This document shows, piece by piece, positions 1 to 62,842 of a DNA stretch of 62,842 bases; position 1 is the first letter of the stretch, and every line of letters starts with the position of its first letter. The position numbers were made by a program, and so were the translations under genes. This DNA comes from Candidatus Alcyoniella australis (GTDB taxonomy: Bacteria > Lernaellota > Lernaellaia > JAVCCG01 > Alcyoniellaceae), in assembly GCA_030765605.1 (NCBI GenBank), contig JAVCCG010000126.1:1-62842 (forward strand). The letters run 5' to 3'. The notes under the pieces were generated by a model. The model worked only from the letters and a program-made list of their open reading frames with translations. It had not been told where the DNA came from and searched no databases.

Positions 1-1
1 C

Positions 2-1723
2 GACGTGGACTACGTCATCGAGAGCGACCAGCAAAACACGGAGCTGATGTCCGTGATTCTCAAGCCGCCGTTTCCCGGCGGAGTGGAGCTTCTGGGTCCC
101 AGCGATCTGCACAGCACGATCGTGCTGCCCGCCGGATTGGAGCGCTCCCGCATTAAAGGGGTGCTGCCCTATACCGACTCGATCCAATCGGCGAACGACC
201 GAATCGTGATCGAACACGATTGGCAACGAATCAATCCCGACTCCCCTCCGGCGGTCTCGATCCTCTGGCGCGCCCTGGCCTGGAGGATCGAGCGTTACAC
301 CATCGATGTCGAACCGCTGGACACCGGATCGGTCAATGTTGAGATCATCGGCGAACTGCTTGTGGGTCCGCACCCCTCAAACACGCTGCTGCTGCGTCTG
401 CCCGAGTCACGCCGACCCGGCGATTGCTTCCGCGCCGAGGTAAACGGCCGTGCGGCGCAGATTCAGGTCAGCGCCAACGCCGGCAACGAGTTTCTGGTCC
501 AGTTGCCTAGCACGCCGCAATCGGGCGAGCGTATGACCCTGCGCGCCTGGGGCTGCATCGAGGCCGACGAGGTCTGGGGCGTGGGGCCGCCGATGTCCGC
601 CACGATCCCGCTGGGCGTTTTCCTCATCGAGTTGCGCGAACAGGCCGCGCAAGTACAAGTCCGCGTACGACCTGGGCCGGGGATCGATGCGTCCCAGATC
701 AGTATCGACTCATCGGGCATTCTCGATCCGACCCTCGATCCGCAAACCGGAATCTGGTCCGCCGCAATCGAGGCCCCGCCCGCAGCTCTGGACGATCTAT
801 TACGATTGAGTTTTCCGCGCAGCCTGCTCAACGTCAGCGAGGCGCGGGTAGACCTCGACGCCGAAAATGATGGCAGCGCGATTTGGAGCGTGAGTCTGTT
901 GGCTTCGCCCGATCGCGCTGGATCGCGGCCCACGCGGATCGATCTGCCGCGAATGCGCGGCGCCGAGAACAGTCCGGTCGACCCGGCCGATTGCATTGCC
1001 AAGGCCAACGTCGGGATCGCAAGACTCACCGCGGAGGGCGACGAGCTGCACGTCGAGCTGGGCCAACCGCTGCCCATGGACGACTCCATTGATCTCAAAG
1101 TCTCCTGCCCGGTGTTGATCGCGTTTTTACGCCATTCTCTGAGCGACGCCGCGCTGTTTTTGCCGGTGGAGCCATTCCCGCTAAGAATGCAGCTGGACAA
1201 GGGGATCACCGCCTCGATCAGCGTGCCCGCGGGCCTGACGCCCAAGGGCTTTACCCAGAACGGCCCGCGCCCGGTGGCGCGCGAGGGCGATCGTGATCGG
1301 CTGGTTCAATTCCCCGCGCTTTACGGAACACGGCTTGCGCTGTACGTGCCGCTGGACAAGGTCGGGTCGGCCCATGTGGACGCCGATTGGCGCAGAAAAC
1401 AGCGCCGGACGACCCTGATCGGCTCCATCGCGGCGATCGTGGCGCTGTTTCTGCTGGGCGTATTGCTTTTCCCCGGAACGCGCGATCGCATCAAACCGCT
1501 GCTCCAGGGCTGGCCCTGGCGCACGCTGATCGTAATCACCGCGGCAGCTTTGCTCGTAGCCTGGATCGGATTGAACAACGAAACGATGCTCGGCGCGTTC
1601 GGCGCCCTGCTGCTGCTCGGCGGCTTGTTCCGGCTGGCGTTCGGACTGTACACGCGACGCCGCGCGCGCAAGGCTGCAAATCGACCAACCCCGCCCTCCG
1701 GCAATGGATCGTCACAGAAATAA
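2..1723 (+). CDS. Hypothetical protein with C-terminal membrane anchor, 5' end missing
   Basis: I do not recognise this protein. The reading frame is open to the left edge, so the gene probably starts outside the window; a GTG at position 5 is the first possible start inside it. About 465 residues of beta-rich, probably extracytoplasmic sequence are followed by three hydrophobic segments (about residues 468-490, 507-524 and 528-546) and a short basic, Pro/Ser-rich tail. This suggests a large exported domain held by C-terminal membrane helices. The 3' end overlaps the start of the metallophosphoesterase by about 20 bases, so the two are probably co-transcribed. No catalytic motif was seen. Confidence 0.6.
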   Translation, partial: DVDYVIESDQQNTELMSVILKPPFPGGVELLGPSDLHSTIVLPAGLERSRIKGVLPYTDSIQSANDRIVIEHDWQRINPDSPPAVSILWRALAWRIERYTIDVEPLDTGSVNVEIIGELLVGPHPSNTLLLRLPESRRPGDCFRAEVNGRAAQIQVSANAGNEFLVQLPSTPQSGERMTLRAWGCIEADEVWGVGPPMSATIPLGVFLIELREQAAQVQVRVRPGPGIDASQISIDSSGILDPTLDPQTGIWSAAIEAPPAALDDLLRLSFPRSLLNVSEARVDLDAENDGSAIWSVSLLASPDRAGSRPTRIDLPRMRGAENSPVDPADCIAKANVGIARLTAEGDELHVELGQPLPMDDSIDLKVSCPVLIAFLRHSLSDAALFLPVEPFPLRMQLDKGITASISVPAGLTPKGFTQNGPRPVAREGDRDRLVQFPALYGTRLALYVPLDKVGSAHVDADWRRKQRRTTLIGSIAAIVALFLLGVLLFPGTRDRIKPLLQGWPWRTLIVITAAALLVAWIGLNNETMLGAFGALLLLGGLFRLAFGLYTRRRARKAANRPTPPSGNGSSQK

Positions 1724-2546
1724 ACCCGGAATCTCGCGTCGCAACCTGCTGATCGGCGGGGGCGTTCTGGCCTCGGGCGCGACGTTGCTGGCCGGTGATG
1801 TGCTCTACGAACACTTTGCAATTGCGGTCGAGCAGGTGCGGCTCGAGCTGCCGCATCTGCGCAATCAAGTGCGGGTCGCACTGTTGACCGACATGCACTT
1901 CCGCGAAGCGGACCCCGAACGGGTGGCGAAGATCGTCGAATTGACCAACGGCCTAAATCCGGACCTGGTGCTGCTCGGCGGCGACTACACCGAGTCCGAG
2001 CAAGGCCGCGAACCGCTGCTGGAGCTGGTCGACGCGCTGAATCCGCCGCTGGGCTGCCTGGCCGTGATGGGCAACTGGGAGCACTGGGTGGGCTACAGCG
2101 CAAAGCAGCTGGGTACGGACCTGCGCGAGGTGGGAGCGAAGCTGCTGGTCAATCAGGCGCACGACCTGGCCGACGCCGGAATCTGGATCATCGGCACGGA
2201 CGATCCCGCCTTGGGCCTGGACGACCTCAAGGGTCTGGCCCCGTTTCCCGACAACCGCTGCCGCCTGGTGCTGGCCCACGCCCCGGTTATCCTGCGTGCG
2301 CTGCGCTCGCGCGGGATGTCCGCCGAACTGGTGCTTTGCGGGCACACCCACGGCGGCCAAATTAAGCCGCCGTTGTTCAAACCGCCGTTCCTGCCGTTCG
2401 GCGCGGACGGCTATGTATCCGGGCTCTATTGCGAGAAGACCGCGACGATGTACGTCAGCCGCGGCATCGGCACGAGCATCATGCCCTTGCGCATCAATTG
2501 TCCGGCCGAGATCACTTTGCTGACGCTCTCGCCTGTCAGCGCCTAA
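1704..2546 (+). CDS. Tat-exported metallophosphoesterase (YkuE/LpxG-like)
   Basis: A 280-residue calcineurin-like phosphoesterase. The N-terminus has a twin-arginine signal (SRRNLLIGGG, Arg12-Arg13) followed by a hydrophobic stretch, which suggests export in folded form or membrane anchoring. The metal-binding motifs occur in family order: TDMHF (Asp63, His65), GGDYTE (Asp94), GNWEH (Asn124, His127), LAHAP, and GHTHGG near residue 213. Related proteins hydrolyse phosphodiester or pyrophosphate bonds in lipids such as UDP-2,3-diacylglucosamine, but the substrate cannot be read from the sequence. It overlaps the upstream membrane protein gene by about 20 bases. The fold is clear; the substrate is inference. 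Confidence 0.85.
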   Translation: MDRHRNKPGISRRNLLIGGGVLASGATLLAGDVLYEHFAIAVEQVRLELPHLRNQVRVALLTDMHFREADPERVAKIVELTNGLNPDLVLLGGDYTESEQGREPLLELVDALNPPLGCLAVMGNWEHWVGYSAKQLGTDLREVGAKLLVNQAHDLADAGIWIIGTDDPALGLDDLKGLAPFPDNRCRLVLAHAPVILRALRSRGMSAELVLCGHTHGGQIKPPLFKPPFLPFGADGYVSGLYCEKTATMYVSRGIGTSIMPLRINCPAEITLLTLSPVSA

Positions 2547-2566
2547 TATTTGGGTCTGCGGCTTGC

Positions 2567-2595
2567 TTTACAGTCGACCCGCCCCCTCGTAGAAT
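2567..2595 (+). promoter_or_regulatory. Sigma70-type promoter of the purF-like gene
   Basis: TTTACA (2567-2572) and TAGAAT (2590-2595) are separated by 17 bases. Transcription would start near 2602, and an AAGGA Shine-Dalgarno sits just before the ATG at 2634. It lies in the 87-base gap after the phosphoesterase, so the purF-like gene can be expressed independently. Confidence 0.5.
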
Positions 2596-2633
2596 TCGGT
2601 CAACAAACAATCCCGACACAAGGATAAGCAGCT

Positions 2634-4094
2634 ATGTGCGGCGTACTAGGAATCGTCGGTTCCCAACCGGTTGTCGACCGCCTGATCGCAGGAGCGAGCA
2701 GGTTGCAGAACCGCGGCGAGCAATCAACGCGGGTCGTGACTTTCGACGGCAACTATTTCCACGACCACGGCGGATTGGGACCGGCCTCGCTGCTGTTCTT
2801 CCAGCGCGACAGCTCCGATTTGGTGGGCAACAGCGGTATCGCGCACACGCGCTACTCCACCAGCGGCAAGTCCAACAAGCAGATGCTGCTGCGCAACATC
2901 CAGCCGGTATTCTCCGAACGTCCGGGCATGGCCACCTGCTCCAACGGCGATCTGGTCAACCTGGTCTCGATCACCAACAAACTTAAAAAGCGCGGCTTCA
3001 GCTTCCAGACCGAGGTCGACGCCAAGGTAATCCAATACTCGCTGGTCGACCGCTTCAACAAGAACAAACTACACAACGCCGATAATCGCGAGCAGTACGT
3101 TCAGCGCCTGTTTAAAAGCGTCGAGGAAGTTCAGGAAACCCTGGTCGGGGCTTACTCCTGCCTGAGCCTGACCGATCGCGGCCTGCTGGCGTTCAAGGAC
3201 GTCAACGGCATCCGTCCGCTGTGCATGGCCTGCCGCTACGATTACTCGGGAAGGCCGATCGAGTGGGCCTTTGCCTCCGAGACCTCGGTCTTCAACTATT
3301 TCGGCGACTATCACCAGATCCAGGAGATCAAGGCCGGCGAGGCGGTGTTCGTCGAGATCGATACGCTCAAGGTCCACCGCATCGAGTCCGCGCGGGCCAA
3401 GCCCGCGTTCTGCTTCTTCGAGTACGTCTACTTCTCCCGGCCTGACAGCCGCTACAACGGCCATGTGGTCGAGGTGGTGCGTCAGCGGCTGGGCGAGGTG
3501 CTGGCCCGCGAGAACAGCGAGCTGCGCGAGCGGCTGGACACGGTGGTCGGCCTACCGGGAACCGCGATCTCCACCGGCCACAGCTTCGCCCGAGCCATGG
3601 GTCTGCCGATCAAGCGCGCGATCATCAAGGTCGACAACAAGCGCTCGTTCCAGGAGACCTCGATCGAGAAACGCCGCCGGGCCATCGACGACAAGTTCAT
3701 CTTCATCCGCGACTTCATCGAAGGTAGATCGCTGGCGGTCGTCGACGACAGCAACGTGCGCGGCACGACCGGGCGCAAGATCGTCGCCCGCTTGTTCGAC
3801 CTGGGCGCGCGCGAGGTGCACATGTTCTACTACTCGCCGCCGATCATCGGGCCTTGCTACTACGGAATCGACACTCCGGACGAAACGCAGTTGATCGCAT
3901 CAGGAAAAACCATCGAACAGGTACGAGCGGAAATGGGATGCACCAGCGTAAACTACATCAGCCGCAGCGGACTGATCGAGGGGCTCGGCCAGGCTGAGAA
4001 CGAGCTGTGCCTGGCCTGCATCGCACGCAAGTATCCGACCGACGTGGCTGAGGCCCAACAGCGCCTGGAACGGCGCAAACTCGAGCGGGAGTAG
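2634..4094 (+). CDS. purF: Amidophosphoribosyltransferase (PurF family)
   Basis: A 486-residue class II glutamine amidotransferase fused to a phosphoribosyltransferase domain, the architecture of the first enzyme of de novo purine synthesis. The nucleophile Cys2 opens the mature protein (MCGVLGIVG). HTRYST (71-76) and the oxyanion Asn-Gly pair (104-105) are present, and the PRPP loop VVDDSNVRGTT lies near 369-379. A CLAC pair near 461-466 resembles the C-terminal cluster cysteines of the Fe-S containing PurF type. Two motifs are unusual: the region normally reading HNGNL is SNGDL, and the PRPP loop has Asn where Ile or Val is typical. No other purine gene is adjacent. It could be true PurF or a close paralogue; I favour PurF. 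Confidence 0.85.
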   Translation: MCGVLGIVGSQPVVDRLIAGASRLQNRGEQSTRVVTFDGNYFHDHGGLGPASLLFFQRDSSDLVGNSGIAHTRYSTSGKSNKQMLLRNIQPVFSERPGMATCSNGDLVNLVSITNKLKKRGFSFQTEVDAKVIQYSLVDRFNKNKLHNADNREQYVQRLFKSVEEVQETLVGAYSCLSLTDRGLLAFKDVNGIRPLCMACRYDYSGRPIEWAFASETSVFNYFGDYHQIQEIKAGEAVFVEIDTLKVHRIESARAKPAFCFFEYVYFSRPDSRYNGHVVEVVRQRLGEVLARENSELRERLDTVVGLPGTAISTGHSFARAMGLPIKRAIIKVDNKRSFQETSIEKRRRAIDDKFIFIRDFIEGRSLAVVDDSNVRGTTGRKIVARLFDLGAREVHMFYYSPPIIGPCYYGIDTPDETQLIASGKTIEQVRAEMGCTSVNYISRSGLIEGLGQAENELCLACIARKYPTDVAEAQQRLERRKLERE

Positions 4095-4096
4095 CG

Positions 4097-6853
4097 ATGC
4101 CCTACGGCAATTTTTCCGCGGCTGGTTTCCGATTTTTCCTATCGATCCTGGTGCTGCTGACGCTGCTGTGCGCAACGGGATGCGACCGCGGGGACTTTGA
4201 TCCGCCGAGCGATCTGCCGCCGGCGCACAACCCGGGCGGCGACGGGCCGCATGTGGTGTTTCAGCCCGACTCCCACCCGATGCCGCTGCTGCCGTTTCCC
4301 AACGACATCCTGACCCGGCTGGACCCATCGACGCCCACCGGCCTGCGGCTGGACCTGCCGACCGTGGCCGACACCGAATTCGAGCGAATGATGCGCCGCC
4401 GCCTCAATCGCCTGGACGGGTTTGGCGCGGCCATGCCGCTGACGGTCTCGTTCGACGCGCCGCTCAATATCGAGACCATCGACCAGCGCACGGCGCTGCT
4501 GATCGACATCGACCCCGACTCGCCGGATTACGGCGCGGCCGTGCCCCTCGACCTGGGCCTCGATCAATACCCGATGGTGCTCGAAAAACCGGTGGCCCTG
4601 TTCCCCCTTGACGAGCACAACGAGATGCTCGACATGATCTTTGCCCCGGGCAACCGCCGCACCTATTACGAGGACGAAACCGACACCCTGATTCTCAAGC
4701 CGATCGTGCCGCTGCTGCCCGCCACGCGCTACGCCGTGATCCTCACCGACGGACTGCGCGACGATGTTGGCGAGCCGATCCAGCCGCCCGATGGTTTTGA
4801 ATACATCTACTTCCCCCAGCAGCAGCAGCCCGCGCTGGAGGCTATCGAGCTGGCAGACGAGCGCTTCGCGATTGCGCCTAAGCACGTGGCGTTCTGCTGG
4901 GTGTTCACCACCCAAAGCATTTCCGAGGATCTGGTGATGATCCGCGACGGGCTCGACGGCGAGGGGCCGCTGGCCCGGCTGCTCGACGAGTTTCCGCAGC
5001 GGATCGAGTTCGTCGACCCGCTCAGCGTCGAGATTGACGGCGACGGCAACCAGTTCATCCTGCAATCCGAGTCTCTGCAATCGGCCTTCGACGCGCTGCT
5101 GAGCTGGTCCGAGGAGCTGCCCGGCATCCCCTTTGACTTCCCCTACGGCTACTGGTCCGACTTCCAATACATCGACTATTTCGCGGCCGGACGCTTTGTC
5201 TCGCCGTTTTTCCTGGGCAGCGCCGAGGGGATCTTCGAGATCGACCGCAACAGCGGCGAGGCCGACTACACCCAGCAGCAGGTGCCGTTCCTGATTACCG
5301 TGCCCAAGCCCTGCGAAGCCAACGGCTGGGCCCAACCGCCCTACCCGGTAGTGCTGTTCCAGCACGGCAACGAGCGCAACCGCGACGACATGGTGCTGGT
5401 GGCCAACGCCATTGCCAAGTACGGCTTTGCCACGATCAGCATGGACGCGGCCGGTCACGGCCCAGAGGGCGTGGTCGACCTGATCGACAAATACATCAAC
5501 CAAGGGATCGACGACCCGGAGGGCCCGATGGGCAAGCTCTCCGGCTGGCTGATGCGCTGGTTCATCGGCAAGTTCTACCCCTCGATGGAAATCGACGGAC
5601 TGAGCCTGGAGCAACTGCACACGATCCTGATCGAACGCACGCTGTTCGGCGCGATGACCTACGGCCGCGCCACTGACAGCGACGGCGACGGTGTGCGCGA
5701 CTCGGGCGAGGAATTCTTCACCGCGGACGTGTTCCTCACCCGCGACATGGTGCGTCAAAGCGTGGTCGACCAGATGCTGTTCGTGCGCATCGCGCAGCAG
5801 CTCGGATCGGACTTCAACAACAACGGCCTGCTCGACCTGGACGAAGGCGATTTCAACCTCGACGGCGTGCTGGATCTGGGCGGTCCGAACAACCCGATCT
5901 ACTACGTGGGCACCTCCATGGGCGGAATTCTGGGCTCGGTATTCCTCGGGGTGGAAAACCGCGTCACCGCCGGCGTGGTCAACGTGCCCGGCGGAATCCT
6001 CACCGAGCTGGTGGTGCGCTCGAACCTGGCCTCGGTGGCCACCCGCGTGTTCTACGAGATCCTCGGCCCGCGAATCGTGGGCGAGCCCAACCCGCTGGAC
6101 CCGCAAGTCACCCTGCTGCGCTGGAACAAAGACCTGATCCTCGATTCGTTCGACTCCTTAGTGCTCGAGCCGGGATGGATCGTTGTGCTGAGCAACCAGG
6201 TCAACGGCCTGAGCGAGCAGTTCGAGGTCACGGCCGATCGCGCGTTCCAGGTCGGAGTGGCTTCGGACCAGGGCGATCCGCTGACGCTGCTGGTCTACGA
6301 CGGACCGACGATCGTCGAGCGTCGTGAGTACCTGGCGCCGACCAAGGGCCTGAACATGAAGCGCAATACCCCCGAGATGCGCAACTTCCTCGGCCTGGCC
6401 CAGATGTGCGTGGACGCGGGCGACCCGGTCAACTACGCCCCGCTGTGGAACCTGCGGACCGTGGGAGGGAACGAGCCGAAAAACGTGCTGGTGCAAATCG
6501 CATTGGGCGATTACACCGTGCCCGTGGCCACGGGCTTGGCCGTGGCGCGCGCCGGCGGCGTGCTCAGCCTCGAGCGCAGCATCCACCTCGCGCGGCTGGG
6601 CGTGATGCTCGGCTGGGACAAGTACACGCCGTTCGACGCGCTCAACGAGCCGTTTGAATCAACTTCCGGATCAGGCCTGCGCATTCACCCGTCAGGCAAC
6701 CACGCTTACCTCTATTGGCCCTCGGCCTGGGATCCGAACCAGGTGCGCTACACCTTCGCGGTCAAAGAACAGATCATGATCTATCTGCAAAGCGACGGTG
6801 AGCTGATCGAAGACAATATGGACGTGCTGCTGGCCGATTACCCGGACCTCTAG
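4097..6853 (+). CDS. Large lipoprotein with alpha/beta-hydrolase domain
   Basis: A 918-residue protein starting 2 bases after purF ends. Residues 1-28 form a lipoprotein signal peptide with lipobox ATGC (Cys29). The N-terminal third resembles the domain found before bacterial virulence-factor lipases (PNDILTR start, then Ig-like strands). An alpha/beta-hydrolase core follows, with an oxyanion-region motif FQHGNERNRD near 421 and a nucleophile elbow GTSMGG near 605 (Ser). Two Asp/Asn-rich calcium-loop-like segments (DSDGDGVRDSGEE and DFNNNGLLDLDEGDFNLDG) are inserted between these motifs. It is probably an outer-membrane-attached esterase or lipase. The acid and His members of the triad were not assigned. 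Confidence 0.75.
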   Translation: MPYGNFSAAGFRFFLSILVLLTLLCATGCDRGDFDPPSDLPPAHNPGGDGPHVVFQPDSHPMPLLPFPNDILTRLDPSTPTGLRLDLPTVADTEFERMMRRRLNRLDGFGAAMPLTVSFDAPLNIETIDQRTALLIDIDPDSPDYGAAVPLDLGLDQYPMVLEKPVALFPLDEHNEMLDMIFAPGNRRTYYEDETDTLILKPIVPLLPATRYAVILTDGLRDDVGEPIQPPDGFEYIYFPQQQQPALEAIELADERFAIAPKHVAFCWVFTTQSISEDLVMIRDGLDGEGPLARLLDEFPQRIEFVDPLSVEIDGDGNQFILQSESLQSAFDALLSWSEELPGIPFDFPYGYWSDFQYIDYFAAGRFVSPFFLGSAEGIFEIDRNSGEADYTQQQVPFLITVPKPCEANGWAQPPYPVVLFQHGNERNRDDMVLVANAIAKYGFATISMDAAGHGPEGVVDLIDKYINQGIDDPEGPMGKLSGWLMRWFIGKFYPSMEIDGLSLEQLHTILIERTLFGAMTYGRATDSDGDGVRDSGEEFFTADVFLTRDMVRQSVVDQMLFVRIAQQLGSDFNNNGLLDLDEGDFNLDGVLDLGGPNNPIYYVGTSMGGILGSVFLGVENRVTAGVVNVPGGILTELVVRSNLASVATRVFYEILGPRIVGEPNPLDPQVTLLRWNKDLILDSFDSLVLEPGWIVVLSNQVNGLSEQFEVTADRAFQVGVASDQGDPLTLLVYDGPTIVERREYLAPTKGLNMKRNTPEMRNFLGLAQMCVDAGDPVNYAPLWNLRTVGGNEPKNVLVQIALGDYTVPVATGLAVARAGGVLSLERSIHLARLGVMLGWDKYTPFDALNEPFESTSGSGLRIHPSGNHAYLYWPSAWDPNQVRYTFAVKEQIMIYLQSDGELIEDNMDVLLADYPDL

Positions 6854-7240
6854 CAGCTTGGAGCTGCCGCAAGGCTCGCGCAGTATGCCGGTCTTAATAC
6901 AACGATCCACCCCGCGCCCGGGCGGCTTAGGGCCGCCACAAAACTCGCAGCACCTTTGAGGTGCCACAAAACTCGCGTAGTTCGCTGGTCGCAGCGCCAC
7001 GAGCCACCCCGCGTCGAAAGATCGGGGAGGTGGGGTAAAGATCGTAAAAACGATCTTTGGCACCTTAGAGGTGCAGCAAAACTCGCGTAGCTCGCTGGTC
7101 GTAACGCCACGACCCTCCCCGCGCCCGGGCGGCTTAGAGCCGCCACAAAACTCGCAAAGCACGCTGGTCGCAGCGCCACGAGCCACCCCGCGTCGAAAGA
7201 TTGGGAAGGGGTAGGTAAAGATCGTAAAACCGATCTTTGT
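6853..7240 (+). repeat. Array of covarying short hairpin elements
   Basis: Five hairpins share the core CT-TNG-AG but differ in their outer stem pairs: GCAGCT/AGCTGC (6853-6867), GGCGGCT/GGCCGCC (6921-6937), GCACCT/AGGTGC (6950-6964 and 7060-7074) and GGCGGCT/AGCCGCC (7128-7144). Each is followed by a variant of CACAAAACTCGC, and most then by CGCTGGTCGCAGCGCCACGA and CCCCGCG. The changes in the stems are compensatory, so pairing is kept while sequence drifts. The first hairpin starts on the last base of the upstream stop codon. Confidence 0.75.
6966..7239 (+). repeat. Two copies of a ~94-bp direct repeat
   Basis: Copies lie at 6966-7059 and 7145-7239. They differ at roughly ten positions and one indel. 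Each ends in a perfect 8-bp hairpin AAAGATCG/CGATCTTT (7037-7058 and 7217-7238) with a six-base A-rich loop. Each copy directly follows one of the covarying hairpins, so the larger unit is hairpin + CACAAAACTCGC + conserved middle + AAAGATCG hairpin. Confidence 0.75.
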
Positions 7241-7440
7241 GTGTAGGGCGAGCGGCGCATTGGCTCGAAATTAACTAAAACGATTCACCATGCAACCCTT
7301 GGCATTCCCTTCGACGTTCGAGTCTTAGACGCGACAAGTGGTTTTAAAGAGCCTGGCGCAGCTTATTGACGCTACGGACAGCACGTCTTTTAGCCCAACT
7401 CCGCAAATTAATTTCGTTCCAACACCCCGCGAGCCAGGGT

Positions 7441-7496
7441 GGGGGAATGCAGGCGGCGCAGCGCGAGAAGGGCTGCGCCGCCGTCTCTCCTCCCCC
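7441..7496 (+). repeat. Strong two-tier GC hairpin
   Basis: An inner 11-bp perfect stem GGCGGCGCAGC/GCTGCGCCGCC (7452-7462 with 7472-7482, nine-base loop) is nested inside an outer GGGGGA/TCCCCC stem (7441-7446 with 7491-7496). There is no T run after it, so it is not a standard terminator. Its role is unknown. Confidence 0.5.
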
Positions 7497-7509
7497 GCGC
7501 GAGCAGTGG

Positions 7510-7580
7510 GCGGCTTGGAGCCGCAGCGTGGCTCGCATATTTCCCTGGTCATTTAGCGCCGATCCGCCCCGCGTCGCGGA
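7510..7580 (+). repeat. Diverged copy of the hairpin element
   Basis: Stem GCGGCT/AGCCGC with loop TGG (7510-7524) is followed by a degraded version of the array unit: GGCTCGC, CTGGTC, CCCCGCGTCG and AGATC appear in the same order as in the 94-bp repeat. Confidence 0.5.
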
Positions 7581-7604
7581 GATCATCGTTAAGCCACGAG
7601 TTTG

Positions 7605-7640
7605 GTCCGCTTGCGAGTTTTGCGCCGGCTCTAAGCCGGG
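7605..7640 (-). repeat. Inverted copy of the hairpin element
   Basis: On the minus strand, stem CCGGCT/AGCCGG with loop TAG (7625-7639) is followed by GCAAAACTCGCAAG (7611-7624). This is the same element as in the 6853-7240 array, in the opposite orientation and with yet another stem sequence. Confidence 0.55.
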
Positions 7641-7799
7641 CGCGATGGATCGCTCTGCGCGTTCTCATCCGTGTGTGGACTGATAATCGGACTTGGCAGG
7701 TACAGGTGCCACGCCACAACCGCCAATTGATCATCGTAGTAAACAGCTTGTCTCGATGCACCAAGGGTCTTTGAGAACGCGCTGAACGATCCATCGCGC
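7640..7799. repeat. 28-bp inverted repeat bounding 104 bp
   Basis: Arms 7640-7667 and 7772-7799 are inverted copies matching at 26 of 28 positions; the core is GCGCGATGGATCG. The enclosed 104 bp (7668-7771) encode no convincing protein. It could be a remnant of a small mobile element, a MITE-like sequence or a long structured RNA. Confidence 0.55.
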
Positions 7800-8156
7800 G
7801 TAAATCCCTCGACAATGCCCTGCTCGTCCTCGTTGCCTCATCGACACCCCCTTCTGGAAAGTGAAAGTACGATGTTGCAACGACCGGTTGAACTGGCCAC
7901 GACAATATTTTACCACCTTCTTATCGCCACCCTGTGTTCACGTCTGAGGGCCGTTACTGCGAAGCGTTGTACGCTGCCCACGGCGGCTAGGGTTGGTTTT
8001 CTTTTTAAATCAAGGTGTTTTTCCCAGCATTGCTCACGGCACGCCTCTTGCTGTTAATCCCGGTAAGAGGGTTCGTGATTTATCGGAACCGGGCGATAAC
8101 AACAACCGTGCGTCCAACCCGCCCGGCTCCAAACTGGAACCCAAGGAAATTACCCG

Positions 8157-8195
8157 CGGTCAAAAGGCCGGAGACTGTGGACCGGCCTTTGACCG
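8157..8195 (+). repeat. Inverted repeat overlapping the asd promoter
   Basis: Arms CGGTCAAAAGGCCGG (8157-8171) and CCGGCCTTTGACCG (8182-8195) pair with one bulged A around a ten-base loop. The 3' arm contains the -35 hexamer of the asd promoter. It may be an operator or simply a hairpin in DNA upstream of the transcript. Confidence 0.45.
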
Positions 8196-8216
8196 TGGGC
8201 GTGAGTTGGCTATACT
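8189..8216 (+). promoter_or_regulatory. Sigma70-type promoter of asd
   Basis: TTGACC (8189-8194) and TATACT (8211-8216) are 16 bases apart, giving a start near 8223 and a leader of about 45 bases before the asd ATG. The AAGGAAAG Shine-Dalgarno precedes the ATG. Confidence 0.65.
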
Positions 8217-8267
8217 CTGCCGAGTTTCCAGTACAATCGAACCCTCAACCAAGAACGGTAAGGAAAG

Positions 8268-9290
8268 ATGAAAAAGGAGCAATACAACGTCGCGGTTGTC
8301 GGCGCCACGGGCGCCGTAGGCGAACAGATGCTCAACGTGCTTTCACAGCGCAAATTCCCGATTCTCGAGCTGCGCCCCCTGGCCTCCTCCCGTTCGGCGG
8401 GCACGAGCATTGATTACAACGGCAAGGAATACACGGTGCTCGAGCTGACCGAGGACAGCTTTGCCGGGATTGACATCGCACTGTTCTCCGCGGGTGGATC
8501 GGTGAGCGAGCGCTTTGCCCCGGCCGCGGCGGCTGCCGGAGCCGTGGTGGTGGACAACACCTCGGCCTATCGTTACGAGCCCGACGTGCCGCTGGTGGTG
8601 CCCGAGGTCAATCCCGACGCGCTGGCCGGTTACACCGACCGCGGAATCGTGGCCAATCCCAACTGCTCGACGATCCAGATGGTGGTGGCGCTCAAGCCGC
8701 TGCACGACGAGGCGCAAATCAAGCGCGTGGTGGTCTCGACCTACCAAGCGACCTCCGGCGCCGGCCGCCTGGCGATGGAGGAGCTGGCCCAGCAGTCGAT
8801 CGCGCTGTTCAACCAGCAGGAGATCGAGGTTAAAAAGTTCGCGCACCAGATCGCATTCAACTGCCTGCCGCAAATCGACGTCTTCATGGACAACGCCTAT
8901 ACCAAGGAAGAGATGAAGATGGTCTGGGAGACCAATAAAATCATCGGCGACGACTCGATCAAGGTCACGGCCACGGCCGTGCGCGTGCCGACCTTCGCCT
9001 GTCACGGCGAGGCGATCAACATCGAGTTCGTTCGGCCGATCAGTCCCGATCGCGCGCGCGAGCTGTTCGCCGCGGCCCCGGGCATCGTTGTGCAGGATGA
9101 TCCTGCGACCAACAGCTACCCGCTGGGAATCAATTGCGTGGGACGCGACGAGACCTTTGTCGGCCGCATCCGTAGCGACGATACAGTGGAACACGGTCTG
9201 AACATCTGGGTGGTCTCCGACAACCTGCGCAAGGGCGCGGCGACCAACGCGGTACAGATCGCCGAGCTGCTGATCGAGCGTTATTTGTAG
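8268..9290 (+). CDS. asd: Aspartate-semialdehyde dehydrogenase
   Basis: A 340-residue cytoplasmic enzyme that reduces aspartyl phosphate to aspartate semialdehyde with NADPH, the branch point to lysine/diaminopimelate, threonine and methionine. The NADP-binding glycine loop GATGAVG lies at residues 12-18, and the catalytic cysteine is in NPNCST (Cys133). QATSGAG and CHGEAIN are further family motifs. Length and start are normal for bacterial ASADH. It has its own promoter and a good Shine-Dalgarno, and no other amino-acid biosynthesis gene is adjacent. Confidence 0.97.
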   Translation: MKKEQYNVAVVGATGAVGEQMLNVLSQRKFPILELRPLASSRSAGTSIDYNGKEYTVLELTEDSFAGIDIALFSAGGSVSERFAPAAAAAGAVVVDNTSAYRYEPDVPLVVPEVNPDALAGYTDRGIVANPNCSTIQMVVALKPLHDEAQIKRVVVSTYQATSGAGRLAMEELAQQSIALFNQQEIEVKKFAHQIAFNCLPQIDVFMDNAYTKEEMKMVWETNKIIGDDSIKVTATAVRVPTFACHGEAINIEFVRPISPDRARELFAAAPGIVVQDDPATNSYPLGINCVGRDETFVGRIRSDDTVEHGLNIWVVSDNLRKGAATNAVQIAELLIERYL

Positions 9291-9302
9291 GGACCGTTCC
9301 AG

Positions 9303-9330
9303 TTGACCGTGTGCCGGGCTCCGGTATACG
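9303..9330 (+). promoter_or_regulatory. Sigma70-type promoter of the CFI-box gene
   Basis: TTGACC (9303-9308), 16-base spacer, TATACG (9325-9330). Sequence and spacing closely match the asd promoter a kilobase upstream. It supports the GTG at 9362 as the start, because an upstream ATG at 9311 would lie inside the promoter. Confidence 0.6.
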
Positions 9331-9361
9331 ATTCGGCCGCGAACAGGAGGCGAAAATCATC

Positions 9362-10444
9362 GTGAAAGCCAAACCGATACTGCGGCAGGCCGCCCTGGCA
9401 CTGGCGCTGGCGTTGCTGATCGCAGCCCCGGCCGCGGCTGAGCTGACCGTGACCATCGACTCGATCGTCCCCGGCTCCGAGCTGGCCGATGGCGATCTGG
9501 CGACCATCAGCTGGACCATCGAGACCGACGGCGAAAGCGGCATCTACCGCGTTGAGATCGACGGCGACGGTGCGCCCGAAAGCGGACGGCTGATTGCCGC
9601 CAGCGACGGATACGGCGAGTTCAACGGCGACTACTCGGACAGCTCGACGATCCAGACCGACGAGGATCTGGTGAACGGGGACGGCGAATACATCGTCTAC
9701 GTCATCGCCGAATCCGACGAGAGCGGCGACGACGACGATGATGACGATTACGACGAGTACGCCTCGGCCAGCACCAAGCTGACCCTGCAAAACGTGCCCT
9801 ACGCTCCGCTCGGGCTCTCGGCCGAGGCCGGCGACGCACGCTTGTTCCTGCGCTGGGAAGAGCACGACGACCGCGATCTGAACTACACCAACATCTACTA
9901 CGGCACCAGTCCCGGCGACTTTACGGGCACCGGCGCCAACGGCGGCGACTCGCCGATCGAGGCTGCGGTCGGCAGCGAATACAACCTCGAGGGACTAGAG
10001 AACGACATCACCTACTACGTGCGCATCACCGTGGTCGACGATTTCGGAGAGGAAAGCGAACTGAGCAACGAGGTCTCGGGCAAGCCGGTAACGGTCAGCG
10101 GGATGTCCGGTCTCAGCGGCGAGAACGGCGACTGCTTCGTGGCAACCGCCGCGTTCGGCGATTACGACTCGGCCCAGGTAGTGGTGCTCAGGCAGTTCCG
10201 CGAGCGTGTGCTCAGGCCCAGCGCGGCCGGACGCGCACTGATCCGGCTTTACGCCCAGCACGGCCCCACGGCCGCCGCCTTAATCTCCGGCTCGGCCGCG
10301 TTGCGCATGGCCGCTCGTTCGCTGCTCCAACCGCTGGTGGGCCTGGCCTGGATCACGATGCGTCCGCTGCTGTTGGTAATTTTGCTTATCCTTTTAACCG
10401 CGATGCTCGCGGCGCGCAGATTTTCCTATCGGAGGATCTCATGA
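9362..10444 (+). CDS. Exported fibronectin-III-like protein with CFI-box C-terminal domain
   Basis: A 360-residue protein. I chose the GTG at 9362: AGGAGG lies at 9345-9350 and a clean signal peptide (VKAKPILRQAALALALALL, AAPAAA cleavage region) starts there. The mature part has an Ig-like region, a very acidic loop with seven consecutive Asp residues, then a fibronectin type III domain. The C-terminus begins CFVATAAFG (Cys258), continues with LRQFRERVL and GRALIRLY, and ends in a hydrophobic helix plus Arg-rich tail. This matches the CFI-box C-terminal domain found on exported proteins of deltaproteobacteria-like genomes, thought to mediate surface sorting. Its end overlaps the next gene by 4 bases (ATGA). 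Confidence 0.8.
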   Translation: MKAKPILRQAALALALALLIAAPAAAELTVTIDSIVPGSELADGDLATISWTIETDGESGIYRVEIDGDGAPESGRLIAASDGYGEFNGDYSDSSTIQTDEDLVNGDGEYIVYVIAESDESGDDDDDDDYDEYASASTKLTLQNVPYAPLGLSAEAGDARLFLRWEEHDDRDLNYTNIYYGTSPGDFTGTGANGGDSPIEAAVGSEYNLEGLENDITYYVRITVVDDFGEESELSNEVSGKPVTVSGMSGLSGENGDCFVATAAFGDYDSAQVVVLRQFRERVLRPSAAGRALIRLYAQHGPTAAALISGSAALRMAARSLLQPLVGLAWITMRPLLLVILLILLTAMLAARRFSYRRIS

Positions 10445-11118
10445 GAAGAGCGGCACTGGCACTGATCGTACTCGCCGCGCTGATCTCCAGCCCTGCCCTG
10501 GCGCAACAGCTCGATTACGAGCTGAGCGAATCGTCCCAACATTTCACCCTGGGACTGCGCGTCGGCGCGATGTTCATCATTGCCGACGAGTTCAAGGATA
10601 TCTACGGCGAGGAGCCGCTGATGGCCTACGGCCTGTCGTTTGGCTACAAGCTGGTACACCACCTGGAGGTAATCGGCGAGGCTGGATACGCCAATGATCG
10701 CGGGACCGGCGTTGATCCCAGCGGCAATAAGACCGGCGAGGACTACCGGCTGCACTTCGCACCGGCATCCCTGGGTCTGCTCTATCGCTTCGACTTTGCT
10801 CACGAGCAGGTGGTCGTGCCCTACATCGGCGCGGGCGGCGACGGCGCGTTCTACTACGAAGAACGGATCGAGGGCGGCGACCGCACCGACGGCGGGGTCT
10901 ACGGCTGGCACGGCGTGGCCGGGGTTCAGTTCCTGATGGATCCGCTGGATCGGCGCGCGGCCGACAATCTCGAGGGCGACTGGGGCATCAACGACGTCTA
11001 CTTCGTAATCGAGGGGCGCTACGCGGCGCTGGACGACTTCGGCAAGAATCAGGAGCAAGGCAAAGGAAACGACCTGACGCATTGGTTCGTCTCCGGCGGA
11101 CTGATGTTCCAGTTCTAA
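10441..11118 (+). CDS. Outer-membrane beta-barrel-like protein
   Basis: A 225-residue protein with a classic signal peptide (RRAALALIVLAALI, ASPALAQQ-like cleavage near residue 22). Alternating hydrophobic strands and a terminal aromatic (GGLMFQF) are features of barrels inserted by the BAM machinery. The size suits an eight-stranded barrel. It starts inside the last codons of the CFI-box gene, so the pair is translationally coupled, and the barrel may help place or retain that surface protein. No specific family was recognised. Confidence 0.65.
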   Translation: MRRAALALIVLAALISSPALAQQLDYELSESSQHFTLGLRVGAMFIIADEFKDIYGEEPLMAYGLSFGYKLVHHLEVIGEAGYANDRGTGVDPSGNKTGEDYRLHFAPASLGLLYRFDFAHEQVVVPYIGAGGDGAFYYEERIEGGDRTDGGVYGWHGVAGVQFLMDPLDRRAADNLEGDWGINDVYFVIEGRYAALDDFGKNQEQGKGNDLTHWFVSGGLMFQF

Positions 11119-11119
11119 T

Positions 11120-11857
11120 TTGACTCAACGCTACAAAGCCACACTGGAATACGACGGCCGCGGGTTCGTGGGCTGGCAGGTCCAAACCAACGGCAAGAGC
11201 ATTCAGCACGAGGTCGAACGCGCCCTGGGCGTGCTCAACCGCGGGCCGGTGCGCGTCACGGCCTCGGGCCGCACCGACGCCGGGGTCCACGCCCTGGCGC
11301 AAGTGATCCACTTCGACTTCAAGACCCCGTTCGAGGCGCGCAAACTGCGTCACGGATTCAACGGGCTGGCCGACCAGCGCATCTCGATGATCGGTCTCGA
11401 GCCCGTCGACGCCGCGTTCGACGCCCAACTTTCTGCACGCTCCAAGCTCTACCGCTACACGATCCTCAACCGCTACGACCACTCGCCGTTGCTGGGAGCC
11501 ATCAGCTGGCACGTGCGCGAGCAGCTCGATTCAGAGGCGATGCGCAACGCTGCCCGGCACCTGGTTGGCAAACACGACTTCAACGCGTTCAAGGCCGCTG
11601 ACTCCTGCGCGCGCACCAGCGAGCGCACGGTGATCGAGATTACGCTGCAAAACCAGGGTGAGCTGCTGTTGATCGAGGTCCTGGGTGCCGGCTTTCTCAA
11701 GCACATGGTGCGCAACATCGTCGGCAGCTTGGTCATGGTCGGCACTGGCAAGCAGCAACCCGATTGGGTAAAACAGGTGCTCCAGGGGCGCGACCGCACC
11801 AAGGCCGGACCCACGGCGCCGCCCCAGGGGCTGGCTCTGGTCCGCGTAGACTACTGA
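11120..11857 (+). CDS. truA: tRNA pseudouridine(38-40) synthase
   Basis: A 245-residue enzyme that isomerises uridine 38-40 in the anticodon arm of many tRNAs. The catalytic aspartate is in SGRTDAGVHA (Asp53), and RGFVGWQVQ near the N-terminus and FLKHMVRNIVG near the C-terminus are family signatures. The start is a TTG immediately after the stop of the OMP gene. Length is normal for TruA. It shares the operon with unrelated envelope genes. Confidence 0.96.
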   Translation: MTQRYKATLEYDGRGFVGWQVQTNGKSIQHEVERALGVLNRGPVRVTASGRTDAGVHALAQVIHFDFKTPFEARKLRHGFNGLADQRISMIGLEPVDAAFDAQLSARSKLYRYTILNRYDHSPLLGAISWHVREQLDSEAMRNAARHLVGKHDFNAFKAADSCARTSERTVIEITLQNQGELLLIEVLGAGFLKHMVRNIVGSLVMVGTGKQQPDWVKQVLQGRDRTKAGPTAPPQGLALVRVDY

Positions 11858-11865
11858 AGAGGGAT

Positions 11866-14028
11866 ATGAACAGCAGAGCATTGGCAGCCTTGAGCATTCT
11901 GTTGATTTTCGCCTGCGCGTCAGTATGCGTGGCTGCGGACGATAGCAGCCGCCTGATCATCCTCGGGTTCGACGGTATGGACCCGCACCTGGTCGAGCAA
12001 TACATCGATCAGGGCGACCTGCCCAACCTCAAGGTATTGGCCGACCGCGGCTCCTACCGCCGACTGGAAACCACCAATCCGGCGCAGTCGCCCGTGGCCT
12101 GGTCCTGCTTCTCCGTGGGGGCCAACCCCGGGTACACCAACATTTTCGATTTTCTCAACCGCATCCCCGGCACCTACTATCCCGAGTTCGCAATGACCAA
12201 ACCCGGAACCATGGCCGTGCCCAAATCGGGCATTGCCCTGGGGATCCTCGGGCTGTTCACGCTGATCGGGCTGGCAGCCGCCGCATTGCTGCTGCGCAAA
12301 CGATCCGACGGCCGCAGGCGCTGGACGCGGGCGCTGTTCGTGCTGCTGGCGTTGGCCCTGCTGCCCTCGGCGATCGGCTACGTACTGGTGCAGGCCTGGC
12401 TGCCCAACGAGCTGCCGTCCCCGGAGCGCGGCCGCCAGGGCACGCCGTTTTGGGTGCTCACGGCCCAGGCCGGAATTGACACCGTGGCGTTGCAGATGCC
12501 GGCCTCGCTTCCCGCGGAGCAGATGGGCGAGCACGGCCGAATGACCGCGGGGCTGGGCGTGCCCGACGTGCGCCAGACCAACGGCACGTTCTCGATCTAT
12601 TCCACCGAGGAGTTCGACCAGACCGACACCGAGATGGGCGGCAAGCTGGTCACGGTGCGGCCTACCGACGGGCACTTCGTTGCGCCGATCTTCGGACCCA
12701 GCGACGTGGCCAGCCCGCTGCCGCAAAAGCCCGATCTCAAGGCAACCATCGAGGGTTGGATCGACGAGCCGGGCAACCGGGTGCGCGTTTCGATTCAACA
12801 ACAGCAGTTCGAGCTCGAGCCCGGCCAGTGGAGCGACTGGGTCGATATCAGCTTTTGCTCCAACCCGCTGATTAAAATCCACGGCGTGGCTCGGCTGTGT
12901 TTGTTGGAGACCGCGCCGAACTTCCGCCTCTACCTCTCGCCGATCAATTTCGATCCGCGGGCCATGCCGTTCACCGTCGAATACTCGTATCCCAAAAACT
13001 TCAGCGCTCAGCTGGCCGCGGAAGTCGGCGTTTATAAGACCCTGGGCTGGGCCGTGGACACCTGGTCGCTCAATGAAAATCGTGTGGACGAGCAGCAGTT
13101 CTTCGAAGACTTGATGTTCACCTACGAGGCGCGCAAAAAGATCTTCCTCAACGAGTTTGGCAAGGACGACTGGCGGCTGATCATCTTCCCGTTCATGGTC
13201 ACCGACCGCGTGGGGCACATGTGCTGGCGTTTCCTCGACCCCGAGTCCCCGGCCTACGACGCGCAGTTGGCCGTGCAGTGGGGCGACTCGATCCAGCGGG
13301 TCTACATCGAGGTCGACCGCTTCGTCGGCGAGGTGATGAGCAAGATGCGGGAGGGCGACCGCCTGCTGGTGCTCTCGGACCATGGGTTCCATCCGTTCAA
13401 CAAGGCGGTCAACATCAACACCTGGCTGGTGCGCAACGGCTTCATGACACTGGTGCCGCAGGACGAGGTGCGCGACCGCAACCTCGAGGACCTCTTCGGC
13501 CAGGGCGAGTTCTGGCCCAACGTCGACTGGTCGCGCACGCGTGCCTACGCCCTGGGCCTGGGCATGTTGTTCGTCAATTTAAGCGGACGCGAGCCCCAGG
13601 GGATCGTGTCCGAGGAGCAGTACGAGGGGCTGCAAAACGAGTTGGTCGAGAAACTCGAGCTGCTGGTCGATCCGCAAACCGGCGAGCGCGTGGTGCGCAA
13701 CGTCTACCGTCGCCAGGACGTCTACTCCGGGCCGTTTTACGAGGCGTCGCCGGATATGCTGGTCGGATTCATGCCCGGCTATCGCGTGAGCTGGCAAACG
13801 GCGTTGGGCGGAATTCCCCAGGATGTGCTGCAGATCAACGACCGCAAGTGGTCCGGCGACCACTGCTCGTTCGATCCGCCGATCACCCAGGGCGTGTTCT
13901 TCTCCTCGACCCCCATTGACTACGAAACTGTACACATATACGATTTTGCACCTACGGCGTTAGATTTCTTCTCTTTGGAAATTCCGCAATATATGGAGGG
14001 CAAGCCCCTCCTGTCCCACCTCAGATAG
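11866..14028 (+). CDS. Alkaline-phosphatase-superfamily phosphodiesterase with membrane hairpin insertion
   Basis: A 720-residue protein; the start ATG at 11866 has a GAGGG Shine-Dalgarno and begins a signal peptide (residues 1-24). The type I phosphodiesterase/nucleotide pyrophosphatase fold shows metal ligands in GFDGMD (Asp36), a probable Ser nucleophile in NPAQSPVAWS (Ser75), DRVGHM, and SDHGFHPF near residue 504. Two predicted membrane helices (about 122-143 and 154-174) with a basic connector are inserted after the nucleophile region and split the catalytic domain. The substrate is unknown; relatives hydrolyse phosphodiesters or transfer phospho-groups in the envelope. It follows truA by 8 bases. 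Confidence 0.8.
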   Translation: MNSRALAALSILLIFACASVCVAADDSSRLIILGFDGMDPHLVEQYIDQGDLPNLKVLADRGSYRRLETTNPAQSPVAWSCFSVGANPGYTNIFDFLNRIPGTYYPEFAMTKPGTMAVPKSGIALGILGLFTLIGLAAAALLLRKRSDGRRRWTRALFVLLALALLPSAIGYVLVQAWLPNELPSPERGRQGTPFWVLTAQAGIDTVALQMPASLPAEQMGEHGRMTAGLGVPDVRQTNGTFSIYSTEEFDQTDTEMGGKLVTVRPTDGHFVAPIFGPSDVASPLPQKPDLKATIEGWIDEPGNRVRVSIQQQQFELEPGQWSDWVDISFCSNPLIKIHGVARLCLLETAPNFRLYLSPINFDPRAMPFTVEYSYPKNFSAQLAAEVGVYKTLGWAVDTWSLNENRVDEQQFFEDLMFTYEARKKIFLNEFGKDDWRLIIFPFMVTDRVGHMCWRFLDPESPAYDAQLAVQWGDSIQRVYIEVDRFVGEVMSKMREGDRLLVLSDHGFHPFNKAVNINTWLVRNGFMTLVPQDEVRDRNLEDLFGQGEFWPNVDWSRTRAYALGLGMLFVNLSGREPQGIVSEEQYEGLQNELVEKLELLVDPQTGERVVRNVYRRQDVYSGPFYEASPDMLVGFMPGYRVSWQTALGGIPQDVLQINDRKWSGDHCSFDPPITQGVFFSSTPIDYETVHIYDFAPTALDFFSLEIPQYMEGKPLLSHLR

Positions 14029-14038
14029 GGGTCATACG

Positions 14039-15127
14039 ATGTCCGAGGAAACAAACACTGCAATCGACCGGGAGCTGTTCGACCGCTGGAGCGAGCTCAA
14101 CGAACAAAAGGCCCAGATCGCTGATCGCATCCGCAAGATGGAGCAACGCAAGGGCGAGGTCAAAGAGCACATCTATACCAAGGTCCTAACCGACTACAGC
14201 GTGCAGCTGCGCGAGATCGATGAGCAGCTCGACCCGCTCAAAGAGCGCATCGAGCAGAAAAAGGAAGCGCTGATCGCCTCGCGCGACGAGCTGACCGACC
14301 GGCTGAACAAGCCGCAGGACGCCCTGGACGAGCTGGACTTCCGCTTCGAGCTCGGCGAGTTCGACGAGCAGGCCCTCAAGGAAAAACGCGCTGACATCGA
14401 ACGCGAGATCGATCACCTCAAGCAGCAGATCGCGCGCATCGACGAGCAGCTCAAACTGTTCGACATCACGGTCGACGTCTCGGACATCGAGCTCCCTCCG
14501 GAGCCCAACCCGATCCCCCTGGACATCGACGATCCGCGGCACGAGGTGGACCAGCGCGACATCGACGCGATGTTCGACGAAATCTCCAACGCTCCGATAG
14601 AGCCCGAGCGGCAGCAGCCGGCCAAAGATATGTGGCCCGAGCCGGAACCGCAGCCCGATCCCGAGCCGGAGCCCGAGCCGATCGAGTTAAACCAAGTGGT
14701 CTCCGAGGCGGCCGAGCAGCTCAAGCAGGAACTGCCCGCCGAGCCCGCGCCCGCTGAAAAGCCCGCCTCCCCGGCCCCGGGCGGCTGGGACGATCTTGAC
14801 AACGAGTTCTTCGGCAGTAAGCCCGCTGCCGTTGTCAGTGGATCGGCCTTGGTGCTGGTCGAGCCCGGTGGTCAGGAGACCGCGTTCCCCATCGAGGACG
14901 ACGTGACCCTGATCGGCAGCGACATCCGCTGCGACGTACTGATCGACGAGAAGAGCATCGAACGCAAGCACGCGCGGATCTACTTTGACAAGGGCACTTG
15001 CATGATCAAGGACCTGGGCTCGCGCAACGGAACGTTCGTCAACGGCAAGAAGATCAAGAAATCGAAGCTGGCTCACATGGACGTGCTCAAGGTCGGCAAC
15101 GTCAAACTAACCGTCCGACTGCACTGA
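14039..15127 (+). CDS. Coiled-coil protein with C-terminal FHA domain
   Basis: A 362-residue, probably cytoplasmic protein. Residues about 10-150 are a charged coiled coil (repeated EQ/DE-rich heptads), followed by an acidic proline-rich linker with PEPEPQPDPEPEPEP. The last 95 residues are an FHA phosphothreonine-binding domain with GSDIRCDVLI, SIERKHARI and SRNGTFVNG (near 330). It probably binds a phosphorylated partner of a Ser/Thr kinase system; no kinase is in the window. It begins 10 bases after the phosphodiesterase gene and is the last gene before a terminator. Confidence 0.85.
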   Translation: MSEETNTAIDRELFDRWSELNEQKAQIADRIRKMEQRKGEVKEHIYTKVLTDYSVQLREIDEQLDPLKERIEQKKEALIASRDELTDRLNKPQDALDELDFRFELGEFDEQALKEKRADIEREIDHLKQQIARIDEQLKLFDITVDVSDIELPPEPNPIPLDIDDPRHEVDQRDIDAMFDEISNAPIEPERQQPAKDMWPEPEPQPDPEPEPEPIELNQVVSEAAEQLKQELPAEPAPAEKPASPAPGGWDDLDNEFFGSKPAAVVSGSALVLVEPGGQETAFPIEDDVTLIGSDIRCDVLIDEKSIERKHARIYFDKGTCMIKDLGSRNGTFVNGKKIKKSKLAHMDVLKVGNVKLTVRLH

Positions 15128-15146
15128 TCCGAATCCTGAATTGTAG

Positions 15147-15182
15147 CGGCCCGCGTGTTGTATAACGCGCGGGCCGTTTTCT
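15147..15182 (+). terminator. Rho-independent terminator after the FHA gene
   Basis: A nine-base stem CGGCCCGCG/CGCGGGCCG (15147-15155 with 15168-15176) is followed by TTTTCT. It ends the plus-strand block in the convergent gap with the HD-GYP gene. Confidence 0.8.
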
Positions 15183-15242
15183 ATCAGCGACCATTGCCGC
15201 GCACCCTACGCCTGACTGGTTGTTCTCGGGTTGTATTTTGGA

Positions 15243-16472
15243 TTAAAGAAAGTCGAAAGGCATCGGCGGAATCGAGGTCAGGACTTCCATTGCCTCGGGC
15301 ACCCAGTAGTCGCCGCGATTGACCCGGATGTCGCCGCTTTTCAAACAATGGATGAACGTGCCGACCAGCCGCGGGTCCAGCTGGTTGCCCGCAAGCTTCT
15401 TTAGCTCGTCCGCCGCCTCGTGGGTCGACTTGCCCATGCGGTAGGGCCGCGTGGTGGTCATCGCGTCGAAGGTATCGGCCACCGAGATGATCCGCGCGAT
15501 CAGCGGGATCTGGGTACCGGACAGTCCGTCGGGATAGCCGCGCCCGTTCCACTGCTCGTGGTGGCTGCGGACCCCGGGCAGCGAGCGTTTGAAACGGTCG
15601 ATGCGGCTGAGGATCCGTTCGCCGTATACGCAGTGGGTCTTCATCACCTCGTATTCTTCCGGGGTCAGCGTGGCCCGCTTGCCTAATATTTTGTCGGCCA
15701 CACCGAGCTTGCCGATGTCGTGCAGCACCGCGGCCATGGTCATATCCTCGAACGACTGCCGCGGCAGCCCGAGCTGCTTGGCGTAGATCGAGGCGTAGTA
15801 GGTCACGCGTCGGGTATGGGCCCCGGTGTAGCGGTCGCGGAAGTCGATGGTCTGGATCAGGGCGTCGATGCTCTGCTGTACGATCTGCTCCAGGCTCGAG
15901 TAGAGCCGGGCGTTCTGCACGGCGATGGCGATGGTGCTGGCCAGGGCCTGCAGCAGGTAGACGTCGGTCTGAGTGAAACTGCCCTCGTTCTTGTTGATCA
16001 CCTCGATCGCGCCGAAAATGTTGCGGTGGGCGCGCAGGGGCACGGCCAGCAGGTTGCGCGTGGGGTACCCGGTCTGGCGCGATACCTTGCGCGAGTGGCG
16101 GTCGTCCTCGGTGGTGTTGTCGACGATCTCGGGGATGCCGCGTTCGACCACGATCCCGGTGATTCCCTCGCCGGGCTTAAGACGCATACCGATCACGCCG
16201 ACCGGGCCGACCTCCTCGACAAACACCAGTTCGTCGGTGTTCTCGTCGCGCAGCAGAATGCTGCCGGCCTCGGCGTCGGTGAGATGCACCGCTCCCTGCA
16301 ACGCGCGCTGGAGCACGATTCGCAGGTCCGTGGCCGAGCTGACTAAAATTGTAAGATCGTGCAGCAGCACGAGCTGTCCGGATTTGACGCCGTTCTTTGT
16401 CAGCCCGCTGGATTGCGCATGCTCCGCCAGCGCCTTGGTTAGAGCATCTTTGTCGTACGAATCACTGCTCAT
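15243..16472 (-). CDS. GAF-HD-GYP cyclic-di-GMP phosphodiesterase
   Basis: A 409-residue cytoplasmic protein. A GAF sensory domain spans about residues 40-190. The HD-GYP domain carries HDIGKLGV (His251-Asp252), HHEQWNGRGYPDG (304-316) and DTFDAMTTTRPYR, so the metal ligands and the GYP signature are intact. It most likely hydrolyses c-di-GMP to pGpG or GMP under control of a ligand bound by GAF. The ATG has a GGAG Shine-Dalgarno and an extended -10 promoter upstream. It seems to be a single-gene unit, convergent with the FHA gene. Confidence 0.93.
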   Translation of the reverse strand: MSSDSYDKDALTKALAEHAQSSGLTKNGVKSGQLVLLHDLTILVSSATDLRIVLQRALQGAVHLTDAEAGSILLRDENTDELVFVEEVGPVGVIGMRLKPGEGITGIVVERGIPEIVDNTTEDDRHSRKVSRQTGYPTRNLLAVPLRAHRNIFGAIEVINKNEGSFTQTDVYLLQALASTIAIAVQNARLYSSLEQIVQQSIDALIQTIDFRDRYTGAHTRRVTYYASIYAKQLGLPRQSFEDMTMAAVLHDIGKLGVADKILGKRATLTPEEYEVMKTHCVYGERILSRIDRFKRSLPGVRSHHEQWNGRGYPDGLSGTQIPLIARIISVADTFDAMTTTRPYRMGKSTHEAADELKKLAGNQLDPRLVGTFIHCLKSGDIRVNRGDYWVPEAMEVLTSIPPMPFDFL

Positions 16473-16503
16473 TGCACGCTCCGGCGGATTAAATCGATGA
16501 AAT

Positions 16504-16512
16504 ATACTAGCA
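16504..16512 (-). promoter_or_regulatory. Extended -10 promoter of the HD-GYP gene
   Basis: On the minus strand TGCTAGTAT gives a TGn-extended -10 (TAGTAT, 16509 down to 16504) about 30 bases before the ATG. No good -35 is present, which is normal for extended -10 promoters. Confidence 0.45.
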
Positions 16513-16555
16513 CCGTTGTGCCGTCCGACTAAGTAAAAAACCTCAACAGCGGCAG

Positions 16556-17665
16556 CTAAAGTTCGCGCAGCATGGCTTTCATCAGTCGCGAGCTCATCCC
16601 GCGCTCGTCGGTCATGCGTTTTAAAAGCCGGATTCCGCTGCGCGGCGTGTCATCGGCATAGCCCGGTCGCGGGACCATGCTCAATGCGCCCTGCTCGCAA
16701 CCAATGGCGCAAACTCCGCAGCCAATGCAGCGATCCGCATCGACCTGTCGCACTCCCTGCTCGTCCATGCTGATCGCATCGACCCAACAACGCTGTGCGC
16801 AAATGCCGCAATCCTCGCAGCGTTCCAACTCGATCTGCGCCACCATACTCGAGGGCACCATACCGCGTTCGCGACCCATCTTCGCCAGCGCCCCGAGCGT
16901 CACGCAGCAGCAGCCGCAGCAGTTGCAGAGAATCAGGCTGTGGCTGTCGCAGTTCAGCGCGGCGTGCACCAACCCGGCCTGCGCCGCCTGGTGCAGCACC
17001 TCGCGCGCCTGGCCTGCGGAGATCTGTCGCGCAAAGCCGTTCTGGATCATCAGCACGGCAAAGGAGTTGATCGACAGGCAGGTCTCAATCGGCATCTCGC
17101 AGTTGTGCTCGGCGACGCGACAGGCGCAGTTGCCCAATGAGATTTTCCAGGCGCCCTCCACGATGCGCTCGACGTGGTCGCGGGTGAGAATCTTTTGTTG
17201 CGGGGCGATGGATTGCTGGACCGGCACCACGCGTTGGGGCAGCGTGGCCTGGCCGATCAACTCCGGCGTGAGGTGCTCGCGTTTGTAGCGCGACCACAGT
17301 TGCTGCAGCTCGCGCTTGACCTCGGGCGGATAGTTGTCGTCCTTCATAAATGTGAACTCGAAAAATCCGGGCATCAAGGGCAGCAGCGCGTACAGATTGC
17401 GACCCAGCAGCCGCGCGCGCGCGATCACCCCGCGCTCCGCCAGCTGGGCCAAACGTTGCGTAGCGTGCTCGACCTCGACTCCCGCCCGGCGGGCGATCGA
17501 GCGCGCGCCGTGGAGCACCGGCATGTGCCCCAGGCTCAGCAGCAGCTCGGCGTCTCCGGGCTCGAGGTAGATATCGAGAATGCGGTCCATCTCCTCGCAG
17601 GCAGCGAAGCGCACCGGCGCGATGCTCAGATGCTCGAGCAATCGATCGTTGCGCCCGGGGCTCAT
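16556..17665 (-). CDS. Cysteine-rich 4Fe-4S ferredoxin-type protein with winged-helix-like N-terminus
   Basis: A 369-residue protein. The chosen ATG (17665) overlaps the hypB stop as ATGA. Residues about 30-105 look like a winged helix (ARSIARRAGVEVEHATQRL) with an archaeal/MarR-like pattern. A central cysteine block holds CACR (Cys180, 182), Cys189 and Cys196, then CNCCGCCC (247-254). The C-terminus has two classical 4Fe-4S motifs, CEDCGICAQRC (283-293) and CIGCGVCAIGC (313-323). It may be an electron carrier or redox-sensing factor; coupling to hypB suggests a hydrogenase-related job, but that is inference. I know similar ferredoxins in deltaproteobacteria without an assigned function. Confidence 0.7.
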   Translation of the reverse strand: MSPGRNDRLLEHLSIAPVRFAACEEMDRILDIYLEPGDAELLLSLGHMPVLHGARSIARRAGVEVEHATQRLAQLAERGVIARARLLGRNLYALLPLMPGFFEFTFMKDDNYPPEVKRELQQLWSRYKREHLTPELIGQATLPQRVVPVQQSIAPQQKILTRDHVERIVEGAWKISLGNCACRVAEHNCEMPIETCLSINSFAVLMIQNGFARQISAGQAREVLHQAAQAGLVHAALNCDSHSLILCNCCGCCCVTLGALAKMGRERGMVPSSMVAQIELERCEDCGICAQRCWVDAISMDEQGVRQVDADRCIGCGVCAIGCEQGALSMVPRPGYADDTPRSGIRLLKRMTDERGMSSRLMKAMLREL

Positions 17666-18324
17666 GACGCGCTCTTGATGCGCTGCGTCAACCACTCGAT
17701 CCAGAGTTCGAGCCCCTGCTGCTTGCGGCAGCTCAGCTCGAAAATCTCCATCTTGGGATTGAGCGCGAGCACCGCCTCGCGGCAGGCGCTCACGTCGAAG
17801 TCGGTGTAGGGCAGCAGGTCGATTTTGTTCAGTGCCAGCACTTCGGTCTGGGTGAACATCAGCGGATACTTCAGCGGCTTGTCGTGTCCCTCGGCCACGG
17901 AGAGCACCATGCCGCGGCAGTTCTCGCCAAGTTGGAACTCGGCGGGACAGACCAGGTTGCCCACGTTCTCGACGATCAGCAGGTCAAGCTCGTCCAATTC
18001 GAGTTGGTCCACCGCACGACCGAGCATCGCGGCGTCGAGGTGGCACGCGCCGTGGGTGTTGATTTGCAGCGCTCGTCCGCCGGCGGCCTCTACGCGTTCG
18101 GCGTCGATCTTCGAGGTGACGTCGCCCTCGATCACCGCGGTGCGGATCTGCGCGGGCAGGCGCTTGAGCGTCTGGACCACCAGGCTGGTCTTGCCCGCAC
18201 CGGGCGAGGACATCAGGTTGAGCACGAAGACTCCGGACCGGGCGAAGCGCGCGGCGAGCTGCTGCGCGTCCGCGACGTTCTGCTTGAGGATCGGCTCACG
18301 CAAATCGATTACTTTTACCGTCAC
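17662..18324 (-). CDS. hypB: Hydrogenase maturation nickel-insertion GTPase HypB
   Basis: A 220-residue SIMIBI-class GTPase that, with HypA, delivers nickel to [NiFe] hydrogenase (or urease) precursors. The P-loop SPGAGKTS is at 40-47; EGDVTSKIDAERV and ENVGNLVCP with the metal-site Cys follow, and NKIDLL is the base-recognition motif. There is no His-rich N-terminal nickel-storage tail, so it is the short form. It lies 9 bases downstream of hypA and overlaps the ferredoxin gene by 4 bases. Confidence 0.96.
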   Translation of the reverse strand: MTVKVIDLREPILKQNVADAQQLAARFARSGVFVLNLMSSPGAGKTSLVVQTLKRLPAQIRTAVIEGDVTSKIDAERVEAAGGRALQINTHGACHLDAAMLGRAVDQLELDELDLLIVENVGNLVCPAEFQLGENCRGMVLSVAEGHDKPLKYPLMFTQTEVLALNKIDLLPYTDFDVSACREAVLALNPKMEIFELSCRKQQGLELWIEWLTQRIKSAS

Positions 18325-18333
18325 CGCTGCTCC

Positions 18334-18681
18334 CTATTCAATGGCGATCGATTCCACGGTGTACTCGCGGCCGGTGACGATCGCGGATTCGCGGCTGCCG
18401 CACTGCGGGCACGGCGCGCCGATGCTCTGTCGGTCGTAGTTCCACTGCGCATCACACTGACGGCAGCGCATCAGGCCCGGCGGCCGCTCGATCTCGATTT
18501 TTGCTCCTTGGGCGATGCTCCCCTGGGCGAGCATCTCGAAGTAGCGTTCGACCCACTGGTCGACCAAGTCTGTCAACGCGCCGATCCGCAGGTTGATTTT
18601 CACCACGCGAACCGCGCTGTTGACCCGTGCGTGCTCAATCACGATTTCGAAAATGCTGCGGACCACCGGCAATTCGTGCAT
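18334..18681 (-). CDS. hypA: Hydrogenase maturation nickel metallochaperone HypA
   Basis: A 115-residue nickel chaperone. I start it at the ATG giving MHELPVV because HypA needs an N-terminal Met-His for nickel binding; longer frames are therefore wrong. The zinc site is CRQC (Cys73, Cys76) with CPQC (Cys91, Cys94). It is first in the hypA-hypB-ferredoxin operon. There is no Shine-Dalgarno before the ATG, and the best promoter would start transcription at or next to it, so the message may be leaderless. No hydrogenase structural gene is in the window. Confidence 0.95.
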   Translation of the reverse strand: MHELPVVRSIFEIVIEHARVNSAVRVVKINLRIGALTDLVDQWVERYFEMLAQGSIAQGAKIEIERPPGLMRCRQCDAQWNYDRQSIGAPCPQCGSRESAIVTGREYTVESIAIE

Positions 18682-18688
18682 TGCAGGC

Positions 18689-18719
18689 ATTATGCACATC
18701 TGTGGGCTTTGCAAGTCAA
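18689..18719 (-). promoter_or_regulatory. Possible promoter of hypAB, leaderless
   Basis: On the minus strand TTGACT (18719-18714) is followed by CATAAT (18694-18689) with a 19-base spacer, or TGCATA with 17. Either places the start within a few bases of the hypA ATG. Confidence 0.35.
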
Positions 18720-18726
18720 TCCAGGC

Positions 18727-18756
18727 TTGTGGTCAGCCCGTTGCGAACAGTACAAT
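18727..18756 (+). promoter_or_regulatory. Possible promoter of the RuBisCO-like gene
   Basis: TTGTGG (18727-18732), 18-base spacer, TACAAT (18751-18756). The -10 covers an in-frame ATG at 18755, which argues for the ATG at 18788 as the real start. The -35 is weak. Confidence 0.3.
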
Positions 18757-18787
18757 GCCGCTCGATCACCCCATCGTACGCGACGTC

Positions 18788-19909
18788 ATGCAAGCATCCG
18801 AACGGTTTCAGGTCAGATACCGCCTACAGGCGGCAGCCGACGACGCCCAGCGCATCGCCGAGCAGATCTGCCTGGAGCAAACCGTGGAGGTCGTGCCGCA
18901 GTTGGCCGCGGACCATGCGATTCAACAACAGATCGTCGGTCGCATCCAGCGCCTGACCACTATCGACGATTCGACCACCGACGCGCTTATCAGCTACCCC
19001 GCGCAGATCGCGGACCATAACCTGCCGCAGTTGCTCAACGTGCTGTTCGGCAACATCTCGCTGCAATCGGGGATCAGGGTTGTGGAGCTCGAGCTGCCGC
19101 AATCAATGCTCGATGCGCTTCCCGGTCCGCGTTTCGGGGTGACCGGCCTGCGCGAGCTGGTCAACGTGCACGACCGGCCGCTACTCGCCGCGGTGCTCAA
19201 GCCCATGGGGCGCAGCCCCTCCCAGCTCGCGGACTACGCCCACCAATTCGCCCTGGGCGGAATCGATCTGATTAAGGACGACCACGGCTTGGCCGACCAA
19301 CGCTTCTGTCCGTTCGAGGAACGGGTCGAGCGCTGCGCCGCGGCGGTGGCGGAGGCCAACGCGCAGACCGGCGGCAACGCGCTGTACGCAGCCAACTTGA
19401 TCGCGCCCTGCGACAGACTGATCCAACGCGCCCATCGCGCGAAGCAGCTCGGCGCGCGCGGTCTGGTTCTCGCACCGATGATCCTCGGACTTGATTGGCT
19501 GCGCGCCCTGGCAACGGACCGCGAACTGCGGCTGCCGCTGATCGCTCACCCCGGACTCAGCGGCTCGTTCGTCAACCCGCCGCAGCACGGCATCGCCCCG
19601 GGCGTGCTGCTGGGTACGCTGTTCCGACTGGCCGGGGCCGACGTCTCGATCTTCCCCAGCTTTGACGGCCGCTTCGGATTATCAAAGCAGACTTGCATGC
19701 AGATCGCTGCGGCCTGCTCGGCGCCCCTTGGCGACAAGCGTCCGAGCATGCCCGGCCCGGCGGGCGGAGTGCGCCTGGATAACGTCCCGGCCAAGCTCGA
19801 GGCCTACGGCCTTGATCACCTGCTGCTGGTCGGCTCGGATCTCTACGTCCGCTCGCACGACCTGACAGCCAACGCCCGCGAGCTGGTGGAGAAAATCAGC
19901 GGGCGCTGA
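18788..19909 (+). CDS. RuBisCO-like protein (form IV)
   Basis: A 373-residue member of the RuBisCO large-subunit superfamily (384 if the ATG at 18755 is used). It has the small N-terminal domain (RFQVRYRL start) and a TIM barrel. The Lys175 equivalent is in AVLKPMG (Lys138). The carbamylated Lys201 region reads DLIKDDHGLADQ (Lys163, Asp164, Asp165), with His where RuBisCO has Glu204. Phosphate-loop regions AHPGLSG, PSFDGRFG and GPAGGV are seen, but the loop-6 Lys motif of true RuBisCO is not. It is therefore not a CO2-fixing enzyme. Relatives act on phosphorylated keto-sugars, such as methylthioribulose-1-phosphate or 3-oxoisoapionate-4-phosphate; the subgroup is undecided. Confidence 0.88.
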   Translation: MQASERFQVRYRLQAAADDAQRIAEQICLEQTVEVVPQLAADHAIQQQIVGRIQRLTTIDDSTTDALISYPAQIADHNLPQLLNVLFGNISLQSGIRVVELELPQSMLDALPGPRFGVTGLRELVNVHDRPLLAAVLKPMGRSPSQLADYAHQFALGGIDLIKDDHGLADQRFCPFEERVERCAAAVAEANAQTGGNALYAANLIAPCDRLIQRAHRAKQLGARGLVLAPMILGLDWLRALATDRELRLPLIAHPGLSGSFVNPPQHGIAPGVLLGTLFRLAGADVSIFPSFDGRFGLSKQTCMQIAAACSAPLGDKRPSMPGPAGGVRLDNVPAKLEAYGLDHLLLVGSDLYVRSHDLTANARELVEKISGR

Positions 19910-19926
19910 TCGGCCCGAATTCGGAC

Positions 19927-19955
19927 TTGACTGCAAGCCCCGCTCCGCCTATATT
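19927..19955 (+). promoter_or_regulatory. Promoter of the tRNA-Ala gene
   Basis: TTGACT (19927-19932), 17-base spacer, TATATT (19950-19955), followed about 20 bases later by the tRNA 5' end. The spacer is GC-rich, typical of stable-RNA promoters. Confidence 0.7.
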
Positions 19956-19976
19956 TCTGCCTCCTGAAAGCGCCGT

Positions 19977-20052
<76 letters not shown>

Positions 20053-20066
20053 AATCAGGTTTTAAC

Positions 20067-20094
20067 GGCGCGGCAGCTCCGGCCGCGCCTTTGT
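20067..20094 (+). terminator. Weak terminator-like hairpin between two tRNAs
   Basis: GGCGCGGC/GCCGCGCC (20067-20074 with 20082-20089) is followed only by TTTGT. It may terminate or act as a processing site between tRNA-Ala and tRNA-Leu. Confidence 0.45.
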
Positions 20095-20108
20095 AGTCCA
20101 GGCTATGT

Positions 20109-20196
20109 GCCGGAGTGGCGGAGCTGGTAGACGCAGGGGACTCAAAATCCCCCGGGCCTTGTGCCTGTGAGGGTTCGAATCCCTCCTCCGGCACCA
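20109..20196 (+). tRNA. tRNA-Leu (CAA)
   Basis: An 88-base class II tRNA with acceptor GCCGGAG/CTCCGGC, anticodon loop CTCAAAA giving CAA, a long variable arm, T loop TTCGAAT and an encoded CCA. It reads UUG leucine codons. Confidence 0.97.
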
Positions 20197-20219
20197 CAAT
20201 TATCTATCCTACAATTGTG

Positions 20220-21758
20220 CTACCGCGCGATTTTTCGCGGATTCGGGTTGCGATAGACCAGCACCGAGTCGGGCGACCCGCGCGCGGTGATACAGCGCAC
20301 ATGATCCCAGCTCTGATCGAGCCGATCGCCGATGTGCTCTGGCAGCTGCCCTTTGCGGCTGAGCTCGACCACGGCGATTTTGCTCTGATCCAGGTAGCGA
20401 TCCATGTCGCGGAAGTTGGACGATGCGGTGCGGGTCAGCGGCGCGATGTAATACTGCGAGTAATGGTTCTCGCGATCGATCAGGAAATTGTAGGTCGGCG
20501 TGGTGCTCAACAGCAGGTCGTGCGGCTCGAGCTGGTTTTCCAGGCAGCGCGCGATTTCGAGCTGGTACTGCAACGAGTTGTCGTGGTTGTAGTAGTAGTT
20601 GAGGATGCCCGTGCGCTCGTCGTACAGCTCGCCGTATCCGTAACGCGCGCGGCGGATGATCCCGTACTGATACGAGATCATGCCCACCAACGCCAGGGCG
20701 ACCAGCAGTCGCATCCACCAACCGCGTTTCGCGGTCAGCGCATAATCGACCGCCGATCCGGCCAGCAGCGCCACGATCGGCAGGGCGTAGAGCGTGTAGT
20801 GCTGAAAGAAGTCGCCGGTCCAAAGCCAAAACAGAATCACGAACAGCAGGCTCAGCGCGGCCAGCAGCAACCCGCTCTCGCGCTTGATCGCCGCGCGCAA
20901 TAATCCCGCAGCCCCGAGCACTCCCCAAAACGGCAGTAGGCTCACCGCCTTCTCAAGGAACTCGCGCCACTTCACCTCGCCGCTCATGCCGTAGATCCCC
21001 TGGTTGTGGATCGGGAACCAGAAGCAGGCGTTTACCGCTTCGACCAGGATTCCGCGCCAGGTCAGCGCCAATCCGATCAGCAATAGAAAGCCGCCGAATC
21101 CGGCCAGCACCCAGCCAAAGTGCAGTGCAGCGCGCGAGAGCATGCGGACGTTGCGCAGATGGATCAGCGTCAGGTGCGCGGCGATCGCCACCAGGAAGAA
21201 CACTGCCGGCTGCTTGATCATCGAGCCCACACCGATGCACGCGCCGGCGAGCATCAGCCACCACAGCCTGCGCTCCGGGTCCTTGGTCAGGGCGCGGGTG
21301 TAGACCAGCAGGCCGATCAGCACCGCGGCCATGGCCGCGTTCTCGGCCTGGCCGAAGTGCGACATGCGTAGCGGCACGTACGACAGCGCGTAGAACGCTG
21401 CGGCCCACAGCCCGCTGCGCCACGAGACCCAGGCATGGCCAAGCAGCACGATCAGCAGGATGATCAGCAGGTCGGGCAACAGCGAGGTCATGTGGATCGC
21501 GCGCGCGTTCTGGCCCAGCAGCGCGAAGCTCGCGCGGTAGATCGAGTAGATCAGCGGCGGCATGTTGTCGAAGTAGTCGGTGTAGCTCGTCGCGCCGGTC
21601 GGGTCGTTGGCCACGCGCTGGGCCGAGTAGGCGAACAGCCCGGCGTCGAAGTCGATCGACTTGCCCGCTATATCAAAACGCATTCCCACGCCGACCAGGA
21701 TCAGCACGATCAGCAGCAGCGCCTCAAAGGCGGCGATCAAGCGACGCAACGCAGTCAT
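20220..21758 (-). CDS. GT39/ArnT-like membrane glycosyltransferase
   Basis: A 512-residue polytopic protein. The first periplasmic loop holds the acidic pair DFDAGLFAY (Asp36, Asp38), the catalytic signature of dolichyl/undecaprenyl-phosphate-sugar dependent transferases, followed by DYFDNMPPLIY. About ten membrane helices precede a soluble C-terminal domain. Such enzymes move a sugar from a polyprenyl phosphate to lipid A, protein or another envelope acceptor. It is the last gene of the same-strand block with the DegT aminotransferase and B12-radical SAM protein; donor and acceptor are unknown. Confidence 0.8.
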   Translation of the reverse strand: MTALRRLIAAFEALLLIVLILVGVGMRFDIAGKSIDFDAGLFAYSAQRVANDPTGATSYTDYFDNMPPLIYSIYRASFALLGQNARAIHMTSLLPDLLIILLIVLLGHAWVSWRSGLWAAAFYALSYVPLRMSHFGQAENAAMAAVLIGLLVYTRALTKDPERRLWWLMLAGACIGVGSMIKQPAVFFLVAIAAHLTLIHLRNVRMLSRAALHFGWVLAGFGGFLLLIGLALTWRGILVEAVNACFWFPIHNQGIYGMSGEVKWREFLEKAVSLLPFWGVLGAAGLLRAAIKRESGLLLAALSLLFVILFWLWTGDFFQHYTLYALPIVALLAGSAVDYALTAKRGWWMRLLVALALVGMISYQYGIIRRARYGYGELYDERTGILNYYYNHDNSLQYQLEIARCLENQLEPHDLLLSTTPTYNFLIDRENHYSQYYIAPLTRTASSNFRDMDRYLDQSKIAVVELSRKGQLPEHIGDRLDQSWDHVRCITARGSPDSVLVYRNPNPRKIAR

Positions 21759-21789
21759 TGATAAATAATCGGAACAAACCGGCCTGCTG

Positions 21790-22977
21790 TCAAAGCAGCT
21801 CGATTACACTCCGGGCCGCACGGCAGGCATCGTCCGGCTCGATGTTGGGATGGTTGGGCAGGTAGAGCACGCGGCCACGGTGGTCGGCCAGCGCTGATTG
21901 CGAGTTCAGGCAGCTCATGTAATCGGGTCGCACGTCGATCCCGCGCCGGATCAGGCCGCGCGCCAGTCGCTGCGCATCGCCAACTTTAATTGCGTAGCAC
22001 AGGTAGGTATGGTCCGCGCCCGGAGGCTCGATCGGCAGCTCGACGGCGGGGCATTCGCGCAGCACCTGGTCAAGCATCGCAGCGTTGGCCCGACGCCGGG
22101 CATTGAGTTCATCGAGCCTTGATAGCTGCTCCAGCCCCAGACGCGCACCGCCGCACGGGAAGCTCCGCAACCAGGCCTGAGGCGCGGCCTCGAGCGGCCT
22201 AAGCGGGTTGGTGGTCAGGCTCGTGGCCAACCGTCCCAACCCCAGGCGCAGTGCCGGGTATGCTATTAGGCCAAAACCGGTCCGTGTGGTCAGCGCGGCC
22301 TTGGCCAGGCCGGCGACCGTCCGTTTGATCTGTGCTGTTCGCGGCTCGGCAGTGAATTGCGAGACGCGTTGCGCCAGCCGTTGGTGCAGCTGCTCATCGC
22401 GCACCGCGACCAGTCCGCCGCCGAGGCAGACCAGCGACTTGCCGTCGCCGAAGCTGAAGATCGAGATGTCGCCCCAGCGTCCGGCCCAGCCGTTGCCGGG
22501 ACGCGCTCCGGCCGCATGGGCGCAGTCTTCGATCAGCGCCAGGCCGCGGCGATCGCACAACTCGCGCAGCGGCGTCAGGTCGCGCGCCAGTCCGAAAGTA
22601 TGCAAATAGAGCACCGCACGGGTCGCGGGGCCGATGTGTTGCTCCAGGCGCTCCAGGTCGAGCAAAAAGGTTGTCGGATCAACCGGCGCGTACACCGGGC
22701 GATGGCCCGCCAGCTCGATCGCCTGGGGCACGGAGTGAAATTCGTACTCGGGCAGCAGCACTTCGCCGGGTTCCCATCCCGCGGCGTCGATGGCGTGATA
22801 GAACGCTGCCGTGGCCGAGGAGTACAGCGTCAGGTTGTGCAGGTCCGAGCACAGCTCGAACTGCTCGGCGAATCGTCGTTGATCGTCGCAGTCGCGCGCG
22901 CGGCTGATGGCGAGCGCGGCGAGCGCGGTTGCTTGTTCGCGTCGGTCGAGCGATACGCTGTGACGCACAATCGCCAT
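21790..22977 (-). CDS. DegT/DnrJ/EryC1-family PLP aminotransferase
   Basis: A 395-residue type I fold PLP enzyme of the sugar-aminotransferase family. The start ATG at 22977 lies 2 bases after the stop of the upstream radical SAM gene. The PLP-phosphate region reads YSSATAAFY, the cofactor aspartate is in LIEDCAHA (Asp151), and the Schiff-base lysine is in SFGDGKSL (Lys180). Family members aminate keto-sugars in O-antigen or glycan synthesis. No sugar-nucleotide enzyme is beside it, so the substrate may instead be lipid-linked or small-molecule. It clusters with a GT39-like gene. Confidence 0.87.
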   Translation of the reverse strand: MAIVRHSVSLDRREQATALAALAISRARDCDDQRRFAEQFELCSDLHNLTLYSSATAAFYHAIDAAGWEPGEVLLPEYEFHSVPQAIELAGHRPVYAPVDPTTFLLDLERLEQHIGPATRAVLYLHTFGLARDLTPLRELCDRRGLALIEDCAHAAGARPGNGWAGRWGDISIFSFGDGKSLVCLGGGLVAVRDEQLHQRLAQRVSQFTAEPRTAQIKRTVAGLAKAALTTRTGFGLIAYPALRLGLGRLATSLTTNPLRPLEAAPQAWLRSFPCGGARLGLEQLSRLDELNARRRANAAMLDQVLRECPAVELPIEPPGADHTYLCYAIKVGDAQRLARGLIRRGIDVRPDYMSCLNSQSALADHRGRVLYLPNHPNIEPDDACRAARSVIELL

Positions 22978-22979
22978 GC

Positions 22980-24404
22980 TCAACTCCCCAACCCGAGAAA
23001 GCCGCGCAGCAGGCCCCAGGCGGTTCCGGGATTGCGCAGGTAGAACCCGACGTGCCTGCGCAGATGCCGCAACACGAAGCTTGGTCTGAGGAAGAACCCG
23101 CGGGCCATGCGCGATACACGAGCCGCGATCTCGTCCCCGCCTTGTCCTGGCGCGTAGTGGTGCAGGGCCGATGGCTCGGGACGTTGGTCGGCGCTCATCC
23201 GTTCGTATTCCGCGCTGCCCGGGTAGGCGGTGAAGAAGTGGATCTGCAGCAACTCGGGTTTGATGTGCCGCGCCAGCGCCAGGCTTTGTTCGAGATCCTG
23301 CTCGGTCTCGCCGGGGCAACCGACAATGAACATCGCGCACAGGCCGATGCCCAGTCGCTCGCAATCTTGTCCCAGCCGCTGGACGTCGGCGACCCACTCC
23401 TCGCCGTTGGCAGCCTTGCCCATGCTCTCAATCACGCGCGGCGAGCCGCTCTCCACGCCGACCTTGAGTAGTATCCCGCCAGCCTCGCGCATGCGCTGCA
23501 TCAGCTCGTAGTCCAGCTCGTCGGCACGGGCGTGATGGATGAATCCCAAGCCCAGCGGCCGCAGCCTGCGATAGACATCGAGGGTCCATTGGCGGTTGGT
23601 GGTGAACGCGTCGTCCTCAAAGCTGAGCATGTTGGCGCCGACTCGCGCCAGGTTACGCGCCTGCGACTCGACCCGCGCCGGATCGTAACGCCGATGGTCC
23701 GCGCCGAAGCTCACCCGCGAAAACGGCGAGCAGAACGTGCAGCCTCGCGGGCAGCCGCGGCTGGCCATGATCGAGCCCCAGCGCGGCCGAATCGCACGCA
23801 GCAGCGGGTAGCGCTGAAAGTAACGCAGCACGTCGCGCGGTGCCCACAGCGGATCGGGCAGCGCGTCGAGCTTGGGCACGATGCGGATTTCGGCCTGCGG
23901 ATTTTCGCGAGTGACCAGACCGGCAATCGGCTCGGTCGAGAGCGCGTCTGCGCCGATCACTTCGAGCAGCGCCTGCTCGGGCTCGCCGCGCAGCACGCCG
24001 TTTGCCGCCGACAGTTGATCGAGTGCGGCCTGGGGCGCAAAGCTGGGGTAGTGTCCGGCGAGCAATACCTTGCACCCCAGACGCGCCAGGTCGCGGGTCA
24101 GTTTGTCCAGTGCCGGTAAATCGTTCTGCTGAAACTCGAGCATCGAGAGCAGAGCCCACGCGGGCCTCGTCAGCTCGGCCATGCGCACGATGGCGCGGTT
24201 GCCGCGACGCTGCGCCATGCCGTCGACCAGCAACGGGCGATAGCCCGCCGTCGCCAACAGCGCCTCGGCCGCCTTGAGATCCATCGGCGGTACGCGGTTG
24301 GTGGCGTTGTTCAGCGGCCGCGATGCGGGTTGGGCCGGCCGTGCCAGCAGCACGGTGCGCTGGACTCCCAGCGGTGCGTCGGATGACTGGATTGTAGTGC
24401 TCAT
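22980..24404 (-). CDS. B12-binding-type radical SAM protein
   Basis: A 474-residue protein with an N-terminal cobalamin-binding-like Rossmann domain (LLARPAQP start, GHYPSF, GEPEQALLEVI) and a radical SAM core with the cluster motif CPRGCTFC (Cys218, Cys222, Cys225), ending in a DUF4070-like region. Such enzymes methylate or rearrange unactivated carbons. It is first in the minus-strand run with the aminotransferase and glycosyltransferase, which hints at modification of a lipid or glycan. The DXHXXG motif of strict B12 binders was not seen, so cobalamin binding is not assured. Confidence 0.83.
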   Translation of the reverse strand: MSTTIQSSDAPLGVQRTVLLARPAQPASRPLNNATNRVPPMDLKAAEALLATAGYRPLLVDGMAQRRGNRAIVRMAELTRPAWALLSMLEFQQNDLPALDKLTRDLARLGCKVLLAGHYPSFAPQAALDQLSAANGVLRGEPEQALLEVIGADALSTEPIAGLVTRENPQAEIRIVPKLDALPDPLWAPRDVLRYFQRYPLLRAIRPRWGSIMASRGCPRGCTFCSPFSRVSFGADHRRYDPARVESQARNLARVGANMLSFEDDAFTTNRQWTLDVYRRLRPLGLGFIHHARADELDYELMQRMREAGGILLKVGVESGSPRVIESMGKAANGEEWVADVQRLGQDCERLGIGLCAMFIVGCPGETEQDLEQSLALARHIKPELLQIHFFTAYPGSAEYERMSADQRPEPSALHHYAPGQGGDEIAARVSRMARGFFLRPSFVLRHLRRHVGFYLRNPGTAWGLLRGFLGLGS

Positions 24405-24477
24405 CTCATGCCTGTAGGCCGTAACAACCCATTGACGTTAAACAGCGGCGGCCGGTTCGTCAAACCGGGCAAACCAC

Positions 24478-24506
24478 TTGCAAACAGAGGTCGTTTGGGT
24501 TAAACA
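24478..24506 (+). promoter_or_regulatory. Possible promoter of tRNA-Thr
   Basis: TTGCAA (24478-24483), 17-base spacer, TAAACA (24501-24506), 15 bases before the tRNA. The -10 match is modest. Confidence 0.35.
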
Positions 24507-24520
24507 TACGCGCCAGTCGG

Positions 24521-24595
24521 GCCCTCGTAGCTCAGGGGTAGAGCACTTCCTTGGTAAGGAAGGGGTCACCGGTTCAATTCCGGTCGAGGGCTCCA
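24521..24595 (+). tRNA. tRNA-Thr (GGT)
   Basis: A 75-base cloverleaf with acceptor GCCCTCG/CGAGGGC, D arm GCTCAGGGGTAGAGC, anticodon loop TTGGTAA giving GGT, T loop TTCAATT and an encoded CCA. It stands alone between two minus-strand genes. Confidence 0.96.
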
Positions 24596-24618
24596 TATTC
24601 CTCACCATCGCTGACTAT

Positions 24619-25863
24619 TTACAGCGGTAAAAGCAACCGCAAGGCAATGCCGTATGCCTGATCCAGGCGCGGCGCGTTGCGGCCGTTGAGCGGCACTTCC
24701 CCAAACAGCGTGATCTCCAAGGGTACGCCCAGTCGCGCCAACCGCGTACCGACCGATAGTTGCAGATACTCGCGGGTCTGTTCCGCGTACACGCCGATCA
24801 TTTCGGTCAACTGCGCGAACTGCTCGCGCTCCGAGTCGATCTGTGGGGCGTCGCGCCAGTCGAAGCGATAGTCCGCAGCCAACCAGGCCCAGCCTAAATC
24901 GCAGTCCAGTCCGACCAGATAGCTCAGCGCGTGCCCCGGCGTGAGCGTATATTCGCCGTCTAGATCCGAGAAGTCGGCGAACAGCCCGCCTCCGTACTGC
25001 TCGAGGGCCGCGGCCAGCGTCGGGTCCGGCGCGCTGAAGCTCGGGTAACGACGTGCGCCGGGCAGGTAGTACGAGTAATCGACAGCCAGTGCGCCCCCGA
25101 TGAAGCGCAGGGGATCGGAGAGCCGCCAGTCCATGGCCAGACCCGCGCCCGGGGCCCAACTGCCGTTGCCCGCGTCGAGCTGCGCTCCCAATCCGTAGGC
25201 CAGCGCCTCGTCCGGATCGGCCAGCCGTCCGGTCGGCGCTGTCAGCTCCAGCCGCCCAGCGAAACTTAAATAGTCCGAGCGCAACCAGTTCCAATCCAGG
25301 CCCAGCTGCATATCGCCCGGCTCCCAGTTGCGGCTGCGATAGTCCAGGGTCATGCGCGGCCAACCCAGGCCCTGGCACAGTCGCCAGTAATCATCCAACG
25401 TGCGCACGCCTAAAAGCGCTGAGCTGCCCGCGGTGAAGGTCGGATCGATCTTGATTCGTAACTGTTGAAACGACAGGCGCGTCCAGGCCAGCAGCGAATC
25501 GCTGATCGCGTAGCCCAGTCCCACGCCGTAGAACGCTCCTTGGCCCTCGGTGTCGAACTCCAGGCGCAGGAACTCGCCGCCGGAGGTCAAAGGATCGGGC
25601 ACTATCAGGCTCTCGAGCAGCGGCGCCAGCTCGGAATCCGCGTCGTATTTACGATGGGCCGCGCCATAGCGCAGATCGAAATCCACGATCAGCGCCCCGG
25701 CCGGGACCAACCCGGTGGTGCGGCCCCACAATGCCTGCTGAGCTTGTCCTAAAGCTTGGACCCGTGCGACGAAACCGGCAGGCTGCGTCGCCTGGTCCTC
25801 TGCCATAGCGGCGGGCACAGCCAGCAGCATTGCGAGCAGCGCAATGAGCAGTATGCGTCTCAC
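24619..25863 (-). CDS. Outer-membrane barrel-like protein of the envelope trio
   Basis: A 414-residue protein starting with GTG at 25863, overlapping the upstream lipoprotein stop (GTGA). A signal peptide (RRILLIALLAMLLAVPAAMA) is followed by alternating aromatic and polar strands, many Tyr/Trp-rich turns, and a hydrophobic C-terminal strand (GIALRLLLPL), consistent with an outer-membrane barrel. No family was recognised. It is third in a minus-strand set with two lipoproteins and probably works with them at the outer membrane. Confidence 0.6.
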   Translation of the reverse strand: MRRILLIALLAMLLAVPAAMAEDQATQPAGFVARVQALGQAQQALWGRTTGLVPAGALIVDFDLRYGAAHRKYDADSELAPLLESLIVPDPLTSGGEFLRLEFDTEGQGAFYGVGLGYAISDSLLAWTRLSFQQLRIKIDPTFTAGSSALLGVRTLDDYWRLCQGLGWPRMTLDYRSRNWEPGDMQLGLDWNWLRSDYLSFAGRLELTAPTGRLADPDEALAYGLGAQLDAGNGSWAPGAGLAMDWRLSDPLRFIGGALAVDYSYYLPGARRYPSFSAPDPTLAAALEQYGGGLFADFSDLDGEYTLTPGHALSYLVGLDCDLGWAWLAADYRFDWRDAPQIDSEREQFAQLTEMIGVYAEQTREYLQLSVGTRLARLGVPLEITLFGEVPLNGRNAPRLDQAYGIALRLLLPL

Positions 25864-27389
25864 AGCGCGCCCCAATCGGCCAACGAGCCGATCAGGTCGT
25901 GCAGCACAAACAGCAGCGGCCGCAGGCCGTCTTGCCCGGGATCGCGTAGCAGCGCGCCGGGGTCGAGTTGCCCCGTATAATTCAGTTCCAGCAGCCCCAG
26001 CAGCATCAGCGCCGTGTCCGATCCCCACTGATCGAGAAACGCGCGCAGCAGCTCCGCGTCAACGGGCGCGCCGTGCGCGAAGTTGTTGCGCAGCGCGCCG
26101 CACAACTGGGCCAGGGCCAGGGCTGCCGGACGTTGGAGCTGACCCAGCCCCTGGATCTGCAGCGGCTCGTCATCGTTCCACGCACCGTCGGCGTTGTAGT
26201 CCACAAAGCGAATCGCGTCGGCCGACTGATCGCCCGCCTGCGTATCGACCTGCTCGATCATTGATTCCAGGTTGCCGAAGAATTGCGCGACCAGCGGCGC
26301 GACAGCCGCCAGGTCAGCGGGCTTGGCCCCCTGCCCCAATCCAAGAAATCCCTGGTGCAGCGGGTCGTCAACCAAGTAGTCCAGCAGCAGGTACAGCGCT
26401 GGAAGCTGTCGATAAAGCTCGTTGAGGTCGCGCGGCAGGTCGAGAAAGACCGACGCGGCGGCGCGCTGGTTGTAATCCAGGTCGAGCGCCGGGAGCGCGG
26501 TCAGCAGCGCATGGATCAGCTCGGCCTGAGCCGCGACGAAGTGCGCCTCGGCCCGGTCGTGGCGTCCGGCCAGGCTGACCTGCAAGAGCATATCGAACAG
26601 CTCGTAGTTGAACGAACCGAGTCGAAACTCGAACGCCGGATCCACGACGACCCGCTCCAGGCAGGCCAGCTGCTCGTCGACCACCGGCTGGTAAAAATCC
26701 TGCGACCAGTCCTGAATCCACGGAGCACTCTGCGCGAAACACTGCTCGCGGCCCGACTCGCACCCCTCGAGCGCAATGTAGCAGTCGATCTGCTTCGCGC
26801 TGTAGAGCACCGGGCACAGCAGCTCGCAACGCTCGAGATCGATCTGCACGCGCTGCAACTCGCCGCAGGACTCGAGCTTGAAACAGGCGGCTGCGCAGGT
26901 CGCGGAATCGGGCGGCAACAGCTCGGACACGCAATCGTAGAGCGCGGAGCAATTGGCGGCCTGGGCCACGCACAGCGCCTGGTCCTGATCCAGCCCCAAC
27001 GGGAAGCGCTCCAGGCACTGATCGTAGGACAGCCCCTGCAATTCGAGCAGGCCGCAGCCGCCGGCGTTGCGGCAGAAGTCAATCACCGTCTGCTCGTCCG
27101 CAGCGAACGTCTCGCCGCAGTACAGCAGGTCGGCCGCGTCCACGAACAGCAGCAGGTCCGACAGCGCGATGCCCCAGTGCGCCGCGCTCGAGCTCGGACG
27201 CAGGTCCAGGGCCTGGCTAAAGGCGCAATATGCGTCCTGGTGCTCGCCGATCTCAAGGTTGGCCGAGCCCAGGGCGATCAGCTCTTGGTAGTCGGGGTCG
27301 GCTGAGCCCTCGTCCGTTTCGCAGGCCCAGAGGCACAGCGCCAGCAGCGCACACAGCGCGGCTAATGCAAACCGTGTCATTCTCACCAC
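25860..27389 (-). CDS. Cysteine-rich lipoprotein with TPR-like N-terminus
   Basis: A 509-residue lipoprotein (lipobox LWAC, Cys23). Residues about 30-85 look like a pair of TPR helices (SANLEIGEHQDAYCAF, QALDLRPSSSAAHWG). The next 150 residues are unusually rich in cysteine, with about fifteen, often in CxxxC spacing (CAAACF, CELLC), suggesting disulfides in the periplasm or bound metal. The C-terminal half is helical with a short calcium-loop-like DYNADGAWNDDE. Function unknown. It overlaps the barrel-like gene downstream by 4 bases and the lipoprotein upstream by 7 bases. Confidence 0.65.
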   Translation of the reverse strand: MVRMTRFALAALCALLALCLWACETDEGSADPDYQELIALGSANLEIGEHQDAYCAFSQALDLRPSSSAAHWGIALSDLLLFVDAADLLYCGETFAADEQTVIDFCRNAGGCGLLELQGLSYDQCLERFPLGLDQDQALCVAQAANCSALYDCVSELLPPDSATCAAACFKLESCGELQRVQIDLERCELLCPVLYSAKQIDCYIALEGCESGREQCFAQSAPWIQDWSQDFYQPVVDEQLACLERVVVDPAFEFRLGSFNYELFDMLLQVSLAGRHDRAEAHFVAAQAELIHALLTALPALDLDYNQRAAASVFLDLPRDLNELYRQLPALYLLLDYLVDDPLHQGFLGLGQGAKPADLAAVAPLVAQFFGNLESMIEQVDTQAGDQSADAIRFVDYNADGAWNDDEPLQIQGLGQLQRPAALALAQLCGALRNNFAHGAPVDAELLRAFLDQWGSDTALMLLGLLELNYTGQLDPGALLRDPGQDGLRPLLFVLHDLIGSLADWGAL

Positions 27390-29038
27390 TGCGCGAGCAC
27401 CATGCCGCTATAGCGTCCCAACCAGTAGGCGAGCTGGAAGTCGACCCCGCTGAACCTGCGGCCATCGTCAGCCCCGCGCTGGAGCAGATAGGGATTGTCG
27501 GCCCAGGCGAACTGCGCGGGAGGACGCTGGTCGATCCACAGCGCGTCCGCGGCCCAGCCGGGCATATCCGGGTCAACATCGACATTGCCGCCAAGATCGA
27601 CCGCGAAGTTCTCCAGCGGTGCTGCGGGGAAGCGCGCCAATTGGCTCCAGCCCGCATACAGCGGCGCGTCAGGCCAGTAGTCGAGTCGATCGACGATCAT
27701 CAGCGTTGCCAGCGGATTGCGCTCCGCGTCGCCGCGGCGAAAGCCGGTCTCGGAAGTCCAGAACGAATGGTTGAAGGTGTTGGAGTAGATCTGCCGCAGC
27801 TCGTCGTCCTGCTCCACGCTCAGCAGCAGGTAGAGATTCAGCGCGCAGTCCAACGCCTCGGAAAAGTCGGTGTCGTAGCCGCTGTAGATGTCGGTCGGGC
27901 CGGTGACGATCCGGCGGTAGTCGCGATCGTCGAGCAGCTCGAAGTAGCGCTGTTCAAACCGCTGCTCGCCGGTGACGTACCAGGCGGCGCGATGCCAGGC
28001 CAACGCGGCCAGTGCGCGGCGCGAATCCTCGTCCGGGTTGGTTCCCGAGACGTTGCCCAGACTGGTCGGCTCGCCGTCCACGTCGATAATTCGCAGATTG
28101 CCTTGCCAGATGCGGTCGAGCAGCGCGGCCATATCCAGGGCAATGCGCTCCTTGCCCGGCTGGTTCTGTACCGCGTCGTAGGCAACGGTCAGGCCGAAGA
28201 TCACCGCGCTGTAGGTATCGCGCCCTGCGTCGCCGATCCAGTGATACCCCGCGTAATCGCCCTGGCCCGCGTGCCCCTCGGGCACTCCCTCGCCGCAGAG
28301 GAAATCAGCGTCGCAATCCGGGTCGGCCAGGTCGTCACAACATAAAAGCTGTATCGAGTCGCGCTCGAACCCCGAGGCCAGCAGCCCGGGCTCGCCGGTG
28401 ATCTGCAGCAGCGCGTGCAGCGCGCCAAGGGTGGTGGACAGGGCGTCGATTGCGCCCTGCGAATCCTGGTCCGGGTCTTGCTGGATAATTGTCCGGCGCC
28501 AGGCCGCGGCCGCCAGGTACAGCCCGCTGAGACGTCCCGCCGCATTGTAATCAGTGTATTGTCGGTCGCCGCCCTCAACGCTGCTTAAAGATAATCCCGA
28601 GGGCGCGTGCTCTGCCCAATAGTCGGTCTCGATCTCGCACGATCGCCGATACAACGGCCCGGAGCCCTGTGAAATCACCTGCAGCACCATCGCCGATACG
28701 TCGACATCCGGATTGTGGGACGCATCCTGGGCCTTGACTAGAAACGGGTAGATCCCCTCGGCCTCGCCGGGCGTTCCATAGAGCACGCCGCTGGTATCCT
28801 CGACCTTGATCCCCTCGGGCAACGCGCCGAGCACCAATTGCCATTCGCGATACGGCTCCAGGCCGCCCTTGGCGACGATCCCGCGCTCGTAACGCTCGCC
28901 AGGATGCGCAGCACTGAGAAATTGGTCGCGTATTTTAAAATCGCTGGACAATAGATCCGGGTCCGAGGCGCAGCCGACCAACCCCAAGCCCATGGCCGCA
29001 ACCAGGGTCAGAATCGCTAAAGATGCTTGTTTTCTCAA
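27383..29038 (-). CDS. Lipoprotein with putative Ig (He_PIG-like) domain
   Basis: A 551-residue lipoprotein. I start it at TTG 29038: GGAGGG lies nine bases upstream and a lipobox LVGC (Cys23) follows at the right distance; longer frames add a non-signal N-terminus. Residues about 45-120 form a putative Ig domain (ALPEGIKVED, GVLYGTPGEAEG). The remaining 400 residues are helix-rich with repeated Trp/Tyr/Asp motifs (YHWIGDAGRDTYS, ALDCALNLYLLLS), reminiscent of an alpha/alpha toroid as in some glycoside hydrolases or lyases, without an identified catalytic motif. First gene of the envelope trio, with its own promoter beside the shared palindrome. Confidence 0.65.
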   Translation of the reverse strand: MRKQASLAILTLVAAMGLGLVGCASDPDLLSSDFKIRDQFLSAAHPGERYERGIVAKGGLEPYREWQLVLGALPEGIKVEDTSGVLYGTPGEAEGIYPFLVKAQDASHNPDVDVSAMVLQVISQGSGPLYRRSCEIETDYWAEHAPSGLSLSSVEGGDRQYTDYNAAGRLSGLYLAAAAWRRTIIQQDPDQDSQGAIDALSTTLGALHALLQITGEPGLLASGFERDSIQLLCCDDLADPDCDADFLCGEGVPEGHAGQGDYAGYHWIGDAGRDTYSAVIFGLTVAYDAVQNQPGKERIALDMAALLDRIWQGNLRIIDVDGEPTSLGNVSGTNPDEDSRRALAALAWHRAAWYVTGEQRFEQRYFELLDDRDYRRIVTGPTDIYSGYDTDFSEALDCALNLYLLLSVEQDDELRQIYSNTFNHSFWTSETGFRRGDAERNPLATLMIVDRLDYWPDAPLYAGWSQLARFPAAPLENFAVDLGGNVDVDPDMPGWAADALWIDQRPPAQFAWADNPYLLQRGADDGRRFSGVDFQLAYWLGRYSGMVLAQW

Positions 29039-29064
29039 TTGATAATACCCTCCGGGACTTTCGG

Positions 29065-29094
29065 AGCATAGACCTCTTTTGCGCTGCAAGTCAA
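29065..29094 (-). promoter_or_regulatory. Promoter of the lipoprotein/barrel trio
   Basis: On the minus strand TTGACT (29094-29089), 18-base spacer, TATGCT (29070-29065). The start would be near 29058, just ahead of the GGAGGG ribosome site. Confidence 0.55.
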
Positions 29095-29109
29095 GGCAAA
29101 CCAGCCGAC

Positions 29110-29126
29110 AGACCGACGGTCGGTCT
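29110..29126. promoter_or_regulatory. 17-bp palindromic operator, TetR style
   Basis: AGACCGACGGTCGGTCT is a perfect 8-1-8 palindrome. It lies 15 bases beyond the -35 of the leftward promoter and 6 bases before the -35 of the rightward promoter, so one regulator could act on both units. The GACCGAC-GTCGGTC form is typical of TetR/AcrR operators. The only TetR gene in the window is 28 kb away at 57614. Confidence 0.65.
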
Positions 29127-29132
29127 TTTCCC

Positions 29133-29161
29133 TTGACAATCAGCGGTCAGGTGTGGATTAT
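29133..29161 (+). promoter_or_regulatory. Promoter of the LolA-like/FtsX unit
   Basis: A consensus -35 TTGACA (29133-29138) with 17-base spacer and GATTAT (29156-29161). The ATG at 29188 has a GGAG Shine-Dalgarno. Confidence 0.55.
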
Positions 29162-29187
29162 CAGTATTTCACGCTCTGGAGAAATCG

Positions 29188-29952
29188 ATGAACCGCTCCT
29201 TCCCGGCTATCCTAATCGTCCTGGTTCTCTGTCTTGGCGCAATCCAATCCGCTGTATCCCAGGACCTGGACGTCAAGGAGATCATCCGCCGCTCAAACGA
29301 TCTGCTGCGCGGCGAGAAGAGCTATTCCGAGCTGTTGATGAAGGTCGAAACTCCGCGCTGGACCCGCAACTATGTGATGCGCTGCTGGACCCAGGGCACT
29401 GAGAGGGCCTTGATCGTGATCAGTAAACCCGAGAAGGACAACGGCTCGGCGTTCCTCAAGCTGGGTCGCCAGATGTGGCAGTACGTTCCGCGCGTGGATA
29501 AGGTGATCAAAATTCCGCCCTCGGCCATGCTGCAATCGTGGATGGGCTCGGACTTCACCAACGACGATCTGGCGCGCGCCGATTCGATCGTCGTTGACTA
29601 CGAGCACATGTTGCTGGGCCGCGAGCAGGTCGACGGCGCGGACTGCTATAAAATTCAATCGATCCCGCACGAGGACGCGCCGGTCGTCTGGGGCAAGGTG
29701 CTCAGCTGGATCGACGTCGATTCGTTCATCCTGCGCCGCGGCGAGTTCTACGACGAGGACGGCCCGCTGGTCAAACGCATGACCTCGGTCGACATCCGCC
29801 AAATCCAGGGCCGCTGGGTCTCGATGAAACAGGTAATGATCAACCTCGCCGATCCGGGTCACAGCACCACGCTGATTTTCAACAACATCGACTTCGACAC
29901 GCCGATGCCTGCCGGCGTATTCGACCTCAACCAGATCAAGCTCCCGCGCTGA
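29188..29952 (+). CDS. Outer-membrane lipoprotein-sorting (LolA-like) protein
   Basis: A 254-residue periplasmic protein with a signal peptide (about 1-24). The mature sequence matches the LolA-like family annotated as outer-membrane lipoprotein-sorting protein: RGEKSYSELLMKV, WTQGTERALIVISKP, GSAFLKLGRQMWQYVP and SWMGSDFTNDDL. The fold is an open half-barrel that carries a lipid or acylated cargo. It precedes two FtsX permeases and an ATPase in one operon, so it is probably the periplasmic carrier of that transporter. Cargo unknown. Confidence 0.88.
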   Translation: MNRSFPAILIVLVLCLGAIQSAVSQDLDVKEIIRRSNDLLRGEKSYSELLMKVETPRWTRNYVMRCWTQGTERALIVISKPEKDNGSAFLKLGRQMWQYVPRVDKVIKIPPSAMLQSWMGSDFTNDDLARADSIVVDYEHMLLGREQVDGADCYKIQSIPHEDAPVVWGKVLSWIDVDSFILRRGEFYDEDGPLVKRMTSVDIRQIQGRWVSMKQVMINLADPGHSTTLIFNNIDFDTPMPAGVFDLNQIKLPR

Positions 29953-29956
29953 CCCG

Positions 29957-31249
29957 ATGTCCACGCTGCTCAAGATCGCCTGGCGCAACCTCGGACGCAA
30001 CAAACGCCGCACCCTGCTCACGCTGAGCTCCGTGGCTTTCGCCTCGATCTTACTGACGTTCATGATGGCGCTGCAGGCCGGCTCCTACGGCGACATGATC
30101 GACAACGCCTGCCGGATGCGCACCGGACACATGCAGGTCCAGCAAGTCGAATACCTCAGCGACCCGTCCATCGAGAAGACCGTACTGGAACCCGACAAGG
30201 TGCTGGCCGTGGCCGAATCGATCGATCACGTGATCGCCGTTGCGCCGCGGGCCGAGGCCGGAGTGCTGGTCAGCCACGGCGAAAAGTCCACCGGCGGCCT
30301 AGTCACGGGCATCGATCCGTTGCGCGAGGCCCGGCTGACCACGATCAGTTCGCTGATCAAGGAAGGCGAGCTGTTCGCCGCAGGCGAGCAGGACAAGGCG
30401 GTGGTGGGCAAGGACCTTGCGCAAAACCTCGATGCAAAAATCGGCGACGAGATCGTGCTCATCGGTCAGGCGGCCGACGGCTCGATTGCAGCCGGCCGTT
30501 ACACTATCTGCGGGCTGATCTCCTCGGGCATGCCCGAGCTGGATTCGGTGCAGTTGTTCATCGAGCTTGGCGGCATGCAGGACGCGTTCTGGCTCTACGC
30601 CCAGCTTCCCGACCCGAGCAGCGCCGATCCCGACGGCTACCGTCAAGTCCCGGCGGCGCACAACGTTGCGCTGCTGCTCGACGACTACAAGCAGATCGAC
30701 CGGGTCAAGGCCGAGATGCTCTCGCGACTGGCGACCGAGGGGAATGAATACAGCGACGCCACGGTACGCGATTGGGGCGAGATCCTCCCCGGCCTCAAAC
30801 AGGGCATCGCGCTGGACATGGGCTCGGGCGCGATCATGTACCTGATCCTGCTGATCGTCGTGGCTTTCGGCGTGATGAACACCTTTGTGATGATCGCCTT
30901 CGAGCGCGTCAAGGAGTTCGGCGTACTGATGGCGATGGGCATGCGCACCCGCTCGCTGGCAATAATGATGATGATCGAATCGACCATGCTGACCCTGCTG
31001 GGGTTGGTGCTGGGTCAGATCATCGGCGGATTGATTTCCGCCTACTTCGGCCACGTGGGCATCCCGCTGGGTGAGATGGCCGAATACGCCCAGCAGTACG
31101 GCATGACCGGATCGATGCATCCCAAGCCCACGCTGCTGGTCTTCGCCATCAGCAGCGCGTCGGTGCTGATCGTCTCGTTGCTTTCCGCCCTCTACCCGGC
31201 CTGGCGCGTCACGCGCTTTAAGCCGGTCGAAGCGCTGAGGCACGTCTGA
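29957..31249 (+). CDS. ABC transporter permease, FtsX/LolE-like (first)
   Basis: A 430-residue permease with the four-helix FtsX/MacB topology: one N-terminal helix (about 24-42), a large periplasmic domain (45-275) and three C-terminal helices (about 290-312, 335-365, 390-412). The start IAWRNLGRNKRRTLLTL is the usual MacB/LolC coupling helix. It begins 4 bases after the LolA-like gene and its TGA overlaps the ATG of the second permease. It probably extracts a lipid or lipoprotein from the inner membrane. Confidence 0.9.
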   Translation: MSTLLKIAWRNLGRNKRRTLLTLSSVAFASILLTFMMALQAGSYGDMIDNACRMRTGHMQVQQVEYLSDPSIEKTVLEPDKVLAVAESIDHVIAVAPRAEAGVLVSHGEKSTGGLVTGIDPLREARLTTISSLIKEGELFAAGEQDKAVVGKDLAQNLDAKIGDEIVLIGQAADGSIAAGRYTICGLISSGMPELDSVQLFIELGGMQDAFWLYAQLPDPSSADPDGYRQVPAAHNVALLLDDYKQIDRVKAEMLSRLATEGNEYSDATVRDWGEILPGLKQGIALDMGSGAIMYLILLIVVAFGVMNTFVMIAFERVKEFGVLMAMGMRTRSLAIMMMIESTMLTLLGLVLGQIIGGLISAYFGHVGIPLGEMAEYAQQYGMTGSMHPKPTLLVFAISSASVLIVSLLSALYPAWRVTRFKPVEALRHV

Positions 31250-32478
31250 TGAACATCGGGCTGTGGGTACGGATCGGTTCGCGCAACATCATGCGCAACA
31301 AACGCCGCTCGCTGATCATGCTGATGGCGATGACCATCGGGCTGGCCGGCGTGATCTGGTTCATGGGCTTCATGAACGCCTGGCTCGATCAGATGGTCGA
31401 CAACGTGATCCGCTCGGGAAACGGCCAAATGCAGATCAAGGCCCAGGGCGCGTTCGAGCGCGCCGGCAGCACTGTGGGCTTCGATCCGCAGCCGGCGCTG
31501 GACGTGCTCGAGCAACATCCCGAGCTCAAAGCGGCTCAGCGCGTGCGCGGCCGTGGCCTGCTGGTCGGCCCAAACAAGAGCTGGCCGATCCAGGTGGTGG
31601 GGATCGACCCCCCTGCCGAAAAACAGGTCTCGGATTGGCCGCAAGGCGAGCTCGAGGGCGAATACCTCAAGTACGACGACCACGGAAAAATGCTGGTCGG
31701 CCGCAAGATGGTCCGCCGTTTCGACACCCGCGTGGGCAAAAAGCTGGTGCTGTACTCGCAGAGCATGGACGCAAGCGAGGACTTCGGCTCGGGAGCTTTC
31801 CGCATTAAGGGCGTCTATCGATCCAACTCGCCGGAGCTGGACGACAGCACGGTGTTCATCGCCCTGCCCGAGGCCCAATCGCTGTTCAGTCTCGCGGGCC
31901 AGGTCTCCGAAATCGCAATCATCGGCGCGCAAGATGAGCTGCTCGCGCAGACCGTGGACGAGCTGCGTCCGGCCATCGAGGCTGCGGGGCTCGAGATCAA
32001 GTCCTGGCGCGAGCTGTCGCCGATGATCGTCCAGATGATCGAGTTTTCCGACAAAATGATGTGGATCTTCTACCTGGTGATTTTCATCGCCATGGCCTTC
32101 GGCATAATCAACGTGCTGCTGATCGCGGTGCTCGAACGCCGCCGGGAGTTCGGCGTACTGCGCGCCCTGGGCACACCGCCCCAGGGCCTGAGCTTTTCGA
32201 TCATCTTCGAATCGCTGAGCCTGGCGCTGCTGGCCTGCCTGATCGGCGACGCCATCGGCGTACTATCGGTCCACTACTTCCACGTCCACGGCCTGGACCT
32301 CTCGTATTTGGCCGAGGGCATGGAGTACGTGGGGATGAGCGCGATCGTCTTTTTCCGCGTCACGGTCGTCGACGTGCTGGTCGCCGACGCGATGCTGCTG
32401 TTGATCGTGCTGCTGGCAAGCATCTATCCGGCTGTTAAAGCCCGCCGCGGCCGTCCGGCCGAGCTATTGAGGAGCTGA
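31249..32478 (+). CDS. ABC transporter permease, FtsX/LolE-like (second)
   Basis: A 409-residue paralogue of the preceding permease with the same layout: coupling helix (SRNIMRNKRRSLIML), N-terminal membrane helix, periplasmic domain and three C-terminal helices; the motif RRREFGVLRALGT marks the second coupling loop. Two different permeases imply a heterodimeric transporter like LolC/LolE rather than homodimeric MacB. It overlaps the first permease as TGATG. Confidence 0.9.
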   Translation: MNIGLWVRIGSRNIMRNKRRSLIMLMAMTIGLAGVIWFMGFMNAWLDQMVDNVIRSGNGQMQIKAQGAFERAGSTVGFDPQPALDVLEQHPELKAAQRVRGRGLLVGPNKSWPIQVVGIDPPAEKQVSDWPQGELEGEYLKYDDHGKMLVGRKMVRRFDTRVGKKLVLYSQSMDASEDFGSGAFRIKGVYRSNSPELDDSTVFIALPEAQSLFSLAGQVSEIAIIGAQDELLAQTVDELRPAIEAAGLEIKSWRELSPMIVQMIEFSDKMMWIFYLVIFIAMAFGIINVLLIAVLERRREFGVLRALGTPPQGLSFSIIFESLSLALLACLIGDAIGVLSVHYFHVHGLDLSYLAEGMEYVGMSAIVFFRVTVVDVLVADAMLLLIVLLASIYPAVKARRGRPAELLRS

Positions 32479-32482
32479 GCAG

Positions 32483-33169
32483 ATGGCGATAGTCCAATGT
32501 AATAAGGTCGAGAAGAAGTACGACGGCGGAGCCGGCGCCGTGCTGGCGCTCAGGGAGATCGACCTCACGATCGAACCCGGCGAGTTCACCGCCATCGCCG
32601 GACCCTCGGGCTCGGGCAAGACCACGCTGCTCAACCTGATCGGCGCCCTGGACACGCCCACCAGCGGCACGCTGATCGTCGCGGGCCAGGAGCTCTCCGG
32701 ACTCAAGGAATCGCAACTGTCCAAGCTGCGGCTGCACAGCATCGGCTTCATCTTCCAGTACTACAATTTGGTTCCCGTGCTCTCGGCTTTGGAAAACGTC
32801 GAGTTCGTGATGCTGCTCCAGGGAGTCCCGCGTGAGACGCGCCACGCCAAGTCGCGCGAGCTGCTCGAGCGCGTGGGTCTGGCCGAGCTGATCCAGCGCC
32901 GTCCCTCCGACATGTCCGGCGGACAGCAGCAGCGCGTGGCCGTGGCGCGTGCCATTGCCGCCAATCCCGAGCTGGTGTTGGCCGACGAGCCCACCGCCAA
33001 TCTCGACCAGGCCACGGGCGCCTCGCTGCTCGACCTGATGGCCGAACTCAACCGCAACGAGGGCACGACCTTCATCTTCTCCAGCCACGATCCAATGGTG
33101 ATGGAACGCTCCCACCGTCTGGTCACCCTGCGCGACGGCGCGATCATCGAGGACGAACGACGCGAATGA
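32483..33169 (+). CDS. ABC transporter ATP-binding protein, LolD/MacB type
   Basis: A 228-residue ATPase with Walker A GPSGSGKT (40-47), Q-loop FIFQYYNLVP, signature MSGGQQQR, Walker B LVLADEPT and H-loop SSHD. The sequence belongs to the LolD/MacB/FtsE subfamily, which powers FtsX-type permeases by mechanotransmission. It follows the second permease by 4 bases, and its stop overlaps the start of the barrel-like gene. Confidence 0.93.
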   Translation: MAIVQCNKVEKKYDGGAGAVLALREIDLTIEPGEFTAIAGPSGSGKTTLLNLIGALDTPTSGTLIVAGQELSGLKESQLSKLRLHSIGFIFQYYNLVPVLSALENVEFVMLLQGVPRETRHAKSRELLERVGLAELIQRRPSDMSGGQQQRVAVARAIAANPELVLADEPTANLDQATGASLLDLMAELNRNEGTTFIFSSHDPMVMERSHRLVTLRDGAIIEDERRE

Positions 33170-34518
33170 TCCGCGGCCGCGCCTGCTTGGTGCTGCTGAT
33201 ATTGTTCGTCGTGATCAGTGCATCTCCGGCCCGAGCCGTGACCCTGGTGCGCAATTCCGATGCTCAGGTTCGGCTGTTCGGCTATGTCAAAGCCCTGGGC
33301 TCGGCCCAGGATACCTGGGACACGCTGCGTTTGGCCGGGCTGGCCGACCAACGTTACTTGTTCGACGACACCCTGCGCCTGCGCGCCGGGATTTCGGCCT
33401 TCCTCTGGAGCAAGCTGCAACTCGAGTGCGTGGCTCAGGCCCGCGCGCTCAGCGGCGACTCGATCAAGCTCGATTACGACCTGCGCCACGGCCGAACCCA
33501 GGCCGCGACCGCGGCCGCGGCCGGCGAACTCAGCGCGCTGCTGGGATTCGGTCAATCATCCTCGGGCTCGGGCCTGCTGGACATGCAGGACACGCCGGTG
33601 GACGAGCGCAAGTTCAAGCTCGAGGACCGCATCGACCGGCTAAGCGCCACGCTCTACCTGGGCCCGGTACAGATCAAGGTCGGCAGATCGACAGTCTCCT
33701 GGGGTCCGGGCCTGACCTGGAATCCGACTGACATTGCCTCGCCGTTCTCGCCCACATCGCTCGATCGCGAGGAAAAGGTCGGCGTGGACATGCTCGACGT
33801 GTCAGTGGGATTAGGCGCACGCGGTTCGCTGGAAATCTTCGCCGCGCCCGTGGAGCACGACGAGCACGACCAACAGGTCGACTGCGAGCAGTCGGCGCTG
33901 GCTGGACGCTTCGGCCTGGGCGCAAGCGACGTCGACTTCAACCTGATGGGCGGCTGGATCTACGGCCAGGGGCGCGCGGGCCTGGACTTCACCTGGACCG
34001 CGGGCGACGGCCTGGTCTACGGCGGCGGCGTGGGCAGCTTCGAGTACGACGATCTTCCCGCGTTCGCCAACGCGATGCTCGGCTACACCTACGCCTTTAA
34101 TCTCGAGGTCAACCCCTCGTTGCGCGTCGAGGCGCTCTACAACGGCCTGGGCGAGATCGACCCGGACAAGTATCTCGAACTCGCGTCCCGTCCCTGGTAC
34201 GTGGCGGCGGCGAACCGCGGCTACACCTTCAACCTGGGCCGCTATTTGACCGCCGCGTCGCTGAACATCCAACCGCATCCGCTGGTCTCACTTTCCGCCA
34301 CCGCGATCGTCAACCTCAACGACGGCAGCGTGCTGGCCTGGCCACAACTCACGTGGTCGATCCTCTCCAGCCTCGAGCTCTCCACGGGCATGACCCTGAT
34401 GCGCGGGCCGCGCAACTCCGAGTACGGCGGGTTGGAGATCGACACCAACAGCGTTTACGGCGACGTGCTGGTCAGACAGCGCGACCTGGCCTACCTCTAC
34501 CTGCGTTACGATTTCTAG
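33166..34518 (+). CDS. Outer-membrane barrel-like protein of the FtsX operon
   Basis: A 450-residue protein with a signal peptide (LVLLILFVVISASPARA) and a long series of amphipathic strands, VKVGRSTVSWGPGL-like turns and a terminal YLYLRYDF with final Phe, as expected for a barrel. It resembles the porin-like proteins paired with LolA-like/FtsX modules. It overlaps the ATPase gene by 4 bases. It could accept the exported substrate at the outer membrane, but it shows no TolC-like helical domain. Confidence 0.7.
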   Translation: MIRGRACLVLLILFVVISASPARAVTLVRNSDAQVRLFGYVKALGSAQDTWDTLRLAGLADQRYLFDDTLRLRAGISAFLWSKLQLECVAQARALSGDSIKLDYDLRHGRTQAATAAAAGELSALLGFGQSSSGSGLLDMQDTPVDERKFKLEDRIDRLSATLYLGPVQIKVGRSTVSWGPGLTWNPTDIASPFSPTSLDREEKVGVDMLDVSVGLGARGSLEIFAAPVEHDEHDQQVDCEQSALAGRFGLGASDVDFNLMGGWIYGQGRAGLDFTWTAGDGLVYGGGVGSFEYDDLPAFANAMLGYTYAFNLEVNPSLRVEALYNGLGEIDPDKYLELASRPWYVAAANRGYTFNLGRYLTAASLNIQPHPLVSLSATAIVNLNDGSVLAWPQLTWSILSSLELSTGMTLMRGPRNSEYGGLEIDTNSVYGDVLVRQRDLAYLYLRYDF

Positions 34519-34566
34519 GCTCCCGCATGGCACGCAAGCGGGCCTTGCCCCCGGCTCAAAGACTGG

Positions 34567-36081
34567 TTAACTGATGAACTGTTCGGGATCGTCGACCCCG
34601 AGTACGGCAATGGAGCACGGCGGGATCTGCACTGCATTGCCCGGCCGCCAATCGATCGGCCGCGGCCTGACCGCCGATGGCTGACGAGCGCTGTTCGCGG
34701 CCAGAGGTCCGTTGCCGCCGAGCAACACCGCACCCTGCCCCAGCTCGAGCGCCTCGCCCGCGAGTTCCACGGTCAACGGAGCTTCCGGATCGCGGTTGAT
34801 TAAAAACAGCGTTGTGGCGCCTTGCTCATCGCAAGTGGCCAGAGCCATTAGTTTGGGCAGGCTGCTGCGCGGTTGGTTGACGCCGATCCCCGGCGCGTCG
34901 AAGCACGGTCCATCGACTTTGGTCGGAACCAACAACGAACGGGCCGACCGTCCGTAGAGCTGAAACACGTGATAGGCCGCGGTCGGCACCACGCGTCCGG
35001 GCCAGGCGCGGACCAGCCCGAGCACGTTGATGAACTGCGCGTAAGTCGCCAGCTCGACCTGCGGCCGCGCGGCCAGCATGTGCAGCGTACCGGCCAGGGC
35101 CACGGCGTCACGCATTTTCCAGTCGGCGCGATAGCTCTGAGTGACCCACCACCACAGGCCCCACTCGTCCAGGGCGATGCGCAGCGGCACATCGCCCAGC
35201 GAGCTGCGGATGCGCGCGGTGATCGCGTCGATGCGCGCGGCGAACTCCTCGGGCGAGCCGAGTATCGCCAGCATCCGTCGACCGGTAGCCATGTTGCTGT
35301 AACGCATGTGCTGCGGCTTGTTGCACGAGGGCAGATAGGTGTGGATCGAGAGTAGGTCCAGCTTGTGCCCCGCGATTTCGAACAGCCGCACGTTCCAATC
35401 CAGCCAGTCCAAGTCGGCTCCCACGGCCACGTAGCGCCCGCCGTGATCGACCTCATCCATCGCCTCGACGAACTCCAGATAGCGCCGGGCGTAGGTCTCA
35501 GCGTCGCTGTGCCCCAGGGCCCAGAAGCCGTAGCTCTCGTTGCCGATGCCCCAGAGCTTGACCGGCACGGGCTGGGGATGACCGTGATCCGCACGGCGCG
35601 CGCCCTCCCCGCTTGCGGCGTCGCCCGTGCAGTACTCGGCCCAGGCCGCGGCCTGTTCGGGCGTGCCCGTGCCCAGGTTGACGTTGATGTACGGATCCGC
35701 GCCAACGCGCTGACACAGCGCGGCGAACTCGAGTGTTCCGAAGGTGTGCGGATCGCGTGCGCCCAGCAGCGGTCCGTAGCGCCGCCAATAACGGTTGGGC
35801 GTGGTTTTGCGCGACCCAAGCGGCCCCACGCCGCAACGCCAATCGTAGCCGTCGGCGAACAGCCCGCCGGGCCAGCGGATCAACGGTGGCCGCGTCGCAG
35901 CCAGCAGTTCGACGATCCGCTTACGGGTTCCGGCGACATCGCGCTCCTCGCCGTGCTGGGCCATCAGACCGCCGCGGTAGATCGCCTTGGCCATGTTCTC
36001 GATGAAGTGTCCCAGCAAATCGCGCCTAAACGCGCGGCCCTCGGGTCGGCCGAGCTCAACCCTCGCCGTCGAGTCGGTCAT
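34567..36081 (-). CDS. GH51-like alpha-L-arabinofuranosidase
   Basis: A 504-residue glycoside hydrolase without a signal peptide, so cytoplasmic. HFIENMAKAIYRGG opens the catalytic domain and RWPGGLFADGYDW is a family motif. The acid/base is in GIGNES (Glu182) and the nucleophile in ALDEWG (Glu306). A beta-sandwich C-terminal domain follows. It probably removes arabinofuranosyl residues from oligosaccharides. It overlaps the histidine kinase gene by 26 bases, an odd partner, and ends a long minus-strand run. No arabinose pathway genes are nearby. Confidence 0.88.
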   Translation of the reverse strand: MTDSTARVELGRPEGRAFRRDLLGHFIENMAKAIYRGGLMAQHGEERDVAGTRKRIVELLAATRPPLIRWPGGLFADGYDWRCGVGPLGSRKTTPNRYWRRYGPLLGARDPHTFGTLEFAALCQRVGADPYINVNLGTGTPEQAAAWAEYCTGDAASGEGARRADHGHPQPVPVKLWGIGNESYGFWALGHSDAETYARRYLEFVEAMDEVDHGGRYVAVGADLDWLDWNVRLFEIAGHKLDLLSIHTYLPSCNKPQHMRYSNMATGRRMLAILGSPEEFAARIDAITARIRSSLGDVPLRIALDEWGLWWWVTQSYRADWKMRDAVALAGTLHMLAARPQVELATYAQFINVLGLVRAWPGRVVPTAAYHVFQLYGRSARSLLVPTKVDGPCFDAPGIGVNQPRSSLPKLMALATCDEQGATTLFLINRDPEAPLTVELAGEALELGQGAVLLGGNGPLAANSARQPSAVRPRPIDWRPGNAVQIPPCSIAVLGVDDPEQFIS

Positions 36082-37936
36082 CTTTGGTCAGCGGAAGCGT
36101 GAAGTAGAACATGCTTCCCTCTCCAAGCTTGCTGGTAAATCCCAGAATCCCGCCGTGCTCTTCGACGATCAAGCGGGCGATCGCCAATCCCAGGCCCGAG
36201 CCCTCGTGGTGGTAGTCGACGCTGTCGATCTGACCGAATTTCTCGAAGACCCGCTCTTTATCGGCCTCGGGGATACCCATGCCGTTGTCCGCCACTGTTA
36301 CTTTGGACATTCGTCGCGCCTTGCCGTGACGATCGACCTTGCGCTCGACGCCCAGGCTGACGCGTACCCGTCCGCCCTCGGGCGTGTACTTCAGCGCATT
36401 GGACAGCAGGTTGGTCACCACCTGCATGGTCCGGTCGTAGTCGGCGTAGACCTGGCTGAGCTCCGGTCGATCGTAGGAGATCTTGTACTTAAGACTGATG
36501 TTCTTGTTCTCTGCGGTTTTGCGGTTGTTGAGCACCGCCTTCTCAACCAGCGAGGCGAGGTTGATCTCCTTGAAGTTAAACGGCATGCGCTTGGCTTCCA
36601 TGCGGCTGATGTCGAGCACGTCGTTGATCAGCCGCGTCAGACGTTCGGCCTCGTCGAAGATGATCGTCAGAAACGACTTCTGCTGGTCCCAGTTCCGGGC
36701 CACGCCGCCGGAGATCAGCGCCTCGGTGTAGGCCGAAATCGAAGTCAACGGCGTGCGCATCTCGTGCGAGACCAGACTGATGAAGTCGTCCTTGGACTTG
36801 TCCAGGCTCTTGAGCTCTTCCAGCGCTTTCTCCAGCCGGCGGGTGCGCTCCTGGACCTTGGCCTCCAGATCGAGGTTAAGCCGCATGATCTCGGTGTTGG
36901 CTCGAGCGATCGTCTCCTCGCGCCGCATCAGCTCGTCGCGCGAGCGCACCAAGTCACCGGCCATCTTCTCAAACGCCCGCGCCAGCTCGCCGATCTCATC
37001 GCGCGTCTTCAGGTTGGGATCGACCACCAGCTTCCCGCCGTGAGGGCTGGTCATCAGATCGGTCAGCCGACGAATCGGCTTGACTATCGTCCGCGCCAGT
37101 AAAATTGCGAACAGCGCTATCAGCGCGAAGGCCACCGAGATGTAAGCGGTGCCGCGACGGCGGATGTCGTTGGTCACGAAGGCCATCCGGCTTTCGATCA
37201 CCTCGCGGAACTGGGTAGTGTTGTTGCGCACATTATCTTGGGCGTCGTCGAGGTACTGGCGCGGCAGCATCGCCGCCATTAAATAATCGGTGTTCGCAAC
37301 CGGCGCCACTGCCAGGATGTTCGGCTTGCCCTCACAGCGGATTTCGCCGTTGGTCGGGCTTTCCAGATCAACGCGGGCGACCTCGTTGAGTCCGGTGCAG
37401 ACCCCCTCGAGTTCGCTCAGTGATCTGCCCTCGAGACTTCTGTTCGGATGAAATATCACGCGACCCGAACGATCGTAAATCCAGGTGATACCCTCGCCCC
37501 AGAACGGTTGCACGGCCATGCTGCGCAGATCATTGAGGGCCTGCTTGTCGGAAGGATCGGTCAGCGGATGAGTTCTAAGCCACACGCTGAGCTCGTTGGC
37601 CTGATCCTTGGCCCAGCTGTCGACCGCCTGGCGCACGAAGGTCGACACCGAGCCGCTGGCGATGGCCGCCGTGCGCTCGGCGTAGCCCTGGGTCTCGGTC
37701 TGTACCACGGGGCTGATCAGGCTCAGCCGCTGCTGGTCGATGTACCACAGCAGCAGCAGCGGGATCGCTGCCAACACGAGCATCGAGAGCGTGATGCGCA
37801 TGCTCAACGAATAGACCGCGCTGCGCGCCCGGCCGCGATGGGCAGACCCTCGACCGACTATCGGTCGATCCTCGGGCACCAGGTCCGGCCGCTCGTAATG
37901 GTCGTTGTCGGTTATTGTTCCATCCCCCAGTCCCAA
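36056..37936 (-). CDS. Membrane sensor histidine kinase (Cache-HAMP-HisKA)
   Basis: A 626-residue kinase. The first helix is about 48-68, a Cache-like periplasmic domain fills 70-260, and the second helix is about 262-284, followed by HAMP, a coiled coil, and HisKA with the phospho-acceptor in SHEMRTPL (His391). ATPase motifs are NLLSNALKYT, DNGMGIPEADK and GSGLGLAI. No response regulator is adjacent; the nearest is ntrX 6 kb away with its own kinase. The 5' end overlaps the MBL-fold gene by 25 bases. Confidence 0.93.
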   Translation of the reverse strand: MGLGDGTITDNDHYERPDLVPEDRPIVGRGSAHRGRARSAVYSLSMRITLSMLVLAAIPLLLLWYIDQQRLSLISPVVQTETQGYAERTAAIASGSVSTFVRQAVDSWAKDQANELSVWLRTHPLTDPSDKQALNDLRSMAVQPFWGEGITWIYDRSGRVIFHPNRSLEGRSLSELEGVCTGLNEVARVDLESPTNGEIRCEGKPNILAVAPVANTDYLMAAMLPRQYLDDAQDNVRNNTTQFREVIESRMAFVTNDIRRRGTAYISVAFALIALFAILLARTIVKPIRRLTDLMTSPHGGKLVVDPNLKTRDEIGELARAFEKMAGDLVRSRDELMRREETIARANTEIMRLNLDLEAKVQERTRRLEKALEELKSLDKSKDDFISLVSHEMRTPLTSISAYTEALISGGVARNWDQQKSFLTIIFDEAERLTRLINDVLDISRMEAKRMPFNFKEINLASLVEKAVLNNRKTAENKNISLKYKISYDRPELSQVYADYDRTMQVVTNLLSNALKYTPEGGRVRVSLGVERKVDRHGKARRMSKVTVADNGMGIPEADKERVFEKFGQIDSVDYHHEGSGLGLAIARLIVEEHGGILGFTSKLGEGSMFYFTLPLTKDDRLDGEG

Positions 37937-38748
37937 GGTTGCATGATGCCGATACGGCGAAACTCGATCTCCGGCCGCAGCTCGCGAAAGCGGCTGATCA
38001 ACTCCTCGGGGTCCATCCCGGGAACGCGCCGCACTTGATCGTAGGGGATCGGGCCCTCGAGCTTGAAGCCGGAGAAATCGTCAAAATGGAACGGCACTAC
38101 GATCTGCGGATCGAGGCGTTCGAGTAAAATCTGCGGCAGCTCCGGCCTACGCTTCCAGCCGGGTACGCAGCAGAACACGGCGTCGGCCGAGCAGCCCTCG
38201 AGGGATCGCTCGACCAGGTCGGCGCTCCCCTGATGAAACAGCGTACGGCCGCCGGCGCTGACCATGAACGACCAGACCTCGCCGTGCTTGTAGGCGGTAA
38301 AATGCGCCGGCAGCTTGAAGCGCTCGTCGATCTCGCCGGGTATCGGCACGCGGTTGAGCACCGCCTTGCCGTGGCGGCTGACCAGCGGCCGAACGCTGAA
38401 CGGCCCAAGCTCGAGGGTCTCGCCCCCTGTGATCGAGAACATGCGCTCGTCCGGCAGTCCCGCAGCCCGCAGCAGGTTTCGCAGGCTGGCCCCGCCAACC
38501 GCCTTGCAGTCGATGCGCTCGAGCAGATCGGGGATGTCCAGCGCATGGTCCAAATGCGTGTGCCCGACCAGCATCCCCTGCACGTTGGACAATCCCGCTA
38601 CGAAACGCTCGATGCGCTGGATATCGGGCCGCAGCTTGCAAAGTGCGATCTGTAGTTTGCCCGGTCTGGTGATGTAAGGGTCAATCAACAGCGTGGCGCC
38701 CTCGTGTTCGATAATCAGCCCTGCCGCTCCGATCCAGGTGATGCGCAA
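37912..38748 (-). CDS. MBL-fold metal-dependent hydrolase
   Basis: A 278-residue metallo-beta-lactamase-fold protein with the metal motif HTHLDH (His63, His65, Asp67, His68) and LIDPY at the second strand pair. It looks like the UlaG/YcbL-type cytosolic hydrolases, whose substrates vary. It lies 2 bases after trmJ and overlaps the kinase gene, so it belongs to the same transcript. Substrate not predictable. Confidence 0.82.
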   Translation of the reverse strand: MRITWIGAAGLIIEHEGATLLIDPYITRPGKLQIALCKLRPDIQRIERFVAGLSNVQGMLVGHTHLDHALDIPDLLERIDCKAVGGASLRNLLRAAGLPDERMFSITGGETLELGPFSVRPLVSRHGKAVLNRVPIPGEIDERFKLPAHFTAYKHGEVWSFMVSAGGRTLFHQGSADLVERSLEGCSADAVFCCVPGWKRRPELPQILLERLDPQIVVPFHFDDFSGFKLEGPIPYDQVRRVPGMDPEELISRFRELRPEIEFRRIGIMQPWDWGMEQ

Positions 38749-38750
38749 GC

Positions 38751-39521
38751 TCAGTCCTCCTCTTCGCTGTCCAACGGCGGCTTTTCGCCCGCCGCCACCT
38801 TTCTTACGTACCAGCGCAGGTCGCGCAGGGCTCCGCGCACGATCTTGACCTCGCGCGAGCTGGGCTCGCTACGCCCGATCATCCTGGCGATGGCCGTCAT
38901 CGTGCGCTCGGGGTTGCCGTGGGCCAGAAATCCGCTGCGCTGGAGTACATCGTGCAGATCATTGTACATCCCGCGCACCTCTCGGTGCGAGGCGAGTTTA
39001 TGGACCTTGAGCAACGGCTGCTCGACCAGCGACTGGGTCAGCTCGTAGAGAGTCACCACCACCGACTGCGCCAGGTTCAGCGAACCGTAATCGGGGTTGG
39101 ACGGAATCATCACCAGGTGCTGACAGAGGTTGGTCTCGTCTGTGGTCAGCCCGCGATCCTCGCGGCCGAAGACCAGCGCGACCTGCTGCTCCGATCCCAG
39201 TTTTGCCATGCGCTCGGCGAACTCGCGCAGGTTTTCAGTTGTACGGCGGCCGCGCCCTTGGCGCCGCGTGAACGCCGCGGTGACCGTGTACGACCCCAGC
39301 GCTTCACTCAGGTCGCGCGGATACTGGGCGTCGCGGATCAGGTCCAGGCCGCCCAGGGCCATCTTGCGCGCCTCGTCGCCCATCACGTCGCACACCGGCC
39401 GCAGCAGCGTCAGACTGCCGAAGCCGAAGTTGCGCATCGCCCGTGCCACAGAGCCGACGTTTCCCGCGCCAACGGGCTCGACCAGCACTACACGAAAACG
39501 GTCCAGGCTTCCGCTGTTCAC
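38751..39521 (-). CDS. trmJ: tRNA (Cm32/Um32) methyltransferase, TrmJ family
   Basis: A 256-residue SPOUT methyltransferase of the group 1 TrmH-like class. The knot motifs VLVEPVGAGNVGSVARA, LVFGREDRGLT and MIPSNPDYGSLNLAQSV match TrmJ, which 2'-O-methylates position 32 of tRNA. It overlaps the GATase gene by 4 bases (ATGA). Confidence 0.92.
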   Translation of the reverse strand: MNSGSLDRFRVVLVEPVGAGNVGSVARAMRNFGFGSLTLLRPVCDVMGDEARKMALGGLDLIRDAQYPRDLSEALGSYTVTAAFTRRQGRGRRTTENLREFAERMAKLGSEQQVALVFGREDRGLTTDETNLCQHLVMIPSNPDYGSLNLAQSVVVTLYELTQSLVEQPLLKVHKLASHREVRGMYNDLHDVLQRSGFLAHGNPERTMTAIARMIGRSEPSSREVKIVRGALRDLRWYVRKVAAGEKPPLDSEEED

Positions 39522-40207
39522 GCGGCCTCCCTCAGCGCGAGGAAGTTACGCATTATCTTCTCCCCCAGACTGCAATCGGCGCGGCGCACCAGCCGCGGCT
39601 CCACGCGCTGTCGCGGATAAAACAGCTTGATCATCGCCAGCAGCTTGAGTCCCTCGAGACGCATGATCTCGGGGTGGAACTGCAGGCCCCACAGCGGCAG
39701 TTCGCGGTGGCGCATGGCGTGCACGGCACAGTGCGTGGAGCGTGCCAGCACCTCGAATTGGTCGCCGGGGTCAATGACTTGATCAAAGTGGCTAAGCATT
39801 GTCACCGGCCCGCCCTGGATCCCGCACAACGGTCCGACCGCGGCGAGCACCTCGATCGGCAGCCAACCCAGCTCGGGGCGCGGCGCCGCTCCGACCGACT
39901 TCTCGCCCAGCAGCGTACGGGCGATCAGCTGATGCCCAAAGCAGATCCCGAGCAGCGGAACCGTGTGGCGGCAGGCCAGTTCGATCATCCGCTGCTGCTG
40001 TGTGATCCACGCGGCGTCCTCGTTGATCGAGGCCTCCGAACCAGTAATGATAATTCCGCTGTAGCGTCGAGGATCGAGCTGTGGCCGGTCGTAGATTCCC
40101 GAGACCACCTGAAAAGCACAGCCGACCTTGCGTAGAATCCGCGCGACGCATTCGCCCTGGTGGAGAATCGTGGCCTGAATCGAGTTGTCGACGACCAGGA
40201 TGCTCAT
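39518..40207 (-). CDS. Class I glutamine amidotransferase-like protein
   Basis: A 229-residue GATase1 domain with nucleophile Cys89 in LLGICFGHQ and the His/Glu pair in LQFHPE (His178, Glu180), so the triad is complete. It resembles the amidotransferase domain of GMP synthase but stands alone. In deltaproteobacteria such orphan domains occur beside pyrF. It may supply ammonia to an unidentified synthase or act as a gamma-glutamyl hydrolase. It overlaps pyrF by 4 bases. Confidence 0.85.
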   Translation of the reverse strand: MSILVVDNSIQATILHQGECVARILRKVGCAFQVVSGIYDRPQLDPRRYSGIIITGSEASINEDAAWITQQQRMIELACRHTVPLLGICFGHQLIARTLLGEKSVGAAPRPELGWLPIEVLAAVGPLCGIQGGPVTMLSHFDQVIDPGDQFEVLARSTHCAVHAMRHRELPLWGLQFHPEIMRLEGLKLLAMIKLFYPRQRVEPRLVRRADCSLGEKIMRNFLALREAA

Positions 40208-40938
40208 TCAGCCGGTTTGGCTAGGGCGGCCTTGATCTCGTCGACGATCGCGTTCGCCGCGGCGGCCGGGTCCGCAGCGCGAGTGATCGGCCGTCCGACC
40301 ACCATCAGGTCGGTGCCGCGCCTGATCGCCGTGGCCGGCGTGGCAACGCGTTTCTGATCGCCCTGATCAGCGCCTGTCGGACGGATGCCCGGTGTGACTA
40401 TCTCGATGTCGGGACCGACCGCGCGCCGCACGTCGCGTACCTCCCAGGCCGAACAGACCACGCCGTGAGCACCTGACTCGGCGGCCAGCGTGGCGAGCAG
40501 TCCGGCCTCACGCTCGGTGGGAGTGAGCATGCCGATGCGCATCAGGTCGGTGGCCGACATCGAGGTCAGCACGGTCACCGCCAAAATCTTGGGCGAGGCG
40601 AAACCCGCCTCCTGCGCCCCTTGCGCCGCGCCCTCGGCCGCGGCCTTGACCATCTGCGCACCGCCCATGGTATGCACCGTGGTGTAGGCCACTCCCATGC
40701 GGCCGATCTCGCGCGAGGCACCGGCCACCGTATTGGGGATGTCGTGCAGCTTCAGGTCGAGGAATACCGGCAGGCCGTTTTCCAGCACCCTGCGCACCAA
40801 GTCCGGCCCCCCGGCGGTGAACGCGGCCAGGCCGACCTTGTAGCCGCCCACTGATTGACGCAGCGTCTGCGCCATCTGCAACACCTCGTCAATGATGTTG
40901 AAATCCAGCGCCACAAACAACCTGTCGCGCGGCTCCAT
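40204..40938 (-). CDS. pyrF: Orotidine 5'-phosphate decarboxylase
   Basis: A 244-residue TIM-barrel enzyme that converts OMP to UMP, the last step of de novo pyrimidine synthesis. The catalytic array is DLKLHDIPNTV (Asp61, Lys63, Asp66), and VTPGIRP plus VVGRPI form the phosphate site. The start ATG at 40938 shares its A with the proS stop (TAATG). Confidence 0.96.
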   Translation of the reverse strand: MEPRDRLFVALDFNIIDEVLQMAQTLRQSVGGYKVGLAAFTAGGPDLVRRVLENGLPVFLDLKLHDIPNTVAGASREIGRMGVAYTTVHTMGGAQMVKAAAEGAAQGAQEAGFASPKILAVTVLTSMSATDLMRIGMLTPTEREAGLLATLAAESGAHGVVCSAWEVRDVRRAVGPDIEIVTPGIRPTGADQGDQKRVATPATAIRRGTDLMVVGRPITRAADPAAAANAIVDEIKAALAKPAE

Positions 40939-42659
40939 TACAGCTTCTCCTCTGCCACGGCCTGAGCCACGAGCTGTGCGGCCTGGTCCAGCGGCACCTC
41001 GGTAAATTCTTTCTCGTGGCGACGCTTGAGCTCTACCACTCCGCGCGCCAGCCCTTTGGATCCGACCGTGATCCGGAACGGGATGCCCAGCAGGTCCGCG
41101 TCCTTGAATTTGACGCCCGGGCGCTCGTCGCGCTCGTCGTAGAGCACGTCGACGCCCAATTGCTCCAGCTCGCGCTCGAGCCGCTCGCACGCCTCGGCGA
41201 TTGCGGGATCTTTGGCCTTGATCGCGAGCACCAGCGCCTCGTAGGGCGCCAACGGCACGGGCCAGATGATTCCGTTGTCGTCGTGGTTCTGCTCGATGGC
41301 CGCGGCCGCGGTGCGCCCCACGCCAATGCCGTAGCAGCCCATCACGAAGTGCTGCTCCGCGCCCTCGGCGTCGAGGAACGCGGCGTTCATCGACCGCGAG
41401 TACTTGTCGCCGAGCTTGAAGATGTGCCCGACCTCGATGCCGCGCATCACGCTCATCGTCCCCTCGCAACGCGGGCAGCGATCGCCGGCCTGGGCCACGC
41501 GTAGGTCGAAAAAATCATCGGGCTCAAAGTCGCGGCCAATCAGTACGCCGCTGACGTGCATATCCTGTTCGTTGCCGCCGACCACCGCCGGGCCCATGCC
41601 GCGCAACGCGTTGTCCGCCACGATTCGTACCTTGGTCGCCATGTTCAGCGGTCCGGCAAAACCCACGGGCGCACCGCTGACCTGCTCGATGGTCGCGTTG
41701 TCCGCCAGCTCGACCCACTCGCAATCCAGGGCAAGCTTGAGCTTGGCCGCAGCCAGATCGTGATCGCCGCGCACCAAGGCGACCAACGGGCCATCCGGGG
41801 TCTGCATAATCAGCGTTTTAATCAACTGCCGCGGCTCCACCTCGAGGAACGCGGTCACCTCCTCGATCGTGCGTTGGCCCGGGGTCGGCACGCGCTTGAG
41901 TTGCGGCTGCTCTCCCGAGTAGTGGACCGTATCGCCTTCAAGGCCGATCTCGGCCTTCTCGGTATTGGCCGCGTAGTCGCAACTCCCACATGACGCAATG
42001 TCGTCCTCGCCGGTGCGCGCCAGCACCATGAACTCGTGAGAGAAACGTCCGCCGATTGTCCCGGTGTCAGCTTCCACCGCGCGGAACTTTAGACCGCAGC
42101 GCTCGAAGATCCGGTTGTAGGCCTGGTGCATCCGCAGGTAGCTCTGCTCCGCGCCGTGCTCGTCAGCGTCGAAGCTGTAGGCGTCCTTCATCGAGAACTC
42201 GCGACCGCGCATCAGGCCGAAGCGCGGGCGGATCTCGTCGCGGAACTTGGTCTGAATCTGGTACAGGTTCAACGGCAGTTGGCGATAGGAGCGCACTGTG
42301 CCGCGGATCAGCTCGGTGATCAGTTCCTCGGCCGTGGGGCCCAGGCAGAACTCGCGGCCGTGCCGGTCGCGCACGCGCAGCAACTCCGGGCCGTACTGTT
42401 CCCAGCGTCCGCTTTGTTGCCACAGCTCCGCGGGCTGAACTATTGGCATCAGCAGCTCGATGCAGCCCACCGCGTCGAGTTCCTCGCGGATGATCTTCTC
42501 GACCTTGCGCACCACGCGCAGTCCCAGGGGCAGCAGGTCGTAGATCCCCGCCGCCACCTTGCGAATCATTCCCGCGCGCAACATCAGCCGATGGCTGATG
42601 ACCTCGGCCTCGGCCGGGTCCTCTTTGAGCGTCGGAATCAGTGCCTTGGAATAACGCAT
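40938..42659 (-). CDS. proS: Prolyl-tRNA synthetase
   Basis: A 573-residue class II synthetase of the bacterial type with the editing (INS) domain. Motif 2 (KFRDEIRPRFGLMRGREF) and motif 3 (GIGVGRTAAAAIEQN) are present, and the C-terminal anticodon-binding domain includes YDERDERPGVKFKDADL. It follows ispG by fewer than 3 bases, the usual ispG-proS pairing in deltaproteobacteria-like genomes. Confidence 0.97.
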   Translation of the reverse strand: MRYSKALIPTLKEDPAEAEVISHRLMLRAGMIRKVAAGIYDLLPLGLRVVRKVEKIIREELDAVGCIELLMPIVQPAELWQQSGRWEQYGPELLRVRDRHGREFCLGPTAEELITELIRGTVRSYRQLPLNLYQIQTKFRDEIRPRFGLMRGREFSMKDAYSFDADEHGAEQSYLRMHQAYNRIFERCGLKFRAVEADTGTIGGRFSHEFMVLARTGEDDIASCGSCDYAANTEKAEIGLEGDTVHYSGEQPQLKRVPTPGQRTIEEVTAFLEVEPRQLIKTLIMQTPDGPLVALVRGDHDLAAAKLKLALDCEWVELADNATIEQVSGAPVGFAGPLNMATKVRIVADNALRGMGPAVVGGNEQDMHVSGVLIGRDFEPDDFFDLRVAQAGDRCPRCEGTMSVMRGIEVGHIFKLGDKYSRSMNAAFLDAEGAEQHFVMGCYGIGVGRTAAAAIEQNHDDNGIIWPVPLAPYEALVLAIKAKDPAIAEACERLERELEQLGVDVLYDERDERPGVKFKDADLLGIPFRITVGSKGLARGVVELKRRHEKEFTEVPLDQAAQLVAQAVAEEKL

Positions 42660-43745
42660 CTACCCTCCGAAGTCCCTGCTGTCGATTACTTCGTTGATCC
42701 GCCGGGCGATCTGCGCCGGATCGTCGGACTCGATCCGGCCGATCAAACGGCCCGAGACGTAAAGCTGCCAGCTATCGGCGCTACGCGCCACAACGCCCAG
42801 ATCAGCCTCACGGCACTCGCCCGGCCCGTTGACCGTGCAGCCCATTACCGCCACTTCCAGCGGCTCCGTTCGGTCGCCAAGCTCAAGCTCGAGCCGTTCT
42901 GCGACCGCGGCCACATCCGCCGCGGCCCTGGCGCATGTTGGACAGGAAACTACTGATATTCCTCGTGATCTTAGCCCGACAGCCCTGAGAATTTCCCATC
43001 CGGCTCGTACTTCGGGCAGCGGATCTCCGCTTAAAGAAACACGGATCGTATCCCCGATACCCTCCAAAAGCAAGACGCCGATGCCCACTGCGCTGCGGAT
43101 CGCGCCGCTGAAACGGGTGCCTGCCTCGGTGACCCCGACGTGCAGCGGATAGTCGCAATTTTGTGCGGCCAAACGGTAGGCGGCGATGGTCAATCCGACG
43201 TTGGAGGCCTTGAGGCTAAGCTTGATCGCGGTGACCCCGTGCTCCTCAAATGCCCGCGCCTGACCAAGCGCCGACTCGAGCATCGCCGCGGGCGTCACGC
43301 CGCCGTGTTTCTCGACCAACGAGCGCTCCATGCTGCCCGCGTTGATCCCGATGCGCACCGGCACGTTGGCGACGCACAGCGCCCGCGCCAACTGCGCCAC
43401 GTGACGCTCGCCGCCCAGGGTCCCGGGATTGACGCGCAGGCCCTGGACCCCGGCGTCGAGGGCGGCCAGGGCCAGGTTGTGGTCGAAATGGATGTCGGCC
43501 ACCAGCGGCAGCGGGCTGTGTTTGCAAATCGTGCAAAGAGCGCGCGCCGCCTCGTTGTCGGGAACCGAGCAACGCACGATCTCGCAGCCGACCGCTGCTA
43601 GGCGCTCGATCTGCGCCAGGGTCGCGTCCGCGTCCGCAGTGGAGGTGTTGGTCATCGACTGCACGCTGACCGCAGCGCCGCCGCCGACCTCCACCGCTCC
43701 GACCTTCAGTCGGCGCGTGCGCTCGCGGGGAAGCTTAATCTCCAT
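42660..43745 (-). CDS. ispG: 4-hydroxy-3-methylbut-2-enyl diphosphate synthase
   Basis: A 361-residue iron-sulfur enzyme of the MEP isoprenoid pathway. I start at ATG 43745; the TIM barrel follows directly. Cluster cysteines are in VSCPTCARA (Cys268, Cys271) and GCTVNGPGE (Cys303) with the fourth ligand Glu310. It overlaps the ntrX stop by 11 bases and is followed by proS. Confidence 0.96.
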   Translation of the reverse strand: MEIKLPRERTRRLKVGAVEVGGGAAVSVQSMTNTSTADADATLAQIERLAAVGCEIVRCSVPDNEAARALCTICKHSPLPLVADIHFDHNLALAALDAGVQGLRVNPGTLGGERHVAQLARALCVANVPVRIGINAGSMERSLVEKHGGVTPAAMLESALGQARAFEEHGVTAIKLSLKASNVGLTIAAYRLAAQNCDYPLHVGVTEAGTRFSGAIRSAVGIGVLLLEGIGDTIRVSLSGDPLPEVRAGWEILRAVGLRSRGISVVSCPTCARAAADVAAVAERLELELGDRTEPLEVAVMGCTVNGPGECREADLGVVARSADSWQLYVSGRLIGRIESDDPAQIARRINEVIDSRDFGG

Positions 43746-45126
43746 GCTCGTCGCCCCCCCCGGCGCGCTCCGCGGAAAGCTCGATCCCGTAGCCCTTGAT
43801 CTTGCGGTGCAGGTGCGTGCGCTCCACACCGATGGCCGCCGCGGTGTGCGTAACGTTGAAATTATTTTCGCTGAGTTTGCGCAGCAAATACTCGCGCTCG
43901 AACATCGCCCGCGCCTCTCGCAATCCCTGAGCCTCCATCGCTCCCAGGCCGCCCACGGCGTTGACGCCGCTCAGCGCCTCTTGCACGTTGCGCGCCTCGA
44001 TCTGTTCGCCGCGGGTCATAATCAGCAGCCGCTCGACGATGTTCTTCAGCTCACGCACGTTTCCCGGCCAGGAATGCGCTCGCAACGCGGTCACGGCTTC
44101 GGACTTGAAGCTCTTGAGCGGCAGGGCCGATCGCGCGGCGAACTCGGTGGAGAAGGCCTCGACGAACAGCTCGACGTCTTCCAGCCGTTCGCGCAACGGC
44201 GGCACGTGGATCGGCACCACATTCAGCCGATAGTACAGATCCTCGCGGAACTGCCTGCGAGCCATCAGCTGCTGCAGGTCCTTGTTGGTCGCGGCGATGA
44301 TCCGCACGTCGACGCTGATCGGCTCGACGCCGCCCACGCGCTCGAACACCTGCTCCTGCAAAATGCGCAACACCTTGGCCTGAGTTTTGAGGCTCATGTC
44401 GGCGATCTCGTCGAGAAACAGCGTGCCGTTGTCGGCCATATCGAACTTGCCCTTGCGGCGCGCCGTGGCGCCGGTGAACGACCCCTTCTCGTGGCCGAAC
44501 AGCTCGCTCTCGATCAGCTCCTCGGGAATCGCCGCGCAGTTGACCTCGACGAACGGTCCGCTGCTGCGACGCGAGCTGATGTGGATCTGGCGCGCCACCA
44601 GCTCCTTGCCCGTGCCGTTCTCGCCGGTGATCAGCACGTAGCCCTCGGTGGGCGCGACCAGCTCGATCTGTTCGCTGACCGCCTCGATTTTGGCGCTGCG
44701 GCCGACCAGCTCGTAGCGCTGCTCAAAGCGCTCGCGAAGCAGCATGTTCTCCATTTTCAGCCGCTGCATCTCGATCACGTGCTCGATGGTCAGCACGATC
44801 TCGGGCAGCGAGATCGGCTTCTCCACGAAGTCGTAGGCCCCGAGTTTGGTGGCCTTTACCGCGGTCTCGATGTTGCCGTGGCCGCTGATCATGATCACCT
44901 CGATCTCGGGCCGTTCGCGCTTGAGCTGCTCGAGCACCGACATGCCGTCGCGGCCGGGCATCCAGATGTCGAGCAGCACCACGTCCGGTGCGCTCTCCGC
45001 CGCGATCTTCAGCGCCTGCTCGCCGTCGGCCGCGACGACCACGTCGAAACCCTCGTCGCGCAGCACGCCGGCCAGGGTCTCCCTGATCCGTTGCTCGTCG
45101 TCGACCACCAACACGCGTTTACTCAT
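43735..45126 (-). CDS. ntrX: Sigma54-dependent response regulator, NtrX type
   Basis: A 463-residue NtrC-family activator. The receiver accepts phosphate at Asp53 (LLDIWMPG). The AAA+ domain has Walker A GENGTGKE (168-175) and the sigma54-contact loop GSFTGA (215-220), where the canonical motif is GAFTGA. A Fis-type HTH closes the protein (THTAAAIGVERTHLHRKIKGY). It is coupled to ntrY, its likely kinase, and lies 4 bases downstream of it. Confidence 0.93.
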   Translation of the reverse strand: MSKRVLVVDDEQRIRETLAGVLRDEGFDVVVAADGEQALKIAAESAPDVVLLDIWMPGRDGMSVLEQLKRERPEIEVIMISGHGNIETAVKATKLGAYDFVEKPISLPEIVLTIEHVIEMQRLKMENMLLRERFEQRYELVGRSAKIEAVSEQIELVAPTEGYVLITGENGTGKELVARQIHISSRRSSGPFVEVNCAAIPEELIESELFGHEKGSFTGATARRKGKFDMADNGTLFLDEIADMSLKTQAKVLRILQEQVFERVGGVEPISVDVRIIAATNKDLQQLMARRQFREDLYYRLNVVPIHVPPLRERLEDVELFVEAFSTEFAARSALPLKSFKSEAVTALRAHSWPGNVRELKNIVERLLIMTRGEQIEARNVQEALSGVNAVGGLGAMEAQGLREARAMFEREYLLRKLSENNFNVTHTAAAIGVERTHLHRKIKGYGIELSAERAGGGDEHGD

Positions 45127-45130
45127 CGCC

Positions 45131-47359
45131 CTACGCCCTTCCCGTCTGCTTGCCCAGCGGCAGCTCGATCAGCACGATCGTGCCCCGCGGCTCGTTGCTT
45201 CGTACGCGGATGTAGCCGTTGTGATCGGCGACGATCCGCTTGACGATCGCCAGCCCCAGGCCGGTGCCGTCGGGCTTGGTCGAGGCGTAGGGCTCGAACA
45301 GCCTGCCCGCCATCTGCGGCAAAATTCCCGCGCCGTCGTCCGCGACCGCGATGCGCACGGAGCCGCCGTCCTCAAGCATCGAGGTACTGATCTCAATTTT
45401 TCCCTCGCCGCGGATGCTGTCCACGGCGTTGTCCAGCAGGTTGATCAGCGCGCGCCGCAACTGGTCGGGATCGACCGGGACCAACGGCAAACGCGGATCG
45501 TGCTCCTGTTGGAACTCGATGCGCTTGTGCGCCTGCTGGTGCAGCACCAGGGTCTCGGCGATCAGCTCGCGTAAATCGGTCAGCTGCGGCTTGGCATCGG
45601 CCATGCGCGCGAACATCGAGAACTCGTTGACCATGTTCTTCAGATCGCCCACCTGGTCGATGATCATCTTCGTACACTCGTCGAACACCGCGTCGTCCGC
45701 GCTGAAGCGCTCCAGGTAGCGCTTGCGCAGCCGTTGGGCCGAGAGCTGGATCGGGGTCAGCGGATTCTTGATCTCGTGGGCGATACGCCGCGCAACCTCC
45801 TGCCAGGCGGCCATACGCTGGGCGCGCAGCAGCTCGGACAGATCTTCGAACACCACAACCGTGCCTCCGGCGCGGCCCACGCTGCCCTCGGCTCCAAGAT
45901 TGGTCACACTGACCAGCAGGTGCTTGAGCTCACCGTGAACCGCGATCTCGGTCTGGCGGCTGAGCGTCTGCTGCCCGCTGCGTCCCAGATCGCGCAGCAT
46001 GATGCGAATCACGTCCACGTGCTCGGCCTGGATCACTTCGACGTAACGCCGGCCGACGATCTGCGCGCCCTCGAGCTTGAGCAGCGCGCGCGCCGCCTCG
46101 TTGGCCAAGCTGATCCGGCCGCTACGGTCCAGTCCGATCACGCCTGCGCCCACGCTGCGCAGGATCGTCTCCATATAATGCCGACGTTGCTCCAAATCGA
46201 AGTTGGTGCTCTCGATCTGGGCCTTGCTCAGCTTGAGGTCAGAGGCCATGCGGTTGAAGCTGTTGACTAACTGCGCCAGCTCGTCGTCCGGCGGCAGCTC
46301 AACGTGCACGTCGAGGTTGCCCGCGGCCACTTGATCCGTGGCCTCGGCCAGGCGCTGGATCGGCACCACCAGGCCGCGGCTGAGGTAGATCCCGAACCAA
46401 CTGGCCGAGAACAGAATCAGCAGGCTGATGCTGGTCAGGATCACCAGGTAGCCCAAGCGGATCGGTTGGCTGAGCAGACGGAACTGGTCGTAGTTCGACA
46501 CGGCCTGCGCCACCTGCTGCATCCCGGCGTACACGTCCTGCGGCAGGTGCACGGTAAGCACGATCACTCCCACGGGACCGGCCTGCGAACCGGTTTCGTA
46601 GACCAACGATACGCCGCGCACCAGCTGGCCGCCCTTGTACGAACCGCTGAGCGCGGACGAGGGCTGTCCCAACTCGAGGTAGTGCGGCATGTTCTCGCTG
46701 TAGATCTGCTGCGACAGATCGAGCCCTTTAAAGCGCTGAACCTTTCCAGTACGCGCGTTGTAGACCTCCACCGCGTCCACGTCGAGGTTCTGGAAGGCAT
46801 TGAACACGAACTCGAGCAGGTCGTTCTCGCACCCATCGTCTAGCAGCCCGGCCGACTCGACCTGGCGCGCCAGGCCCGAGCTGGCTACCTGCACCCCGCG
46901 CTCGTAGACCCGGTACTGTTGCTGCGCCAGCTGCAGGCTACCGTGCAACGCGCGGGTGATCGTCGGCGAGAGGTAGCGATCGAGGCTCGCCGCGGTGAGG
47001 GTCCAGGCCACGTAGAACAGCAGCACCGTGGGGATCAAGGCAAAGCCGACGAAGGCCACCATCAGCTTGGTGCGCAGCTTGCTCCCCAACACGCCCGTGC
47101 GGCGCTCCATCACCAGCTTGGTCACGTTGCGCAGGATCAGGAACAGCAGCAGGATGATCAGGATGATGTTCAAATCGAGCAGCGCGAAGAAGACCATCGT
47201 CGGCCCGTAACCGCCGACCTGGGGCAGCCGCACCGTGACCGTCTGCATCACGAACACCACCACCACGGCTACGGCCAGGGCGATCATCAGCACCACGTCG
47301 CGGCGTCTGCGGCGTCGCGCCGAATCGTCGAGCAGCCGCTCGTCGTACTCGCGGCTCAT
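45131..47359 (-). CDS. ntrY: Sensor histidine kinase, NtrY type
   Basis: A 742-residue kinase. The start ATG overlaps the DUF4390 stop (ATGA). It has several N-terminal membrane helices, a periplasmic loop, HAMP (LVVPIQRLAEATDQVA), a PAS domain and a HisKA/HATPase module with phospho-acceptor His528 in RIAHEIKNPLTP. ATPase boxes read LINLLDNAVDS and DGTGLGLAI. This is the NtrY layout and it is followed by ntrX. Confidence 0.93.
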   Translation of the reverse strand: MSREYDERLLDDSARRRRRRDVVLMIALAVAVVVVFVMQTVTVRLPQVGGYGPTMVFFALLDLNIILIILLLFLILRNVTKLVMERRTGVLGSKLRTKLMVAFVGFALIPTVLLFYVAWTLTAASLDRYLSPTITRALHGSLQLAQQQYRVYERGVQVASSGLARQVESAGLLDDGCENDLLEFVFNAFQNLDVDAVEVYNARTGKVQRFKGLDLSQQIYSENMPHYLELGQPSSALSGSYKGGQLVRGVSLVYETGSQAGPVGVIVLTVHLPQDVYAGMQQVAQAVSNYDQFRLLSQPIRLGYLVILTSISLLILFSASWFGIYLSRGLVVPIQRLAEATDQVAAGNLDVHVELPPDDELAQLVNSFNRMASDLKLSKAQIESTNFDLEQRRHYMETILRSVGAGVIGLDRSGRISLANEAARALLKLEGAQIVGRRYVEVIQAEHVDVIRIMLRDLGRSGQQTLSRQTEIAVHGELKHLLVSVTNLGAEGSVGRAGGTVVVFEDLSELLRAQRMAAWQEVARRIAHEIKNPLTPIQLSAQRLRKRYLERFSADDAVFDECTKMIIDQVGDLKNMVNEFSMFARMADAKPQLTDLRELIAETLVLHQQAHKRIEFQQEHDPRLPLVPVDPDQLRRALINLLDNAVDSIRGEGKIEISTSMLEDGGSVRIAVADDGAGILPQMAGRLFEPYASTKPDGTGLGLAIVKRIVADHNGYIRVRSNEPRGTIVLIELPLGKQTGRA

Positions 47360-47988
47360 CGATCGCTCCACAGGCTCTGGTCGATGTAGACGCGGGTCCA
47401 CTCGGTCTCCAGATCCCAGAACGTGACAAAGAACAGCAGAGAATCCAGAAACGGCGGCAGCTCCACGCTGCGTAGCTCGGCCTTGACCTCGACGTAGTAG
47501 CGCTGGTCAGGCTCGAGCACCGAGTGGATCACCAGCGGTATGTCGCGAATCGTGGACATCAGATCGTGCGCAGCCTGGAAATCCTTGGTTACCGCGGCCT
47601 GCCCCTGGCTTGAGGGGTCGACCGTGTACTCCTGGCGCAATGTGTCGTAAGAGATCGTGCGCCGCACCTCAATGGTGGCGATCCGCTCGTCGGTCCAGCC
47701 CGAACGCTCGCGCGCCATGTGCACCTGGAAGGTAAAAGTCGTGGGCAGACCCGAGAGAATCCCCTCGTCGACCTTCTGGGTGAACGCTCCCTCCACCTCA
47801 AAATCGACCATCAGAAACAGGCCTTCGGAATGGACCTCGACCAATTTGACCCGCGGCTGTTCATGGGCCCAGGCAGCGGACGTGGCACACAACACACAGA
47901 TTGCCAGCAGCAGCGCCAGCGGGCGCACCCCACGCGGCCCGCGACAGGTTTTACTCGTTAATACGTGTGGTAAGCCGACATAGTGCAT
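47356..47988 (-). CDS. DUF4390 domain protein
   Basis: A 210-residue exported protein (signal peptide region to AWA). The conserved C-terminal motif FFVTFWDLETEWTRV and PPFLDS mark the DUF4390 family, which in deltaproteobacteria regularly sits just before ntrY. The start could instead be an internal GTG (VRPLALLLA) that gives a shorter signal peptide. It may be an accessory to NtrY sensing, by gene order only. Confidence 0.85.
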   Translation of the reverse strand: MHYVGLPHVLTSKTCRGPRGVRPLALLLAICVLCATSAAWAHEQPRVKLVEVHSEGLFLMVDFEVEGAFTQKVDEGILSGLPTTFTFQVHMARERSGWTDERIATIEVRRTISYDTLRQEYTVDPSSQGQAAVTKDFQAAHDLMSTIRDIPLVIHSVLEPDQRYYVEVKAELRSVELPPFLDSLLFFVTFWDLETEWTRVYIDQSLWSDR

Positions 47989-48088
47989 GCGATTGTGGCG
48001 GCTATCCTACTGTGGGACGCAGGCTAGTTCAAGGGAAACTGTTGTAAAAATGCAGCACCGAGTCCGTCCCAAATGAGCGCTGGATCAT

Positions 48089-48832
48089 CTATTGCGCGGG
48101 CCAGCCTTGCATACACAGCGGCTTTTCCAGGTGGCTTTCCTCGAGCAACTCCTGGTTGTTCATGATCTCGAGCGTGGGGCCGTCGGCGGCCACGCGTCCC
48201 TGATTGAGCACGATGCAGCGCTGGCACAAATCGAGCACCATGTCCAAATCGTGAGAAGCAATGATCTTGGTATGCTCAAATGTCTTGAGCATCTCGATCA
48301 GTTGCCGTCGGCTTTTCGGATCGAGGTTCGAGGTCGGCTCGTCCATCACCAAAATATTGGGCGACATCGAAAGCACGGTGGCGATCGAAACGGCACGCTT
48401 CTCGCCGCCGGAGAGTTTGTAGGGCGGACGGTCCCGCAGATGCTCGGCTCCGACGATCCGTAGAGCGCGCACCACGCGCGACTCGACATCGTCCGGCGGC
48501 AGGCCCATGTTCAGCGGGCCGAAGGCCACGTCGTCGAACACCGTGGGCATGAAAAGCTGGTCGTCGGGGTCTTGAAACACCATGCCCACAGTTCTGCGGA
48601 TCAGGCCCAAGGTGCCCTTGGACAGCATGGTGTCGCCGATCTGCAGCGTGCCCGCGTTGGGGATCAGGCAGCCGTTCAGATGCTGAAGCAGGGTCGATTT
48701 GCCCGCGCCGTTGGCCCCGACGATCGCCACCGACTCGCCGTGGGTAATGCGAAAGGACACTCCCCGAACGGCCTGGGTGCCGTCGGGGTAGCTGTAGTGG
48801 ATCTGCTTGGCCTCGACGATGTGGTGGCTCAT
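48089..48832 (-). CDS. cbiO: Ni/Co ECF transporter ATPase CbiO
   Basis: A 247-residue ABC ATPase of ECF-type metal importers. Walker A is GANGAGKS (39-46), Q-loop FQDPDDQLF is typical of CbiO/EcfA, signature LSGGEKR and Walker B ILVMDEPTSNLD follow. The ATG overlaps the cbiQ stop as ATGA. Confidence 0.94.
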   Translation of the reverse strand: MSHHIVEAKQIHYSYPDGTQAVRGVSFRITHGESVAIVGANGAGKSTLLQHLNGCLIPNAGTLQIGDTMLSKGTLGLIRRTVGMVFQDPDDQLFMPTVFDDVAFGPLNMGLPPDDVESRVVRALRIVGAEHLRDRPPYKLSGGEKRAVSIATVLSMSPNILVMDEPTSNLDPKSRRQLIEMLKTFEHTKIIASHDLDMVLDLCQRCIVLNQGRVAADGPTLEIMNNQELLEESHLEKPLCMQGWPAQ

Positions 48833-49641
48833 GTGAATATACCTGTGACCGATTCGCCGATCAGGCGTGAGAGGTTGAAAAAGCGCAGCCCGACGAACAG
48901 CGCCGACCAGCCCAGCACGAACGCCGCGTCGCGAGGGCCGAAGGCAAGGGGCTTGAACGCCGGGATCTCGCCGGAAAATCCCCGGCAGCTCATCGCCAGA
49001 TGAATCCGCTGCGCCCGGTCCAGGGTACGCAACAGCAGATGGCCCACCATTGACCCGAAAGTGCGGATGTTGGTGCCCTTGCCGTTGAAGGTCCGCAGGG
49101 CGCGTGCGCGCACCATGCGCAGTGATTCGTCCACGAGCACGAACAGGTAACGATAGAAGAACATCAGCTGCGTGACGAAGATCTGCGGCACCCCGAGTCG
49201 TCCCATTGCCGTGCAGACCGAGTTGAACCCGGTCACGGCCACCAGGGTCAGTGCGGCGCTGACTGTTAACACGAACCGAACAATGATCGAGGCAAAGGAA
49301 ATCCAGCCCGCGGAGATCTCCAACGGGCCCAGCGTCATCATGATCTGGCGATCGATCAGCGGATTGAAGATGCCGATCAGCACGGCAAAGGGCGCCACCA
49401 CCGCGATCTTGCGCGCCAGGAACGATGTCGGGATGTTGCCCCACAGGCACAGCGCGGCCGGGTAGATCAGAAAAGGGATCAGCGCCGAGACCTCGTAGCG
49501 CCCGAAAGAGACGACCGCAACGATGAAGACCATCGTGGTCAACAGCTTGGCCCGTCCGTCCAGACGATGGATCGGCGTATCCTGCGCAGAGAGCCGGTCT
49601 ACGGCCCCGAGGTCGAATGTCTCAATATTGATCTTCGGCAT
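48829..49641 (-). CDS. cbiQ: Ni/Co ECF transporter transmembrane subunit CbiQ
   Basis: A 270-residue polytopic EcfT-type protein with the cytoplasmic coupling motifs RMVRARALRTF and LDRAQRIHLAMSCRG (the A-R-G/A-x-x-x-R-G type). It couples CbiO to the substrate-binding CbiM. It lies 55 bases after cbiM; a stray copy of the hairpin element may fill that gap. Confidence 0.93.
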   Translation of the reverse strand: MPKINIETFDLGAVDRLSAQDTPIHRLDGRAKLLTTMVFIVAVVSFGRYEVSALIPFLIYPAALCLWGNIPTSFLARKIAVVAPFAVLIGIFNPLIDRQIMMTLGPLEISAGWISFASIIVRFVLTVSAALTLVAVTGFNSVCTAMGRLGVPQIFVTQLMFFYRYLFVLVDESLRMVRARALRTFNGKGTNIRTFGSMVGHLLLRTLDRAQRIHLAMSCRGFSGEIPAFKPLAFGPRDAAFVLGWSALFVGLRFFNLSRLIGESVTGIFT

Positions 49642-49669
49642 TTACAATCACATGTTGCGGATCAACGAA

Positions 49670-49696
49670 GCGGCTTGCGCGCCGCGACGTGGCTCG
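49670..49696 (-). repeat. Possible solitary copy of the hairpin element
   Basis: GCGGC-TTGCGC-GCCGC (49670-49685) followed by GACGTGGCTCG resembles the diverged element at 7510 (stem, then CGTGGCTCG). It falls in the cbiM-cbiQ gap. The match is short. Confidence 0.3.
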
Positions 49697-50755
49697 TCAG
49701 GGTTTGCGCACAGTAATCTGGGCGGTCGCGGTCTTACGCCGTTTGAGCACAAAGGCGATCAGCGTCGCCAACAGCAGGGTCAGTACGCTGCCGATCAGGC
49801 CTGAAACGCTGGTCCCCGCCTGCACCGCGGGCCACGCTTCCTCCGCCTCGTGCTGCGCCTCGTCTTGCTCTGCGGTCTTGAATCCGTAGTCCGGCAGGAA
49901 TGCGGTCCTCTCCTGTAACCCGGCGAGCTTATCGTACACTTCGGCCCCCGGAGTCTCCAACTCCTCGTGCCCCGAGGTTTTGAACATCGACCATTCCAGG
50001 CCGTCGGGATGGCCGGAGGCGAACCAGGAGAAGATCGCGCCGATCACAATCGTGGCCACCGCCAAACCAGCGAGCACGTTGCGGGTTGAAAACGATCCAT
50101 ACGGTTTGGATCCGGCCGCCGCCTGGATGATCTCGGGCCGCGCCTGCCAGACGAAGAGCACCACCGCGGCCGTGGCCAGGCCCTCGACAATGCCGATGCC
50201 CAGGTGGATCGGCTGCATCAGCAGCACAAAGGTGCCAAACGGCAGCGATGAGATGCCCGAGAAAAGTGTTTCCAATACCACGGCGAATGCGCCGAGTTGC
50301 AGCCCGACGATCGCGGCGATCAGCGAGCCGGTGATAATCTTCCCCCGCGATGGCTGCAAGCCGGCGATGGTCTTGAAAATCAGCGGGTAGGCGATAAAGC
50401 AGGGGAAAAAGCCCAGATTGAAAATGTTGCATCCCAGGGCCAGCAGTCCGCCGTCGGCAAAGAACAGGGCCTGAACCGTAAGCACCGAGGCCATGGCTAA
50501 AAACGCCGCGTAGGGCCCCAGCAAAATGGCCATGATCAGCCCGCCCCCCAGATGGCCGCTGGATCCGGTGGCCGGGATAGTAAAATTAATCATCTGGGCG
50601 GCAAAAATGAAAGCCGCGGCCACGCCCATCAGCGGGACCTTGCTCTGGTCCATCTCCTGCTTGACCTTCTTGGAGCTGTAGCCGATCAGGACCGCGGTCG
50701 CAGTCCACATGACTCCGCCGACCGTCGGTGAGATCAGGGCGTCAGCCATGTGCAT
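49697..50755 (-). CDS. cbiM: Ni/Co ECF transporter substrate-binding protein CbiM with PDGLE domain
   Basis: A 352-residue membrane protein beginning MHMADALISP; the N-terminal Met-His supplies metal ligands, so this start is firm. The CbiM core (residues 1-210) is fused to a C-terminal PDGLE domain (PDGLEW near 250) and a last membrane helix, the CbiN-like function merged into one chain. Ni or Co import is expected; with hypAB nearby, nickel is the better guess. Confidence 0.93.
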   Translation of the reverse strand: MHMADALISPTVGGVMWTATAVLIGYSSKKVKQEMDQSKVPLMGVAAAFIFAAQMINFTIPATGSSGHLGGGLIMAILLGPYAAFLAMASVLTVQALFFADGGLLALGCNIFNLGFFPCFIAYPLIFKTIAGLQPSRGKIITGSLIAAIVGLQLGAFAVVLETLFSGISSLPFGTFVLLMQPIHLGIGIVEGLATAAVVLFVWQARPEIIQAAAGSKPYGSFSTRNVLAGLAVATIVIGAIFSWFASGHPDGLEWSMFKTSGHEELETPGAEVYDKLAGLQERTAFLPDYGFKTAEQDEAQHEAEEAWPAVQAGTSVSGLIGSVLTLLLATLIAFVLKRRKTATAQITVRKP

Positions 50756-50828
50756 GATTCAACCCTCGCCTAAAAAGTCTCAATCGACATCCGACATTGG
50801 ACTTGAGATGAATTGTTCGAATGCCTCG

Positions 50829-50855
50829 GTAGTACGTTTTTCAATTTTGTACTAC
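50829..50855 (-). promoter_or_regulatory. Inverted-repeat operator of cbiMQO, NikR style
   Basis: GTAGTAC-N13-GTACTAC, an exact 7-13-7 inverted repeat, overlaps the -10 and the predicted start of the cbiM promoter. The layout matches NikR operators (half-sites with 13-16 base spacers), though the half-site differs from the E. coli form. No regulator gene is adjacent. Confidence 0.6.
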
Positions 50856-50874
50856 TGTCGCGGGCGCCCGTCAA
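50846..50874 (-). promoter_or_regulatory. Promoter of cbiMQO
   Basis: On the minus strand TTGACG (50874-50869), 17-base spacer, TACAAA (50851-50846). One arm of the inverted repeat covers the -10. Confidence 0.5.
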
Positions 50875-50881
50875 CCCGGGA

Positions 50882-52276
50882 TTAGACTTGCTTGTGCTTC
50901 CAGCGGCCGAGGCTGAACAGGAAGGCGATGCACAGCGCTTTAACAATTGTGGTCAGGCTGATCGCCCACCAGATCCCGTCGGCCCCCAGCCCGATGTGCA
51001 TCAGCGCCAATGCAATCGGGAAGCGCGCCAGAGTCAGCGGAATCTGCACGGCTGTGGGCGGCAAAGTGTTGCCCGCACCGTTGAATCCTCCGGCGAGCAC
51101 CAACTCCAAGGCCATGAACGGTTGGGAAATTGCCAGAATCACCAGATAGGAACTGCTGATCCGCACCACCTCCGGATCGTTGACAAAGATGCGCACGATA
51201 AGCCCGGGGATCAATAGAAAGGCCAAACCGAACAGCGTGTTGTATCCCGCGGCGATCCCCGCGGCGCTCCAGACGGCGCGCGCAGCCCGTTGCGGCTGCC
51301 CTGCCCCGAGGTTTTGGCCGACCATCGTGGACGCGGCGATGCTGAATCCCATTGCTCCGAAGAAAGTCAGTTGCTCTACGGTATGGCCGATTCCCAGTCC
51401 GGCCACGGCAGCGGTGCCGACCCTCGAGGTCAGCGTGGTCAGTGCGATGTAGACCGCAGCGAACAGCAGGTTCGAGAGGCACTGCGGCAGGCCGATGCGC
51501 AAAGCCTGAAACCAGATCCGCGGCGCGATCGGCGTGAGGTCCGAGAGGCGTAGATGTAGGTTCTTGTGTCCCCGAAGCAGCAAGTACAGGCCGCCCGCGA
51601 CCCAGATCCCACGGCTGCACAGCGTTGCCCAGGCTGCACCGGCCACTCCCATTGCCGGAAAACCCCAATAGCCGTAGATCAGCAATGGGTCGAGCACGCT
51701 GTTGACCACCAGGCTGAAAGCCACGAACTTGATCGGAGTCACGGTATCGCCGCTGGCCTGGTACACGCTGTTGAGCACAAAGCTCAAAAACAGCAGCGGC
51801 TGGCCCCAGAGCAACACGCGCACGTAGGACGCGCCGTCGGCGGTTACCGCGGCTGTGGTTCCCATCAGGTGGAACAGTCCCTCGACCTGGGGCAGCAACA
51901 CCCCGGCCGAGATTACCGACAGCAGCAACGCCAGCACCAGGCCCTGGCCCGCCGCGTGGCGCGCCCGGCCTTGATCCTCGGCGCCCAGCGCCCGCGAGAC
52001 CATGGTGCTGGTGCCGATCGTCGCCAGGTTGGTCAGCGCGAACGTGCCCCAAATGATAAACATACCGGCGCTGACTCCGGCAAAGGCCGCCGGTCCGTCG
52101 GGCAAATGACCGACCCAATAGCGATCAATGAAGTTATATGCCGCTTGGAGGTAATACGCGCCGATTGTCGGCAGGGCCAAACGCAGAATCGGAGGCAGTA
52201 ACGGACCCTGGATCAGTCGTTGCCTAGTCTCTTCGGCTCTTTGCCGGGCCCCTAATTGCAGAATTTCGTGGCGCAT
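50882..52276 (-). CDS. MATE-family efflux transporter
   Basis: A 464-residue protein with about twelve membrane helices in two homologous halves and the MATE start LPPILRLALPTIGAYYLQ. Such pumps exchange organic cations or lipids for Na+ or H+. It follows a B12-radical SAM gene on the same strand and might export that pathway's product, or simply be a multidrug pump. Confidence 0.9.
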   Translation of the reverse strand: MRHEILQLGARQRAEETRQRLIQGPLLPPILRLALPTIGAYYLQAAYNFIDRYWVGHLPDGPAAFAGVSAGMFIIWGTFALTNLATIGTSTMVSRALGAEDQGRARHAAGQGLVLALLLSVISAGVLLPQVEGLFHLMGTTAAVTADGASYVRVLLWGQPLLFLSFVLNSVYQASGDTVTPIKFVAFSLVVNSVLDPLLIYGYWGFPAMGVAGAAWATLCSRGIWVAGGLYLLLRGHKNLHLRLSDLTPIAPRIWFQALRIGLPQCLSNLLFAAVYIALTTLTSRVGTAAVAGLGIGHTVEQLTFFGAMGFSIAASTMVGQNLGAGQPQRAARAVWSAAGIAAGYNTLFGLAFLLIPGLIVRIFVNDPEVVRISSSYLVILAISQPFMALELVLAGGFNGAGNTLPPTAVQIPLTLARFPIALALMHIGLGADGIWWAISLTTIVKALCIAFLFSLGRWKHKQV

Positions 52277-52312
52277 TGGAGGCGGATATTAGCACATGCG
52301 CCGGAATCGTAT

Positions 52313-53719
52313 CTACTTGACGATACGGAAATATTCCATTGCCTTACGCAGCAGAAACTTGACGCTCGACCAATTGCGGAACGTGCGCCACAGTCCGAAA
52401 AACGTGCGCGGCCGCAGATAGAAACGCAGCAGCGCCCGCTGGCGAATGCGGTCGAGCTGTTGCGCGCTGAGCCCCTCGACGAACGAATAGTTGATGGTCT
52501 CGAAGTGAATATTGCGGATGTCGAATTCCCCAAGACGACCCGCGGCCTTAAGATCGTCGTAGATCTGCGAGCCGGGCAGCGGCGAGAAGCAGTTGAAGTG
52601 CGCGCGGTCCAGCGGCAGGCTCAGCGCCAGCTTGACCGTCTGCTCGATCTCCTGACGCGTCTCGCCGGGGAAGCCGATGATGAAAAACGAGATCGCGCGG
52701 AACCCGTGGCGCTTGATCATCTCGATCTTCTGCGGCACCTGGTCCAGCCGCACCTTCTTTTTCATCATGTCCAGCACGCGCTGGGACCCGGACTCGATGG
52801 CCACCATCAACTCGTAGCCGCCCATCTGCTTAAGCGCGTCGAGCATCTCGTCGTCCAGGGTATGCAGATGCAGTCCGCAGGCGAACGAGACGCTGACGTC
52901 CAGCGCGCTGCGTTTGAACTCCTCGGCAATGGCCAAAATGTGCTGGCGGTCGGCGTTGACGTTGTCGTCAATGATCTTGATCTCGTTGATCCCGTAGCGC
53001 TGGTGCAGGATCGTCATCTCCTCGAGCACCAGCTTGGGGTCGCGCAGCCGCAGCTTGCTGCCGCAGAGACTCTTGGCGCAGCAGAACGTGCATTTGTAGG
53101 GGCAGCCGCGCGATGTAAGCATGGTCATCGCGGGCATGCGCTGGGTGAATCCGCCGCCGAAAACCTCGGTCTGATAGCCGTCGATGCGCATCACGTCCCA
53201 GGCCGGGAAGCCATAGGCGTCGATGTTCTCGGGAAAGTCTGGAGTGTTCTGCCTAAACCCACCGTTTTCGCGCCAAACCAATCCGGGAACATCGGCCAGA
53301 TCAACAGCTCCGTCACCGGCGACGTGGCGCGCCAGCAGCGGCATGGCCCGCTCGCCCTCGCCCGCGATCACGTAGTCGATGCCACGCAGATGCTCGAAGG
53401 TCTCCAGCGGCATGGTCGAGGGGTGCGGGCCTCCGGCCACGATCGGCACGTCATGGCCCAGCACGTTGCGCGCGCGGTCGATCATCTGCTGGTTTTGTTC
53501 CATCTCTCGCGAGTAGACCTGGATTCCCACCAGGTCGGGCCGCGACTGTTCGAGCCGGGCCTCAAAGTCCTTGGATTGGAGATACTTGTTTCCCAGGTCG
53601 AGCAGCTCGACCTCGATCTCAGCGCGCAACAACGCAGTGGCGATGTAGCCCATGCCCAACGGTGGGACCGATGAGCAGACCGAGTTCTTCGGGAACGGGC
53701 GCAACAGACTGACCTTCAT
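52313..53719 (-). CDS. B12-binding radical SAM protein (second)
   Basis: A 468-residue protein with a cobalamin-binding-like N-terminal domain (GGPHPSTMP, AGEGERAM) and radical SAM motif SRGCPYKCTFC (Cys206, Cys210, Cys213). Family members include P-methylases and hopanoid or bacteriochlorophyll enzymes. It lies between a geranylgeranyl-reductase-type flavoprotein and a MATE exporter on the same strand, which suggests a lipid or isoprenoid product. Distinct from the similar protein at 22980. Confidence 0.87.
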   Translation of the reverse strand: MKVSLLRPFPKNSVCSSVPPLGMGYIATALLRAEIEVELLDLGNKYLQSKDFEARLEQSRPDLVGIQVYSREMEQNQQMIDRARNVLGHDVPIVAGGPHPSTMPLETFEHLRGIDYVIAGEGERAMPLLARHVAGDGAVDLADVPGLVWRENGGFRQNTPDFPENIDAYGFPAWDVMRIDGYQTEVFGGGFTQRMPAMTMLTSRGCPYKCTFCCAKSLCGSKLRLRDPKLVLEEMTILHQRYGINEIKIIDDNVNADRQHILAIAEEFKRSALDVSVSFACGLHLHTLDDEMLDALKQMGGYELMVAIESGSQRVLDMMKKKVRLDQVPQKIEMIKRHGFRAISFFIIGFPGETRQEIEQTVKLALSLPLDRAHFNCFSPLPGSQIYDDLKAAGRLGEFDIRNIHFETINYSFVEGLSAQQLDRIRQRALLRFYLRPRTFFGLWRTFRNWSSVKFLLRKAMEYFRIVK

Positions 53720-53771
53720 TCGTGAAACATCCTCTTAATCAACCGGCCAATACTAGCATTAATAGTCCGGG

Positions 53772-55046
53772 CTATTCCGCGATCAGCCGTAGGTACTTAT
53801 CGCGCCAGGGCATGAACTGATCCAGTGGCGGGTAGTTGCGCACGTGACGGGCCAGGCGCGAGGCGCGCGACAGGGCCTTGATATAGACCAAGGCCGGTGC
53901 GGGACGCAGCAACAGGCGCGCCACGGGTTTGATCCATTGGCTCGGCGGCTTGCGCACCTCGTAGTCCAAAAACGTCTGGCGCAAACTCTCGGCGTCGCTC
54001 AGACCCACTTCAAACGCCGCGTTGAGTTGCTCGTCGGTCATGCTCAGCAGCGAGTTGCCCATTGAGCGCAGCATGGCGAACTTGGCGCCCTGATCGCTGA
54101 AGTATTGCTCGTTGATCGGCCACAGCGCCGCGCGCGTGCATCCGGCCTTGAGCGCCTGCGGCAGCAGCCGTTCGGCGATTATGGTCAGCGCCATGCCCGA
54201 GGCGATCCCCTCGCCGCTGAACGGCTTGTTGGTCGCGGCCGCGTCGCCGATCACAAGTACGCCGTGATCGACCAGGCTCGCCGGGCTGTGCGCATAGGGC
54301 GCCAATCCGGCCACACCGCGATCAAGGGTCAGGCCCTCGCGCGGCTGCTGCTCGATCCAGCGGGCGTGGTCCTGCCTAAGTTGCGGCAGGGTCTGGGGCC
54401 CGCCCATGCCGAAAATCGTGTAGGTCGGGTACTTGGCGATCCAGGCGTTGAGCCCGCCGAATGAGTGCAGCTCGGGCGCGCTGGTTCCCTCCTTGCGTTT
54501 CCAGTATTCCATGTAGACGTTGAAGCACGCGTCGTCACCCTCAAAGGTCAGCAGCGGTATGTGCCGTCTGATCACGCGCCGCATGCCGCTGGCGTCGACC
54601 ACCAACGGCGCGCGCAGCTCGAAAGTCGAATCCCCGTCCGCGACTTGCAGGCCGACCACCACGTTGTTCTCGACAATCGGTCCCTCGACGCGCATGCCGT
54701 AACGCAGGTCCGCTCCCGCCGCCTCGGCCAGCGAGCGCAACGAGCCGATGAACCAATCCAGGTCCATGGCCCAGGTCTCGACCCCCTCGACCTTGGCCCG
54801 CAACCGGGTATCCGGCGCGTAGACCGTCATGCCCGGCATCGTACACGTTACCTGCGATGGCGGCGGCAGGGGCACGTCCGTGCGCTGGAACGCCGCGTGC
54901 TCGAAGTGGAACACGCCCACATCCGAGGCCGGCTGATCTTGCCCGCGGGCCTCGAAGCCGACCACGCGCATCCCGGCTTTGGCGAAACGCCAGGCCGCGT
55001 GCGCTCCCACCGGACCCAATCCGACAATTAAGACGTCTGCATTCAT
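53772..55046 (-). CDS. Geranylgeranyl-reductase-type FAD oxidoreductase
   Basis: A 424-residue flavoprotein with an N-terminal dinucleotide fold VGLGPVGAHAA, a second FAD motif GVLVIGDAAATNKPF, and the conserved DASG region. This is the GGR/FixC-like group that reduces isoprenoid double bonds or acts as a monooxygenase. It is upstream of the radical SAM gene with a 52-base gap and divergent from the antiporter gene. Confidence 0.85.
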   Translation of the reverse strand: MNADVLIVGLGPVGAHAAWRFAKAGMRVVGFEARGQDQPASDVGVFHFEHAAFQRTDVPLPPPSQVTCTMPGMTVYAPDTRLRAKVEGVETWAMDLDWFIGSLRSLAEAAGADLRYGMRVEGPIVENNVVVGLQVADGDSTFELRAPLVVDASGMRRVIRRHIPLLTFEGDDACFNVYMEYWKRKEGTSAPELHSFGGLNAWIAKYPTYTIFGMGGPQTLPQLRQDHARWIEQQPREGLTLDRGVAGLAPYAHSPASLVDHGVLVIGDAAATNKPFSGEGIASGMALTIIAERLLPQALKAGCTRAALWPINEQYFSDQGAKFAMLRSMGNSLLSMTDEQLNAAFEVGLSDAESLRQTFLDYEVRKPPSQWIKPVARLLLRPAPALVYIKALSRASRLARHVRNYPPLDQFMPWRDKYLRLIAE

Positions 55047-55150
55047 GACTGGACAGGCTAGGTCAACTTTTTCCGCACGACAAGGCCCGCTGCCGCGTCC
55101 CGGGATTTTCTGCTAAGCTGCGACCGGACCCAAATCAAGGATGAATCTCG

Positions 55151-56980
55151 TTGGAACAGGATCTGTTAGTCGGCTTGGGGAGCATCCTGGTGCTGGGTAT
55201 CAGCGCGGGCTGGATCGCCTGGCGGCTGCATTTGCCCTCGATCCTGCTGCTGCTGCTGGTGGGCTTAGTGGCCGGGCCGATCAGCGGCTTTTTACATCCC
55301 GACGAACTGCTGGGCGATCTGCTGTTCCCGGTGGTCTCGCTCTCGGTCGCGGTGATCCTCTTCGAGGGCGGCCTGAGCCTCAATCTGCGCGCGCTCAAGG
55401 AGAACGGCGTCACGATCTGGAACATGATCCTGGTCGGCGCGCTGGTGACCTGGGTCGTGGCCGCGATCGGCGCATACTTTTTACTCGGCTTCGACCTCGG
55501 GCTGTCGCTGCTGATCGGCGCGATCCTGATCGTCACCGGCCCGACGGTGATCATTCCGATGCTGCTCTACATCCGGCCGCGTGGCCGGGTCGGTCCCATC
55601 GCCAAGTGGGAGGGGATCGTCAACGACCCGATCGGCGCGATCATCGCCGTGCTGGTGTTCGAGACGCTGATGATCGGTCTGGGCCAGGGCGCGGCGCGCT
55701 CGGCGATTTTGGGGCTGATCAACGCCCTGCTCTTCGGCTCGCTGTGCGGCGCGGGCGGCGCGCTGCTGATCGTGGTGCTGCTCAAACGCTTCTGGCTGCC
55801 CGACCTGCTGCAGGAACCGGTGACGCTGATGGTCTGCATCGGCGCATTCATGGCCTCCAACGGGCTACAGGAGGAGTCGGGTCTGCTGGCGGTGACGATC
55901 ATGGGCGTGGTGCTGGCCAACCAGCGCTGGGTCTCGGTGCAGCACATCATCGAATTTAAAGAGCGGCTGCGCGTGCTGCTGATCTCCGGACTGTTCGTGT
56001 TGCTCGCCGCGCGGCTGAAGATGAGCGACCTGGCGCAGATCGATTTGGGCAGCGTGCTCTTTTTACTGCTGTTGATCGTCGTGGCCCGGCCGCTGGCCGT
56101 GGCGCTCTCGACCGTGGGCTCGGGGCTTGATCGTAGCGAACGCACCTTCCTGGCCTGGATGGCCCCGCGCGGGATCGTGGCCGCGGCGGTCTCGTCGGTG
56201 TTCGCGCTACGCCTGGCCGAGCACGGCTACCCCGGTGCCGAACGGCTGATGCCCGAGGTGTTCTTCGTGATCATCGGCACGGTGGTGATTTACGGCCTGA
56301 GCTCGGCGCCCCTGGCGCGCAGGCTCGGGCTGGCCGACTCCACGCCCCAGGGTCTGCTGATCGTCAGCGGCCACGCCTGGGCGCGCGAGATTGGGCTGGT
56401 GGTCAAACGCCAGGGCTTTGACGTAATGCTGGTCGACACCAACTGGTCCAACGTCTCGGCCGCGCGGATGGCCGGGCTCGACGCCTACCACGCCAACATC
56501 GTCTCGGGCCAGGTCGATGACTTCATCGCCCTGCACAGCATCGGCCGTTTGCTTGCGCTGACCCCCAACGACGAGGCCAACTCCCTGGCCGCCCTGCGTT
56601 TCGCCGAGGTGCTCGGCCGCTCGTCGGTCTATCAGCTCGCGCCCAAGGGCGCGGCCAAGCTCAAACGCTCGGCAGCGCAATTGACACACCTGCGCGGCAG
56701 GCTGCTGTTCGGTCTGTCCCACAACTTCGAGCAGATCTCACAGCTCTGCGCGTCCGGCGGCCAGATCAAGTCCGTAAATCTGACCAAGAAGTTCGACTAT
56801 CGCTCGTTCAAGGAACTCTACGGCGACCAGGCCATACCGCTGTTCCTGATCACTGAAGATAAAAAGCTGTTGCCGTTTAGCGTGGATCAGGAGCTGCGGC
56901 CCGAGCCGGGCCAGAAGCTGATCGCCATGGTGCGCGAGCCGGAAAACAGCGGCAAAATTAAGACCACCGCCTGCAGCTGA
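55151..56980 (+). CDS. NhaP-type Na+/H+ antiporter with TrkA-N domain
   Basis: A 609-residue CPA1 antiporter. Twelve or more membrane helices fill residues 1-390, with ALLIVTGPTVIIPML and APRGIVAAAVSSV typical of NhaP. A TrkA-N/RCK domain follows (GLLIVSGHAWAREIGLV near 402), then a TrkA-C-like end, so NAD(H) or nucleotide gating is likely. The start is TTG at 55151, 8 bases after an AAGGATG Shine-Dalgarno. Confidence 0.88.
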   Translation: MEQDLLVGLGSILVLGISAGWIAWRLHLPSILLLLLVGLVAGPISGFLHPDELLGDLLFPVVSLSVAVILFEGGLSLNLRALKENGVTIWNMILVGALVTWVVAAIGAYFLLGFDLGLSLLIGAILIVTGPTVIIPMLLYIRPRGRVGPIAKWEGIVNDPIGAIIAVLVFETLMIGLGQGAARSAILGLINALLFGSLCGAGGALLIVVLLKRFWLPDLLQEPVTLMVCIGAFMASNGLQEESGLLAVTIMGVVLANQRWVSVQHIIEFKERLRVLLISGLFVLLAARLKMSDLAQIDLGSVLFLLLLIVVARPLAVALSTVGSGLDRSERTFLAWMAPRGIVAAAVSSVFALRLAEHGYPGAERLMPEVFFVIIGTVVIYGLSSAPLARRLGLADSTPQGLLIVSGHAWAREIGLVVKRQGFDVMLVDTNWSNVSAARMAGLDAYHANIVSGQVDDFIALHSIGRLLALTPNDEANSLAALRFAEVLGRSSVYQLAPKGAAKLKRSAAQLTHLRGRLLFGLSHNFEQISQLCASGGQIKSVNLTKKFDYRSFKELYGDQAIPLFLITEDKKLLPFSVDQELRPEPGQKLIAMVREPENSGKIKTTACS

Positions 56981-56981
56981 G

Positions 56982-57612
56982 TCGTCCGCGTTTCAGGCTC
57001 TGGGCCTGGTGACCGAGATCAACTTCGTGTTGGCCGCCAAGTTCTCGGCCAGCCTGTTTACCGCGCTCTCCGCCGCGCTGGTGTTGCTGATCCTGCGCAG
57101 AAGCGGACACCGGCCGGGAGTCGCGCTCTTCGCCGCCGTGGTCTACGGCCTGGCAACGTCGAGCTGGTCGATCTCCAGCCAGTCGCTGTGGCAGCACGGC
57201 TTTGCTCAGTTCTGGTTGGCCCTGGGACTGTGGTGGTTCCTCGCGAACTAACGCAGCGCCAAGAGATCCGTGCTGCTCGGCCTTTGCCAGCTGGTACGGC
57301 GGATGGTGCTACGGCCCACGCTACCTATGCGATGGGCTGCCGATCCTGGCGCTGTTTATCGCCGTCGCCGCTGATCGGCTGTCGCAGGCCGGCACGGTCT
57401 GCAAGGCGCTGGTCGGCGTGCTGTTGGTCTACTCGATCTTCGTGCAAGGCGTGGGAGCGTTGTGCTACCCGCGGGGCGACTGGAACGACGCGCCGGTTGA
57501 TGTGGACCGCGCTCCCGCCCGTGTCTGGGACGTCTCCGATTTGCAGATCGTGCGCGAGGCCGAGGCCGGGCTTGATCCCAAGCCGTTGATGGTCCTGCGA
57601 CGGTTCTTCTGA
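56982..57612 (+). pseudogene. Decayed GT39-like membrane glycosyltransferase
   Basis: Two pieces of one family lie in different frames. The first (to a TAA at 57249) holds SASLFTALSAALVLLILRR and SISSQSLWQHGFAQFW; the same frame continues after the TAA for about a dozen codons. The second frame (about 57290-57612) holds WYGGWCYGPRYLCDGLP, QGVGALCYP and RVWDVSDLQIV, which form the C-terminus of the same family. The N-terminus and some 200 central codons are missing. No start with a ribosome site is seen. It is convergent with the TetR gene. Confidence 0.75.
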
Positions 57613-57613
57613 G

Positions 57614-58288
57614 TTACAGCTCGATGCCGATGGCGCGCAGCTCTTTTTCCAGGGCGCAGATCATCCGCTGGCAGCCGAAGCGGTAAAGCTGTTCAAAATC
57701 TTCGCCCACGAGCATCGTTTCCTTGAGCTTGCGCAGCATCAGCATTCCTTGCAGCGTGGACCAATAGACCAGCGAACAGCGCCGCACGCTGCGCCGCTGC
57801 TCCGCGTCGAGCTCGCGGCCGCCGGCCAGCGCACGGCCGACGATCGCCAACACGTGGTCGCCGTGGCTGTCGATCTCGACCTTGAGATCCTGGGGAAACA
57901 TCATCTCGGGCGAGGTCAGAAAATAGGAGATGATGTCGAAGTACTTGCGGTGCAGCTCGCTGAACTCCAGGTAGGCCAGCGCCATCAGCTCGAGTCGTTC
58001 GTGGTCATTTTGCGAACGCTCGAACGCGCTGTCCATCATCTGTTCGAGCAGGTCCAGCCCCTCCTGCTGCAGCGCGGCGAACAGCTCCTCTTTATTCTTG
58101 AAATAAAGGTAAAGCGTGCCCACGCTCAGCTCGGCCGCGGCGGCGATCTGGTTCATTGAGACCGCGGCCATCCCCTCGTTGAACAGAATGCCCCGCGCCG
58201 CATCGAGGATCTGGTTGCGGCGTTCGACTTTCTCGCGTTCTCTGCGCTCCCTGGCGCCCACGTCGTGTTCCTCCCTAGCCCGCATCAT
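57614..58288 (-). CDS. TetR/AcrR-family transcriptional regulator
   Basis: A 224-residue repressor with a HTH at about 25-75 ([32 protein letters not shown]) and a ligand-binding C-terminal domain. It ends the AOR-MFS-DASS block, 12 bases after the DASS gene on the same strand. It probably regulates that cassette; the 17-bp palindrome at 29110 is another candidate target. A 9-2-9 palindrome covers its start codons. Confidence 0.93.
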
Positions 58289-58299
58289 TCATGATGCGG
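58280..58299. promoter_or_regulatory. Palindrome over the tetR start codons
   Basis: CCGCATCATTCATGATGCGG is a 9-2-9 palindrome that contains the ATGATG start of the tetR gene and abuts the DASS stop. It may be an autoregulatory operator, a translation-controlling hairpin or chance. Confidence 0.4.
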
Positions 58300-58300
58300 C

Positions 58301-59857
58301 CTAAAAATTGTACATGCCGCTCAGCGGCCCGATCACCGCGATCGCCAGCGTGATCACGATCGTCATTACGATCGACATCACCACCCCGGCCTTGGCGAAA
58401 TCGCCGATGGTGAAGTAGCCCGCGGTGTAGGGAATGATGTTGGTCGGCGTCTGCGTCACCAGGATGATTCCCAGCGACGAGGTGAACGCCGCGGGACCCA
58501 CCAGCATCCAGGGATCAATCCCGAACGCCTGGGCCAGCGAGATCAGGATCGGGATGATGATGATCCCGGTTACCGTGTTGCTCGCCAGGAACAGCTTCAT
58601 CAGAATCACCACCAGCACCACCACGAAGATCAGCAGCAGCGTGCTCATCCCCTGCACGCCGCCGAGCAACGTCACGGCCAGCCACTTGGCCGCGCCGGTG
58701 TGGTAGGTCATCATCCCCAAACCCAGCGAGGCCATGATCAGCACGATGCTCTCCCAGCTGATCGCGCGGTTGGCGCGCTCCCAATCCAGCACGCGAAACG
58801 GCGGCACGAACAGCAGCATCCCGCCGAGGATCGAGACGTAGCTGATCGGCAGGTTGATCAGCCCCGAGGTCAGTTTGGAGATCAGTGGGTTGAACACCCA
58901 GAGGAAAATCACGATCACGAACACCACCATCGTGCCGATTTCCTCGCGTCCCAACGGGCCGAGCTGCCGCAGTTGCGCGCGGATGTCCTCGCGAGTCATC
59001 GGCAGGCGTTTGATCTCGGGCGGGAAGATCAGCAGCAGCACGATCCAGCCGAACGGAATCAGCATCAGCGAGGCGGGCACGCCGATCTTCATCCAGTCTA
59101 AAAACGTGATCTGCATTCCGCCCAGATCGCTCATAAAGCTGATGGCGATCGGGTTGGGGCCGCAGCCCGCGGGTGTGGCGATGCCGCCGAAAATCGCGCC
59201 CCAGCACGAGGCGATCATCAGCCCGCGACCGAAATTGCTCTGCAGCGGCTTGCGCCCGGCCTGCTTGAGAATCCCCACACCGATCGGCAGCATGATCGCG
59301 GCCACGCCCACGTCGGATACCCACATCGAGAGCAGCGAGCCCATTACCAGAAAACCGAGGATCACGCCGCGGGTGCTGGTGCCCATCAGTTGCAACATCT
59401 TCAGCGTCATGCGCTGGCCCAGCGAGGTCTGCGAAAATGCGCCGGAGATCAGAAATACGCCGAGGAAAAACAGGATCAGATCGTTGCCGAAGCTCAGGCG
59501 GACGATTTCTTTGTAGCCCGCGGAAATGCCGTGGATCTGGACGATCTGGCCGTCCTTGAGTATTTCCATGCCGTCGGTGATCCCCAGTAGAGGCATGACC
59601 AACATCACGATCAAGGCCGTGATGTGAAACGGCAGCGCCTCGGTGATCCAATAGAAGATCGCCACCACCAACAGGCCGATGCACATCCGGCCCGCGGCGC
59701 TGAGTACGATCGTCTGATCGCCGATCTGTTGCGGCTCGGGTTTTAAAAACAGCACCGTGGCAACGAACAACGCGATGCCCAGCAACAGGTAGACGATCTG
59801 CCTGCCCCGCGGCAACTCGCGCTTTACCCCGGCGTCCGAAATCTCCGTCTGGTCCAT
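58301..59857 (-). CDS. DASS/SLC13-family anion:Na+ symporter
   Basis: A 518-residue symporter for dicarboxylates or related anions. The Na+/substrate hairpins carry ASNTVTG near 425 and TQTPTNII near 468, the two conserved SNT/TN signatures of the family. About eleven membrane helices are predicted. It lies 16 bases after the MFS gene. Substrate not decided between C4-dicarboxylate, citrate, sulfate or an aromatic acid. Confidence 0.9.
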   Translation of the reverse strand: MDQTEISDAGVKRELPRGRQIVYLLLGIALFVATVLFLKPEPQQIGDQTIVLSAAGRMCIGLLVVAIFYWITEALPFHITALIVMLVMPLLGITDGMEILKDGQIVQIHGISAGYKEIVRLSFGNDLILFFLGVFLISGAFSQTSLGQRMTLKMLQLMGTSTRGVILGFLVMGSLLSMWVSDVGVAAIMLPIGVGILKQAGRKPLQSNFGRGLMIASCWGAIFGGIATPAGCGPNPIAISFMSDLGGMQITFLDWMKIGVPASLMLIPFGWIVLLLIFPPEIKRLPMTREDIRAQLRQLGPLGREEIGTMVVFVIVIFLWVFNPLISKLTSGLINLPISYVSILGGMLLFVPPFRVLDWERANRAISWESIVLIMASLGLGMMTYHTGAAKWLAVTLLGGVQGMSTLLLIFVVVLVVILMKLFLASNTVTGIIIIPILISLAQAFGIDPWMLVGPAAFTSSLGIILVTQTPTNIIPYTAGYFTIGDFAKAGVVMSIVMTIVITLAIAVIGPLSGMYNF

Positions 59858-59873
59858 TTTTCGCCTTACCGTC

Positions 59874-61163
59874 CTATCCCTCGTAGCTTATTTCCACGCG
59901 CTCGACCAATGCCAGGTCGCGCTTATGAAATTGCGAGGCAATGAAAAACAACAATCCGCCCATGGCCGCAAACAACGGCAACATGGACAATCCGGTATGC
60001 AGCCCGTAACGATCGGAGAGCGCTCCGACGAAGATCGGGCCCAACGAGCTGCCCAACAGGTTCTGCACGATCACGCACAACCCGTAGGATGTGGCGCGCA
60101 GCCCGGGATGAATCACATCCTGGGTCGTTGCGGCCGCCGCGGGCAAATAGAACACTGCCAGCGCCCCGGCCAGCAGCAGCATCGCGTACTGCGCGGCGCC
60201 TTGCAGCAGCACCATCGCCGTAAACAACACCAATGCGAACAACGACGAGCTCAACGCGGCGAACAGTGGGCGCGCATTTTCACGCTTCCTGCGCCAGCGG
60301 TCCACCAGGTAGCCGCCCAGCGGCGCGCCGATCATCGCCGGCAGCATCACCAGGCCGCCCTTGAGTCCGGCGCGATCCATCGGCAGCCCGTCGATGCGAT
60401 GGTAATAGGCCGGCAGCCAGCTGAGCAGCGAGGTGGTGACGAAGGTGTTTGCGGCAAACCCGAGGTAGGTGAAGATCAACGTTCCGTTGCGCGTGAATTC
60501 GCGCAGTACGTCGATCCGCCGCATCCGCACCCTCTCCTGCTTTTTATCCGCGGGTTTGATCAGCTCCACGGTGCGGTAGTCGCGGATGCGGAAGAACAGC
60601 AGCGCAATGATCATCCCGGGCAACGCCACCAATCCGAAAGCATGACGCCATCCCCAGTGCACCGCGACGAACCCGCCCAGGGCCACGCCCAGAGCGCTGC
60701 CCAGCGGAATCGAGGCGTTCCAGATCCCCATCACCGTTGACCGCTTGTTTTCCGGGAACAGCGCCGCGATCATCGCCGTGCCGCCCGGTGAGTAACCGGC
60801 CTCGCCGATCCCGACCAGCGAGCGCGCGGCGAACATCTGCCGATAGTTGCGCGTGAAGGCGCAGGCGCCGGTGGCCAGGCTCCACAGCAGAGCCATCATC
60901 CCGATGGTGCGTCGCCTGGACCAGCGGTCGACGAGCATCGAGCAGGGCAGCGCGAAGACCAGGATCGACCAGTAGACCGCCGAGACCAGCATGCCGCACT
61001 GGGTGTCGTTGATCCCCCAATCGAGTTTGATATGTTCAAAGAGCGAGACAACGACCATTCGGTCGGTGTAGTCGAACATGTAGAGCAGAAACAGCAGGAC
61101 GAAGACGTAGCGCGCGTAGCCTCTAGATATCGCGCCCTCCTGGCCCGCCGCCGCGTCGCTCAT
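59874..61163 (-). CDS. MFS transporter
   Basis: A 429-residue major facilitator with twelve helices and the inter-helix motif DRWSRRRTIG after helix 2. It resembles the anion:cation symporter group that takes up organic acids. It overlaps the AOR gene by 4 bases, tying its substrate to that enzyme. Confidence 0.9.
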   Translation of the reverse strand: MSDAAAGQEGAISRGYARYVFVLLFLLYMFDYTDRMVVVSLFEHIKLDWGINDTQCGMLVSAVYWSILVFALPCSMLVDRWSRRRTIGMMALLWSLATGACAFTRNYRQMFAARSLVGIGEAGYSPGGTAMIAALFPENKRSTVMGIWNASIPLGSALGVALGGFVAVHWGWRHAFGLVALPGMIIALLFFRIRDYRTVELIKPADKKQERVRMRRIDVLREFTRNGTLIFTYLGFAANTFVTTSLLSWLPAYYHRIDGLPMDRAGLKGGLVMLPAMIGAPLGGYLVDRWRRKRENARPLFAALSSSLFALVLFTAMVLLQGAAQYAMLLLAGALAVFYLPAAAATTQDVIHPGLRATSYGLCVIVQNLLGSSLGPIFVGALSDRYGLHTGLSMLPLFAAMGGLLFFIASQFHKRDLALVERVEISYEG

Positions 61164-62842
61164 TCCAGATAGCGTTCCAGGTTCAACTGCGAAGCGTGTT
61201 CGGGCAGTACCCGCCCCTGCGCATCCCAGCCGCGTTCAGCGTAAAGCTCGCCGAGCATCAGCTCGAGGTCGGGCAACACATCGCCGGCGTTGCCCGTGCC
61301 GCGACGGTCAAGCAGCACGCGTCCGGCCAACGTGTCGTCGGCCGCGCTGATTCCAAGCCGCTGGAGATACATCCGCTTAAGCGTATAGATCCGATCGCCG
61401 ACCTGCATCAGCTCGCGGTCGTCGTACTTCCAGCCGAAGACCAGCTCGATCATCTTGATCATCTGCGGCTTGCGCACGCCGCCGGAGAGCAGGAACTTGC
61501 ACAGTCCCAGTGCGTCGAACACCGAGTTGAACTCCTGCATCCGCGCCGTGATCCGTCCCTTGTTCTGCGAGGTGTAGATCTCGATATTCTCGGGGAAGTC
61601 CATGTCGTCGATCTTCAGCCCCTCGTCCAAATAGTGGGCGAAGCTCTCATTGTGCGATCCGCCGCGGTTGCCCGTGGCATAGGTCGCGGCCGAGCTGACC
61701 GTGGCCCGCGGATCGTGCATCGGCAGCTCGAGACCCTTGGAGTGCACTGCAAAGTGCTCGGAGCCTCCGCCCAGACGCTTAGCCGCAATGCGCACGCCGT
61801 CGGCCAGCAGGTCGCCGATTCCGCGGCGATTGGCGATCATCTCGATCAATTTGTGCGTTGCCTCGCCATCGCCCCATTGCGGCTTGACTCCCTCCAATTG
61901 CGGATCGTCCATCTTCACGATCCCGCGCTCGCAACACTCGAAAAGAAAGCTGAGCAGCACTCCGGCCGAGATCGTGTCCAGGCCCAGCTTGTTGCACAGC
62001 ATGTTGGAAACGGTCAGATCCTCGGGGCTGTCGATTAAGAGGTTCGAGCCCAGCGCGCCCGTGCTCTCGTACTCGGGCTGGTTGGCGCGCAGCCCCGCGT
62101 GCTTGCCGTGTTTGAGTTCCACCTGCTTGCCGCAGGCGATGGGGCAGGCAAAGCACGCCGCGTTTTTAAAAAGCATCTCGTCGGCGTAAACCTGGCCGCT
62201 GATCTTGGCCGCGCCCTCCCACGAACCCAGGGCCCAGTTCTTGATCGGCAGGTCGCCGCTGACCTCGCGCCGCGCCACGGCCCCGGCGGTTCCGAACTTG
62301 GAGAGCCCGGCCGCGGCCTGCTTGATCGATTGGTTGAGCTCGCGCACGTAAGCGGTCAACGCCTGCTGATCGTGGGCCTGCGGTTTGATCTCACCATGGA
62401 CCGCGATCGCCTTGAGCCGTTTGCGACCCAGCACGCAGCCGATTCCGGTGCGGCCCGCGGCTCGCGGAAACTGCCCTTCGAACATCATCGAGGCAAACAG
62501 CACCTCGCGTTCGCCCGCCGGACCGATCAGGCCGATCTGCGCGCCTTTGGGCAACTCGGCCTGCAATTTGTCGTGGGCCGCGAAAGTATCAAGGCCCCAC
62601 AGGTGCGCGGCGTCGCGCAGCTCGACCCCCTGCTCGCTCACGAATAAATAGGACGGACGCTCACAGCGGCCCTTGACGATCAAGCCGTCAAACCCGGTGC
62701 GCTTGAGTCTGGCGCCGAACTTGCCGCCCACGCTGGATTCGCCGAGCACGCCGGTCAACGGCGAGCGGAACAGCAGCGAGGTCTTGCACGCCGTGGGCAC
62801 GGGAAAACCGGTGAGCAGGCCGTTGGCGATCACCAGCGCCTC
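61160..62842 (-). CDS. Tungsten aldehyde:ferredoxin oxidoreductase, 5' end missing
   Basis: About 560 C-terminal residues of an AOR-family enzyme; the frame is open to the right edge and the N-terminal domain lies outside. Pterin-site motifs GRTGIGCVLGRKRLKAI and EYESTGALGSN are present. Cluster cysteines are CFACPIAC near 227 of the visible part, with the fourth in DALGLCKF near 444. It oxidises aldehydes to acids (or reduces acids) with ferredoxin. It is first in the AOR-MFS-DASS-TetR cassette. Confidence 0.93.
   Translation of the reverse strand, partial: EALVIANGLLTGFPVPTACKTSLLFRSPLTGVLGESSVGGKFGARLKRTGFDGLIVKGRCERPSYLFVSEQGVELRDAAHLWGLDTFAAHDKLQAELPKGAQIGLIGPAGEREVLFASMMFEGQFPRAAGRTGIGCVLGRKRLKAIAVHGEIKPQAHDQQALTAYVRELNQSIKQAAAGLSKFGTAGAVARREVSGDLPIKNWALGSWEGAAKISGQVYADEMLFKNAACFACPIACGKQVELKHGKHAGLRANQPEYESTGALGSNLLIDSPEDLTVSNMLCNKLGLDTISAGVLLSFLFECCERGIVKMDDPQLEGVKPQWGDGEATHKLIEMIANRRGIGDLLADGVRIAAKRLGGGSEHFAVHSKGLELPMHDPRATVSSAATYATGNRGGSHNESFAHYLDEGLKIDDMDFPENIEIYTSQNKGRITARMQEFNSVFDALGLCKFLLSGGVRKPQMIKMIELVFGWKYDDRELMQVGDRIYTLKRMYLQRLGISAADDTLAGRVLLDRRGTGNAGDVLPDLELMLGELYAERGWDAQGRVLPEHASQLNLERYLE

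Follow-up and report, generated by a model that had tools for sequence, protein, structure and literature searches.

A RuBisCO-like protein of Candidatus Alcyoniella australis belongs to the KDDHG clade and is a predicted 5-methylthioribulose-1-phosphate isomerase

Two RuBisCO-like proteins (RLPs), RLP1 and RLP2, are described in Rhodopseudomonas palustris (PMC5893883). In that description RLP1 is a DeepYkr protein with 5-methylthioribulose-1-phosphate (MTRu-1-P) 1,3-isomerase activity, producing 1-methylthioxylulose-5-phosphate both in vitro and in vivo, and RLP2 is without such activity. The RLP of R. rubrum is like RLP1 an MTRu-1-P 1,3-isomerase of the DeepYkr clade, and both belong to the MTA-isoprenoid shunt. 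MtnW of Bacillus and Geobacillus, the DK-MTP-1-P enolase of Bacillus-type methionine salvage, shares with the protein studied here the RuBisCO fold and the equivalents of K175, K201 and D203. The decarboxylase OiaX, acting on 3-oxo-isoapionate-4-phosphate, has the RuBisCO superfamily in common with it.

The window analysed here is the whole stretch of 62,842 nucleotides from contig JAVCCG010000126.1. It encodes an RLP on the forward strand, the open reading frame stopping at position 19909. The start at 18788 given in the earlier note is an in-frame ATG; an alternative in-frame ATG upstream, at 18755, yields a protein of 384 aa (18755..19909), and the conserved region of its clade starts near residue 16-17 of this form, which is used for residue numbers unless stated otherwise. 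The Pfam model RuBisCO_large matched with 78 bits (cut-off 30.1). The reading frame is intact, and its normal codon bias (83% GC at the third position versus 44% at position 2) is that of a real gene. The divergent neighbour on the reverse strand is HypA (18334..18678), followed by a HypB-type cobW-family GTPase (17662..18324, reverse strand); together with a 4Fe-4S protein they form a reverse-strand run at 16556-18678. The next gene downstream of the RLP is a tRNA-Ala(ggc) (19977..20052, forward strand), and a tRNA-Leu also lies downstream on this strand. HypA, the GTPase and the tRNA-Ala have no part in the RLP function. Promoter and terminator scans yielded little. No salvage or apionate gene adjoins the RLP in the window, so the isolation from such genes proposed in the earlier note stands locally; it does not extend to the genome, where MtnA and a methylthioadenosine (MTA) phosphorylase are present.

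From the start at 18788 the metal motif reads K163-D164-D165-H166. The earlier note had seen there that Lys163-Asp164-Asp165 are kept, that Glu204 is replaced by His and Lys177 by Met, and that the loop-6 lysine motif is absent. An alignment of the window protein with 95 other RLP sequences, comprising 89 clade rows and seven outgroup rows, bore this out in every point. With the 384-aa numbering, the metal/carbamate motif K174-D175-D176-H177 is encoded at 19274..19285 (computed from start 18755), K149-P150-M151 at 19199..19207 and G305-R306-F307 at 19667..19675, all on the forward strand. We take K149 to be K175 of RuBisCO, Met151 to be K177, K174-D175-D176 to be K201 to D203, His177 to be E204 and Arg306 to be loop-6 K334. 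The K175 equivalent is thus kept and the carboxylase residues K177, E204 and K334 are all replaced.

Eighty of the clade rows came from a scan with two patterns, one of them including the His, and are the best 80 among 537 confirmed relatives. In this sample, His occupied the Glu204 position in 88 of the 89 clade rows, including the R. palustris structure 3QFW; the sole exception, from a Vibrio plasmid (L099), carried Asp, and all seven outgroup rows carried Glu. His was also found in seven of the eight rows fetched without patterns, three of which (3QFW, L003 and L005) belonged to the query alignment of the scan. Arg306-Phe307 was kept in 89/89 clade rows (again with 80 from the best 80 of 537), the outgroup having Lys at position 306 in five rows and Asn or Ser in two MtnW-type rows. 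Because His prevails in the clade and Glu in the outgroup, KDDHG marks the clade and not a single protein. A change private to the window protein is ruled out within this best-80-of-537 sample, and what looked anomalous is the usual mark of this clade, one member of which is characterised. The active-site pattern of the clade (K-P, KDDH, HP, GRF, Cys314 and PxGG) is present in the window protein, where His177 would be a metal ligand or an acid/base in place of Glu204, and Arg306 would stand in for the loop-6 Lys.

The closest solved relative was PDB 3qfw (E 3.8e-73), a Rubisco-like protein of R. palustris by its title. Since 2qyg is titled R. palustris rlp2 and two RLPs are described in this organism, 3qfw corresponds to RLP1 by elimination, as far as that description goes. 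The identity between the window protein and RLP1 is only 38-40%. A tree of the kind advocated in the earlier note was built from 96 rows, R. rubrum RLP not among them, by a quick IQ-TREE run with SH-aLRT as the only support measure and without bootstrap. The window protein fell in the 3QFW clade and apart from MtnW. The 89-row KDDHG clade, 80 rows of which are the best 80 of 537 relatives, was split from the seven other RLPs with an SH-aLRT support of 100. The window row lies within an 85-row group (support 89) in which 3QFW is nested deeper and outside of which fall L017, L058, L078 and L090. Cupin-linked rows flank it, namely the outer L058 and L078 and also L103, a neighbour of 3QFW. Its branch is long, and it did not group with L003, the RLP of the class-mate genome G003. 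As L003 sits with 3QFW instead, the descent of the RLP within the class is not simple. An AlphaFold model of the window protein (pLDDT 92.6) had 3qfw_B as its top Foldseek match (TM 0.87/0.95), and VIA-align gave tied values for MtnW 2zvi_B (Z 47.2) and 3qfw_B (Z 46.9). The fold comparison, made with this predicted structure, does not separate an isomerase from MtnW.

The host genome is 98% complete and has one RLP gene. A search for mtnA, a check put forward in the earlier note, detected the gene with 442 bits (cut-off 279), adjoining gatCAB by eye. An MTA phosphorylase, MtnP, was also present (TIGR01694, 322.5 bits, cut-off 274.85), and with both enzymes the isomerase substrate can be made. 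The presence of mtnA alone was rejected as a proof of the pathway, as it was found in 44/47 KDDHG genomes and also in 25/33 others (Fisher p 0.044). Acireductone dioxygenase (ARD, mtnD) was not found in the host genome, nor was an MtnB-like aldolase, the sole class II aldolase (Aldolase_II) being RhaD-like, of the rhamnulose-1-phosphate type (256.7 bits, cut-off 170). The genome thus shows no sign of the Bacillus route or of the DHAP shunt, and no rival user of the isomerase substrate was found among ARD and class II aldolases. A search of the genome for the cupin methylsulfurylase gave 63.7 bits as its highest score, a value in the range of a generic paralog. This weak cupin (G000:C74) was set aside as an unlikely candidate, as class-mates have a similar 56-60-bit paralog, which in G003 and G005 stands beside strong matches of 137.4 and 146.4 bits. 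Since the cupin acting on 1-methylthioxylulose-5-phosphate was not found, the genome was not assigned to the MTA-isoprenoid shunt. The split transketolase that neighbours the RLP in relatives was likewise not found in the host genome, where the best half-match (158.9 bits) was a full-length DXS-like protein, labelled by eye. The earlier note left the substrate open and named, as evidence that would speak against this, clear membership of a characterised clade with matching pathway genes in the genome. The place in the 3QFW clade, with MtnA and MTA phosphorylase in the genome, largely supplies such evidence, and the substrate is much less open now; for the next step, neither a cupin methylsulfurylase nor a cassette transketolase was found.

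The gene context was compared in 80 genome loci, the best 80 of the 537 confirmed relatives. Within this sample, the C-terminal half of a split transketolase was present in 51/80 stretches and any half in 53/80. The C-half lay less than 300 bases from the RLP on the same strand in 45/80 loci, and in 40/66 when the count was limited to loci having 2500 or more bases upstream. Where present, the transketolase was usually located just upstream of the RLP, sometimes with mtnK-mtnA; mtnA was within 3.5 kb on the same strand in 8/80 loci of the same best 80 of 537. The order mtnK-mtnA-transketolase halves-RLP occurred on annotated plasmids of Pararhizobium and Mariluticola, and a Ponticoccus plasmid carried mtnA and the trio of transketolase halves and RLP. 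On this last plasmid (Ponticoccus alexandrii, L101), a molybdopterin oxidoreductase and an amidohydrolase take part in the operon-like run. Other loci were associated with the cupin. An RLP-cupin pair was present on an annotated Terrarubrum plasmid, and on a Nitrospirae MAG contig (L078:9893-11614) the RLP and a methylsulfurylase-like cupin constitute one 573-aa open reading frame with no stop between the domains. In the L034 stretch the RLP was accompanied by the cupin and MetA, along with an O-acetylhomoserine sulfhydrylase-like gene that is truncated where the contig ends. In G003 and G005, of the class of the host, the cupin adjoins such a sulfhydrylase-like gene, the G005 copy scoring 484.4 bits, slightly below the cut-off of 495.1.

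Several loci deserve a separate mention. In G010, a methylsulfurylase-type cupin (L119, G010:C17:150712-151104, 154.5 bits) adjoins by eye an OAH sulfhydrylase-like gene, and no RLP was found there with the window protein as query. The KDDHG RLP of G005 (L005/L095) is broken into two frames, one with match 15-131 and the other with match 128-337, by a frameshift or an assembly error. In G001, also of the class of the host, a KDDE MtnW-like RLP (L006) is followed, by eye, by MtnX-like and MtnB-like ORFs, and the class therefore holds both salvage types. The most divergent clade member, L099 on a Vibrio nigripulchritudo plasmid, reads KEDD for KDDH and adjoins a split transketolase and an FGGY kinase, without mtnK/mtnA; it possibly acts on another substrate.

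We consider it likely that the window protein is a DeepYkr-type, metal-dependent sugar-phosphate isomerase, acting as a 1,3-isomerase on MTRu-1-P, on 5-deoxyribulose-1-phosphate or on both. In the predicted pathway, MtnP and MtnA would convert MTA to MTRu-1-P, and the RLP would shift its carbonyl group from C2 to C4 through two enolisations in succession, with 1-methylthioxylulose-5-phosphate as the product. A plausible further substrate is 5-deoxyribulose-1-phosphate, derived from 5'-deoxyadenosine, which would be converted to DXP directly. The isomerase assignment is supported by the KDDHG clade and the kinship with R. palustris RLP1, with which the window protein shares the loop-6 Arg and the fold, and by a genome having mtnP, mtnA, a single RLP, no ARD and a RhaD-like aldolase only. 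It is also supported by the relatives, in which mtnA/mtnK are found with the RLP, or the cupin is fused to it, or the genome pairs the cupin with the sulfhydrylase-like gene (G003, G005). Counted against it were the absence of a cupin ortholog and of the cassette transketolase from a 98%-complete genome, the low identity to RLP1, whose cupin partner is neither adjacent here nor found in the host genome, the long branch, the fold tie and the general frequency of mtnA.

The same evidence bears on other explanations. MtnW proteins were the second-best solved relatives (E 8.4e-58) with a fold Z equal to that of 3qfw, and two NCBIfam MtnW models matched at 262.8 and 214.7 bits. These scores are, however, far under the cut-offs of 409 and 513.6, the metal-site Glu of annotated MtnW (L100) and of the MtnW-like L006 is His in the window protein, the MtnW clade is split from the KDDHG clade with the support of 100, and neither ARD nor an MtnB-like aldolase accompanies the RLP in the genome. 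Identity with MtnW was rejected on the cut-offs and the missing partners, and a Bacillus-type enolase is very improbable. A gene that is in decay, or a moonlighting leftover, with no catalytic role at present, would agree with the isolation of the RLP, with the downstream enzyme not being found and with S302, D304 and S361, substitutions at otherwise conserved loop positions. Against this, the frame is intact and the codon bias normal, and the protein departs from near-invariant clade columns in only 4/80 cases versus 9/79 in the active R. palustris enzyme, which makes such a leftover very unlikely.

An action on a sugar phosphate outside the salvage of SAM by-products, such as an apionate-type or unknown pentulose phosphate, appeared less remote, while still unlikely. 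The lack of adjoining partner genes in the window, the next enzyme not being found in the host genome and the FGGY kinase beside L099 in place of mtnK/mtnA all fit with it. The OiaX model, on the contrary, reached 92.3 bits for a cut-off of 700, on which the apionate enzyme was rejected, 76/80 near-invariant clade columns are kept, and mtnP and mtnA are present together in the genome.

The two partners of the RLP were then counted in 71 genomes, 38 with a KDDHG RLP and 33 without. A cupin was counted from 92 bits upwards, and a transketolase from 540 bits upwards or, when in two pieces, with 360 plus 185; these thresholds were set after seeing the score gap. Across the 71 genomes, cassette transketolase scores fell into two groups, one of 546-652 bits (with a broken copy giving 360 plus 185) and one not above 283, with nothing between. 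Among the 38 KDDHG genomes, 18 had the transketolase, 14 a strong cupin (92.8-217.4 bits), none both, and six neither (that of the host and those of L017, L038, L053, L061 and L069). Twelve of the 38 had been chosen for a partner already visible at their locus; for the other 26 the figures were 10, 10, 0 and 6. If these 26 genomes were independent, zero overlap would have a probability of 1.5e-3, but they are not, 6/10 of the transketolase genomes being planctomycetes. In the 33 genomes without KDDHG RLP, the cassette transketolase was never found, and three had a cupin scoring 92 bits or more. The two partners never occurring together is the pattern expected of alternative enzymes for one metabolite.

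In 53 sequences of the transketolase N-half, two histidines of ordinary transketolases are lost, GH becoming GY and the GHP motif a conserved EMIGAEH; one of the two is kept by DXS also. One of these histidines contacts the C1 hydroxyl of the donor, and 1-methylthio- and 1-deoxyxylulose-5-phosphate have no C1 hydroxyl. The cassette transketolase probably acts on the RLP product. Shell-protein genes were close to the RLP in three loci (L033, L035 and L070) and at a distance of about 6 kb in L049, with EutN/CcmL-like genes in all four and a BMC domain in L035 and L070; these loci belong to Anaerolineae/Chloroflexi and spirochaetes. Their position beside RLP-transketolase genes would fit an aldehyde intermediate. 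We tentatively propose, at somewhat less than even chances, that in much of the clade the split thiamine enzyme replaces the cupin. It would cleave 1-methylthioxylulose-5-phosphate (or 1-deoxyxylulose-5-phosphate) to a methylthio-C2 (or acetyl) unit plus glyceraldehyde-3-phosphate, in some cases inside a bacterial microcompartment, as an oxygen-independent MTA/5'-deoxyadenosine shunt, and the genomes with neither partner would use the RLP to direct 5'-deoxyadenosine to DXP. SqwGH, described as a two-subunit transketolase of sulfoquinovose breakdown leaving a sulfur-bearing aldehyde (PMC11659671), is a precedent for a split transketolase cassette handling odd sulfur-bearing sugars. Compared by its description only, SqwGH has no link to RLP or MTA, unlike the cassette of the relatives. 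An RLP-transketolase route was not found in the open literature covered (PMC5893883, PMC6302742, PMC6079011, PMC10986504, PMC7895386, PMC7593272 and PMC11659671 among others), and it may exist elsewhere, as in subscription papers or bioRxiv preprints.

Taken alone, the finding in the window is modest: an RLP of a known kind with matching upstream genes in its genome. The split-transketolase variant among the relatives is the more surprising result. If true, it would mean that a route not found described serves many bacteria for the salvage of MTA or 5'-deoxyadenosine, candidate users among the relatives fetched being Clostridium ljungdahlii, Anaerolineae, spirochaetes and purple sulfur bacteria.

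Follow-up and report, generated by a model that had tools for sequence, protein, structure and literature searches.

A predicted TetR-type operator between a LolA/FtsX export operon without a linked tetR gene and a divergent lipoprotein gene

In the window, as we call the whole analysed stretch of 62,842 nucleotides, a palindrome separates two divergent transcription units, and this raises the question of which regulator, if any, acts there and on which of the two units. On the plus strand, the gene of a LolA-like outer-membrane lipoprotein-sorting protein (29188..29952; PF17131, E 8.8e-57) is followed by the genes of two MacB/FtsX-type ABC permeases (29957..31249 and 31249..32478; both with PF12704 and PF02687), of a LolD-like ABC ATPase (32483..33169; PF00005, with LolD as the best NCBIfam match, below its cut-off) and of a predicted outer-membrane protein, which is weakly DUF1302-like (33166..34518) and has a related gene in 43 of the 54 long relative loci. 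On the minus strand lies a lipoprotein gene (27383..29041) from a large paralogous family, for which the source genome has 11 matches and each class relative 10-15. No tetR gene was found within the lolA operon or adjoining it.

The lolA gene starts with the ATG at 29188, while the most likely start of the lipoprotein gene is the TTG at 29041, which is located behind a GGAGG. An alternative start at the TTG at 29089 is less likely, since it would fall within the gene's own -35 box. The sigma-70-like promoter of the lolA operon (29133..29161, plus strand, 10 of 12 consensus bases) consists of TTGACA at 29133-29138, a 17-base spacer and GATTAT ending at 29161. That of the lipoprotein gene (29065..29094, minus strand, 9 of 12 consensus bases) has TTGACT at 29094-29089, an 18-base spacer and TATGCT ending at 29065. 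In the 1.2-kb region three promoter-like sites are present, compared to 0.3 in shuffled sequences. Between TTGACT and TTGACA we found, in line with the preliminary description, the sequence AGACCGACGGTCGGTCT at 29110-29126 (no strand assigned). It is a perfect 8+1+8 palindrome of 17 bp, AGACCGA-CGG-TCGGTCT, in which the half-sites AGACCGA and TCGGTCT have a spacing of three bases. Its distance to the -35 box is 6 bases on the lolA side and 15 bases on the lipoprotein side. The genome search for the 17-mer that had been proposed as a check revealed a single copy: in the 4.29-Mb draft genome (157 contigs) there is no second one at up to two mismatches, and the next matches have three.

According to dinucleotide shuffling of the 146-base intergenic region, the palindrome is unlikely to be there by chance (about 0.4-0.9%). 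A perfect palindrome with arms of at least 8 and a gap of 0-4 arose in 47 of 5000 shuffles, and a match to TetR half-sites as good as the one observed (12/14, spacing 3-4) in 18 of 5000. Since perfect palindromes of such size are common in the whole window (14 were listed), the weight of this one lies in its sequence together with its position. It agrees with the consensus TGACYGA-N4-TCRGTCA, described below, at 12 of 14 half-site bases, and inverted-repeat half-sites of the GACC/GGTC type near a promoter are typical of TetR-family operators. From the operators of tetR-lolA operons it differs in its spacing, which is three and not four, and in that no tetR gene is located directly downstream of it, before lolA.

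The related operons provide the comparison on which the interpretation of this site depends. The nearest relatives compared were six genomes of the same class, and a search with the LolA protein added 80 loci from named organisms, most of them Bacteroidota. A tetR gene directly precedes lolA on the same strand in 57 of the 82 related loci with enough upstream sequence. FtsX genes occur in all 54 long loci, 52 of which also have a LolD-like gene. These tetR-lolA-ftsX-ftsX-lolD operons belong mostly to Bacteroidota, and they were also found in records titled Calditrichia, Calditrichaceae and Zixiibacteriota and in the class relative G002. Using a threshold of at least 12/14, TGACYGA-N4-TCRGTCA was detected in 49 of 55 testable tetR-carrying promoters, a partly circular count since the consensus was derived from palindromes of the same promoters, and was absent from all 25 operons that lack tetR (Fisher p 2e-15, which overstates independence because many of the loci are from related bacteroidetes). 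The contrasts with the tetR-less operons and with other spacings are less circular. In shuffled tetR-lolA promoters 12/14 was reached once in 275 cases at spacing 4, and other spacings were at background. Spacing 3 was found at 11/14 or better in none of the 55 tetR-carrying lolA operons. Scanning whole genomes for the spacing-4 form with three mismatches allowed was uninformative, giving hundreds of places per genome.

Two operators per promoter were present in 14 tetR-lolA operons. G002 has two palindromes, TGACCGCGCGGTCA and TGACCGACCGCACGGTCA, the latter sitting after the -10 box. The former ends 8 bases before a TTGACA and the window palindrome ends 6 bases before the TTGACA of its operon, so that the two occupy matching places. 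The operon in the window shares with the tetR-lolA operons the downstream genes, the type of half-site and, in the case of G002, the place upstream of TTGACA, but it lacks the tetR that is the first gene of the other operons, and it has spacing 3 instead of 4. No operator was seen upstream of lolA in G004 and G005, the two nearest tetR-less class relatives.

The odd-spaced form itself recurs elsewhere. Searching 386 genomes in a first draw and 41 genomes of one family in a second, we found seven exact matches to GACCGACNGTCGGTC outside the source genome, of which six immediately precede a tetR gene and the seventh lies within uvrB. Recurrence directly before tetR genes in other genomes is expected of a TetR-family operator, and the six matches span two families, although five of them are from one family and therefore not independent. 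The TetR genes of these five genomes (G057, G331, G391, G403 and G423) and of G309 have the same odd-spaced palindrome in front of them. The tetR is adjacent to the site in each case, and the neighbouring genes, in several cases including one for an MFS or ABC transporter, are unrelated to those in the window. All TetRs linked to GACCGACNGTCGGTC have IAKGTFY in the recognition stretch, while the TetRs of the lolA operons mostly have SKGLIYNYF.

Similar sites are known from two described regulators. The QacR operator IR1 of Staphylococcus aureus, CTTATAGACCGATCGATCGGTCTATAAG, has the half-site AGACCGA...TCGGTCT, which is identical to that in the window (PMC9210681). However, IR1 is a 28-bp palindrome with spacing 4 that overlaps positions -6 to +21 of the qacA transcript, whereas the site in the window comprises 17 bp with spacing 3, is located upstream of the -35 box and has no linked tetR-type gene. 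In Burkholderia cenocepacia, negative control of the phenylacetate promoter PpaaA depends on ACCGACCGGTCGGT, and the repressor is the TetR-type protein PaaR (PMC2770484). Here the core ACCGAC...GTCGGT and the control by a TetR-type repressor are alike, but the PaaR operator is an even palindrome between the -10 and -35 boxes and serves other target genes. The operator in the window is ordinary in kind, and its mild novelty consists in the absent linked repressor and the changed spacing.

Taken together, the comparison with related operons and other genomes argues well for the earlier suggestion of a TetR-type operator, and the site is probably a genuine one, either functional or recently functional. 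Since the tetR-operator-lolA arrangement is conserved, we favour as fairly likely the explanation that a TetR-family repressor uses the palindrome as its operator and controls the lolA-ftsX-ftsX-lolD-OMP operon. In this scheme, the two AGACCGA half-sites would be occupied by a dimer of the repressor. With the 25-30 bp or so that a TetR dimer usually spans, its footprint would extend to the -35 box, six bases downstream of the palindrome, and exclude RNA polymerase. A ligand, plausibly the substrate of the exporter, would then release the repressor. Most relatives encode the repressor at the head of the operon itself, and it probably represses its own gene there. In the source lineage a linked tetR is absent, presumably by loss, and the site may be served in trans by another TetR or be a leftover; the former is favoured because the 17-bp symmetry is perfect. 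Against the operator reading speak the lack of a linked tetR, the 12 TetR genes of the genome without the site, the absence of spacing 3 from tetR-lolA operons and the lack of an operator in G004 and G005. The genomes compared come from the same class or from further away. It is tempting to speculate, as a tentative extension, that the operator was kept after deletion of the linked repressor gene and shifted to the 3-base spacing, and that a different TetR now controls the lolA operon, a rewired link that might extend to the divergent lipoprotein genes.

Which TetR could act in trans? The source genome encodes 12 TetR genes above the Pfam cut-off, and the palindrome is located before none of them. 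The preliminary description had proposed to look for the 17-mer near tetR genes, and this check thus gave no indication of an autoregulated TetR circuit. Apart from the palindrome, the genome contains a single exact GACCGA-N3-TCGGTC, TCGACCGACTATCGGTCGA, on the same contig at 37850-37868 of the window (the pair at 37852). It falls inside a histidine kinase frame (36056-37936, minus strand), at the 5' end of this frame and upstream of an alternative ATG start. At the level of a regulon no excess was found: GACCGANNNTCGGTC occurs in 11 copies with up to one mismatch in the genome, compared to 16 in the control, and the copies that were checked lie within reading frames, except for one between two apparent tRNA genes. 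The TetR on contig C78 near 20 kb, with the recognition stretch AKGTLYYNF, may be considered a weak candidate; it has an odd palindrome, CGGATCGTCCGACGATCCG, upstream, the half-sites of which are only 5/7 alike. The TetR own_L020 had the best profile score (105 bits) as a possible ortholog of the operon TetR. It was rejected as unconvincing, since its context is FadR-like: electron-transfer-flavoprotein-like genes lie downstream of it, and it has a TGAGTGAACATTCATTCA site of its own. The TetR on contig C154, which is the closest to that of G002 (35% over 65 residues), was also rejected, having no such site in the 155 bases upstream. At L065 (G000:C151), 5042-6441, another tetR gene directly precedes a gene for a predicted secreted protein (N-terminus MKHPLLRRLSFLLAVCGLALL), and a palindrome, GAATGACACGTCATTC, is located 45 bases before this tetR.

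The first alternative is that the palindrome is a relic of a lost tetR, now unbound, so that the operon would be constitutive. This would fit with the absence of tetR here and its presence in 57/82 related operons, and with the finding that none of the TetR genes of the genome is preceded by the site. Further, the removal of one base from a canonical AGACCGACCGGTCGGTCT would result in exactly the odd palindrome. However, a decaying site is not expected to keep a perfect 17-bp symmetry, and the other tetR-less operons show no operator, which makes this explanation somewhat unlikely.

Another possibility, compatible with the preferred operator explanation, is that one TetR at the palindrome controls both divergent units and in this way couples the lipoprotein trio to the LolA/FtsX exporter. 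The palindrome lies between both -35 boxes, and there is a precedent: TetR itself represses both divergent promoters from shared intergenic DNA, and among TetR-family regulators with an intergenic region of less than 200 bp, five of five tested repressed the divergent neighbour (PMC3511530). That survey, however, deals with regulators encoded in the divergent pair, and none is encoded here. The -35 box of the lipoprotein gene is also 15 bases away from the palindrome, compared to 6 bases for lolA. In addition, the lipoprotein gene, a member of a large paralogous family, is not located beside lolA in class relatives. The divergent gene of G002 is not a detectable homolog of it, and no lipoprotein homolog was found in the stretches around lolA of eight relatives. 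In G003 and G004 its closest homologs and lolA are located on different contigs, and the surroundings of these homologs showed no convincing operator. Joint control of the divergent lipoprotein genes is possible given the position of the palindrome, which is what suggests it, but we consider the coupled scheme as a whole unlikely.

A chance palindrome or a terminator hairpin without a regulatory role is improbable. On the plus strand a hairpin of 7 bp with TTTT behind it is possible (-9.0 kcal/mol), and palindromes of this kind are frequent in the window, but the TetR-like match is rare among shuffles of the intergenic region and the position corresponds to that in G002. The terminator hairpin was rejected, since there is no plus-strand gene upstream that would need one and the folding is unremarkable (z -1.3).

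That the palindrome is bound by the TetR encoded at 57614-58288, the regulator named in the preliminary description, is highly improbable: although the contig carries no other TetR gene, this one stands at the end of an apparent three-gene transporter operon, no half-site pair is present upstream of the gene or of this operon, and its recognition-helix stretch is unlike those of the site-linked TetRs (AKGTFYYYF, SKGLIYNYF), so that it appears no better a candidate than the other TetRs of the genome. A separate palindrome, CCGCATCATTCATGATGCGG, at 58280-58299 of the window, spans the start of this tetR, between it and the upstream transporter gene, and is possibly the regulator's own site or a hairpin.

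The export operon itself resembles the BBJ23-29 cluster of Borrelia, in which a LolA-like protein and a MacB/LolE-like ABC exporter are combined with an outer-membrane partner, and for which lipoproteins or another non-polar ligand were proposed as the cargo (PMC13078400). In that case, the partner belongs to the Omp85 family, TPR proteins are present and no TetR regulator is among the seven genes described. At L073 (G000:C129), 3842-9305, genes for a MarR-like protein, a large membrane protein, a LolA-like protein and a possible outer-membrane protein lie in a row; they make up a second export operon of the LolA-like kind, in which the linked regulator is of another type. In the open-licence literature searched we found no earlier description of operons combining tetR with lolA-type genes, of their regulation or of the operator in the window. 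Our comparison indicates that a TetR is linked to LolA-like/MacB-type exporters in several phyla, and TGACYGA-N4-TCRGTCA provides a concrete operator consensus for the linked TetRs. The source lineage would represent a natural example in which the operator was retained while its repressor was apparently lost.
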